A stretch of 64,000 bases of DNA, taken from Gammaproteobacteria bacterium. GTDB taxonomy: Bacteria; Pseudomonadota; Gammaproteobacteria; Steroidobacterales; GCA-2729495. Within the stretch, counting starts at the first letter, position 1. Every line of letters starts with the position of its first letter. The notes beneath the pieces are model-generated. The model ran no database searches. It worked only from the letters and a program-made list of their open reading frames with translations, and was not told the origin of the DNA. Of this stretch, positions 1-64,000 are shown in pieces. The stretch is taken from positions 120,170-184,169 of the forward strand of contig JASLMV010000001.1 in assembly GCA_030746435.1 (NCBI GenBank). Reading direction: 5' to 3'. A program made the position numbers and the translations under genes.

Positions 1-2
1 AG

Positions 3-3000
3 CCCGTTGATCGCGGCGACACGATACCGTTGTCGTTTGCACAACAGCGACTCTGGTTCCTCGATCAACTCGAGGGGGTCAGTTCGACTTATAACGTGCC
101 GCTCGCACTCGCCCTGGACGGCCCCCTCAACATCGACGCTTTGCAAGCAACAGTCGATACACTCGTCGCCCGGCATGAATCGCTGCGCACCAGCTTTGCG
201 ACGACACAGGGTGTGGCCATGCAGGTCATCAGCGACGAGTTGCACGTACCCGTCGATGTTGTCGACCTGAAGGATGCAAATGATGCCGAAGTCCAGGTGC
301 GCCTCGAAGAACTCGCGCAGACACCGTTCAACCTGTCGCGGGATGCGCTGCTCAGGGTGCATGTACTGCAGTCGGGCAAGGACCGGCAAATCCTGCTGCT
401 GGTTATGCATCACATCGTTTCCGATGGCTGGTCACTCGGGATACTGGCACGGGAACTGGCAGCGCTTTATGCCGGGCACTGTGGCGGCATGGCGGCCGAA
501 TTACCCGACCTGCCCGATCTGCCGATACAGTATGCGGATTTTGCGATCTGGCAGCGTGGCTGGCTGGCCGGCGAAGAACTGCGCCGGCAACTGAGTTACT
601 GGGAAGAACAGCTCGACGATGCGCCCGCACTGCTCGCTTTGCCGACCGACCGGCCGCGCCAGTCCGTACAGACTTTTAACGGCGCTCATATCAACCTGAC
701 GCTTAGCCGCGAACTCGGGGACCGTATACGCGAGCTGGCCGGCGCCGAAGATGCAACATTGTTTATGACGCTGCTCGCTGCATTCAACACCCTGCTTGCC
801 CGATACACAGGCACCGACGATATTGTCGTGGGTACACCCATCGCCGGCCGCAACCGCACCGAAATCGAAGGGCTCGTCGGCTTTTTCGTCAACACGCTTG
901 CCATGCGCACCGACATGAGCGGCGATCCGGACTTCATCGAAGTGCTGCGGCGGGTCAGGCGAACGGCACTGGGCGCCTATGCGCATCAGGAAATACCGTT
1001 CGAGAAACTGGTGGAAGAACTGCAACCCGACCGCGACACCAGCCATCCGCCGTTGTTCCAGGTTCTGTTCGTACTGCAGGAAAACCTTTCCGACCATATC
1101 GCCTTCCATGAACTCGAGGTCACACCGCTCGACTTCGAACTCGGCAGTTCCAAGTTCGATTTATCGCTCTTCATGGTGGAGTTTCCCGAAGGCCTGACTG
1201 CGTCGATCGAGTACAACACCGACCTCTTCGATGCCGCGACCATTGAACGCCTGTTACAACATTTCGAAACACTGCTGCGTGCGATTATTGCCAACCCTGC
1301 ACAACCGATTACCCAGTTGCCGCTACTGACTAGCGCCGAACGAAAGCTTGTAATCAGGGACTTCAATGCGACACACCTGGCTACGCAGACTATCAGCGTG
1401 CATGGGCTTGTAGAACAGCAGGCCGAACGGACACCGGATTCTCCAGCGCTCTGCTTCGGTGAAGCGTCACTGACTTACCGCGAACTGAACGAACGCGCCA
1501 ACCGTCTTGCACGACACCTGGCAGCTAACGGGGCAGTTCCCGGAACGCTGGTCGGCATATGCGCCGGGCGCGGTATTGACACGGCCGTCAGTGTGCTCGC
1601 CGTACTCAAATCGGGCACCGCCTACGTGCCGATCGACCCGAATTACCCGGGCGAGCGCGTGCAGTACATGCTGGAAGATTCGCAGGCACCGGTATTGATC
1701 ACCGAATCGGGGCTGGCCGCAACGCTGCCCGAACACAAAGCTACAACGGTATGCATCGATCAGTTCGACTGGACATCGGGTGATGCCGCGAACCCGGGTG
1801 AACTCGGCGGCGAGTCCGTTTATGCGATCTACACCTCGGGTTCCACAGGTCGTCCCAAAGGCGTCGAGCTGACCCATGCCGGGTTGTCTAACCTGATCCA
1901 GTGGCAGAACTGCCAGCGCGGACTCGACAGCCCTGCGCGTACCCTGCAGTTCGCGTCTTTGAGTTTCGATGTCAGCTTCCAGGAACTGTTTACGACCTGG
2001 GCACAGGGGGGCACTGTCGTGCTCATCGACGAGGAGCTGCGCCGCGACCTGGCAGGCCTGGCCCGATTCATCGCCACAGACAACATCGAACGCGTTTACA
2101 TGCCCTTCGCGGCATTACAACCGCTCGCGGAATGCGTAACCGGAGATTCGGGCCTCGAGTTTGCAGTACGCGATGTGATCGTAGCGGGCGAACAGTTGCA
2201 GATCACTCCGACGGTACGCGCGATGTTCGCGACACTCAACAATGCGCGGCTGCATAACCACTACGGTCCTTCCGAGGCACACGTGGTGACGGCCTATACG
2301 CTCGGCGACGACATCGATAAGTGGATGCCTCTGCCACCGATCGGCAAACCCGTCGCTAACACACAGGCTTATATCCTCGATTCGAACTGCGAGCCCGTGC
2401 CCGTCGGCGTACCGGGTGAACTGTTCCTTGGCGGTGTGCAGGTCGGGCGCGGTTATATCCACCGCAAGGCGCTGACCGCCGAGAAATTCCTGCCGGATCC
2501 CTTTGTCGAGAATACCGGCAGCAAGCTCGCGCGCATGTACCGGACCGGCGACCGCGTACGTTACCTGCCGGACGGCAACATCGAATACCTCGGCCGCACC
2601 GACGACCAGGTCAAGTGGCGTGGCTTCCGCATCGAGCCGGGCGAGATCGAGGCAACCCTGAACGAGCACCCAAGTGTGCAGCAGGCTGCAGTCATGCTGC
2701 GCGAAGACAACCCAGGCGACAAACGGCTGGTCGCGTACCTCGTTGCGGCCGAGGATGAAGTTACAGACACCGGCGCGGTGCGCGACTGGCTGCGTGAACA
2801 GGTACCCGATTACATGGTGCCCTCGGCTTTCGTAACCCTCGACTCGATGCCGCTGACCCCGAGCGGCAAAGTCGCGCGCCGCAAATTACCGGTTCCCGAT
2901 TATGCGGACGCGGCACAGCTATACGTTGCCCCGCGCACACCCGTCGAAGAAGCACTCGTCCAGATCTGGAGCGATGTGCTGGACGTCGGCCAGGTCGGGA

Positions 3001-3150
3001 TACACGATGACTTTTTCGAGCTGGGCGGGCACTCATTGCTTGCGACGCAATTGCTGTCCCGGGTACGCGATGCACTCGATGTCGAACTGCCTCTGGTCAC
3101 GCTCTTCAATCATCCGAGCATCGCGGCACTCGCAGCCGACGTCGAGCAGG
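3..3150 (+). other. NRPS1 module 1 (C-A-T), proline-type
   Basis: The C domain is of LCL type (SFAQQRLWFLDQ start, HHIVSDG at 408-428). The A-domain core TSGSTGRPKG lies near 1830-1862. Pocket residues aligned by eye to GrsA positions 235-517 read DVQYIAHVVK, very close to the established proline code DVQLIAHVVK. The carrier motif LGGHSL has its serine codon at 3033. The incoming upstream residue would be in L form because no epimerase precedes this C domain in view. Confidence 0.85.
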
Positions 3151-6100
3151 CCAAAGGTGCGACGCCGCTGGAGGCGATCAAAGTCTGCGACCGGTCGCAA
3201 CCGCTGCCCCTTTCATTCGCCCAGCAACGCCTCTGGTTCCTCGATCAGCTCGAGCCGGGCAACCCTGTTTACAACCTGCCCTGGGCTATGCGCCTCGACG
3301 GACCGCTGAACATGCAAGCGCTGCAGGCGGCGATCGACGACCTGATTAACAGACACGACACGTTGCGCACACTGTTCTCGGTCACGATGGGCAAACCGCA
3401 GCAATGCGTACTCGACAAGGTTTCGGTTCCGGTGGAAAGCGTCGATGCGACAGGCGATGACGAAGCGGCGATCGAAAAGCGCCTGCACAACCTGTCCCGC
3501 ATCCCCTTCGGCCTCGGCCAGACGCCGCTGATGCGGGTACACGTCCTGCATACCGGTAACCAGCAACATATTATTTTGCTGGTCCTGCACCACATCGTGT
3601 CAGACGGCTGGTCGCTGGGCGTCCTTTACCAGGAGCTGGTCAAACTTTATGCCGGCCACTGTCTCGGTGAACCCGTCACGCTGCCTGCCCTGCCGGTGCA
3701 GTACGTCGATTACTCGGTCTGGCAGCACGATTGGTTCCGCAGCGCCGAACAGCAACGCCAACTCGACTACTGGACGTGGCGTCTTGAAGACGCACCGGCC
3801 ATACTGGACCTGCCGACCGACCGTCCGCGTGGCTCGACGCAAACCTACAACGGTTCCTTTATCGAACAGGTGCTACCCGACGCGATACATTCGGGTTTGA
3901 AAGATACTGCGCGGCAGGAAAATAGCACGCTGTTCATGGTTTGCCTCGCCGCCTTTAATGTCCTGATGGCGCGTTACTCCGGGCAGAAGGATATCTGTAT
4001 CGGCACACCGGTTGCCGGTCGCCGGCACAGCGAACTGGAAGGCCTGATCGGCTTCTTTATCAACACACTGGTCATGCGCAACACGCTCGAAGGCGATCCC
4101 GATTTTGCCGAGTTTCTTGCGAGCGTGAAAGATACTGCGCTCGAGGCATATGCACACCAGGAACTGCCGTTCGAGAAACTTGTAGATGAAATACAGCCGG
4201 TACGCGATATGAGCCATGCACCGCTGTTCCAGGTTGCGTTCATCATGCAAAACACGCCCTGGGACCAGGGCGCGAGCCTGCACGATCTGGAAATCAGCCC
4301 GATCGAGCTCGACTACGGCGTAGCGAAGTTCGACCTGAGTCTCGTCATGGCAGAACGTCGCGAAGGCTTGCTCGTGCACTTGGAGTACAACACGGACCTT
4401 TATGACCGGAGCACGATCGACAAATTGCTCGGACATTTCGAGACGCTATTGCTAGCTATAGTCAGCGATAAGCACATGCCGGTTGCGGAACTGCCTCTGC
4501 TGACAGCATCCGAGCGTGAGCAGATGCTATTTGAGTGGAACGATACCCGGGTGCCGTTTGCCGATGACACCTGCATACACACGCTGATAGAACGCAGGAC
4601 CGCGGAACAGCCCGACGCGCCGGCAATACTCTTCCGCGACGAAGTTATCAGCTTTGCGGAACTCAACCGGCGTGCTAACCAGGTCGCCCATTACCTGATC
4701 GGCCACGGCACGGATCCGGACACTATTGTCGGTCTGTGTGTAGAGCGGTCCGTGAACCTGGTTACGGGACTGCTGGGCATCATGAAAGCCGGTGCTGCTT
4801 ACGTACCCCTCGACCCCAATTACCCGAGCGAAAGACTGGAATGGATGCTGGAAGATTCCGGCGCGCCGTTACTGATCACCCAGGCGGCTTTACTCGACCA
4901 GTTGCCGCACACGGATGCCAGGACCATTTGTCTGGATCTGGACTGGCCGGAAATCGCATCGCATGCTGACGGCAATCCCGAAAGTCAGGCCGGTCCGGAG
5001 GACCTCGCTTACGTTATTTACACCTCCGGCTCTACGGGTAAACCCAAGGGCGTGATGATCAGGCATAAAGGCGTGTGTAACCTGGCAGATGCCCAGGCCC
5101 GCGCCTTCGGCCTCGGCCCCAAAGATCGCATGCTGCAGTTCGCGTCGATCAGTTTCGATGCATCCATATTCGAGATCGTGATGGGCCTGCAGGTCGGTGC
5201 CGCCATGGTGCTGGCACCGCAGGACGAGCTGCTGCCCGGCAAACCACTACTGCAAACCCTCGATGACAAGAAGGTAACCGCGGTGACGTTGCCGCCGACG
5301 GCGCTCAGCCAGTTACCCGCGGCAGAACTGCCGCTACTGCAGACCGTCACCGTGGCGGGTGAAGCCTGCTCTCCGGAACTCGTCGAGCAGTGGGGCGTTA
5401 ACCGCCGCTTCTTCAACCTTTACGGCCCGACCGAATCCACCGTCTGGGCAAGTTTTGCCCGCTGTAAACCGGGCGATACGGTCACGATCGGTAAACCGAT
5501 TACCAATGCACGGCTGTATGTGCTCGATGAGAACCTGCAGCCCGTACCGGTGGGTGTCGCCGGCGAACTTTGTATCGGCGGTGAAGGGCTGGCGCGCGGT
5601 TACCTGAACCGGGAGGAGCTGAGTGCCGAAAAATTCCGTGCCGATCCTTTCCGGGACGAGCCCGATGCACGGATCTACCTTACCGGCGACCGGGTGCGGT
5701 TCCTGCCCGACGGTAATATCGACTTCCTGGGCCGCATCGACCACCAGGTCAAGGTTCGCGGTTTCCGGATCGAACTCGGCGAAATTGAGACCACGCTTTC
5801 CGCGCGCGAAGACGTGCGCGAAGCCGTCGTCCTTGCGCGCGGCGATGGCCTGCAGAATGAGCGCCTGGTCGCTTACATCATTCCACAGGGAGGGTCGCAA
5901 CTGTCGCTCGGTGAATTGCGCGCACACCTGAAAGGCAGCCTGCCCGAATTCATGATCCCGGCCGCGTTTGTCGTGCTCAATGAATTCCCGCTCACGCCGA
6001 ACGGCAAGGTCGACCGCGACGCCCTGCCGGAACCTGACGACAAACGCCTGGCGCTCGAGGTCGAGTACGTCGCGCCACGCGACCATGCGGAACGCGTGCT

Positions 6101-9100
6101 TGCGGCGATATGGAAAGACCTGCTCAATGTCGAGCAGGTCGGAATCCATGACAATTTCTTCGAGCTTGGCGGAGACTCGATACTGAGCATCCAGATCATC
6201 GCCCGCGCCGGCCAGGAAGATCTCCGGCTGACCCCGAAACAGCTGTTCGAACATCAGACCATCTCCGAACTGGCAGCGACCGCGGGCACGGATCGCATCA
6301 TTACAGCAGACCAGGGCAACATTGCCGGCACCCTGCCCCTGACGCCGATCCAGAGCTGGTTCGCGGAACGCGGGCTCATACAGGAATACCACTTCAATCA
6401 ATCGCAACTGTTCGATTGTGCGACCGAGATGGACGGCAGACTACTGGAACAGGCCTTCCAGGCGGTGCTCATGCACCACGATGCGTTACGTATGCGGGTT
6501 ACGCGGGCCTCGGGCGACAGGGAATTACAGCAGGCCCCGGACAGCCCGGGCGAAATATTGCGCACGATCAGTGTTGAGGCGCTGAGTGGGCCGCAACAGG
6601 CGGAACATATGTTACGGCTGTCGAATGCACTGCAGGCGAACTTTGACCTGGCTAATGGTCCTCTTATCAAAGCCCTGCTCATGCAGCGCGAACCCGGTGT
6701 GCCGGACCGGCTGCTGATCATCGTACATCACGTCGCTATCGACTGGGTCTCGTGGAACATCTTGCTCGAAGACCTGCAAACTGCCTATCGGCAACTGCTC
6801 GCCGGCCAGGCAGTCGAGTTGCCTCTTAAAACAAGCTCGTATATGGCCTGGTCGGAACGGCTGCAGGTCTATGCAGACAGCGATGCGGCAACCAGCGAGG
6901 CGCAATACTGGCTCAGCCTGCCGTGGAACGGACTAAAAGCTTTACCGCAGGACAATACGGCGGGCGCCAACATCGAATCTTCGACCAGGGATGTAACGCT
7001 CTGGTTGTCACAGGATGAAACCACTCAGCTATTGAAGGACATCCCGCGACTCTGGCGCACGCAGATTAACGACGTATTGCTGACTGCATTAACGCGTGCT
7101 GTCAAACAATGGTCGGGTAGCTCAAGCATAGCGGTTAACCTCGAAGGTCACGGCCGCGAAGACCTGTTCGACGATATCAACCTCTCCCGCACTGTCGGGT
7201 GGCTCACTACGCTTTATCCGCAACTGCTGACCCTGGATGACAACAACCCCGGCGAGAACCTGAAAGCGATCAGGCAGCAGTTACAGGAAGTACCCAACAG
7301 GGGTATCGGTTACGGGATACTCCGCTACCTCGGCCCCGCGCAGACTCGTGATGCACTTGCAGCGCTGCCTGTTCCTGAAATAGGCTTTAACTATCTCGGC
7401 CAACTGGACCAGGTAGCCGGCACGAACGGGCCGTTGCAACCCTGTTTCGACGCCCGCGGGACGGAACTCGGGCCGGCCGATGGACGTCCGCACCTGGTCG
7501 ACTTCGCCATCGCCGTTACCGGCGGCCGCCTGCAGCTCTCGGTCCTGTACAGCGAAAACCGCTACAAGGCAGAGACCGTCGAAAGGCTGGCGAACCGGCT
7601 TCTCGATGAACTGCGGGGACTCATAAGCCATTGCCTGAGCAGCACAGCGATGGCATGGACGCCAGCAGACTTCCCCCTGGCGCAGCTCACGCAAACCGAA
7701 CTCGACCAGCTGCTGGCCGACGATCCTGCCGCAGACGACCTGTATGGCGTCACATCCCTGCAGCACGGCATGCTGTTTCACAGCCTGTTCACCGGCGAAC
7801 ACGATGTTTACTTCGCACGCTTCCGCTGGCGCCTCGAAGGGGCGATCGATATAGCCGCATTCGAACGGGCGTGGCAGCAGGTTATCGATCGCCATACCAG
7901 CCTGCGCACGAGTTTCCACTGGGAAGGCCTGGGCGAACCGGTCCAGATCGTCCACCACGACGTTAAGGCGCACCTGGAAACCGAAGACTGGGAAGGCGAT
8001 ACCGAGGCCACACAGGAACAGAAACTGGATGCTTTCCTTGCAGCCGATCAGGCCCGGCGATTCGACTTCACGGACCCACCACTTATGCGGCTGACGCTGA
8101 TACGCCTGAATGCCGAAGACCATCACTTTATCTGGAGTTTCCACCACGCGATTATCGACGGCTGGTCGGTCCCGCTCGTGCTTAAAGAAGTGTTTGCCGT
8201 TTACGATGCTGAGCGCAATCTGACAACTATCGACCTGGAGCCGCCACGGCCGTTCAGCGATTACATAGACTGGCTCGGGCGCCAGGATAAAACAGCCGCC
8301 GAGGGTTTCTGGCGCGGCCTGCTCACGGGCTTCAGCGCACCGACGGCATTGCCGGGCGCGCGCGTGCAACAACTCGCCTTAACCAGCACGCCTGAATACG
8401 AAGAAATACTGGCTCGCATACCGGCCGGCACAGTCAGCAGCCTGCGCCGGCTGGCACAGGATTCACGCCTGACTCTTAACACCGTTATACAGGGCATCTG
8501 GGCCCTGCTGCTCAGCCGCTACAGCGGCGACAACGACGTCGTGTTCGGCGCAACCACGTCCGGCCGGCCCGCAACCATGCCGGGGGTCGGGTCGATGATC
8601 GGCCTGTTCCTGAATACCCTGCCCGTGCGCGCCCGCATCGAGCCGCAAGCGGAACTGCTGGCCTGGTTGAAAGAACTGCAGGTCGTACAGCTCGAGGTCC
8701 GCAACTACGAGTTCGCTTCGCTCGTCGAGGTTCAGGGCTGGAGTGACGTACCGCGCGGTACACCCATGTTCGGTTCGTTACTTGCGTTCGAAAACTATCC
8801 GGATATGGAGACTATGTGGACGGATACCGAAAGCATAACGATCCGTGAGGTCGATGGTTTCGACCGGACCAACTTCCCGCTCACGCTCAATGTCGCCGTG
8901 TTCGATGAGCTGCAGCTGCGTGTCGTTTTCGATACGCGGATGTTCGATACGGCAGGCATACAAAAACTCTGCAGCCACTTCGAAGCATTGCTCGACAGTA
9001 TTGTGGCTAAACCTGATCAGTTGCTGCGTGAGTTATCGCTGCTGACGAGCACCGAGCAGGAGGAACTGGCGCTGTGGAACCGGACCGGTCAGGACTACCC

Positions 9101-10913
9101 GCGAGCAGCCGCGATGCACACGGCTTTCGAGCAACAGGCGGCAGATAACCCGGATGCTATAGCAGCCGAGTGCGCCGGCGTGACGCTGACCTACGCCGAA
9201 CTCGACGGCCGGGCCAATCAACTCGCGCACCGCTTGCTGGAGCTCGGTGCCGGCAAGAACACGCCCGTAGGCCTGTGCATAGACCGCTCGACAGACATGC
9301 TGGTCGGGCTGCTCGGCATACTGAAGTCGGGCAGCGCCTACCTGCCGCTCGACCCCGACTTTCCGCCCGACCGCCTGCGTTACATGCTCGAGGATTCAGG
9401 CGCACCGGTACTCGTCTGCACCCGCGACAAGTCCGAACTGGCTGACAGGTTGCCGGTCACCCGCGTCTGCCTGGACGATGCCGGCAACGGCATCGAGGCA
9501 CAGCCCGTGACGGCTCCTGACACGGACATTGAGTCGAAACAACTCGCCTACGTGATCTACACATCGGGATCCACGGGCAAGCCAAAAGGCGTAACCATCG
9601 AACACCAGGCCGCGGTCAACTTCCTGCACAGCATGGCGCAGACACCGGGTGTCGACAGCACCGACCGCCTGCTTGCGGTCACCACACTGAGTTTCGATAT
9701 TTCGATACTCGAGCTTTTCACGCCACTCAGCGTTGGCGGAACGGTCGTCGTCGCGACGGCGGAAGTGCTCACCGACGGCTTTGCACTGGCGAGGCTGCTG
9801 GATGACGCACGAATAACGATTATGCAGGCGACGCCCGCTACCTGGCGCCTGTTGTTGGAAGCGAACTGGGAGCGCACGGAAAATATAAAGGTACTCTGCG
9901 GTGGCGAGGCGCTGGATCTGGAGCTGGCCCAGCGGCTCGCGTTACCCGGCTTCCCCGTATGGAATATGTACGGGCCGACCGAAACGACTATCTGGTCGTC
10001 GTGCGAAGCTATCGAGCACGATGCCGAGCGCATCAGTGTCGGCCGGCCGATTGCCAACACGACCCTGTACGTGCTCGATGAAGAAGGCCGGCAGGTGCCG
10101 GTCGGCGTGTCGGGAGAACTGTACATAGGCGGCGAAGGCGTCGCGCGCGGTTATCACGAACGTCCTGAACTGACGGCCGAAAGGTTCCTCCCGGACCCTT
10201 ACGGCGGTGCTACCGGTGCGCGAATGTACCGGACCGGCGACCTCGCCAGGTATCTGCCGGACGGACGTCTGATCGTCCTCGGCCGGACCGACTTCCAGGT
10301 AAAACTGCGCGGCTATCGCATAGAACTCGGCGAAATAGAAGCAGCGCTTGCCGAACTCGAAGCGATCACGCAGGCCGTGGTGATGCTGCGCGAAGACACG
10401 CCGGGCGATCAGCGCCTGGTCGGCTACATGACCGCCGTCGAAGGCTTTGAGCCTGACACGCAGGAATTATCGGCGTATCTGCGCCAATCCCTGCCGGACT
10501 ATATGGTCCCCGCGACCTATATGCGCCTCGAGCAGATACCGCTGACGCCGAACGGCAAAGTCGACCGCAAGCAACTGCCGGTGCCGGAATGGTCGGCTGA
10601 TCAGGAGTACGTCGCGCCCAGGAACGGGGTCGAGGAAGAACTCGCACAAATCTGGGCCGACATCCTGAGTGTCGAACAGGTAGGCATACACGATGACTTC
10701 TTCGCGCTGGGCGGACATTCGCTGATTGCGATGAAACTGGTTTCGCGCGTACTCGAATCCATGCGAGTCGAGTTACCGCTGGACCGCATTTTCGAATCGC
10801 CGACTATTGCCGGTCTCGCCGGTTCCGTGAGCGAATCACGCGAACGCGGAGAAGAAGTACCGGGAATCAAACGGATCGAACGATCGTCACGGCGCAGGCG
10901 CAAAAAGGACTGA
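3..10913 (+). CDS. Nonribosomal peptide synthetase, three visible modules (5' partial)
   Basis: A multimodular NRPS that activates amino acids as adenylates, tethers them to phosphopantetheine arms and condenses them in the cytoplasm. The reading frame is open to the left edge and the first residues (PVDRGDTIPLSFAQQRLWF) are the linker and start of a condensation domain that normally follows a carrier domain, so more of this protein lies upstream. Domain order is C-A-T, C-A-T-E, C-A-T. Carrier serines are encoded at 3033, 6177 and 10719; condensation HHxxxDG motifs at 408, 3588 and 8142. The C-terminus is a short basic tail (10840-10913) that may be a docking element, but that is inference. 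The next NRPS gene starts 11 bases after the stop, so the two are surely co-transcribed. Confidence 0.97.
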   Translation, partial: PVDRGDTIPLSFAQQRLWFLDQLEGVSSTYNVPLALALDGPLNIDALQATVDTLVARHESLRTSFATTQGVAMQVISDELHVPVDVVDLKDANDAEVQVRLEELAQTPFNLSRDALLRVHVLQSGKDRQILLLVMHHIVSDGWSLGILARELAALYAGHCGGMAAELPDLPDLPIQYADFAIWQRGWLAGEELRRQLSYWEEQLDDAPALLALPTDRPRQSVQTFNGAHINLTLSRELGDRIRELAGAEDATLFMTLLAAFNTLLARYTGTDDIVVGTPIAGRNRTEIEGLVGFFVNTLAMRTDMSGDPDFIEVLRRVRRTALGAYAHQEIPFEKLVEELQPDRDTSHPPLFQVLFVLQENLSDHIAFHELEVTPLDFELGSSKFDLSLFMVEFPEGLTASIEYNTDLFDAATIERLLQHFETLLRAIIANPAQPITQLPLLTSAERKLVIRDFNATHLATQTISVHGLVEQQAERTPDSPALCFGEASLTYRELNERANRLARHLAANGAVPGTLVGICAGRGIDTAVSVLAVLKSGTAYVPIDPNYPGERVQYMLEDSQAPVLITESGLAATLPEHKATTVCIDQFDWTSGDAANPGELGGESVYAIYTSGSTGRPKGVELTHAGLSNLIQWQNCQRGLDSPARTLQFASLSFDVSFQELFTTWAQGGTVVLIDEELRRDLAGLARFIATDNIERVYMPFAALQPLAECVTGDSGLEFAVRDVIVAGEQLQITPTVRAMFATLNNARLHNHYGPSEAHVVTAYTLGDDIDKWMPLPPIGKPVANTQAYILDSNCEPVPVGVPGELFLGGVQVGRGYIHRKALTAEKFLPDPFVENTGSKLARMYRTGDRVRYLPDGNIEYLGRTDDQVKWRGFRIEPGEIEATLNEHPSVQQAAVMLREDNPGDKRLVAYLVAAEDEVTDTGAVRDWLREQVPDYMVPSAFVTLDSMPLTPSGKVARRKLPVPDYADAAQLYVAPRTPVEEALVQIWSDVLDVGQVGIHDDFFELGGHSLLATQLLSRVRDALDVELPLVTLFNHPSIAALAADVEQAKGATPLEAIKVCDRSQPLPLSFAQQRLWFLDQLEPGNPVYNLPWAMRLDGPLNMQALQAAIDDLINRHDTLRTLFSVTMGKPQQCVLDKVSVPVESVDATGDDEAAIEKRLHNLSRIPFGLGQTPLMRVHVLHTGNQQHIILLVLHHIVSDGWSLGVLYQELVKLYAGHCLGEPVTLPALPVQYVDYSVWQHDWFRSAEQQRQLDYWTWRLEDAPAILDLPTDRPRGSTQTYNGSFIEQVLPDAIHSGLKDTARQENSTLFMVCLAAFNVLMARYSGQKDICIGTPVAGRRHSELEGLIGFFINTLVMRNTLEGDPDFAEFLASVKDTALEAYAHQELPFEKLVDEIQPVRDMSHAPLFQVAFIMQNTPWDQGASLHDLEISPIELDYGVAKFDLSLVMAERREGLLVHLEYNTDLYDRSTIDKLLGHFETLLLAIVSDKHMPVAELPLLTASEREQMLFEWNDTRVPFADDTCIHTLIERRTAEQPDAPAILFRDEVISFAELNRRANQVAHYLIGHGTDPDTIVGLCVERSVNLVTGLLGIMKAGAAYVPLDPNYPSERLEWMLEDSGAPLLITQAALLDQLPHTDARTICLDLDWPEIASHADGNPESQAGPEDLAYVIYTSGSTGKPKGVMIRHKGVCNLADAQARAFGLGPKDRMLQFASISFDASIFEIVMGLQVGAAMVLAPQDELLPGKPLLQTLDDKKVTAVTLPPTALSQLPAAELPLLQTVTVAGEACSPELVEQWGVNRRFFNLYGPTESTVWASFARCKPGDTVTIGKPITNARLYVLDENLQPVPVGVAGELCIGGEGLARGYLNREELSAEKFRADPFRDEPDARIYLTGDRVRFLPDGNIDFLGRIDHQVKVRGFRIELGEIETTLSAREDVREAVVLARGDGLQNERLVAYIIPQGGSQLSLGELRAHLKGSLPEFMIPAAFVVLNEFPLTPNGKVDRDALPEPDDKRLALEVEYVAPRDHAERVLAAIWKDLLNVEQVGIHDNFFELGGDSILSIQIIARAGQEDLRLTPKQLFEHQTISELAATAGTDRIITADQGNIAGTLPLTPIQSWFAERGLIQEYHFNQSQLFDCATEMDGRLLEQAFQAVLMHHDALRMRVTRASGDRELQQAPDSPGEILRTISVEALSGPQQAEHMLRLSNALQANFDLANGPLIKALLMQREPGVPDRLLIIVHHVAIDWVSWNILLEDLQTAYRQLLAGQAVELPLKTSSYMAWSERLQVYADSDAATSEAQYWLSLPWNGLKALPQDNTAGANIESSTRDVTLWLSQDETTQLLKDIPRLWRTQINDVLLTALTRAVKQWSGSSSIAVNLEGHGREDLFDDINLSRTVGWLTTLYPQLLTLDDNNPGENLKAIRQQLQEVPNRGIGYGILRYLGPAQTRDALAALPVPEIGFNYLGQLDQVAGTNGPLQPCFDARGTELGPADGRPHLVDFAIAVTGGRLQLSVLYSENRYKAETVERLANRLLDELRGLISHCLSSTAMAWTPADFPLAQLTQTELDQLLADDPAADDLYGVTSLQHGMLFHSLFTGEHDVYFARFRWRLEGAIDIAAFERAWQQVIDRHTSLRTSFHWEGLGEPVQIVHHDVKAHLETEDWEGDTEATQEQKLDAFLAADQARRFDFTDPPLMRLTLIRLNAEDHHFIWSFHHAIIDGWSVPLVLKEVFAVYDAERNLTTIDLEPPRPFSDYIDWLGRQDKTAAEGFWRGLLTGFSAPTALPGARVQQLALTSTPEYEEILARIPAGTVSSLRRLAQDSRLTLNTVIQGIWALLLSRYSGDNDVVFGATTSGRPATMPGVGSMIGLFLNTLPVRARIEPQAELLAWLKELQVVQLEVRNYEFASLVEVQGWSDVPRGTPMFGSLLAFENYPDMETMWTDTESITIREVDGFDRTNFPLTLNVAVFDELQLRVVFDTRMFDTAGIQKLCSHFEALLDSIVAKPDQLLRELSLLTSTEQEELALWNRTGQDYPRAAAMHTAFEQQAADNPDAIAAECAGVTLTYAELDGRANQLAHRLLELGAGKNTPVGLCIDRSTDMLVGLLGILKSGSAYLPLDPDFPPDRLRYMLEDSGAPVLVCTRDKSELADRLPVTRVCLDDAGNGIEAQPVTAPDTDIESKQLAYVIYTSGSTGKPKGVTIEHQAAVNFLHSMAQTPGVDSTDRLLAVTTLSFDISILELFTPLSVGGTVVVATAEVLTDGFALARLLDDARITIMQATPATWRLLLEANWERTENIKVLCGGEALDLELAQRLALPGFPVWNMYGPTETTIWSSCEAIEHDAERISVGRPIANTTLYVLDEEGRQVPVGVSGELYIGGEGVARGYHERPELTAERFLPDPYGGATGARMYRTGDLARYLPDGRLIVLGRTDFQVKLRGYRIELGEIEAALAELEAITQAVVMLREDTPGDQRLVGYMTAVEGFEPDTQELSAYLRQSLPDYMVPATYMRLEQIPLTPNGKVDRKQLPVPEWSADQEYVAPRNGVEEELAQIWADILSVEQVGIHDDFFALGGHSLIAMKLVSRVLESMRVELPLDRIFESPTIAGLAGSVSESRERGEEVPGIKRIERSSRRRRKKD
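3190..7660 (+). other. NRPS1 module 2 (C-A-T-E), D-configured unknown residue
   Basis: LCL condensation domain with HHIVSDG at 3588-3608, then an A domain with pocket residues DAFTTALVWK. The first four residues recall aromatic codes, but the rest do not match a code I know, so the substrate is left open. The carrier is LGGDS (serine at 6177), typical of carriers that feed an epimerase. The E domain spans about 6330-7650 with EGHGRE, RTVGW and NYLGQLD motifs. Its active-site motif reads HHVAIDW rather than the usual HHxxxDG. Confidence 0.8.
7660..10850 (+). other. NRPS1 module 3 (C-A-T), glycine predicted
   Basis: The C domain is of DCL type, as expected after an E domain: it opens with a SLQHGMLFHSLF motif and has HHAIIDG at 8142-8162. 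Pocket residues read DILQLGMIWK, one residue from the established glycine code DILQLGLIWK. Carrier serine at 10719 in LGGHSL. Confidence 0.85.
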
Positions 10914-10924
10914 ATGAATAAAAC

Positions 10925-13900
10925 ATGACCGAGCAACAGGACAAACCGTTGATGTCATCGCCTGGCAACCCGGATTCGGATTACGTCTTCGAAGCTACCG
11001 CTTCGTTTGCACAACAGCGCCTGTGGTTCCTGGACCAGCTCGAGCCGGGCAGCTCCGTTTATAACATCAGCTTCGCGATGCGCCTGCAGGGCGAACTCGA
11101 CCGCGGCGCATTACAGAGCGCTGTCGATACACTCGTTGCGCGTCATGAGTCCCTGCGTACGACTTTCGATACGGTGCACAAACAACCGGTACAGGTAATT
11201 GCGGAAGCGGCAAGCGTGCGCTTACAGGTCCACAATTGTGAAGGCGACAGTACCGAGGCCCGGGAAAAACGCCTGCGCGAGTTGGCGAACCAGCCCTTCG
11301 AGCTGCACCAGGGGCCGCTCCTGCGGGTCCATTTACTGGCAAACGGTGAAACTGAGCACCTGCTATTAATCGTTATCCACCACATCATTGCAGATGCGTG
11401 GTCGCTCGATGTGCTCTACCGGGAGCTGGTTATCGCTTACGAAGCAGCCCGCTCCGGAAAATCGCCGAACCTGGCGGACCTGCCGGTTCAGTACGCCGAC
11501 TACGCGGAATGGCAACAGGACTGGCTGAGCGGCGGCGAACTCGAGAAACAACTGGCGTACTGGCGTGAGCAACTCTCGAACGCGCCTGAGCTACTGGAGC
11601 TTCCGCTGGACCGCGCACGGCCACGCATACAAACGCACGCCGGCGCCACGCTGGAAAGACGACTCGGGGATTCGCTGGCCGAACAGGTCAGGCAACTCGC
11701 ACAGTCCCGGTCGTGCACGCTGTTTCATTTTTATCTCGCGGCATTCAGCGCATTGCTCGGCCGTTATGCCGCTACTGACGACGTAGTTGTTGGCACACCG
11801 ATCGCGGGCCGCCGGCGCACTGAACTCGAAGGCCTGATCGGTTTCTTCGTAAACACGCTGGGCATGCGCGCGGACCTCTCGGATGACCCCTCTTTTGGCA
11901 GGCTCCTGGAGCAATGTAAGCAAACCACGCTGGATGCCTTTGCACACCAGGAGCTGCCCTTCGAAAAACTGGTCGAAGAACTGCAGCCCGAACGTGCGAT
12001 GAGCCATTCACCCATCTTCCAGGTGATGTTCGTCCTGCACCACGCGGTCGGCAGCAGCCTGCCCTTCGGCAACCTCGATACCGAATCGCTGCTGCTCGAC
12101 TCGGGCACGGCGAAATTCGACCTGACGCTGTTCGTGACCGAAATGCAGGACGGTGTCTCGATACTCTTCGAATACAACACCGATTTGTTCGACGCTGCGA
12201 CGATAGAGCGGCTGCTGAACCACTTCGAAACGCTGCTGAAAGGCATCGTTGTGAGTCCGGATGTCCCGGTATCGAAGCTGGCATTGCTGGATGAAGCAGA
12301 AAGACAACATGTGCTGAACGACTTTAATGATTCAGCGATGCCTATTGCTGACCGCTTGGTACACCAACTCGTCGAAGACCAAGCCGAACAGCGGCCGGAC
12401 ACGCCGGCCGTCTGCTTCGGCGCAGCCTCTCTTTCTTATATAGAGCTGAACCAGCGTGCCAACCGCCTCGCCCGGGCACTTACCGCGGCCGGCGCCGGAC
12501 CGGGCAAGCTGGTAGCGATCTGCGCAGAAAGATCCGTCGAAATGGTCGTCGGTGTACTTGCTGTTCTCAAGGCAGGCAGCGCCTACGTGCCTGTCGACCC
12601 CCGTTACCCGGCAGAACGCATCCGCACCATGCTGGACGACAGCCGGGCACCGGTACTGTTAACGCAGTCGGCGCTCATTAGCGATCAGCCTGAACACTCG
12701 GCAAGGGTCATCGAACTCGATACCTTCGACTGGACGTCAGGTGATGATTCAAACCTCGACGTACAGGGCGAGTCGGTGTACGCCATCTACACGTCCGGTT
12801 CCACAGGTAAACCCAAAGGTGTGGAACTCACGCAGATGGGCCTTTCGAACCTGATCCAGTGGCAGTCGGCCCAACCGGGGCTGGATACACCTGCCCGCAC
12901 GCTGCAGTTCGCAAGCTTAAGTTTCGATGTCAGCTTCCAGGAACTTTTTACAACCTGGGCCCAGGGCGGCACGCTGGTACTGGTCACAGAAGACGAGCGC
13001 CACGATCTTAATGGTCTTGCGAAGTTCATCGCCCGCGACGGCATCGAACGCGTGTACTTACCCTTTGCAGCATTACAACCGCTTGCAGAAACAATCGCGG
13101 CGGATAACGGACTCTCGTTTGCAATTAAGGACGTGATCGTTGCCGGCGAGCAACTACAGATTACGCCGAGCGTGCGGGCGATGTTCGAGACGCTTGGCAA
13201 TGCACGGCTGCACAACCAGTACGGACCGTCCGAGACCCATGTGGTGACCGCCTACACTCTTGCAGGCAAGCCCGCTGAATGGATGGCCCTGCCGCCTATA
13301 GGCACGCCGGTAACCAATACCTGGGCGTATGCACTGGATAGAAACAAACAACCGGTTCCCGTCGGTGTGCCGGGCGAGCTGCATCTCAACGGCGTGCAGC
13401 TCGCAAAGGGATATCTCAACCGACCTGAATTAACGGCGGAAAGGTTTATTCCCAACCCCTTCGGCCCGGGCAGACTCTATTGCACCGGCGACCTGGTCCG
13501 TTATCTTGCAGACGGCAACCTCGAGTACCTCGGCCGCACCGATGACCAGGTCAAATGGCGGGGTTTCCGGATCGAGCCCGGCGAGATAGAAACCGCACTG
13601 GCCAACCACGCGAACGTGCAACAGGCCGCGGTACTCCTGCGCGAGGACACGCCGGGCGACAAGCGCCTGGTCGCTTATGTCGTCGGCGACGAACCTGATA
13701 CCGAGGCGCTGCGCTTACATCTCAAGGAACGTTTACCCGACTACATGGTGCCCTCGGTCATCCTGATCCTCGATGCCCTGCCGCTCACGCCCAGCGGCAA
13801 GGTTGCGCGGCGGAGTTTACCCGTACCCGACTACGCCGATGCCGCACAGGCCTATGTTGCCCCGCGCACACCGGTCGAGGAAGCGCTTGTGCAGATCTGG

Positions 13901-16900
13901 GCCGATATCCTCAACGTATCGCAGGTCGGCATCCACAACGACTTCTTCGCGCTCGGAGGTCACTCACTGCTGGCCACGCAACTCATCTCACGGGTGCGCG
14001 ACACGCTGAATATAGAAGTACCGCTCATAACACTCTTTAATTATCCGAACGTCAGTGAGTTTGCGCACGCTGTAGACAATGAAGGCGCTGCAGATATCGA
14101 TGCCGCAATAGCAGCCTGCGATCGCGACAGGCCGGTTCCGCTGTCTTTCGCCCAGCAACGCCTGTGGTTCCTGGACCAACTCGACCCCGGTAACCCGGCC
14201 TATAACTTCCCCGTCGCAGTAGAACTGAACGGTGAGCCGGACATCGATGCGTTGCAGGCGGCGCTGGCTGAACTCATGGCACGCCATGAAACCCTGCGCA
14301 CGGTCTTCGCAGACGCCGAAACCGGGGCCGAGCAGGTCATCAGGACTGCCGGGACTATCGATCTCGAGCAAAGTGACCTGAGTTCCGCGAGCCGCGACGA
14401 TGTGCTCGCCGAACTCACGCGCCTGTCGCAACTCCCCTTTAACCTGCAGGAAGGTCCGCTGCTGCGCGCACACCTGCTAAGGAGTTCCGCGAACCAGCAT
14501 TACCTCCTGCTGGTTTGCCACCACATCATCTCGGACGGCTGGTCGCTGAATATTCTTCTGAATGAACTGGCCGCCTGTTATCGAGGGCAGGGATCGCAAC
14601 TGCCCGCCATGGATATCCAGTACGCAGACTACGCGGTCTGGCAACACAACTGGCTCGGCGGCGAGGAGCTGAACCGCCAGGTCGAGTACTGGCGCGAACA
14701 GCTCGCCGATGCGCCGACGGTACTCGAGCTGCCGACCGACCGGCCACGCCCGCCGGAACAAAGTTACCACGGTGACAGCGTGCTGACCTGGCTGCGACCG
14801 GACCTGCACGACAGCCTGAAAAAGCTTGCCGCTGACGAGAACTGCACGTTGTTCATGGTTTTGCTCGCGGCTTTCGATACGCTGCTCGCAACCTATGGTT
14901 CGACAGAGCATATCGTCGTCGGCACACCCATAGCAGGCCGCAGGCGCACCGAACTCGAGGGCCTGATCGGGTTCCTGAGCAATACGCTGGCTATTCCTGC
15001 CAACCTCGAAAACGATCCCGACTTCCGCACCCTGTTGCAACAGGTTAAGGAAACCACGCTCGGCGCATATGCACACCAGGAACTACCGTTCGAGAAACTC
15101 GTGGAAGAGTTGCAACCCGAACGCGCGATGAGTCACTCGCCTGTTTTCCAGGTGATGTTCGTTTACCAGAACACGCCGCCGCTGAATACGGACTTTGGTG
15201 CTGTCTCTGCCCGCCCGGTCGGTTTCGAAATGGGTATTGCCAAGTTCGACCTGTTGCTCGAAATGGCGGAGTCGGATGAAGGCTTACGCGCGGGACTGCA
15301 GTACAACACGGACCTGTTTGACGGAGCGACGATCGAGCGGCTGCTGGACCACTTCGAGACCTTGCTTGCCGGGATCGTGGCGAGTCCGGACGTGCCGGTG
15401 TCGCAGCTGAGGCTGCTGGATGAAGTAGAAAGACAACATGTGCTGAAAGACTTTAATAAGAGTGCCATGGACGTGTCTGACCGCTTGGCCCATGAACTCG
15501 TAGAAGATATCGCCGCCCAGCAGCCGGACGCCGCTGCCGTCTGCTTCGGTGCAGTCACTCTTTTATATAAAGAGCTGAACGAGCGGGCCAACCGCCTCGC
15601 CCGGGCGCTCACCGCCGCCGGTGCAGGTCCGGGCAAGCTCGTGGCAATCTGTGCCGAGCGCGGTATCGAGACGGTGGTCGGGGTGCTGGCCGTGCTCAAG
15701 GCAGGCAGTGCCTACGTGCCCGTCGATCCCCGCTACCCTGCCGGGCGCATCCGGACCATGCTCGATGACTGCAAGGCACCGGTTTTACTGACCCAGTCAG
15801 CGCTGGTGAGCGAGCTTCCCGACCCTGCAGCCGAGCTCATCGAGCTCGATGCCTTCGACTGGGCATCCGGTGACGGCTCGAACCTCGATGTACAGGGCGA
15901 GTCGGTGTATGCGATCTACACCTCGGGGTCGACAGGTAAGCCGAAGGGCGTGGAGTTAACCCACGCCGGGCTGAGCAACCTGATCCAGTGGCAGGCAAGC
16001 CAGCCGGGACTGGATAGGCCGGCCCGCACGCTGCAGTTTGCATCATTAAGCTTCGATGTCTCGTTCCAGGAGCTCTTCACCACCTGGGCCGGCGGTGGCA
16101 CGCTGGTACTGGTTAGCGAAGACGAACGCCGCGATCTTGCAGGTCTGGCGAAGTTCATCGCTGCCGATGGCATCGAGCGTGTGTATTTACCCTTCGCAGC
16201 ACTGCAGCCACTGGCGGATGCCGTGGTGAACGAACCGGGGCTTAACTTCAGGGTGCGCGACGTGATCGTCGCCGGTGAGCAGTTACAGGTCACACCTGCC
16301 GTAAAAGCGATGTTCGAAACCCTGGGTGATGCGCGGCTGCACAACCAGTACGGCCCGTCCGAGACCCACGTGGTCACGGCCTATACCCTTGCAGGTCCGC
16401 CGGACAGCTGGCCGGCCCTGCCCCCGATCGGTACACCGGTTGCGAACACGCAGGTGTATGTACTGGATGCGAACTTAGAACCGGTCCCCGTGGGCGTGCC
16501 CGGTGAGCTTTACCTTGGTGGTGTGCAGGTGGCGAAAGGCTACGTGGGCAGACCTGAGCTTACCGTCGAGCGCTTCCTTGCAGACCCCTTTAACAAGGGT
16601 CGGGTGTACCGCACCGGCGACCGGGTCCGCTTTTTGCCCGACGGCACACTTGAGTACCTCGGGCGCACCGATGACCAGGTCAAGTGGCGGGGCTTCAGGA
16701 TCGAGCCCGGCGAGATCGAAACAGCATTGGCCGATCACGCCAGTGTCAGACAGGCGGCGGTGTTAATCAGGGAAGATAACCCCGGTGACAAGCGCCTGGT
16801 CGCCTACGTGGTGGGTGATGACCCGGATGCGGAAGCACTCAGGTTACATCTTAAAGAGCGCCTGCCCGATTACATGGTGCCGCAGGCTTTTGTTGTGCTG

Positions 16901-17280
16901 GATGCATTACCGCTCACGCCTTCGGGCAAGGTCGCGCGCCGCAGTTTACCGGTACCCGACTACGCCGATGCGGCAGATGCCTACGTCGCACCCCGCACCC
17001 CGGTCGAGGAAGCGCTCGTTACGATCTGGGCTGAGGTGCTCAACGTCGAACGCGTCGGTATCCACGATGACTTTTTTGCATTGGGCGGGCACTCGTTGCT
17101 GGCTACCCAGCTTATATCGCGGGTGCGCGACACGCTGAACACCGAACTTGCGCTGAAGTACATCTTCCGGAATACAACACCAGAGACTTTAGCCGCAGCA
17201 ATCGAAAGCCTGCAGATAGCCGGCTCAATGACGACAGCAGCACCCGCCGGTGATGCCGACGACAGGGAGGAGTTTCAGAT

Positions 17281-17284
<4 letters not shown>
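10925..17284 (+). CDS. Nonribosomal peptide synthetase, two modules
   Basis: A 2119-residue NRPS with domain order C-A-T-C-A-T and no epimerase or release domain. It receives the chain from the upstream synthetase and hands it to the six-module one. Condensation motifs are HHIIADA (11378-11398, residue 152 on) and HHIISDG (14519-14539, residue 1199 on); carrier serines are at residues 1014 and 2057. Both A domains have the same proline-type pocket with Gln at 322. The first 25 or so residues before SFAQQRLWF are short and polar with no recognised docking fold. No strong ribosome site precedes the ATG, so translation may depend on ribosomes finishing the upstream gene. Its stop overlaps the next start as ATGA. 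Confidence 0.97.
11000..14080 (+). other. NRPS2 module 1 (C-A-T), proline-type (Gln322)
   Basis: LCL condensation domain whose motif ends in Ala (HHIIADA) rather than Gly. Pocket residues read DVQYIAQVVK: proline-like but with Gln in place of His at position 322. Carrier serine codon at 13964. Proline or a proline analogue is the best guess; the changed residue keeps the exact substrate open. Confidence 0.75.
14130..17200 (+). other. NRPS2 module 2 (C-A-T), proline-type (Gln322)
   Basis: LCL condensation domain with HHIISDG at 14519. Pocket residues DVQYIAQVVK, identical to the preceding module. From about 15301 the DNA becomes nearly identical to module 3 of the next gene (from 26418). Carrier serine codon at 17093. 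The protein ends about 60 residues later with no release domain. Confidence 0.77.
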
Positions 17285-37829
<20,545 letters not shown>

Positions 37830-37833
<4 letters not shown>

Positions 37834-38681
37834 GGGCTGGCCGTCGAGCTACCGACAGAGCGATCGAGTATTTCAACAACCTGGCCCAGTGCCGGATCTT
37901 CCATCAGGTCCAGGTGTTCAACTGCCTGTGGAATACTGACCAGCGTTGCGCCCCCGTTCATCATGTATTGCCACGATTCAATCCAGGCACTTTTCTGCTC
38001 GTCGGTCAACGCTGCATAAATGAGCGTACCGTGGCAATCGAAGGGCTCATAGGCGTATGTCTGAATAACGGGCCGCAGGCACTTGATCAGTGCAAACCAG
38101 CGCAGCCCCTCCGGCAATCTCTTGTCCAGGGCTCGATAGAGTCTGGTCAGGAACTTGTCACGGTATTTTTTTACGCGTGCGGCCTGCGCACCAAACAGGT
38201 GGCAAAGATTGGCATTCAGTGTTTGTAAACGATTCTCGGATTCGATCAGGGCAGTCCAGTAACGCGAGACCCTGCGCTGATTTTTGGCCTGGCTACGGGC
38301 CTGCGCCTGTTCGGCGAGGCCGCCGATTGCAACCGTTGGCTCGACGAGTACCAGGTGACCGACCTCTTCTCCGGCGGCCTGCAACTGCCGGGTCATTTCG
38401 AATGCGATCATGCCGCCCGCCGAATAACCGCAGATATGGTAAGGCCCGCTCGGCTGCACCGACTTTACGGCATCGATATAAACAGCCGCGTACTGCTCAA
38501 TGGTCGAGGGCAATTCAAGGCACTTGCGGCCCAGATCCGGGTGATAAAGCAAACTGACGCCGTACAAAGGCCGGTCTGCACGAATACGAAAAGCAATCTG
38601 CAGCGGTTCTCCGTGCACACAAAATAAGGGCGGTTTATCGCCCCTGGTCCGGATTGGCATTAGCGCCTGATTTTGAGACAT
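37830..38681 (-). CDS. Stand-alone thioesterase, likely NRPS release or editing enzyme
   Basis: A 283-residue alpha/beta-hydrolase of the NRPS thioesterase family. It shows the family order: CVHGEP oxyanion region (residues 21-27), nucleophile in GYSAGG (Ser87), and a late catalytic His in AVEHLDL (His256). The acid residue was not fixed. I chose the ATG at 38681 because homology begins just after it; the frame extends upstream but that part looks like a non-protein shadow. The gene is convergent with the six-module NRPS and the two stop codons share TTAA (37830-37833). Since the last NRPS module lacks a thioesterase, this enzyme may release the peptide in trans. It could instead be a type II editing thioesterase. 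Confidence 0.9.
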
Positions 38682-38829
38682 GCGGTATTTCCAGCATTCC
38701 TGCTGCGCTCTGCAAAGCGCCGGTCGAGACGATACTACCCAATCACTATATGGGCAACAATGCCACTCAGGAAAAAGAAGCTGCTTTAGTGGACAATAAA
38801 AAGGCGGCAACAAAGCAAGGAGCAAGCAC

Positions 38830-39978
38830 GTGCCGAAAACCACAAGCAAACTACCGGACACGGGCACAACGATATTTACGATTATGTCGAACATGGCACA
38901 CGATCATGATGCGCTGAATCTTTCGCAGGGCTTCCCCGACTTTTCCGCGCCGGCAGAACTGCTGGAGCTTATTAACCAGCATATGCTGACCGGCCACAAT
39001 CAATATGCACCGATGCCCGGTTTGCCGAAGCTGCGCGAACAGATTGCGATAAAGATCAGGGACATTTACGGACGGAGCATGAGCCCCGAAACGGAAATCA
39101 CCGTGACCTCGGGCGGGACCGAAGCGTTGTTCAGTGCGATCGAGGCTTTCGTGCATCCGGGAGATGAAGTCATCGTGTTCGACCCGGCCTATGACTCCTA
39201 CGACCCCGCAGTACGGCTGGCCGGCGGCCACGCGATACATCTGCCCCTGGTTGCCCCCGGTTTTTCGGTTGACTGGGACCGGGTCGCGCATGCCGTTTCA
39301 TCCAAAACGCGCATGATAGTGCTCAATACGCCGCACAACCCCACCGGCGCCGTATTGAGCGGCGCGGACATGACAGCGCTGGCCGAAATCGTTCGCGACA
39401 CGGATATTATCTTGCTAGGCGATGAGGTCTATGAACACATAATTTTCGACTACCGGCGGCACGAATCGCTGCATTACCATCCCGAACTTGTCGACCGGAG
39501 CCTGATCGTCTCGTCCTTCGGCAAGACCTATCATGCGACCGGCTGGAAGATCGGCTACTGCGTCGCCCCCGAACCGCTGATGCTCGAATTCCGCCGGGTA
39601 CACCAGTTCGTGCAATTCTGCGTTGTTACACCAATGCAGTTCGGCCTGGCAGATTACATGGAAAGCAGCCCCGAACATTGTCACCAGCTTGCAGACTTCT
39701 ACCAGGAAAAACGTGACCACTTCGCCCGGCTGCTCGACGGCTCACGCTTCCGGCTGACCCCGTCCGCCGGGACCTATTTCCAGCTGGCCGACTACAGTGA
39801 GATATCCGCCGATGCAGATATCGAATTCACGCGGTGGATGACCACGGAGAAAGGCGTCGCAACCATACCTGTTTCGGTATTCTATGAGTCCCCGCCGGAG
39901 CAGCAGTACATTCGCTTCTGTTTCGCCAAGAATGAAAACACACTGGAACAGGCTGCAGAATTACTGTGCGCGATCTGA
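38830..39978 (+). CDS. Methionine-type aminotransferase (YbdL-like, PLP-dependent)
   Basis: A 382-residue class I/II PLP aminotransferase very similar along its length to E. coli YbdL, which transaminates methionine and aromatic or other amino acids with 2-oxo acids. Visible family motifs: LNLSQGFPDF near residue 30, NQYAPMPG, NTPHNPTG, DEVYEH, and the PLP lysine in SSFGKTYHATGWK (Lys232). The start is GTG at 38830, supported by AAGGAG at 38817-38822. The omega-amidase gene overlaps its end by 13 bases. The YbdL-YafV type pairing suggests salvage of 4-methylthio-2-oxobutyrate by glutamine transamination. A role in making an NRPS precursor is possible but unsupported. Confidence 0.92.
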   Translation: MPKTTSKLPDTGTTIFTIMSNMAHDHDALNLSQGFPDFSAPAELLELINQHMLTGHNQYAPMPGLPKLREQIAIKIRDIYGRSMSPETEITVTSGGTEALFSAIEAFVHPGDEVIVFDPAYDSYDPAVRLAGGHAIHLPLVAPGFSVDWDRVAHAVSSKTRMIVLNTPHNPTGAVLSGADMTALAEIVRDTDIILLGDEVYEHIIFDYRRHESLHYHPELVDRSLIVSSFGKTYHATGWKIGYCVAPEPLMLEFRRVHQFVQFCVVTPMQFGLADYMESSPEHCHQLADFYQEKRDHFARLLDGSRFRLTPSAGTYFQLADYSEISADADIEFTRWMTTEKGVATIPVSVFYESPPEQQYIRFCFAKNENTLEQAAELLCAI

Positions 39979-40757
39979 GGCTCACACTCTTACAGGCCAA
40001 CCTGCACTGGCAGGATCCGCCGGCCAATCGCGAAATGTTCGGCGAGCAGATTGCCGCGCATGCAGATCATTCGGACCTGATCGTATTGCCGGAAACGTTC
40101 ACGACCGGTTTTACGATGGACGCCGTGGGTAACTGTGAGGAACCGGATGGCAAATCGACCCGGTGGCTGCAGGATATGGCCAACCGATACGACACGGCAC
40201 TCTGCGGCAGCCTGGTCATCCACGATGGCCGCCACTACCGCAACCGGCTGATCTGGACACAACCGGGACAGGAACCGCAAAGCTATGACAAGCGCCACCT
40301 GTTCTGCATCGGTGGCGAACAGGAAAACTACACGCCCGGTAAACAGCGACTGGTCGTCGCACTCGGTGACTGGCGTATTTGTCCACTGATCTGCTACGAC
40401 CTGCGCTTTCCGGTCTGGAGCCGGTGTAACAACGATTACGACCTGCTGATCTACGTAGCTAACTGGCCCACCGCGCGGCGCTCGGCATGGCTCAGCCTGC
40501 TCCCCGCCCGCGCGATTGAAAACCTCTGTTATGTCGCGGGGATAAACCGAATCGGGACCGACGGTAACGGCGTACACAATTCCGGCGACAGCATGATCGT
40601 CGATTACCTGGCGACGACCCTCGCCAAGGCGGGCGACACTGAAGCTGCCGTCAGCGCGGAACTGAGCCTCGACAAACTCGAACACTACCGGAAAAAATTT
40701 CCCGCATGGAAAGATGCGGACAGTTTCTCCCTGTCGGACAACGGACTTAACAGGTGA
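39966..40757 (+). CDS. Omega-amidase, nitrilase superfamily (YafV-like)
   Basis: A 263-residue carbon-nitrogen hydrolase with the Glu-Lys-Cys triad: Glu43 in LPETFTTGF, Lys109 in YDKRHLF and Cys143 in ICYDLRFP. The close match to YafV and mammalian Nit2 suggests it hydrolyses 2-oxoglutaramate or 2-oxosuccinamate, pulling the preceding glutamine-type transamination forward. The GTG start at 39966 lies inside the aminotransferase gene. Its stop overlaps the MFS start (TGATG-type overlap at 40755-40759), so three genes form one translation-coupled unit. Confidence 0.9.
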   Translation: MRDLRLTLLQANLHWQDPPANREMFGEQIAAHADHSDLIVLPETFTTGFTMDAVGNCEEPDGKSTRWLQDMANRYDTALCGSLVIHDGRHYRNRLIWTQPGQEPQSYDKRHLFCIGGEQENYTPGKQRLVVALGDWRICPLICYDLRFPVWSRCNNDYDLLIYVANWPTARRSAWLSLLPARAIENLCYVAGINRIGTDGNGVHNSGDSMIVDYLATTLAKAGDTEAAVSAELSLDKLEHYRKKFPAWKDADSFSLSDNGLNR

Positions 40758-42007
40758 TGAACGAGAATCGCCGCACCATGCGAGCGCTGCTTACTATCGT
40801 ATTTATCAGCGCCATTCCGACCACCCTCATCCTGCCGATGGTACCCAGCCTCGGCACACAGTTCGGGGTAAGCCCTGCAGAACTTGGGTTCCTCGTCGGC
40901 ATTTACCCGCTTATGAGCATGCTGGCATCGCCGTTCTGGGGAAAACTGAGCGATCGTTACGGGCGTAAACCTATACTTATCTGCACGCTTGCGGGCGGCG
41001 CGCTGGCTTTCCTGGTATTCGCGCTGAGCAGCTCATGGGTAGGCCTCTTTATAGGCCGCGCGATGCAGGGCCTGGCCGGCACCCCGCGCGGCATCGGTTT
41101 CGCAGCCGCCAGCGATATGGCCGGGGACAGCGAGAAGTCCTCGGGCATGGGCCGCATCGCGGCGGCCATGGCTGTTGCATTCACAGTGGGCCCGCTGATA
41201 GGCGGGCTGTTTATGGGCGAAAACCCCGACAGCTGGATTGGCCAGTTGCGAGCCTCTGTCGGCCTGCCGGGCGCGGGCTTTAACCACGTGATCCCCTCTT
41301 TAGCCGGAGTGACTTTGAACCTGATCGGTATAGGCGTTGTCGTCACTGGTTTCAAGGAAACCCTGGTACAGACTGAAGCGAAAACCCATTCCGAAAAAGC
41401 TGAAACTGAAACGCACAGTTTCGGCGAAGCTATTTTTCATGTCAGCGTGCTGCTGGCTATCGCGTTCTTTTTACTCTCGGGATTTATCCAAAACAGCCTG
41501 ATGTTTTCCTTTACGTTATGGGCCGACCTGACGCTGGGCTGGACGGCACAGCTGATCGCCTGGTCCGGGGCATTTATCGGGGTCGGTTTCGCGATCGGCA
41601 GCGGCCTGGTTCTGCGGCCGCTGGTTCGCCGTATCGGGCAGGAAAAAACGGTGCTAACGGGGGCGCTGATAGATGCCTCCGGGCTGGTAATTTTTTTAGT
41701 TTTCCAGGCGACGCCGCTGATTGCACTGCTGGGCCTGACGGTCGCGTCACTGGGCGGGTCACTATGGTCCACCACTATCCTCGGGCTAATGTCACGGCAG
41801 ATTGACCCTGCGGACCAGGGTCTGGCGCTGGGCGTTGCAAACGGTGCCGCGTTGCTTGGCAGGGTTATGGGTCCGGCTTTCGCGGGGCTTATGGCGGGCA
41901 GCGTAGATCCCGGCGCGCCGTTCATGATCATACTTGGCTGCGTACTGATGGCCGTTGTGCGCGGCGCTACGCTCGTCCGCGCACACGCAAAGAAGTATCC
42001 CGGCTAG
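40757..42007 (+). CDS. MFS transporter, DHA1 drug/metabolite exporter type
   Basis: A 416-residue protein with about 12 predicted membrane segments and an MFS motif A between TM2 and TM3 (GKLSDRYGRKP), as in TetA-like proton antiporters of the inner membrane. The ATG at 40757 overlaps the omega-amidase stop; a GTG one codon upstream is also possible. The loop between TM6 and TM7 is charged and Glu/Thr/His-rich (QTEAKTHSEKAETETHS). The substrate is unknown. Export of the NRPS product or of a transamination product are both only possibilities from context. Its stop shares CTAG (42004-42007) with the convergent hydrolase. Confidence 0.9.
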   Translation: MNENRRTMRALLTIVFISAIPTTLILPMVPSLGTQFGVSPAELGFLVGIYPLMSMLASPFWGKLSDRYGRKPILICTLAGGALAFLVFALSSSWVGLFIGRAMQGLAGTPRGIGFAAASDMAGDSEKSSGMGRIAAAMAVAFTVGPLIGGLFMGENPDSWIGQLRASVGLPGAGFNHVIPSLAGVTLNLIGIGVVVTGFKETLVQTEAKTHSEKAETETHSFGEAIFHVSVLLAIAFFLLSGFIQNSLMFSFTLWADLTLGWTAQLIAWSGAFIGVGFAIGSGLVLRPLVRRIGQEKTVLTGALIDASGLVIFLVFQATPLIALLGLTVASLGGSLWSTTILGLMSRQIDPADQGLALGVANGAALLGRVMGPAFAGLMAGSVDPGAPFMIILGCVLMAVVRGATLVRAHAKKYPG

Positions 42008-43032
42008 CGCAGTTCGAGCGTTGCCCGTTTGTTCGTAAGCTCGCCGATTTCGCCACTGCCGAGAAAAGCCATCGCTGCCTCATCCGATTTTATATAAGCA
42101 TCGAGAAATGCTGTGGTCACACCATTACTGATGTTGAGCGCATCGAAGTCGGGTGGGCCCGAGCCCGGAATATCCTCACGGCAAATAACACCGCCGAAGT
42201 AATGGTTCGACCCGTCCATATATAAGTAGTGGCGCGGCTGGTCGTGCCGTTCGGCAGTGACCGGCAAATACCAGGCACTCTTGCTCTTAACCCCGTCCCG
42301 GGCACCGGTAGTGCTGAAATCGTCAGAACCCGTCACAATCAGCGTCGGCACCCGCGCCAGGCGCCAGGGTTCCTCAGGCATGATCCGGTTATTACTTGGT
42401 TCGCTGATCAGTATCAGGATCTCGAAGCGATCTTCGTCCGAGGAAAGCGTGAAGTTGTCTACCGGGTTAGTCATCGATACCCCGTTCAATGTCATCGCCG
42501 TACCGGCGCCCATCGAATGACCCGCCGCAATCAACCTTCCGGCATCGATTTTTCCGGCCAGGGCCGGCACTTTGTTTTCCAGTTTGTCGAGCGATGCGAG
42601 GATGAACTGGATGTCCCTGGGTCGGCTGGTGACGACCTTGTTCATGATGGCCAGCGTTACGCCCTTCATCGTGAAGCCGAGATCGCGGGAGTCCATGTGG
42701 GTCGGTTGCAGCACCACGTAACCGTGGGAAGCCCAGTGGTCCGCGAAGCCCGCATAAAGACCAGGGGAGCAGCCGTTACCGTGCGAAAACATGATGAGCG
42801 GATACGGTCCGCCGGTGGACGGGAAAACAGCCCGAACGCGTAGTTCTTTGTTGAATTCGTCAAAATTCAGTGTGGTCTGCTCAACGACAGTAACGTCCAG
42901 CGGACCACGCTCGGTTCGGTAGGCATTGCGGATGTCTGTTTCCGATCTGTGTCCCGGTGACGTGCAGGACGTAATAAAGACAGCGCCGACAGCGGCCAGC
43001 GCTATACACAGCAGCCTGGAGGGTATATGCAT
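42004..43032 (-). CDS. Predicted lipoprotein alpha/beta-hydrolase
   Basis: A 342-residue hydrolase of the dienelactone hydrolase/PAF-acetylhydrolase-like type. The N-terminus is a lipoprotein signal with lipobox ITSC (Cys23), so it is probably anchored in the outer or inner membrane facing the periplasm. The oxyanion region is FSHGNG, the nucleophile lies in GHSMGAG, and a late His is in SNHYFGG. The substrate is not known. I chose the ATG at 43032, five bases after the stop of the DUF1761 gene, because the signal peptide starts there. It is paralogous to the hydrolase at 47510-48457. Confidence 0.85.
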   Translation of the reverse strand: MHIPSRLLCIALAAVGAVFITSCTSPGHRSETDIRNAYRTERGPLDVTVVEQTTLNFDEFNKELRVRAVFPSTGGPYPLIMFSHGNGCSPGLYAGFADHWASHGYVVLQPTHMDSRDLGFTMKGVTLAIMNKVVTSRPRDIQFILASLDKLENKVPALAGKIDAGRLIAAGHSMGAGTAMTLNGVSMTNPVDNFTLSSDEDRFEILILISEPSNNRIMPEEPWRLARVPTLIVTGSDDFSTTGARDGVKSKSAWYLPVTAERHDQPRHYLYMDGSNHYFGGVICREDIPGSGPPDFDALNISNGVTTAFLDAYIKSDEAAMAFLGSGEIGELTNKRATLELR

Positions 43033-43037
43033 CGACC

Positions 43038-43454
43038 TTAGCTCCACTGCCCGATAATGAAGCCCATCAGGCCGAAAGACACAATGTTGTAGCAGGAATG
43101 GATGGCAATCAGTATGCGCGGACGCCTTTCAAACAGGTTAACAATCGCGAGAGCCGTCATGACGAAACTAAAGGCCAAAAGCATACCGAGCTGCAGCCCT
43201 TCGATCCCGGTCGCAGTCGGGCCCATTAAACCAGCCAGCATCGACGCGGCCAGTAACTGAAAGAAAAAGCCGGCCGTAAAGGTTCCCACGGGGTTAGGTA
43301 TCTGGTCGCCTGTAACGGGGATGCCGGATGCCCTGCGCCAGGGTTTACCGAGAAACGCCGGCGAATACCAGAAGCCGCCCAGCAGAAGTGCGGCGACGGT
43401 GGCACCGAATACCACCAGCAGATTTATCGTCGCGAAGTGAATTGTAAATTCCAT
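43038..43454 (-). CDS. DUF1761 family membrane protein
   Basis: A 138-residue hydrophobic protein with about four membrane segments. The N-terminal pattern (small-residue-rich TM1 followed by GGFWYSP and GKPWRRASG) is characteristic of the DUF1761 family, whose function is unknown. It lies directly upstream of the lipoprotein hydrolase on the same strand and ends 5 bases before that start, so the two are likely co-expressed. It is divergent from the amidotransferase gene at 43576. Confidence 0.82.
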   Translation of the reverse strand: MEFTIHFATINLLVVFGATVAALLLGGFWYSPAFLGKPWRRASGIPVTGDQIPNPVGTFTAGFFFQLLAASMLAGLMGPTATGIEGLQLGMLLAFSFVMTALAIVNLFERRPRILIAIHSCYNIVSFGLMGFIIGQWS

Positions 43455-43575
43455 GATCCATTCTTTCCTGTGTGCATAGGGGGCGAATAGGCGGGATTAT
43501 AGCGGCAGTCGATTGACAGAAGCACACGGATACACCATCTTCTGCCGCAGCAGTAACTTAGATCGATATTCAGGC

Positions 43576-44325
43576 ATGAAACGTTTACTTGTTTTCCAGC
43601 ACGTACCGCATGAAATTCTGGGCACCTTCAACCCGTTGTTGAAGGATGCAGGGTTCCGTATACGCTATGTCAATTTTGGCCGGACGCCGGATGAACAACC
43701 GAATGTAGACAAATACGACGGGCTTATCGCCCTCGGCGGCCCCATGTGTGTCGATCAATCGGATAAATACCCCCACCTGAAAACCGAGATAGCTGCGATC
43801 GAAACGGCCATAGAACACGGTAAACCGGTGTTCGGCATATGTCTCGGCGCACAGCTCATCGCAGCCGCACTGGGCACCCGTGTGTACAGGAACCCGGTAA
43901 AGGAAATCGGCTGGTATGACGTTACGCCGACCCCGGATGGCGAGAAGGACCCCCTGTTCAGCAGTTTCGACGGTACCGAAAAAATATTTCAGTGGCACGG
44001 CGACACCTTCGATATTCCCAGAGATGCAGCGCACCTGGCCACATCGCCCGACTGCACGAACCAGGCCTTCCGCTACGGCGATAGAACCTATGGCCTGCAG
44101 TTTCACCTCGAGGTCGACGCACCCCTGGTGCAGCGGTGGCTGAAAACACCGGTGCACACGAAAGAACTGGATGCCCTGGCAGATGAGCGAATGAACGCCA
44201 CAAGAATTCTTGCAGACACACCCCGCTATATCGACAGGACCACCGACCTGGGCGACCGCCTGTTCGGTGAGTTCATCCGCCTGTTCAGTTCCAAAGTCAG
44301 GCGCGTGACCCTGCCGTCGCGCTAG
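43576..44325 (+). CDS. Class I glutamine amidotransferase-like protein
   Basis: A 249-residue stand-alone class I glutamine amidotransferase domain of the GMP-synthase-like (GuaA N-terminal, YxeE/Dug3-like) group. The full triad is present: nucleophile Cys89 in FGICLGAQ, and His177 with Glu179 in QFHLEV. A WHGDTF motif is also typical. Such proteins hydrolyse glutamine or gamma-glutamyl compounds; which one is not shown by the sequence. I chose the ATG at 43576 because family homology starts there. No partner synthetase gene is adjacent. Confidence 0.87.
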   Translation: MKRLLVFQHVPHEILGTFNPLLKDAGFRIRYVNFGRTPDEQPNVDKYDGLIALGGPMCVDQSDKYPHLKTEIAAIETAIEHGKPVFGICLGAQLIAAALGTRVYRNPVKEIGWYDVTPTPDGEKDPLFSSFDGTEKIFQWHGDTFDIPRDAAHLATSPDCTNQAFRYGDRTYGLQFHLEVDAPLVQRWLKTPVHTKELDALADERMNATRILADTPRYIDRTTDLGDRLFGEFIRLFSSKVRRVTLPSR

Positions 44326-44348
44326 GCTTTGGCAAAAATAGCTATATA

Positions 44349-44425
44349 TTTACTAATATAAACAATAGCTTATACTATAAAAGGCAGTAACCCTTGACTC
44401 TTGACCAGACTCTAGGGTTTAAGAT
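44349..44425 (+). promoter_or_regulatory. Candidate promoters of the copper operon, including a MerR-type long-spacer promoter
   Basis: TTGACT (44394-44399) and TAAGAT (44420-44425) are separated by 20 bases, the stretched spacing typical of promoters that MerR-family activators untwist. The element starts TTGACTCT and has AGGGT before the -10, resembling ZntR/CadR-type promoters. AACCCT (44389-44394) and AGGGTT (44414-44419) form an inverted repeat. A second, ordinary pair TTTACT (44349-44354) and TATACT (44371-44376), 16 bases apart, lies upstream in an AT-rich stretch containing two AATAGCT copies (44337 and 44364). Position and spacing are seen; regulation is inferred. Confidence 0.55.
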
Positions 44426-44431
44426 TCGCCC

Positions 44432-44854
44432 ATGGACACACCCGCTAATCCCTCCCGGCTCACAATCGGCCGGCTCTCGCGGCAGGCCGGAGTCGGTATA
44501 GACACCGTCCGCTTCTACGAGAGACGTGGTCTGCTGCCCTCGCCTGCGCGTTCCGCCTCCGGTTACCGGCTTTACGGCGAAGATACTATCGCCCGGATTC
44601 GTTTCATACGCCGCGCGAAAGGACTGGGCTTTACGCTGGATGAAATCGAAACCCTCTTGCGCCTGCAGGATCAGGGCGGTAAAAAATCGGCGGTGCGCAA
44701 GCTCACGGAAAACAAACTTGCACAAATAAACACCAAGATCGATGACCTGGAGCGCATGCGCGAAGTCCTGAAACAATTGTCGAGCGAGTGCAACGGTAGA
44801 GGTAATGTGGACAGTTGCCCGATTATCGAAGCGCTGGCAAGCGAGGAAGAATAG
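44432..44854 (+). CDS. MerR-family metal-responsive regulator (CueR-like)
   Basis: A 140-residue MerR-family activator. The N-terminal winged helix is typical (LTIGRLSRQAGVGIDTVRFYE, abbreviated here, then RRGLLPSPxRxxxGYRLY), followed by the dimerisation helix and a metal loop with Cys120 and Cys129. The loop spacing, eight residues between cysteines, lies between CueR (seven) and ZntR-type loops, so the metal is assigned as copper mainly from the adjacent CopA and CopZ genes. The ATG is 7 bases after a -10 element, which would make the message leaderless. The copA gene starts 2 bases after the stop. Confidence 0.88.
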   Translation: MDTPANPSRLTIGRLSRQAGVGIDTVRFYERRGLLPSPARSASGYRLYGEDTIARIRFIRRAKGLGFTLDEIETLLRLQDQGGKKSAVRKLTENKLAQINTKIDDLERMREVLKQLSSECNGRGNVDSCPIIEALASEEE

Positions 44855-44856
44855 AT

Positions 44857-47274
44857 ATGGGCACCCGGGCTTTAAGTGGCGAAGCTGAGAAACTGATCAT
44901 TCCGGTATCCGGAATGACCTGTGGCGCCTGCGCCGCCCGTATAGAAAAAGCTATGCACCGGGTACCTGGCATTACGGATGCGAACGTCAATTTCGCCACC
45001 GAGAAAGCGAACGTGGAATGGGATCCTGCCGTGCTTTCGAGCGGCGATGTTGCGGCCGTTATCGACAAGGCCGGCTTCGATGTCGTGGTAGAAGAATTTG
45101 TGTTTGATATCGAAGGAATGACCTGCAGCGCATGTGCCGCACGTATCGAAAAGGTACTTAACAAGCTGCCTGGCGTACTCAAGGGCAGCGTAAATTTTGC
45201 TTTGGAAAAAGGTCATGTCACGGCAGTTGCCGGCGCCGTTACGCTGGCATTGCTGGCCAAACATATACAGGGTGCGGGCTTCTCAGCCATCGCATCAGAC
45301 GATGCGCCCGGCGCCGAGGAAGCGCAACTCGCCCGCGAAGAACAAAAGCTTGCCCTTGAGCTGCGCACACTGAAGATCTCCATCGCACTGACGGTGCCGC
45401 TGTTACTGCAGATGATCCTGCAGTTCATGGGTTTCGACAACACGCATTTCGGGCCGGAGCTCGAAGTCCTGCTGGCAACGCCAGTGCAGTTCGTTATCGG
45501 CGCGCGTTTCTACAAAGCGGCACTGAATGCACTGCGTGCGGGTGCCGCGAATATGGATGTGCTCGTCGTACTCGGAACCACCTCGGCCTATCTCTATAGC
45601 TGGTACCTGATCGCTACCCTCGGCGCGGGGGCGGAAGGCGAACTGTACTTCGAGGCCTCCGCAACGATCATCACGCTGGTGCTGGTCGGCAAGTATCTCG
45701 AGTCCCGCGCCAAACGCAGCACTACCGAGGCGGTGCGGCAACTCATGGAACTGCGGCCCGCGGTCGCACGGGTCAGGCGGGACGGCCAGGAAACAGAAGT
45801 GCCAATCACCGAAGTCGGCCGCGGCGACCTCGTGATCGTAAAGCCCGGCGAGAACCTGCCGGTCGACGGCATAGTCGCGGAAGGCAGCAGCGAGATCGAC
45901 GAATCGCTGATCACGGGTGAAAGCATCCCGGTCCTGAAGAATCCGGAGGACACCGTAACCGGCGGCTCCATAAACGGCACCGGCCTGCTCGTGATCGAAG
46001 CGACTGCGGTGGGTGACGATTCGACACTCGCGAAAATTATTCGCCTGGTCGAAAACGCCCAGGCCGGGAAAGCGCCGGTACAAAAACTGGTGGACCGGAT
46101 CAGCGGAATATTTGTGCCGGTCGTGGTTACGATCGCCCTGCTGACCTTCGGTATCAGTTTCTGGCTTTCCGGCAACGCGGGCGAGAGCCTGATCGCCTGT
46201 GTGTCGGTACTGGTAATCGCCTGCCCCTGTGCGCTGGGCCTGGCCACGCCGACGGCCATCATGACCGGCACGGGTGTGGCGGCACGGCACGGTATTCTGA
46301 TCAAGGACATACAGGCGCTGGAACACGCTCACCGCCTGAACGCCATCGTGTTCGACAAGACCGGAACGCTGACCGAGGGTCACCCTGCCGTAACCGACAT
46401 ACATACCCTGACCGGTACCGAAGCAGAATTGATCCGGCTCGCCGCGACGGTGCAGCAGGGCAGCGAGCATCCGCTCGGCCAGGCGGTACTGGCAGCGGCG
46501 GCTGAACGCAACATCGAGCCGCTGGCATTAAGTGACTTCGCAAGCCACACCGGCAGCGGCGTGGAAGGCCGGGCCGGCAAAACTCAGGTGCGCATCGGCA
46601 ACCGGCTGTTCGTCGCCGACGGCGGAATCGATACGCAGCCTGCGGAAAAAATAGCTACCGAATGGGAACAGCTGGGCCGTACCGTTATCTGGGTTGCGGC
46701 GGACGAGTCACTTACGGGCATCATGGCACTGGCGGACCCGTTACGGCCTGAATCAACTGCCGCCATTACACAACTCGGCGACATGGGAGTACGTACCCTG
46801 TTGTTATCCGGCGACGCTGAACCGGTCGCGCAGGAAATCGCCCGCCAGGCAGGTATCGACAAGGCCTACGGTGGCGTGAGGCCGGACGCCAAAGCACAAC
46901 GTATTGAAGACCTTGCCGCTGAAGGCTACAAGGTCGGCATGATCGGCGACGGCATTAACGACGCACCGGCACTGGCGGCTGCCGATGTCGGAATTGCGAT
47001 GGGCAGCGGTACGGATATCGCGATGGAAACCGCCGGCATTACGCTGATGCGCTCGAATCCGCTGCTGGTGCCGGCCGCCATCGACGTGAGCCGCGCAACC
47101 TGGGCAAAGATCAGGCAGAACCTGTTCTGGGCATTCATATATAACGTCATCGGCATTCCGCTTGCGGCACTGGGCCTGCTTAGCCCCACGATTGCGGGCG
47201 CCGCGATGGCAATGAGCAGCGTCAGCGTCGTCAGCAATTCACTTTTTCTCAAACGCTGGACACCTAAATTGTAA
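44857..47274 (+). CDS. copA: Cu(I)-exporting P1B-type ATPase
   Basis: An 805-residue inner-membrane copper exporter. Two N-terminal heavy-metal domains carry GMTCGAC (Cys22, Cys25) and GMTCSAC (Cys90, Cys93). The membrane CPC motif is at residues 456-458 (46222-46230), the phosphorylated Asp500 in DKTGT, and GDGINDAPAL near residue 700. The last membrane helices hold the YN and MSSVSVVSNS signatures of Cu(I)-selective P1B-1 pumps. It uses ATP to move Cu(I) out of the cytoplasm. The ATG at 44857 follows the regulator stop by 2 bases; an in-frame upstream start would overlap the regulator and adds nothing homologous. Confidence 0.95.
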   Translation: MGTRALSGEAEKLIIPVSGMTCGACAARIEKAMHRVPGITDANVNFATEKANVEWDPAVLSSGDVAAVIDKAGFDVVVEEFVFDIEGMTCSACAARIEKVLNKLPGVLKGSVNFALEKGHVTAVAGAVTLALLAKHIQGAGFSAIASDDAPGAEEAQLAREEQKLALELRTLKISIALTVPLLLQMILQFMGFDNTHFGPELEVLLATPVQFVIGARFYKAALNALRAGAANMDVLVVLGTTSAYLYSWYLIATLGAGAEGELYFEASATIITLVLVGKYLESRAKRSTTEAVRQLMELRPAVARVRRDGQETEVPITEVGRGDLVIVKPGENLPVDGIVAEGSSEIDESLITGESIPVLKNPEDTVTGGSINGTGLLVIEATAVGDDSTLAKIIRLVENAQAGKAPVQKLVDRISGIFVPVVVTIALLTFGISFWLSGNAGESLIACVSVLVIACPCALGLATPTAIMTGTGVAARHGILIKDIQALEHAHRLNAIVFDKTGTLTEGHPAVTDIHTLTGTEAELIRLAATVQQGSEHPLGQAVLAAAAERNIEPLALSDFASHTGSGVEGRAGKTQVRIGNRLFVADGGIDTQPAEKIATEWEQLGRTVIWVAADESLTGIMALADPLRPESTAAITQLGDMGVRTLLLSGDAEPVAQEIARQAGIDKAYGGVRPDAKAQRIEDLAAEGYKVGMIGDGINDAPALAAADVGIAMGSGTDIAMETAGITLMRSNPLLVPAAIDVSRATWAKIRQNLFWAFIYNVIGIPLAALGLLSPTIAGAAMAMSSVSVVSNSLFLKRWTPKL

Positions 47275-47293
47275 AAATACTCAGGAGCACACC

Positions 47294-47503
47294 GTGGAAC
47301 AGATAAAACTGCAAGTTGAAGGCATGACCTGTGGAGGTTGCGTCAAGAGCATCCAGAATGCGCTTACAGCCCGCGACGGGGTAAGCGAGGCCAGCGCCGA
47401 CCTCGACAACGCGACCGTGACCGTGGATTTCGACCCGGCAATTATCCAGGAAATTGCGATTCGCACCGCAATAGAAGATGCGGGTTTTGATGTAGCGGCA
47501 TAG
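47294..47503 (+). CDS. copZ: CopZ-like copper chaperone (HMA domain)
   Basis: A 69-residue single heavy-metal-associated domain with the Cu(I)-binding motif GMTCGGC near residue 11 and the usual beta-alpha-beta pattern. It would carry cytoplasmic Cu(I) to CopA. The GTG start at 47294 is preceded by CAGGAG (47282-47287). It lies 19 bases after copA and completes the operon. Its end is 6 bases from the stop of the convergent hydrolase gene. Confidence 0.92.
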   Translation: MEQIKLQVEGMTCGGCVKSIQNALTARDGVSEASADLDNATVTVDFDPAIIQEIAIRTAIEDAGFDVAA

Positions 47504-47509
47504 AAACCG

Positions 47510-48457
47510 TTACTGAATACTTAACACTGCGCGCTCGCTGACCGTGCGGGCTTTCAGTAACCCGGCAACGGACTCATCGTTGCGCACGTAAAAGTTGAGA
47601 AAGGCAGTCGACAGCTCGAGGAACAGCTCCATCGCCTCATGGTCCGGGTTGTCCCCTGCTTGCCTGTGAATTAATCCGCCGAACTGGTGATCGAGCCCCT
47701 GGACAGTCAACAGGTAGCGCTTGCCCGGCACCGGTGAGTCGGCTTCCAGAACCTCGTTCTGGTAGGTCGCAGGCCTGCGGCCATCCCCCATCAGCCCGTA
47801 GTCTTCCGGCCCGGTGGCCATGAATACCGGGTGCGAACCGCCCAGCCACAGGTCCTCAGGCATCAGCGCCATCTTGCCCGGGTCGCTCAACAGCACCGTT
47901 GCGCTGAAACGATTCTCGTCGACATCCTTGATTTCATCCGTCTGCGGATTACGGATTTTCAGGCCGGTCATCAGCAGGGCCGTCTGGGTACCTACCGAAT
48001 GGCCGGCCGAAACAAGCTGCGCCGTATCCATTCGTCCTGCCAGTCCGGGCACCTGCGCCGCGATGCCCTCGAGCTGATCTGCAACCGCCATGACGTCCCG
48101 TGCGCGGCTGTCGATAATCTCCAGCATGTGCGCCTCGGATTTTGGTGTTTCGGCATAATTCGCGTCACGATGGCTCGGCAGGATAACGACATAACCGTTT
48201 GCAGCCCAGTGCTGTGCTACCGGGTCGTATTTCGTACCCGCCGAAAATGTACCGTGCGAGAGAATGATGACCGGCGCCGGCTCACTGCCGGATGCATATG
48301 CGACGCGCAGGGGCAGCGTACGGCTGGCTTCCACCTCAATACTGGTGTCCGTGACTATTACTTCGTCCGCCTGGGCCGGTGCAGCAGTCGAGAACAGCAT
48401 TGTCAGGACTGCTAAAGAGTGTCGCGCTGTATGTCCCACCCGCTGCATCATTTTCAC
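47510..48457 (-). CDS. Secreted alpha/beta-hydrolase
   Basis: A 315-residue hydrolase with an N-terminal signal peptide ending near APAQA, so probably periplasmic. The oxyanion segment is ILSHGTF, the nucleophile lies in GHSVGTQ and a late His in LDHQFGG. These match the positions in the lipoprotein hydrolase at 42004-43032 (GHSMGAG, NHYFGG), so the two are paralogues of the PAF-acetylhydrolase/dienelactone hydrolase-like group. It is the last gene of a minus-strand run with three MFS transporters and an aldehyde dehydrogenase; the start is 8 bases after the preceding MFS stop. The substrate is unknown, an ester or lactone being plausible. Confidence 0.85.
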   Translation of the reverse strand: MKMMQRVGHTARHSLAVLTMLFSTAAPAQADEVIVTDTSIEVEASRTLPLRVAYASGSEPAPVIILSHGTFSAGTKYDPVAQHWAANGYVVILPSHRDANYAETPKSEAHMLEIIDSRARDVMAVADQLEGIAAQVPGLAGRMDTAQLVSAGHSVGTQTALLMTGLKIRNPQTDEIKDVDENRFSATVLLSDPGKMALMPEDLWLGGSHPVFMATGPEDYGLMGDGRRPATYQNEVLEADSPVPGKRYLLTVQGLDHQFGGLIHRQAGDNPDHEAMELFLELSTAFLNFYVRNDESVAGLLKARTVSERAVLSIQ

Positions 48458-48465
48458 AGTGCCAA

Positions 48466-49848
48466 TCAGTGAGCGGCCACCACCGGCTCATCGCCGGGTT
48501 TACCGCCGGGCCAATAGATTCGGCAGACGACTGCCAGTAAGGCGACAAACCCATTGAAAAAGCCCAGCAGCACAAACGGCGCATAACCGCCTATGGAATC
48601 GAAGGCCTTGCCACCGAAATAAACTGCGACAAATATGCCGATTGCACCGAAGGTATTGAACATACCCACTACCGAACCGCGCTTCAGTTTCGGTGCCTCG
48701 GCGCTGACGAGGAGTGTGGCGCCGAGAAACGCACTGATCTGGCCCAGGCCCAGTAACACGAACATGAATATTGCCTCCGTGCTGAGCGGGAAACCGTCGG
48801 TTTTTATCATCGTCGCTTCGTCGATGAAATAGGTGGCCCCGTACCCAATCGCTGCCGATGCCATACAGATGATGACGGCGGTTACGCGATTTAACTTGCG
48901 CATCATGAAGCCTAGTATCGGCAAATAGACGAGCGAAGCGCCGCCGGTCACCGCAAATATCGCTGCGCCCTTGCCGGAAGCCGTCGCGAAGTCCAGACCG
49001 TGGTATTTCATCGCCACGGTCGCGCCCCACAGCACGGTAAATGTGCCGAGTATGACCTGGTCACTGCGCGCGACAAATGCGCAGCAGTAGGACAGTGCTA
49101 TACGCGGGTTTTTTATGGCCTCACTTATCCCGCTTGTGATCAGTTCCGAAATTGGCGGCCGTTCTTCCTTTGTGCCCGGAGTGCCCCCTTTCAGGCCGAG
49201 GTAAAAAATGATGCCTGAAGCAAAGCATATGCCTGCGATGACGAAGTGCGTAATCTTACTTGCGGCCAGCGGATCATAGCCCCTGCTTACCAGAAATGGT
49301 GCGAGGTTAGCGGCTATTACGGCAGTAATGACGACGACACCCAGGCCATTAAAAATACCGCCAATCGCGACGAACATGCTGCGCGTACGATCGCCCGAGT
49401 AATCGGCGATCAGGGTACCAACCATGCCGGTACCCATGCCCAGGCCGAATGCGTAGATGGCCCTGTATACCAACAGCTCGTTCAAACTGGTGGCAAATGG
49501 ATACAGCAAGTAGCCGATACCCATGATGATGACACCGACGGAAACCACTTCCCGCCGGCCGATACGATCAGCCGCTATGCCCGCGATAAAGAACACGATG
49601 ATCTGGACGATCTCGGAAATGATGACCAGGTCTTTAGACGCATCACCCATCTGCTCGATGGGAATCCCCATGGCCTTGAGCACCTGCGCCGTGCCAGTCG
49701 ACACGAAGGTCAGCAGGCCAATCATTGCAAACGAGGCATAAAGAAAAGTAACCGCGTTAAGTTTCGAAATCCCGGGTGCGAGATCGAGAAACCACAGCCT
49801 TTCGGTTTTCCCCTGCCAGCCTGCGTCCCGGCTATTCTGATCCGACAT
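48466..49848 (-). CDS. MFS transporter (paralogue 1 of 3)
   Basis: A 460-residue 12-TM MFS protein. It shares the unusual N-terminal layout of its two neighbours: a polar leader, then xPGxSxLNxxTxxxxSF, and an MFS motif A (GIAADRIGRR). It is the most divergent of the three. The charged cytoplasmic loop near the middle (LKGGTPGTKEERPP) is also in the equivalent place in all three. The substrate cannot be read from sequence. It lies between the aldehyde dehydrogenase and the secreted hydrolase on the same strand, suggesting uptake or efflux of a compound they process. Confidence 0.88.
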   Translation of the reverse strand: MSDQNSRDAGWQGKTERLWFLDLAPGISKLNAVTFLYASFAMIGLLTFVSTGTAQVLKAMGIPIEQMGDASKDLVIISEIVQIIVFFIAGIAADRIGRREVVSVGVIIMGIGYLLYPFATSLNELLVYRAIYAFGLGMGTGMVGTLIADYSGDRTRSMFVAIGGIFNGLGVVVITAVIAANLAPFLVSRGYDPLAASKITHFVIAGICFASGIIFYLGLKGGTPGTKEERPPISELITSGISEAIKNPRIALSYCCAFVARSDQVILGTFTVLWGATVAMKYHGLDFATASGKGAAIFAVTGGASLVYLPILGFMMRKLNRVTAVIICMASAAIGYGATYFIDEATMIKTDGFPLSTEAIFMFVLLGLGQISAFLGATLLVSAEAPKLKRGSVVGMFNTFGAIGIFVAVYFGGKAFDSIGGYAPFVLLGFFNGFVALLAVVCRIYWPGGKPGDEPVVAAH

Positions 49849-49907
49849 GCGTTGCTATCTCCGTTTGTGCCAGCGCATTATGCCCTGCTGTGAAAAGCTG
49901 AGCCTTA

Positions 49908-51359
49908 TCACATGATGATATGTATCGACTTCGACCGAGTGTAACTGAGCACTTCCTCGAGGCACTCCTCGCGCCCGAGTCCGCTGTTTTTCCAGCCGGC
50001 GAAACCCGTGCCCATGTAGTGCCGGCCGGTGCCGTTGATCCAGACGCACCCGGACTCCACCCGCCTTACTGTATCCATGGCCGTCCGGATGTCATTGGTC
50101 CAGACCGCAGCCGTCAGGCCCATATCCAGGTCGTTGGCCATCGCGATGGCTTCTTCGCGGTCACTCCACTTCAGGATCGAGAGCACGGGCCCGAACACTT
50201 CTTCGCGCGCGACGCGCATATCCATCGTGACATCCGCGAAGACCGTCGGGCGAACCCAGTAACCCTTCTCAAATTCCTTGCCTTCCGGACGGCCGCCGCC
50301 CGTTACCAGCCGCGCGCCCTCCTGCTGCGCCGATTCGATTAAACCCATCACATGCTTGTAATGACCCTCGGAATTGACCGGACCCATGCCCGAGTCATGG
50401 TCGAGCGGATCGCCTACCTTGATGGCATTGACCTGGGCTTCGATATCTTCGATTACCTGGTCGTATAAAGATTCGTGCAGCATCAGCCGGCTGGTCGAAC
50501 CGCAGGACTGGCCCGACCAGGCGAAATTCATACCTGCCACTGCCGCATTCGCGACTGCCTTCGGATCGGCATCCGGAAACGCAATGAAGGGGTTCTTGCC
50601 GCCAAGTTCAAGTGAAATATGTTTTACCGCAACTTCGGCCGCGGAGCGCTGAATGGCAAGCCCGGTTGGCACTGATCCCGTGAAACCGATGCGCGGCACC
50701 TGCGGATGGCGGACTATCGCATCGCCGACAACAATACCTTCACCCGAAACAAAATTGGCCACGCCGGACGGCAAAACTTCGTGGCAAATTTCCGCCATGA
50801 TCGATGCTGAAAGCGGACTCTGGTCTGGTGATTTTAGAACGACGCAGTTGCCGGCAAGCAAGGGCGCACTCAGGTGTGCACCTGCAAACAGGAAAGGATG
50901 ATTGAAAGGCACGATACGCCCGACCACGCCATAGGGCTGACGCATGGTGAAGTGAATATTTTCGGAAGTGGCCGGGACGCTTTCACCCTTGATCTCTATC
51001 CCCAGGCCTGCAACGAAATTCATGTAGCCGGACGCGAGCACGATATCGCCCCCGAGGCTCGCGATGGTATTACCCGTATCGGCAGCTTCGAGCGGCAACA
51101 CGTCGTCTGCACGCCGTTTCATCTCGGTCGTGAGTGCGCGCAACAACTCACCGCGTTCCCAGACCGAACGGGTGCCCCACTCCGCCTGCGCCGCGGCAGC
51201 CGCTTTTACGGCCCGGTCGACATCGGATACCGTGCCGGCGGGCACACGACCGTGGACTTCGCCGGTGGCCGGATTGACCGAATCCATCCACTCGCCGCTA
51301 TCGCTCTCCGTGAACTCCCCGCCGATGTACATTGGCCGGTCCCCGAACTGGGTGGACAT
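49908..51359 (-). CDS. NAD(P)-dependent aldehyde dehydrogenase
   Basis: A 483-residue aldehyde dehydrogenase, normal for the family. It oxidises an aldehyde to the acid. The general base Glu251 lies in LELGGKNP and the catalytic Cys286 in GQSCGSTS; the cofactor motif FTGSVPTG and the C-terminal EEVFGPV are present. It resembles the betaine-aldehyde/5-carboxymethyl-2-hydroxymuconate semialdehyde type, but the substrate is not fixed. The ATG at 51359 has GGAGA about 10 bases upstream and fits the family start. The surrounding MFS genes point to a small catabolic unit. Confidence 0.92.
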   Translation of the reverse strand: MSTQFGDRPMYIGGEFTESDSGEWMDSVNPATGEVHGRVPAGTVSDVDRAVKAAAAAQAEWGTRSVWERGELLRALTTEMKRRADDVLPLEAADTGNTIASLGGDIVLASGYMNFVAGLGIEIKGESVPATSENIHFTMRQPYGVVGRIVPFNHPFLFAGAHLSAPLLAGNCVVLKSPDQSPLSASIMAEICHEVLPSGVANFVSGEGIVVGDAIVRHPQVPRIGFTGSVPTGLAIQRSAAEVAVKHISLELGGKNPFIAFPDADPKAVANAAVAGMNFAWSGQSCGSTSRLMLHESLYDQVIEDIEAQVNAIKVGDPLDHDSGMGPVNSEGHYKHVMGLIESAQQEGARLVTGGGRPEGKEFEKGYWVRPTVFADVTMDMRVAREEVFGPVLSILKWSDREEAIAMANDLDMGLTAAVWTNDIRTAMDTVRRVESGCVWINGTGRHYMGTGFAGWKNSGLGREECLEEVLSYTRSKSIHIIM

Positions 51360-51489
51360 GCCGTTTCTCCATTTTTTTTGCTTATTTGCCTGCCCGTGCA
51401 CAAAAATGCCGCACGGCGCAACGATAAAGGGACTCTGGCTGAATACGCGGTTAAACCGGCGGCCGCGTCCGACTAGCGGCTTGGGTCTG

Positions 51490-52860
51490 TCAGTGGATGC
51501 CTGCTTCCGCAGTCTTAGCTGTCGCTGGCGACTGCTTCGGCCCGTACTTGAGTACGAGTATGCTCAGCACGAGTATTACCCCGTTCGCCGATGCGACCAG
51601 GGCAAACGGTGCCGATTGCCCGAACATGTCGCCGAGCTGCCCGCCGACCAGCCCGACACCGAGAATGCCGATCGCGCCGAACAGGCTGAACAGACCGATG
51701 ACTGCACCCCGCCCCTTGAGTGGCGCTTCGGAACCGATCAGCGTCAGCGAAGCCAGGTTTGCTGACATCTCACCCATACCGATCAGTACAGCGACCGGCC
51801 AGATCATGGGACCCATGGGGTCCTCGAGGAAAAACAGACTGGCATAGCCCACGCCCGCAAGCACCATAGCGAACGCCAGCCCCGTCACCCGGTCGATGCG
51901 ATCGAGGATAAACCCAAGCACCGGCAACCAGCACAACGCGAATACCTGGATGATGACGTAGAACTTGATCGCGTTCGCCATCGCGTCCTTGATATCCAGC
52001 CCGGACTCGAGGCCCGCCGTTTTCATGTAGAGAACGAAGAATGCGCTGAGCACGGCCATGTCGCCGCGTGCCACGACGGCCGCCGCATAAGCAAGCGCCA
52101 CCCGAATTCGCTTCGCCTCCTTGATGCCGACCTTTAAGGTGGTCAACAGTTTGTCGCGTTCCTCTACACGCGCGGGTGGCCCCGACTTCAGCCCCATCGC
52201 CAGCACGAACGAAACGACCAGGCAGATGCCGGCAGCGGTCCAGATCCAGTACTGCGCAACTTTCAGCGCATCGCCGCCCGTCGCGTCCATCAGGAACTGG
52301 CCCAGGAAATTCATGGGCTGCATGATCAGGATAAAGCCCAGTCCGTTGAGCGTGAAGCAGACCGCGATCATCTTGCCCCGCGATCGCTCCATCGGATAGT
52401 CGTTGGCCACCGATGGCAGCATCGCCGTGTTGCAGGCCAGCCCGATCGCGAAAATCGCCCGGTACAGCAACAGTTCCTCAGGAGACCTCGCGAACGGATA
52501 AAGAACGTACCCGATCGCGAAAAACACGAACGCGGCTACATAAAGAGGTTTACGTCCGATTTTGTCGGACATCGATCCAATCAGGCCGATAATGCTGATG
52601 ACGATAACCTCGGAAATCGCCGTTAACTGCCCGGCCAGGGACGCCTGTTCGTCCGTGGGAATTTTCAGCACTTCCTCGAACAGGAAGGCCTGGCTCACAT
52701 TGACGAAACTCATCATTGCGATGCCGAAGAACGAACCGAACAGTAGTGTATAAACGTTAAGGTTACTGACGCCCGGCACGATCCAGAGGTTCAGTCGCCG
52801 GGGCCCGAACAGGTTCCCGCTTTCTCCTGCGGTCGATGCGTCCGGGCTGGAATCACTCAT
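51490..52860 (-). CDS. MFS transporter (paralogue 2 of 3)
   Basis: A 456-residue 12-TM MFS protein with a polar N-terminus, then RLNLWIVPGVSNLNVYTLLF and motif A (GSMSDKIGRKP). Strong resemblance to the next gene upstream (52982-54316), including LLTTLKVGIKEAKRIRVALAY against LLTTLKVGLKAAKQPRIALAY (both shown only in part as family evidence) and SLTLIGSEAPLKGRG against SLSLVGSEAPVKGRG. The ATG at 52860 is chosen over a longer frame because the paralogues begin similarly. The substrate is unknown. Confidence 0.88.
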   Translation of the reverse strand: MSDSSPDASTAGESGNLFGPRRLNLWIVPGVSNLNVYTLLFGSFFGIAMMSFVNVSQAFLFEEVLKIPTDEQASLAGQLTAISEVIVISIIGLIGSMSDKIGRKPLYVAAFVFFAIGYVLYPFARSPEELLLYRAIFAIGLACNTAMLPSVANDYPMERSRGKMIAVCFTLNGLGFILIMQPMNFLGQFLMDATGGDALKVAQYWIWTAAGICLVVSFVLAMGLKSGPPARVEERDKLLTTLKVGIKEAKRIRVALAYAAAVVARGDMAVLSAFFVLYMKTAGLESGLDIKDAMANAIKFYVIIQVFALCWLPVLGFILDRIDRVTGLAFAMVLAGVGYASLFFLEDPMGPMIWPVAVLIGMGEMSANLASLTLIGSEAPLKGRGAVIGLFSLFGAIGILGVGLVGGQLGDMFGQSAPFALVASANGVILVLSILVLKYGPKQSPATAKTAEAGIH

Positions 52861-52981
52861 CTGATATCTGTCCTGAAAAGTTGTGACGGGAATACGCCCC
52901 GTACGCACATGCTTATAGACCGGCGCGTCGCGAACAATCGGACCGGCACAGCACGTTCAACCTGCAAACAGCGGCACAGAA

Positions 52982-54316
52982 TTATGCAACCTCGGCAGCG
53001 CGAGCGTTTCGCTGCGCGAAATAGAGTAAGAGAGCTACAACCAGCACCACAACATTTGCAATGGCCACCAGTGCGAACGGCCCCGTCGGTCGCCACAAGT
53101 CGAACAGCTGACCTCCAGCCCAGGCTACGGCCATGATTCCCACAGCACCAAAAAGGCTGAACATGCCAATCACTGACCCGCGTCCTTTGACGGGGGCTTC
53201 GCTACCGACGAGCGATAGTGACGCGAGGTTGGCCGATATTTCCGCGAATCCAACCAGAATTGCTGACCCCCACATTAAATTGCTTTCAAGTGGGTTCGGA
53301 AGAAAAACCAGCGAGCCATACCCGCAAGCGCCAATAACCATGGCCGCAGCCAGGCACAACAGGCGATCAAAATAGTCGAAAAGGATCCCCGCAACAATTG
53401 CGCCAAGCAAAGCAGCGCCCTGAATGGTTGCATAAAAGAGGAACGCCCTACCCTGTGCATAGCTTTCATCGAGGCCTTGCTCTACGCCAATGGTGAACAA
53501 CCACAGCGTAAAAAATGTACTTACAACAGCTAAGTCGCCCCGGGATACCAGTGCAGCAAAATAAGCTAAAGCAATGCGCGGCTGTTTCGCTGCTTTCAGA
53601 CCTACTTTTAGCGTCGTAAGCAGCGGTTCACGTTGCGCCACCTGCGCAGGCGCGCCCTTTTTCAGGCCGCCGGCGGCTGCCACGGCCACGATGACACAAA
53701 GACCTGCCACGACCCAGCGTACATAAGTTACGGCTTCCGGTGTCGTGAATCCGGCATTCTCGAACCAGCCCTGCAATGGCCGGAACAAAAACATAAAAAG
53801 CAGGAACAGCCCGAGCCCGTTGAAGAACATGGTGACCGCGATCATGCGACCACGACCGCTCTCCTCCGGGTAGTCATTTGCGACCGCCGCCAGCATCGCC
53901 GTGGCGGATGCGGCTCCAACAGCGAAAACGAGCCTGTACATCAGTAGCTCGCTTTCCGAATTCGCCAGGGGATAAAGAAAATGCCCAATAGCTAACAAGA
54001 GGAAAGCAAGTGCATAAAATGGACGTCGCCCAAACTTGTCAGACATCGCTCCGATGGGAGCGATACATAAAATCACGACGATTTCGTGCGACACGACCAG
54101 AGTAGATGAAAGCCGGCCAACTTCATCTTGCGCGATTCCCAGAATTTCCCTGAACAGGATAGGCGCCTGCGCGTTCATGAAACTCATGACGGCAATACCG
54201 AAGAACGACGCGAAGAACAGCGTGACGACATTGATCGGCCGCACGCCCGGAACCATGCGAATGGGCCCCAGCTTCATTACTGGTTCGTCCTTAGTGCTGT
54301 CTGCAGTGGTTGACAT
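52982..54316 (-). CDS. MFS transporter (paralogue 3 of 3)
   Basis: A 444-residue 12-TM MFS protein, first gene of the minus-strand run. Motif A reads GAMSDKFGRRP. It is a close paralogue of the MFS at 51490-52860, so a tandem duplication is likely. The ATG at 54316 is chosen because the preceding in-frame stretch is charged and unlike the paralogues. The gap to the next gene is 121 bases. The upstream 189-base gap is shared with the divergent lactonase-like gene; I see no clear promoter in it. Confidence 0.87.
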   Translation of the reverse strand: MSTTADSTKDEPVMKLGPIRMVPGVRPINVVTLFFASFFGIAVMSFMNAQAPILFREILGIAQDEVGRLSSTLVVSHEIVVILCIAPIGAMSDKFGRRPFYALAFLLLAIGHFLYPLANSESELLMYRLVFAVGAASATAMLAAVANDYPEESGRGRMIAVTMFFNGLGLFLLFMFLFRPLQGWFENAGFTTPEAVTYVRWVVAGLCVIVAVAAAGGLKKGAPAQVAQREPLLTTLKVGLKAAKQPRIALAYFAALVSRGDLAVVSTFFTLWLFTIGVEQGLDESYAQGRAFLFYATIQGAALLGAIVAGILFDYFDRLLCLAAAMVIGACGYGSLVFLPNPLESNLMWGSAILVGFAEISANLASLSLVGSEAPVKGRGSVIGMFSLFGAVGIMAVAWAGGQLFDLWRPTGPFALVAIANVVVLVVALLLYFAQRNARAAEVA

Positions 54317-54505
54317 ATGTGCTCGTAGTGAATCTTGTGAGATCAGGGTTGCGGCATCATGGTCGCGCCTCCTGTCCCCTTCAGCGGCGGCTGGCGGGCT
54401 GTCCATAGTGCGGTACAGGCAGGGAACATGCAATCTGCCGTGCGTCACAGGTTACTATTCGCTGCCGGGCATTATTTGGTTTTTGACGGGGCAGGAATAT
54501 ATATC

Positions 54506-55534
54506 ATGATAAAAAAAGTATTAGTCGGATTACTCTCTCTTGTTGTCATTGCCTGCGTGATCGGTGGCATCCTGCTGTACAACGCGGTCTATAAAGATAT
54601 AGACGAACATTTTGCCGGCACCTGTACAGCACTTCCCCTGCCGGGCAGTGCCGAAGACAACCAGATCGACCGCGAACGAGGGTTCGCCTATATGTCGGTA
54701 CTGGACAGGGCCGCGACGGCCAGCGGCGAAAAAACCTTGCCCGGTCAGATCATGCGCCTGGACCTGAATGCACCGGAACCGCAGGCCGTCTACGCACTGC
54801 TCGATCCGCCCGAGGGATTTCATCCCCATGGCCTCAGTCTCTTTATCGATGAAGCCGGGCAGCGGCACCTCGTTGTCATTAACCATCCGGAAAACCGGGG
54901 CGTCGACGAGGAACATATCGAACGTTTCATCGAACAGTCGCCGGGCAAGTTTAAACATGCCGAAACTTTCAGCAGCCCGCTGATCACCCGACCCAACGAC
55001 CTGGTCGCCGTCGGACCGCGGGAATTTTATGTCGCGCAGGACACCGGCCAGGGCACGGGTATCACCGATACGCTGCTGGTCTATTTTGACGGCGCTGACT
55101 ACACGGTTATTGCCGAAGACATTAAATCGGGTGGCGGGATCAACCGCTCGGCCGACAACAGCACGCTTTATGTCGCTGAAACCAGCTCAAAAAATATCCG
55201 GGTGATTACGCGCGGCGCCGACGGTGGAATTGCAGCCACTCGTAACATTGCACTGCCCACTTCACCCGACAATATAGATGTGGCCGAGGACGGTTCGCTC
55301 TGGATCGGGGCGCATTCGAACCTGACTGCACTGGTAATGCATTTCATCGTCGGCAGCAACGCACCGACGCAGATTTTACGGGTGGACCCGAACTCGGCAG
55401 ACCCCGCAGTCGAAGAGGTTTATCTCAACAAGGGCACGGAAATCACATCAGGCAGCGGTGGCTCTACCTGGGGCAGGAAACTGCTTATCGGCTCGATTAC
55501 GGCCGAAAAGATCCTGATTTGCGACAGGGATTGA
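54506..55534 (+). CDS. Paraoxonase/arylesterase-like lactonase, membrane-anchored
   Basis: A 342-residue six-bladed propeller of the paraoxonase (PON)/SMP-30 group, with an N-terminal membrane anchor (residues 3-25). All calcium-ligand positions of PON1 are recognisable: Glu-Asp in GSAEDNQ, Asn in RPNDLVAVG, Asn in GGGINRS, Asp-Asn in SPDNIDV. The PON disulfide pair also appears conserved (Cys40 and the Cys in LICDRD). PON enzymes hydrolyse lactones and aryl esters, so a calcium-dependent periplasmic lactonase is likely, possibly against acyl-homoserine lactones; the substrate is inference. The ATG at 54506 is chosen because it starts the signal anchor and has a GCAGGA upstream. Confidence 0.85.
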   Translation: MIKKVLVGLLSLVVIACVIGGILLYNAVYKDIDEHFAGTCTALPLPGSAEDNQIDRERGFAYMSVLDRAATASGEKTLPGQIMRLDLNAPEPQAVYALLDPPEGFHPHGLSLFIDEAGQRHLVVINHPENRGVDEEHIERFIEQSPGKFKHAETFSSPLITRPNDLVAVGPREFYVAQDTGQGTGITDTLLVYFDGADYTVIAEDIKSGGGINRSADNSTLYVAETSSKNIRVITRGADGGIAATRNIALPTSPDNIDVAEDGSLWIGAHSNLTALVMHFIVGSNAPTQILRVDPNSADPAVEEVYLNKGTEITSGSGGSTWGRKLLIGSITAEKILICDRD

Positions 55535-55543
55535 AGTGCGGAA

Positions 55544-56410
55544 TTAGCCCAGCAGTATTCGGTCGACAATAGCGCCGACGAGCAACAGGCCGAGCTGCAC
55601 AATCGACGCGGCGAAAGTACGCCAGGACTGGGGAATATTCGGTTTTATATGCAGCCGGATTGTTTCACGCAGAAAATAAATACCACCCGATACGGCGCCC
55701 AGGAAATAAATCCAACCCATGCCGTAAAAAACCGGCACCAGCGACAAGAGCACCAGTGCGACGACATGTGCGAGGATGGTCCAGGTTGCAACGTGATCTT
55801 CGACGACTACCGGCAACATGGGCACGCCGGCTTTTTCGTAATCGCTACGGCACGCAATAGCTAGCGCCCAGAAGTGTGGCGGCGTCCAGAGGAACAGGAC
55901 CACTGCCATAATCCATGCGGCCGGCACAATATTGACATCAACCGCAGCGGCACCAGCAAGCACTGCGAAACTGCCGGCGAGGCCGCCGATGACGACGTTC
56001 CAGACAGTGCGTCGCTTTAACCAGATCGTGTAGACGACGCCATAACAAAAAGCGCCGAGGAACAGGTAAAAAGCCGCCATGACGTTCGTTGCCATTGCAA
56101 GGGCCAGGACTGCAAACATCGAGACCAGGATGATCGCGCTCAGCCAGTACGTGTTGGCCGAAAAACGCCCCGTAACGAACGGCCGCATTTTCGTACGCCG
56201 CATTTGTGAGTCGATATCCCGTTCGTATAGCTGGTTGAATGCACCGACGCTGGATGATGCAAGCAATACTGTTACGCCCAGCACCAGCACCTGCCACCCG
56301 CTGAGGTTTTCACCAGGCGTCATTGCAAACCCTGCAAGGGCGCAAAGCATAATCAGGAATCCCAGCCGCACTTTTGCGGCCGAGTAAATAAGCTTTAAGG
56401 TTTCGGCCAT
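55544..56410 (-). CDS. cyoE: Protoheme IX farnesyltransferase (heme O synthase)
   Basis: A 288-residue UbiA-superfamily prenyltransferase with about eight or nine membrane helices. It adds a farnesyl group to heme B to make heme O for terminal oxidases. The first Asp-rich motif is NQLYERDIDSQM and the second region has WTPPHFWALA followed by DYEKAGVPMLPVV, both typical of CyoE/CtaB. The ATG at 56410 is preferred to an in-frame TTG nine codons upstream. No oxidase subunit or heme A synthase gene is in the window. It is convergent with the lactonase-like gene, 9 bases apart. Confidence 0.92.
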   Translation of the reverse strand: MAETLKLIYSAAKVRLGFLIMLCALAGFAMTPGENLSGWQVLVLGVTVLLASSSVGAFNQLYERDIDSQMRRTKMRPFVTGRFSANTYWLSAIILVSMFAVLALAMATNVMAAFYLFLGAFCYGVVYTIWLKRRTVWNVVIGGLAGSFAVLAGAAAVDVNIVPAAWIMAVVLFLWTPPHFWALAIACRSDYEKAGVPMLPVVVEDHVATWTILAHVVALVLLSLVPVFYGMGWIYFLGAVSGGIYFLRETIRLHIKPNIPQSWRTFAASIVQLGLLLVGAIVDRILLG

Positions 56411-56740
56411 CGATTCGCTATATCCGGCCCGCAGCAAACTCCCGCGAACCGCTATTGAAAGAGCCGGAGATTATAGCGAAAAATCCCGGTCCGCCAGAAC
56501 GAGAGCGAGCGGAATTGTTGCGCAAGGGGTAAGCAGGGCACGCCACCAGGCCGGGTTAAAGGTGCCATAAGAACCTGTTTGTGACGCCGTTCACGGTTGC
56601 TTATATGGCTATTAATAACTAAAGTTATCAATGCTTTATACAATACTTGCCGGATATAATTTCAAGTTATAGCGCGATAACAACAACTACGTTCACAGCC
56701 CCGCTGAAGGCCTATACCTTAAGCCTCCCGAAACCAATAT
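56411..56740 (+). promoter_or_regulatory. Intergenic region upstream of cysH with inverted repeats
   Basis: This 330-base gap between cyoE and cysH holds no gene I can support. It is AT-rich near cysH and has two inverted repeats: ATAACT-AA-AGTTAT (56615-56628) and GTTAT-AGCGCG-ATAAC (56666-56681). Both resemble the dyad sites bound by LysR-type regulators. The second contains GTTATAGCGC, which recurs upstream of cysG. Binding by the CysB-like protein is inferred from position. Confidence 0.45.
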
Positions 56741-57562
56741 ATGGCTTTTTGCATACGGGCAATGCACGGACTGGCACCAATAGATTCGGACCTCGCCGCG
56801 GCTCTTGAACCGGGTTCCGCGGATGCGGCTGCCCTCACGCTCGACGAGGAGCAGTCACGCAAGGCTGCCATCTCACACTGCAACGAATTGTTTGCCACCC
56901 TGCCTGCAGAAGAACGGGTCGCATGGGCGCTGCACAATCTGCCCGGCCAACATGTGCTCAGCTCCAGCTTTGGTGCCCAGGCAGCGGTTTCACTGCACAT
57001 GGTTGTCAGCCAGCAACCCGATATCCCGGTGATTGTCATCGATACCGGCTACCTGTTTCCCGAAACCTACCAGTTTATCGATGAGCTGACCGAACGTCTC
57101 CGCCTGAACCTCAATGTCTGCCGCAGCAAGACCAGCCCGGCATGGCAGGAAGCCCGCTACGGTGAGCGCTGGAACCAGGGACTGGAAGGGATCGCGGCGT
57201 ATAACCGGGAAAACAAGGTCGAACCCATGGAACGCGCCCTGCGCGAACTGAATGTCAGCACCTGGTTTGCCGGCCTGCGCCGCAACCAGTCGACGTCACG
57301 CGCCGAGGTGCCTTTCCTTAACTGGTCGCGCGGCGAGCGCTGGAAGGTGCATGCCATAGCCGACTGGGGCGACCGCGACATATACAACTACCTGAAGAAA
57401 CACGATCTCCCTTATCACCCGCTCTGGGAACAGGGTTATGTTTCCATCGGCGATGTGCACACCACAAAGTCACTGAATGACGTCGACTCGGCCGAAGAGA
57501 CCCGCTTTTTCGGTCTTACCCGTGAGTGCGGCCTGCACGATATAGACCTGTCCACGGTCTGA
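56741..57562 (+). CDS. cysH: Phosphoadenosine phosphosulfate (PAPS) reductase
   Basis: A 273-residue reductase that converts PAPS to sulfite with thioredoxin or glutaredoxin in assimilatory sulfate reduction. Visible motifs: [10 protein letters not shown] nucleotide-binding loop, [20 protein letters not shown], and the C-terminal catalytic ECGLH (Cys263). The paired cysteines that hold the 4Fe-4S cluster in APS-type reductases are absent (NRENKVEP lies at that place), so PAPS is the likely substrate. The ATG at 56741 is used; an in-frame ATG at 56762 is equally possible as neither has a strong ribosome site. It faces the CysB-like gene, 39 bases apart. Confidence 0.93.
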
Positions 57563-57601
57563 CACGGATAACGCTTTTTAGCCAGGTTGCCGGGCCCTGC
57601 T

Positions 57602-58612
57602 TCAGGCAGCCGATCCGAACTCGTCTTCGCAACCGCCGCGCAGGGGCAGGCTGGTTTTATCGAACAATGCATCGACCTCGGCCTGGGATTCGAGGCTGGC
57701 GGCGCGTTGCGTCAGTTCGGGCAGCAGGTGCGGTGCAAACAGCGAGGCAAAATCGACCATATAACCGCGCAACACGCTGTCGCGGCGGAACCCTATCCAG
57801 GTTGTGACACGCGGAAACAGACCTACCGCATCGAGCGCAACCAGATCGTCCTTGTCCTGGCATTCCCAGGCCATCGCCGCCACGACACCAACACCCATGC
57901 CCATGCGAACGTAGGTCTTGATAATGTCAGCATCGCGCGCGGTGAAAACGACATCCGGTTCCAGTCCCTGCTCTGCAAACGCCTTCTTGAAGGACGATTC
58001 ACCGGTCAGGCTGAATACGTAGGTGACCAACGGATACTGGGCAAGTTTTTCGAGCGTCAGTGGCTCCTTGCTGGTCGCCAGTTCATGATCTTTCGGTACC
58101 AGGACAATCCGGTCCCAGTCATAACAGGGCAGCAGTGCCAGGTCGGGGAACAGGTCGTAAGCGCCGGTGGCAATCGCAAAATCGACCCGGTTGGCTGCAA
58201 CCAGTTCAGCGATCTGCTCGGATGTGCCCTGGTGTAATTCCAGGTTGACCTTTGGATAGCGGTTCCGGAACTCCTGGATAACATCGGGCAGCACGTAACG
58301 TGCCTGGGTATGGGTCGTCGCAATGGCCAGCGTACCTTCCTGCTCCTGGGACAGGTCGCTCGCCAGGCTGCGGATATTTTCCACTTCGCGCAGGATGCGC
58401 CGGGAACGCGCGATAACCTCGTGGCCGGCCGGGGTAATCGAGGCCAGGCTCTTGCCCTTGCGCGTAAACAACTGGATGCCGAGCTCCTGCTCCAGCAGTT
58501 TCAATTGCTTGCTGATGCCAGGCTGGCTCGTGTACAGCCGCTCTGCAGCGGCCGTAATATTCAGGCCACTGTCCGCAATGCCCAGCAGGTATCTGAGTTG
58601 CTGTAGAGTCAT
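57602..58612 (-). CDS. cysB: LysR-family regulator, CysB/Cbl-like
   Basis: A 336-residue LysR-type regulator closely following E. coli CysB: it starts MTLQQLRYL, has LYTSQPGISKQLKLLEQELG in the helix-turn-helix region, and IATTHTQARYVLP and GMGVGVVAAMA in the sensor domain. CysB activates sulfate-assimilation genes in response to N-acetylserine. I chose the ATG at 58612 because this is where CysB proteins begin. It lies between cysH and cysG, transcribed divergently from cysG, as expected for a local regulator. Cbl, a close relative, cannot be excluded. Confidence 0.9.
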   Translation of the reverse strand: MTLQQLRYLLGIADSGLNITAAAERLYTSQPGISKQLKLLEQELGIQLFTRKGKSLASITPAGHEVIARSRRILREVENIRSLASDLSQEQEGTLAIATTHTQARYVLPDVIQEFRNRYPKVNLELHQGTSEQIAELVAANRVDFAIATGAYDLFPDLALLPCYDWDRIVLVPKDHELATSKEPLTLEKLAQYPLVTYVFSLTGESSFKKAFAEQGLEPDVVFTARDADIIKTYVRMGMGVGVVAAMAWECQDKDDLVALDAVGLFPRVTTWIGFRRDSVLRGYMVDFASLFAPHLLPELTQRAASLESQAEVDALFDKTSLPLRGGCEDEFGSAA

Positions 58613-58761
58613 ATTCGGGCTCGGAAAAATGGCTGCAGGCCAACAGGGGAGGCTATATAACCATTTGTTACATAGGCTGTCAAACAACGCGTCGGGGTTA
58701 TAGCGCTTTATAGCTCGTTGGTATATGTCCAGAAAAAGATATTATTTTTTAGGAGCTTGCC
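58613..58761 (+). promoter_or_regulatory. Divergent cysB/cysG control region
   Basis: The gap between the divergent cysB and cysG genes is AT-rich. It contains TAAC-CATTT-GTTA (58658-58670) and GTTATAGCGC (58697-58706), the latter identical to ten bases of the inverted repeat upstream of cysH (56666-56675). These are candidate sites for the CysB-like regulator; no experiment is implied. Confidence 0.4.
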
Positions 58762-58797
58762 ATGTGCGACTCTACGCGACCCCAATTGTTTTGGTAG
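58762..58797 (+). CDS. Possible 11-residue leader peptide upstream of cysG
   Basis: A short frame encoding MCDSTRPQLFW. It has a better ribosome site (AGGAG at 58751-58755, seven bases before the ATG) than cysG itself, whose ATG at 58802 has none. Its stop is four bases before the cysG start and in another frame, so terminating ribosomes could reinitiate on cysG. The second codon is Cys, which could make translation sensitive to cysteine supply; that is inference, and with a single Cys codon it is weak. Confidence 0.4.
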   Translation: MCDSTRPQLFW

Positions 58798-58801
58798 CAA
58801 G

Positions 58802-60229
58802 ATGGACTATTTCCCGCTGTTTGCCCGCCTGACCGGCGCGCCCTGCCTGGTGGCAGGCGGCGGCCAGGTCGGTCTGCGCAAAGTGCGCCGGCTACTGAGC
58901 GCCGGCGCCGCGGTCGAGGTCGTGGCGGACGAGTTCATCCCGGATTTCGAGGCGCTGGCCACGGACCCGCGGCTGACCCTGCGCCGCGCGCGCTTCGATG
59001 CATCTTTGATTAGAGAGCACCTGTTGATTTTTGCGGCAACCGGCGACCCGGCTGTCAATGCAGAAATTGCGGCCGCCGCCGCGGCCGCAAACCGCTTCTG
59101 CAATGTCGTGGACGATGCCGAACTGTCGAGTGCGATCATCCCCGCGGTGGTCGACCGTACCCCCCTGCTTGTTGCCGTCTCCACGGGCGGCGAATCGCCG
59201 GTAATGGCCACGCGCGTGCGCCAGCAAATCGAAAGTTTGTTACCGCATTCCACCTCAAGGCTGGCACGCTTCGCCGGCGAATGGCGAACGGCTGTCAAGC
59301 AAACGTTTGCCGATGCCGACAAACGCCGGCACTTCTGGCAGGACATGTTGACGGGCCCGCTTGCCCACAAAGTGCTGGAAGGCGACATGGAAGGCGCGCG
59401 GGAAATCATGGAGCGAGGACTCGCGGCAACGCCCCCGGCCAGAGGAGTGGCCTGGATCGTCGGCGCGGGGCCGGGCGATCCTGAACTGCTGACGCTGAAA
59501 GCTTTACGCCTGCTCGGGGCCGCCGACGTGGTGCTGCACGACCGGCTGATTGCGCCTGAAATCCTGGCTTACGCGCGCAGGGATGCGGAGTTCATACCGG
59601 TCGGCAAACAGGCCGGCCGGGAATCGATCGGTCAGCAGGAAATTAACGATTTACTCGTCCGGCTCGTCGAGTCCGGCAAGCGGGTGTGCCGGTTAAAGGG
59701 CGGCGATCCGTTCATATTCGGCCGCGGCGGCGAAGAAGTCGCGGCACTGCGGGCAGCAGGTTTATCCTGGCAGATTGTACCGGGCATCACAGCGGCGAGT
59801 GGCTGTGCCGCGGCGGCCGGAGTGCCGCTAACCCATCGCGAACTTGCACGTTCGGTCGTATTTGCAACGGCGTACACCAGCGACGATTCAGAGCCACAAT
59901 GGGAAACACTGGGGAGCGATGGGCAAACCGTTGTATTTTATATGGGCCTCGGTCGACTCGATGCTATCTGCACAAAATTGCTGGCTGCCGGGCGGCGCAG
60001 CGATTTACCCGCACTCCTCATCGCGAACGGCACGACGGGTCAGCAACGTTGCATACGCGGTACACTAACGACCCTGGCGGTACGGGTTAATGAAGCGGAA
60101 CTGTCCGGCCCCGGCCTCGTGATTATCGGAGACGTCGCGGGCCTCGCTGTCGATCACCTTAGCGGCGAACTCGCCAACGAGTTGGCCGAGGACAACTGGT
60201 TACCTGCGGCCGCAGGCAATAATCCCTGA
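58802..60229 (+). CDS. cysG: Siroheme synthase (multifunctional CysG)
   Basis: A 475-residue fusion that makes siroheme from uroporphyrinogen III. The N-terminal half is the dehydrogenase/ferrochelatase (nucleotide loop GGGQVG at residues 19-24, catalytic Asp104 in CNVVDD). The C-terminal half is the SAM-dependent methyltransferase (GAGPGDPELLTLKAL, RLKGGDPFIFGRGGEE, PGITAASGCAAAAG). The residue matching phospho-Ser128 of Salmonella CysG is Thr. Length is usual. I chose the ATG at 58802 because family homology begins at MDYFPLFARL; a longer frame from 58718 exists but adds unrelated residues. First main gene of the tetrapyrrole operon. Confidence 0.94.
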   Translation: MDYFPLFARLTGAPCLVAGGGQVGLRKVRRLLSAGAAVEVVADEFIPDFEALATDPRLTLRRARFDASLIREHLLIFAATGDPAVNAEIAAAAAAANRFCNVVDDAELSSAIIPAVVDRTPLLVAVSTGGESPVMATRVRQQIESLLPHSTSRLARFAGEWRTAVKQTFADADKRRHFWQDMLTGPLAHKVLEGDMEGAREIMERGLAATPPARGVAWIVGAGPGDPELLTLKALRLLGAADVVLHDRLIAPEILAYARRDAEFIPVGKQAGRESIGQQEINDLLVRLVESGKRVCRLKGGDPFIFGRGGEEVAALRAAGLSWQIVPGITAASGCAAAAGVPLTHRELARSVVFATAYTSDDSEPQWETLGSDGQTVVFYMGLGRLDAICTKLLAAGRRSDLPALLIANGTTGQQRCIRGTLTTLAVRVNEAELSGPGLVIIGDVAGLAVDHLSGELANELAEDNWLPAAAGNNP

Positions 60230-60246
60230 AGCGCTGCGGATGCCAC

Positions 60247-61185
60247 ATGGATACTGAGCATAAAAACAGGCTACTGGTATTGCACCGACTGAAAAATGCG
60301 GCCGGCCAGGGACTGGATGCCAGTTCACTGCGATCGATGCGCGCCAGCGGCTTCGCCCTGGATACCTGCCTGCGCCAGCTCCTGGTCATGGTCGCACCGG
60401 ACTTCCCGGTAGAACTGCCCGGCGCCGATCTGGCGCAGCGGCTGAGCGGACGGCACGCTTACAGTTTCCTGTTGCAGACTGCGACCGGCCTCAACAGTTC
60501 GATCCCCGGCGAGAGCAACATACTCGGCCAGTTTCGCGGCGGCTGGAACAGGTGGCGTGCAGATGCCGATGCGGAAAGCGTCTGCGGACTGACGAGTTAC
60601 ATGCACCGCCTGTTCCGGGACAGCCGGCACATCCGCCGTGAGTACCTGCAGGGTATAGGCGGGTCATCTTACGGGTCACTCGTGCGCAAGCTCCTGCAAC
60701 CCGATCAGCATGCCCGGATACTATTCATAGGTCAGGGCAAACTCGCCCGCTCGGTGCACCCGTTGTTCAGGGACTATGTGACGGCGTTCTGGAACCACCG
60801 GGACAGCGGTGCGAACCCGGAACCCGCAACACTCCGCTTTGCGCCCGATGCCGCTGCGAATGCGGCCGACTGGGCGACCCATATGATCATCACGACGCCG
60901 GCCGATTCGGAGAACGATGGTATATGGGCGAAGCTCGCGGGGCAGCAGGTCAGACACGTGGTGCACCTGGGCCGGCGCCGCGCCGCGCAGGGCATCTGGT
61001 CAGACCCGGAGCATGGGTTCGCCTTCAGCAACCTGGACGACATCTTCGATCTGCGGCGCACTCAGTCGTCACTGCGCTCGGCGCAAATAACCCGGGCCCG
61101 CAGGGCTTGTGAACGCATTGCTGCCGGGCAGGAAACTTTTGCACCCGACCGGTCGCTGGCGGGCGCGCTGGTCCAGGGCGCCTGA
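60247..61185 (+). CDS. hemA: Short, divergent glutamyl-tRNA reductase
   Basis: A 312-residue protein related to HemA, which reduces glutamyl-tRNA to glutamate-1-semialdehyde. Recognisable parts: a catalytic-Cys segment LDTCLRQL (Cys41, for the usual STCNR), GLNSSIPGESNILGQF (for GLDSxxxGExQILGQ), a MHRLFRDSRHIRRE helix, and a nucleotide-binding ILFIGQGKLA. The family is normally over 410 residues; here the NADPH domain looks reduced and the C-terminal dimerisation domain is nearly absent. The asparagine and arginine of the catalytic motif are not conserved in place. Context between cysG and hemC supports the role; activity is not certain. Confidence 0.8.
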   Translation: MDTEHKNRLLVLHRLKNAAGQGLDASSLRSMRASGFALDTCLRQLLVMVAPDFPVELPGADLAQRLSGRHAYSFLLQTATGLNSSIPGESNILGQFRGGWNRWRADADAESVCGLTSYMHRLFRDSRHIRREYLQGIGGSSYGSLVRKLLQPDQHARILFIGQGKLARSVHPLFRDYVTAFWNHRDSGANPEPATLRFAPDAAANAADWATHMIITTPADSENDGIWAKLAGQQVRHVVHLGRRRAAQGIWSDPEHGFAFSNLDDIFDLRRTQSSLRSAQITRARRACERIAAGQETFAPDRSLAGALVQGA

Positions 61186-61187
61186 TC

Positions 61188-62714
61188 GTGGCCAGGCGGA
61201 GGAAGCTCAGACTGGGCACGCGTCCGTCATTGCTGGCAGTCGCCCAGAGCAGGCTGGTCGCGCGCGAACTCGAACGACTCTGCCCGGAACTCGAAGTCGA
61301 ACTGATCGAGGTTCGCACGCGGGGCGATCGCGATCTGCGGACTCCCCTCACCCAGGTGAACGATCCCGGCTTCTTCGCCGCGGAACTCGACGAGGCATTA
61401 CTTGGTGGCGACGTCGATTTCTGCGTGCATTCCCATAAAGATCTCGAGATCGACAGGCATGCGGATATAAAACTCGCGGCTATCCCGGCGCGGGAAAATC
61501 CGCGCGACGCTATTTTGTTCGGCGCAGGTGTACGCGACAAACTCAGGCGGTGCGAAACACTGCACATCGGCTCGTCGTCGCTGCGCAGACAAATAAATGT
61601 CGGCGACTTCCTGCCGCAAGCCCTGCCGAACGCAGGTACACCTGCAAGCATCGAGTTTCACCCGTTGCGCGGGCCCGTCCATGAGCGGCTGGCGCGTATC
61701 GGTGCGGATGCCGGTAAGGAGCGGTTGGACGGCGTGGTGCTCGCACTCGCCGGTCTGGCACGGCTATGGCAGGACCACGACGGCAGGAAAGCCATTGCAC
61801 CTATGCTGGCGGAGGCCCGATGGATGCTCCTGCCACTCACTGAGTGCCCTGCCGCTCCCGGCCAGGGCGCGCTGGCAACAGAATGCTGCACGGCCGACGC
61901 ATCCACACTGCGACTGCTCGCAAGGCTGCATGATCCGAAGAGCGCAGCGCAGGTAAAAGCGGAAGCCGACGCCGTCAAACGCCATGCACTGCAATTCGAA
62001 TCCGCTGTTGGCGCAACCGGTAGTCATGTTCCTGCTTTAGGCCTCGTTACACATATACGCGGCCGCGCGGATACCCGGTTAATTGCGGTCACCGAAAGCC
62101 ACGTGCCTTCGCGGCCCGGCGACGACCGCATCAACGCCTGGACCGGAGAAGACTGGCATCGCTATACCCGGCGGAGGAACCTGAAAACGGCACTTCCTGA
62201 AAGCGGTGCCGTGTTCGCCGCACACTGGCATGCACTCGACGGCCGGCAACTGAACCCGGATGTGCATTGCTGGACCAGCGGCACAACCAGCTGGTTACGG
62301 CTGGCACGCCAGGGCATATGGGTGGAAGGCTGCGCAGACAACCTTGGCTTTGAAGCAATCAAGGCCACCCTGTCCTGCCCGGTACTTGCGTTACCGCCCC
62401 CGCGTGGCTGGACTGCGCTTACCCACACCGATGCCGTCGACGGTTGGCGCCAGGGCGGTGTCGGCAGGGTAGTTGCAACTTATGCAACGGAGATCGACAC
62501 CATGGTCTCCACAGAATTGAATGAGCGGCTTCTTAACTGCACACATTTTTTCTGGGCGAGCGCACGCCAGTACGAAAGCCTGAAAGACCGCGTGCCTTCC
62601 GGCGCGCATCATGCCTGTGGTCCGGGCAAAACACGGGCAGCCCTGCGCGACGCAGGGTTGCACAATGTACAGGCCTTTACATCCCGCCGGGAGTGGCAAC
62701 AATGGCTGGCCTGA
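61188..62714 (+). CDS. hemC: Fused porphobilinogen deaminase and uroporphyrinogen III synthase-like protein
   Basis: A 508-residue protein. Residues 1 to about 300 match HemC, which joins four porphobilinogens: LRLGTRPSLLAVAQS, catalytic Asp85 in VHSHKD, SSLRRQ (Arg133, Arg134), PGQGALATE. The cofactor cysteine expected in the GGCxVP motif is Ser279 (GSHVP, codon 62022-62024), with about nine extra residues before it. Residues about 300-508 are very divergent; the end (FFWASARQYESL, HHACGPGKTRAALRDAG) resembles the C-terminal lobe of HemD, which closes the ring. It starts with GTG two bases after hemA and overlaps hemB. A paralogue with altered chemistry is possible. Confidence 0.82.
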   Translation: MARRRKLRLGTRPSLLAVAQSRLVARELERLCPELEVELIEVRTRGDRDLRTPLTQVNDPGFFAAELDEALLGGDVDFCVHSHKDLEIDRHADIKLAAIPARENPRDAILFGAGVRDKLRRCETLHIGSSSLRRQINVGDFLPQALPNAGTPASIEFHPLRGPVHERLARIGADAGKERLDGVVLALAGLARLWQDHDGRKAIAPMLAEARWMLLPLTECPAAPGQGALATECCTADASTLRLLARLHDPKSAAQVKAEADAVKRHALQFESAVGATGSHVPALGLVTHIRGRADTRLIAVTESHVPSRPGDDRINAWTGEDWHRYTRRRNLKTALPESGAVFAAHWHALDGRQLNPDVHCWTSGTTSWLRLARQGIWVEGCADNLGFEAIKATLSCPVLALPPPRGWTALTHTDAVDGWRQGGVGRVVATYATEIDTMVSTELNERLLNCTHFFWASARQYESLKDRVPSGAHHACGPGKTRAALRDAGLHNVQAFTSRREWQQWLA

Positions 62715-63682
62715 GCCTGCGCCGAACCCGGCTGAATAAGGCAATACGCGAACTGACCCGCGAAGTGCGTCCCGTCGCGGAGCAGTTCATACAACCCCTG
62801 TTTGTCGTCGAGTCGCTGAGCGATCGGGAAGCGGTGCCGGGGCTTAACGATGTATGGCGCGACACCCCGGATTCGCTTATCGGGCAAATAAGGGCCGACC
62901 TGCAACAGGGTGTGAACAAGTTCCTGCTCTTCGGTGTGCCGGCTGAAAAAGCGGCCGACAACTTCGACCACAGTTTTACGGCTGCACAGATTGCCCGCGT
63001 GCGCCACGAATTCGGGGACGATGTGTGGCTCGCAGCGGACGTTTGCCTGTGTTCCTCAACGACGCACGGCCACTGCGGCATCGTCAACGACGCGGGCGAC
63101 CATGTCATAAACGACGCCAGTGTTGCCGCACTGGCTGAGGCGGCGCTGCAGTATGCCCGGGCAGGCGCCGATTGCGTTGCGCCGAGCGACATGATGGACG
63201 GGCGCGTGGCCGCCATCCGTTTGCTGCTCGATAACGCCGGACTCGACCAGGCCCTGATCATGAGTTATTCGGCGAAGTTCCATTCCGGTTTTTATGGCCC
63301 GTTCCGCGTGGCCGCGGACTCGGCGCCCGGGGACAATATCAAACTGACCGACCGCGCCAGCTACCAGATCGATCCGGCACGACCGGGCGATGCTCTCTTA
63401 AGTTCGCAACGGGATGCCGAAGAAGGTGCTGACATACTGATGGTCAAACCCGGCATGCCCTACCTCGATGTACTTGCCGACTTATCCGCACAAATCGCAA
63501 AACCCTGGGCCGTTTACCAGACCAGCGGCGAGTCGGCCGGGCTTGAACTGCTTGCACAAGCCGGTCTCGCGCAGCGCGACCGGTTAAATACGGAAGCCTG
63601 GACCGCATTTCTGCGCGCGGGTGCCGCGATGATCATCAGTTACGACGCGCGCCATGCGCGTGCCTGGCTAAGCAGTGAATAA
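62702..63682 (+). CDS. hemB: Delta-aminolevulinic acid dehydratase (porphobilinogen synthase)
   Basis: A 326-residue enzyme that condenses two 5-aminolevulinates to porphobilinogen. All key residues are present: zinc-site cysteines 115, 117 and 125 in DVCLCSSTTHGHCG, and Schiff-base lysines Lys192 (SYSAKFHSGFYGPFR) and Lys249 (MVKPGMPYLDV). The ATG at 62702 is preferred over an in-frame GTG three codons upstream because GGGAG (62689-62693) lies eight bases before it. It overlaps the hemC-hemD end by 13 bases and its own end overlaps hemL, so the operon is translationally coupled. Confidence 0.96.
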   Translation: MAGLSLRRTRLNKAIRELTREVRPVAEQFIQPLFVVESLSDREAVPGLNDVWRDTPDSLIGQIRADLQQGVNKFLLFGVPAEKAADNFDHSFTAAQIARVRHEFGDDVWLAADVCLCSSTTHGHCGIVNDAGDHVINDASVAALAEAALQYARAGADCVAPSDMMDGRVAAIRLLLDNAGLDQALIMSYSAKFHSGFYGPFRVAADSAPGDNIKLTDRASYQIDPARPGDALLSSQRDAEEGADILMVKPGMPYLDVLADLSAQIAKPWAVYQTSGESAGLELLAQAGLAQRDRLNTEAWTAFLRAGAAMIISYDARHARAWLSSE

Positions 63683-64000
63683 AGCGCCTGAACGTTCAAC
63701 GGAACTGTACAACCGCGCGCTGGCCGTGAGTCCGGGCGGCGTGCATTCGCCTGTAAGAGCATTCGGACAAAGCGGCGGCAACCCGCTTTTTATACAGTCA
63801 GCACAAGGCTCGACCCTGACAGATGTCGATGGCAACACGTACACCGACTTCTGCATGGCCTTCGGTCCGCTAATACTCGGCCACAACGACCCGGCGGTTG
63901 CGGCCGCGGCGCACGCCGCCCTCGACGACGGCTGGAGTTACGGCACGGCTGAACCCTGGTCCCTGGAACTCGCCGAGTTAATCCGGGCACGCATTCCGTG
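63675..64000 (+). CDS. hemL: Glutamate-1-semialdehyde 2,1-aminomutase (3' partial)
   Basis: The first 108 codons of a HemL-type PLP enzyme that turns glutamate-1-semialdehyde into 5-aminolevulinate. Recognisable: LAVSPGGVHSPVRAF, LTDVDGNTYTDFC and GPLILGHNDPAV. The PLP lysine lies beyond the right edge. The start is GTG at 63675, overlapping the hemB stop by eight bases. It supplies the missing step between the HemA-like and HemB proteins. Confidence 0.9.
   Translation, partial: MNKAPERSTELYNRALAVSPGGVHSPVRAFGQSGGNPLFIQSAQGSTLTDVDGNTYTDFCMAFGPLILGHNDPAVAAAAHAALDDGWSYGTAEPWSLELAELIRARIP

What the first reader, a model, noticed from the sequence alone, without database searches (positions are those of the whole stretch)
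1..37833. Proline-dominated NRPS assembly line of at least 11 modules
Seen: three consecutive synthetase genes, 11 modules, two epimerases, six A domains with DVQYIA(H/Q)VVK pockets. Established: DVQLIAHVVK is a proline code, DVWHLSLIDK serine, DILQLGLIWK glycine, DLFNNALTYK alanine. Inferred product core: Pro, D-X, Gly, Pro*, Pro*, D-Ser, X, Pro*, Pro, Ala, Pro. I do not recognise a known peptide with this order, and more residues lie upstream. No MbtH-like, phosphopantetheinyl transferase or peptide-tailoring gene is seen between the NRPS genes and the right edge.
Basis: partly seen in the sequence, partly recalled or inferred. Interest (0 to 1): 0.8.

Follow-up and report, generated by a model that had tools for sequence, protein, structure and literature searches.

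The report
Proline-rich peptide assembly line with hydroxylases
An uncultivated bacterium with a small genome carries an 18-step enzyme assembly line for a proline-rich peptide of unknown structure, and the enzymes that most likely decorate the prolines belong to the same family that hydroxylates collagen.

Summary
The line begins 25 kb left of the window: six genes, 62.8 kb, 18 modules on one contig of a 2.43-Mb genome. Inferred order: X, thiazole (Cys), NMe-Gly, Pro, Ser, Gly, NMe-Ala, Pro, D-Z, Gly, Pro, Pro, D-Ser, U, Pro, Pro, Ala, Pro (X, Z, U unknown). Such lines occur in six of 40 held genomes of the family, this one included. The first half is conserved; the proline tail was seen only here and arose by module copying. 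(1) A thioesterase homologous to a relative's fused terminal thioesterase sits on the opposite strand, tail to tail with the last synthetase gene; in relative G018 the fused copy has lost its serine and an intact separate copy follows. (2) Beside the first gene lies a 2-oxoglutarate oxygenase of the peptidyl prolyl-4-hydroxylase family, found in exactly the six line-bearing genomes, three copies each, and in none of the other 34. Best explanation: a hydroxyproline-rich, N-methylated, thiazole-bearing peptide released by a thioesterase in trans. Product and hydroxylation are inferred, not shown. New variant of a known kind; interest 0.6.

The parts
3..10913 (+). 3' part of synthetase gene N4 (whole gene C11:109345-131082, 7245 aa): modules 8 (Pro), 9 (unassigned, followed by E) and 10 (Gly); modules 5-7 lie left of the window
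6324..7688 (+). Epimerization domain after module 9
   Evidence: own-HMM parse and Pfam Condensation match; HHxxxD kept
7746..9068 (+). Condensation domain of module 10, in the clade of C domains that follow E (DCL type)
   Evidence: C tree, 8-row clade 100/99
10925..17284 (+). Synthetase gene N5, modules 11 and 12, both Pro (DVQYIAQVVK)
17281..37833 (+). Synthetase gene N6, modules 13 (D-Ser, with E), 14 (DAMHVGGLAK, unassigned), 15 Pro, 16 Pro, 17 Ala, 18 Pro; ends in a carrier domain without thioesterase
20653..21996 (+). Epimerization domain after module 13
25240..28308 (+). Module 15: its C domain pairs with that of a Gly module of relative G002; its A domain is sister to that of module 12 of the same line
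   Evidence: trees; nucleotide identity C 60%, linker 55%, A core 85%, A sub 84%, carrier 69%; change-point at module base 1166, 0 of 200 block shuffles
28372..37434 (+). Modules 16-18 (C and A parts): the three C domains form one 100/100 clade found only here; 16 and 18 are alike through C and A, module 17 has an Ala A domain
37507..37734 (+). Terminal carrier domain; its best matches are the terminal carriers of four relatives' lines
   Evidence: 65.0-75.6 bits against 57.8 for the next best of 78 carriers
37830..38681 (-). Stand-alone thioesterase (283 aa from the probable start, residue 72 of a 354-aa ORF that reaches 38894), GYSAGG motif, tail to tail with N6
   Evidence: PF00975 E 1.2e-20; 34% identity to the fused terminal thioesterase of G003
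38830..40757 (+). Boundary: methionine aminotransferase (38830-39978) and amidohydrolase (39966-40757), a housekeeping pair, not tailoring
   Evidence: NCBIfam PRK09082 and PRK10438 above their cut-offs; the amidohydrolase is in 26 of 40 family genomes

Best explanation
These are the right-hand 11 modules of an 18-module nonribosomal peptide synthetase line (genes N1-N6, C11:95193-158002). N1 (A-T-Cy-A-T-Ox) loads an unusual starter and makes a thiazole from cysteine. N2-N6 add NMe-Gly, Pro, Ser, Gly, NMe-Ala, Pro, D-Z, Gly, Pro, Pro, D-Ser, U, Pro, Pro, Ala, Pro. The chain on the last carrier is released by a stand-alone thioesterase acting in trans. Some of the prolines are hydroxylated by three peptidyl prolyl-4-hydroxylase-type oxygenases (one at C11:93970-94764, - strand, 428 bp before N1; two at C32:117120-118850), giving a hydroxyproline-rich peptide. 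Shown: anatomy, orthologous lines, loss of the nucleophile from the fused thioesterase in G018 and G011, intact oxygenase motifs and fold, co-occurrence in the family. Inferred: residues, hydroxylation, and release in trans.
For: Anatomy. Thiazole: Cy domain, Cys code DLYNMSLIWK (meaning recalled) and nitroreductase-type Ox domain (PF00881, E 3e-19), kept in all five lines read; Cy, Cys-type A and Ox also stand in a row in synthetases on Bradyrhizobium, Paenibacillus, Agrobacterium, Halotia and Brasilonema plasmids. Oxygenase: nine solved relatives by sequence, eight named prolyl 4-hydroxylase or procollagen-proline dioxygenase and one 'Predicted protein' (3gze), which titles as an algal prolyl 4-hydroxylase with a (Ser-Pro)5 peptide; Foldseek ranks 1-38 of the 50 rows shown are prolyl 4-hydroxylases, first 3gze, E 6.4e-16. 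It occurs in 6 of 40 family genomes at E <= 1e-10, the same six that match the thiazole-oxidase unit above 350 bits, three copies each; 15 of 18 keep HxD...H...K. A methyltransferase upstream of N1 has the same 6-of-40 pattern. Controls: the amidohydrolase beside N6 is in 26 of 40, the MFS gene in 4 of 40, two of them without the line. Thioesterase.
Against: The six line-bearing genomes fall in two genera, so the co-occurrence rests on few independent events (in genus g1 three have both and two lack both, one of the two only 87% complete). Two of the three oxygenases of this genome lie on another contig, and in G002 none lies in the flank fetched beside N1. No hydroxylation target was shown; solved bacterial relatives include ones that act on EF-Tu (titles). 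The oxygenase model is moderate (mean pLDDT 70, six sequences). One oxygenase paralog is degenerate in all three genomes of genus g8. The thioesterase family is not exclusive to the line: G003 has a second, separate homologue on C135 among genes that look, by eye, like an exopolysaccharide locus, and G047 has a weak partial match. The genome is a multi-contig assembly without a 16S match, so an assembly error in the thioesterase orientation cannot be excluded, although G002 shows the same tail-to-tail arrangement. In G002 the N6 counterpart is on another contig and N5 is followed directly by the amidohydrolase, so its membership of that line is assumed.
Confidence: 0.6

Rival explanations
1. 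An ordinary orphan synthetase line; the prolyl-hydroxylase-type enzymes act on another target (a protein or surface polymer) and are merely inherited together with the line in two lineages.
For: Only two genera carry both; two of three copies in this genome are far from the line; some solved bacterial relatives modify EF-Tu (titles).
Against: In genus g8 all three copies stand in tandem (beside N1 in G018 and G011; in G023 on a short contig), and in G000 and G003 one stands beside N1; within genus g1 the two genomes without the line also lack all copies.
Confidence: 0.25
2. The DVQ-type A domains load a ready-made proline analogue (4-hydroxyproline, methylproline or pipecolate) and the oxygenases act on free amino acid.
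For: Two relatives carry an odd variant at module 12 (DVQWCSEVVK).
Against: The oxygenase is closest in sequence and fold to peptidyl enzymes, with a (Ser-Pro)5 complex ranked first; codes match listed Pro codes.
Confidence: 0.1
3. The line is decaying or misassembled in this genome: the terminal thioesterase was cut off and inverted, so the product is no longer released.
For: N6 ends without thioesterase and its close homologue is on the opposite strand; only one other PF00975 match exists in the genome.
Against: All six genes are open; the stand-alone thioesterase keeps GYSAGG; G002 has the same tail-to-tail arrangement and G018 has a separate intact copy next to a fused one without serine.
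Confidence: 0.05

Closest known systems
Type I modular nonribosomal peptide synthetases with proline modules (tyrocidine/gramicidin type, recalled; LpmD/PstD codes seen in a passage of PMC9113097)
   Same: C-A-T modules, DVQ-type Pro codes, E followed by a distinct clade of condensation domains, TubC_N docking domain (N2 tested)
   Different: 18 modules over six genes in a 2.4-Mb genome, seven Pro, a thiazole unit at the start, no fused thioesterase, no MbtH match in the genome
Peptidyl prolyl 4-hydroxylases (algal P4H 3gze/2jig, Bacillus P4H 5iax/3itq, chlorella virus 5c5t, human C-P4H-II 7zsc)
   Same: Sequence family, fold, HxD...H...K motif
   Different: Co-inherited, three per genome, with a nonribosomal assembly line
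Natural A-domain exchange in synthetases (PMC8097286, abstract and passages; PMC7486941, abstract)
   Same: A domains change while C domains keep their place
   Different: PMC8097286 reports exchanges mostly inside A core with the C-A linker and A sub kept; here A sub goes with A core (84% and 85%), and the identity jump begins about 47 residues before the end of C. The 96-base linker itself is only 55% alike, so the left limit is uncertain
Separate release enzymes acting in trans, e.g. SurE of surugamide (recalled)
   Same: Offloading enzyme encoded apart from the last synthetase
   Different: SurE has a penicillin-binding-protein fold (recalled); this one matches PF00975 and is homologous to a fused terminal domain

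Membership tests
Type I modular NRPS | Repeated C-A-T modules with HHxxxD, A-domain motifs and carrier serine | tested here: met
   all C and E domains of N2-N6 keep HHxxxD; the second carrier of N1 reads GATS instead of GGHS/GGDS and keeps the serine
Type I modular NRPS | Terminal release domain on the last module | tested here: not met
   N6 ends 32 residues after the carrier; a separate PF00975 gene follows on the other strand
Type I modular NRPS | Product matches the module order | not testable with these tools
   needs chemistry
Thiazole-forming Cy-A-T-Ox unit | Cy domain (DxxxxD), Cys-type A domain, nitroreductase-type oxidase | tested here: met
   code meaning recalled
Syringopeptin/tolaasin-type lipopeptide line (recalled) | Starter condensation domain taking a fatty acid | tested here: not met
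   N1 starts with an A domain; no condensation domain precedes it
Peptidyl prolyl 4-hydroxylase | HxD...H iron triad and 2-oxoglutarate lysine | tested here: met
   15 of 18 proteins, all three of this genome
Peptidyl prolyl 4-hydroxylase | P4H fold | tested here: met
   G003 orthologue: Foldseek ranks 1-38 of 50 shown are P4H chains; mean pLDDT 70
Peptidyl prolyl 4-hydroxylase | Converts peptidyl proline to 4-hydroxyproline | not testable with these tools
   needs assay
Trans-acting penicillin-binding-protein type offloading enzyme (SurE, recalled) | Beta-lactamase/PBP fold | tested here: not met
   matches PF00975 thioesterase, no PBP family among its four Pfam matches

The most novel reading that the evidence does not exclude
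A nonribosomal counterpart of collagen and plant hydroxyproline-rich glycoproteins: an assembly line makes a proline-rich peptide whose prolines are then hydroxylated by a dedicated set of peptidyl prolyl-4-hydroxylases, and release is by a thioesterase that has moved from the last module to a gene of its own while the old fused copy decays.
Probability: 0.45. Interest if true: 0.72.

Novelty: new variant of a known kind. Interest (0 to 1): 0.6.

Why it matters
If right, an enzyme family known for modifying ribosomal proteins (collagen, cell-wall proteins, EF-Tu) has been recruited to a nonribosomal peptide, in an uncultivated gammaproteobacterial family with small genomes. The orthologous lines (15, 17, 18 and 18 modules, the first two pieced together from several contigs) are a natural series of length and residue changes behind a fixed start, useful for testing exchange-unit rules. 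The fused thioesterase without serine next to an intact separate one gives a snapshot of release moving from cis to trans.

Tried and rejected
A literature search with six accession or bin names found 0 papers; Woeseiaceae plus NRPS gave three papers judged unrelated from the listing; an oxygen-minimum-zone search gave 0; UBA10353 plus NRPS gave two, seen as listing only; a search for stand-alone thioesterases acting in trans gave 0.

Met-salvage aminotransferase and amidohydrolase as tailoring genes: rejected. MFS gene window 40754-42007 as dedicated exporter: not supported, 4 of 40 genomes at E <= 1e-60, two of them without the line, and four of the six line-bearing genomes lack it at that threshold. 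Inverted repeats as a trace of inversion of the thioesterase: 11 pairs of 9-13 bases; one 12-base pair (37597-37608 and 39129-39140, 92%) lies outside both ends of the gene, too short to count.

Starter substrate: unresolved. The four plasmid A domains that I fetched for it (of 20 records listed) are Thr-type by code and 47-49% identical, and the starter clade joins the Thr-type domains of the relatives with 100/99; but position 235 is Gly instead of Asp in all five lines, so a Thr-like acid without a free alpha-amine is only a guess. Codes DAFTTALVWK and DAMHVGGLAK: 0 papers. Codes for Gly, Ser, Ala, Cys, Thr and Val are recalled; one search found no paper holding two of six such codes. NRPS plus prolyl hydroxylase in print: two searches, 1 and 2 papers holding all terms, none on this by listing; other wording was not searched.

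Limits of my own analyses: change-points that no shuffle reached (0 of 200) also occur for module pairs 4/8, 8/11 and 6/10, with smaller jumps, because A domains of like substrate are more alike than their C domains; the copy claim for 12 to 15 rests mainly on the trees and on the size of the jump. C domains of positions 6, 8 and 9 group within genus g1 but not across both genera. TE tree: only the pair without serine is resolved. Row G018_13 in the trees comes from contig C187, which one search shows is probably another gene (71% to the G023 counterpart against 95% for the true N6 start); it supports no claim made here. The module count of G011 (14) is short by a contig gap.

Full report
What is there. 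The window is bases 120170-184169 of contig C11 (282,734 bases) of a 2.43-Mb genome in 38 contigs, 96.8% complete. The neighbouring stretches show that the assembly line starts 25 kb to the left. Six + strand genes follow one another, three of the five junctions overlapping by four bases: N1 95193-101108 (1971 aa), N2 101105-105721, N3 105718-109098, N4 109345-131082 (7245 aa), N5 131094-137453 and N6 137450-158002 (6850 aa). Domain models built from the genome's own domains give 18 modules: N1 A-T-Cy-A-T-Ox; N2 C-A-MT-T; N3 C-A-T; N4 six modules with MT in the third and E after the fifth; N5 two; N6 six with E after the first. Pfam supports the two A, two carrier, condensation-type and nitroreductase-type domains of N1, and the methyltransferase and TubC_N docking domain of N2.

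Codes. Read from an alignment at the classical positions (the code-to-residue table is recalled apart from Pro): 1 GFWSVSTGQK (unknown), 2 DLYNMSLIWK (Cys), 3 DILQLGMIWK (Gly, MT), 4 DVQYVAQVVK (Pro), 5 DVWHISLIDK (Ser), 6 Gly, 7 DLYNNALTYK (Ala, MT), 8 DVQYIAHVVK (Pro), 9 DAFTTALVWK (unknown, E), 10 Gly, 11 and 12 Pro, 13 Ser (E), 14 DAMHVGGLAK (unknown), 15 Pro, 16 Pro, 17 Ala, 18 Pro. Seven of 18 are Pro. PMC9113097 lists DVQYIAHVVK (LpmD) and DVQYVAHVVK (PstD) as Pro (one passage). With a Cy domain, Cys code and oxidase in one gene, a thiazole is the natural reading; Cy, Cys-type A and Ox also stand in a row in five plasmid-borne synthetases of other bacteria.

Relatives. Of the 40 held genomes of the family (own genome included), six have a match above 350 bits to the T-Ox part of N1: three of five in the same genus g1 (G000, G002, G003) and three of three in genus g8 (G011, G018, G023); three more have weak matches. 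A scan of genome contigs named five of them as MAGs filed under Gammaproteobacteria or Chromatiales. In the five lines read, modules 1-6 and 9 keep the same kind of code (at most two of ten positions differ), with methyltransferase domains in 3 and 7 and E after 9. Other positions differ: module 7 Ala, Thr or Ser; 8 Pro or Thr; 10 Gly, Ser or Ala (for G011 the Ala module lies on contig C39). The tails differ most: G003 has D-Ser, U, Gly, Gly, Gly, Val-like (18 modules); G002 D-Ser, U, Gly, U, Val-like (17, if the two genes on C152 continue the line); genus g8 Ala, Gly, U (15, pieced together from G018 and G023). The tail Pro-Pro-Ala-Pro was seen only in this genome.

How the tail arose. In a tree of 85 C, Cy and E domains, most C domains group by position in the line (positions 3, 4, 5, 7, 10, 11 and 12 over all five genomes; 13 and 14 over the three of genus g1; 6, 8 and 9 only within genus g1), while in a tree of 81 A domains they group by substrate. 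Within this genome the Pro A domains of modules 11, 12 and 15 form a 100/99 clade, with 12 and 15 sisters, but the C domain of module 15 pairs with that of G002 module 15, a Gly module (100/99). Nucleotide identity of modules 12 and 15 goes from 56% to 82% at module base 1166, about 47 residues before the end of C (0 of 200 block shuffles); pairs 11/12 and 11/15 break at 1174 and 1162. By domain, 12/15 are 60% alike in C, 55% in the 96-base linker, 85% in A core, 84% in A sub and 69% in the carrier. So the A part of module 12 was most likely copied into module 15, with an uncertain left limit. Other pairs (4/8, 8/11, 6/10) also show change-points that no shuffle reached, with smaller jumps, so the trees carry the argument. 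The C domains of modules 16-18 are one 100/100 clade; 16 and 18 are alike through C, linker and A (69-82%) but not in the carrier (49%), and the carrier of 18 is closest to the terminal carriers of four relatives' lines. The tail was thus extended in front of an old terminal carrier. Exchange of A domains under fixed C domains is known (PMC8097286, abstract and passages; PMC7486941, abstract); taking A sub along departs from the main pattern described in PMC8097286.

Release. N6 of this genome stops 32 residues after its carrier. The gene at 37830-38894 on the - strand, probably starting at 38681, matches PF00975 thioesterase with 34% identity, E 5e-52, to the fused terminal thioesterase of G003. 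G002 also has a separate copy tail to tail with its last synthetase. In G018 and G011 a fused domain is present but has Gly where the others have the nucleophile (AVGFAA, ATGFAA against GYSAGG); in G018 an intact separate copy (GFSVGG) follows on the same strand, and the contig of G011 ends within such a copy; G003 has a cysteine (GYCLGG). Only one other PF00975 match exists in this genome, on C35. G003 has a further separate homologue in an unrelated-looking locus. I infer release in trans.

Tailoring. 428 bp upstream of N1, on the - strand (C11:93970-94764, 264 aa; the searches used residues 1-259), is a 2OG-Fe(II) oxygenase (PF13640). Nine solved relatives were found by sequence: eight named prolyl 4-hydroxylase or procollagen-proline dioxygenase and one (3gze) so titled. 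A model of the G003 orthologue (mean pLDDT 70, pTM 0.72) finds prolyl 4-hydroxylases at Foldseek ranks 1-38 of 50 shown, first the algal enzyme with a (Ser-Pro)5 peptide; rank 39 is PolD. Over the 40 family genomes at E <= 1e-10, the oxygenase is found in exactly the six line-bearing genomes, three copies each, and in none of the 34 others. The chance of two 6-of-40 sets coinciding at random is 2.6e-7, but the six genomes are related, so this is not a probability for the hypothesis. Within genus g1 three genomes have both and two have neither. 15 of 18 proteins keep HxD...H...K; the exceptions are one paralog in each genome of g8. In g8 the three stand in tandem (beside N1 in G018 and G011); in this genome two are a pair on C32. 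A methyltransferase at C11:90808-91578 shows the same six of 40; the thioesterase shows the six plus one weak partial match. As controls, the amidohydrolase right of N6 is in 26 of 40 and the MFS gene in 4 of 40, only two of which carry the line.

Verdict. The hydroxyproline-rich product is my best inference (about 0.6 for the whole explanation, 0.45 for the bold form). Two literature searches combining nonribosomal peptide terms with prolyl hydroxylase terms gave one and two papers, none on this by listing; absence from print is claimed no further than that.

Noticed in passing
right of the window: C11:190969-206900 (- strand; L004/L005): A second, five-module line (starter GFWSVSTGRK, VDWVISTDAK beta-alanine-like by recall, DIESVGTIVK, DAMHVGGLAK twice), without a thioesterase match. 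Matching pieces stand in G001, G002, G004, G011 and G018, so also in two congeners that lack the big line. The odd Gly-235 starter was readable in G000, G011 and G018 only.
   Followed up: partly
C11:91584-94232 (L001:11584-14232, - strand): Protein with GH123-N-like and laminin-G/pentaxin-like domains next to the oxygenase, conserved beside the line in G002, G011 and G018.
   Followed up: no
C11:89747-90742 (L001:9747-10742, - strand): Family 2 glycosyltransferase adjacent to the line-specific methyltransferase, also next to it in G003, G011 and G018.
   Followed up: no
L022:6737-8371 (G011): Radical SAM gene with a B12-binding match between N4 and N5 in G011; not found on the other line-bearing contigs read at that point.
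   Followed up: no
G018 L016:4089-4490; G002 C76:35536-35898: 6-pyruvoyl-tetrahydropterin-synthase-like gene immediately before N1 in two relatives.
   Followed up: no
C11:211478-213853 (L006:1478-3853): 791-aa protein with two radical SAM stretches and a CofH C-terminal region, suggesting coenzyme F420 synthesis.
   Followed up: no
window 48466-54448: Aldehyde dehydrogenase among three MFS transporter genes, conserved in order in G002.
   Followed up: no
G003 C135:8213-9061 (L080); G018 C190:838-3432 (L081): Homologue of the line's thioesterase (GFSSG) in a locus that looks by eye like exopolysaccharide genes; G018 C190 has an A-T-TE protein of the same family.
   Followed up: partly
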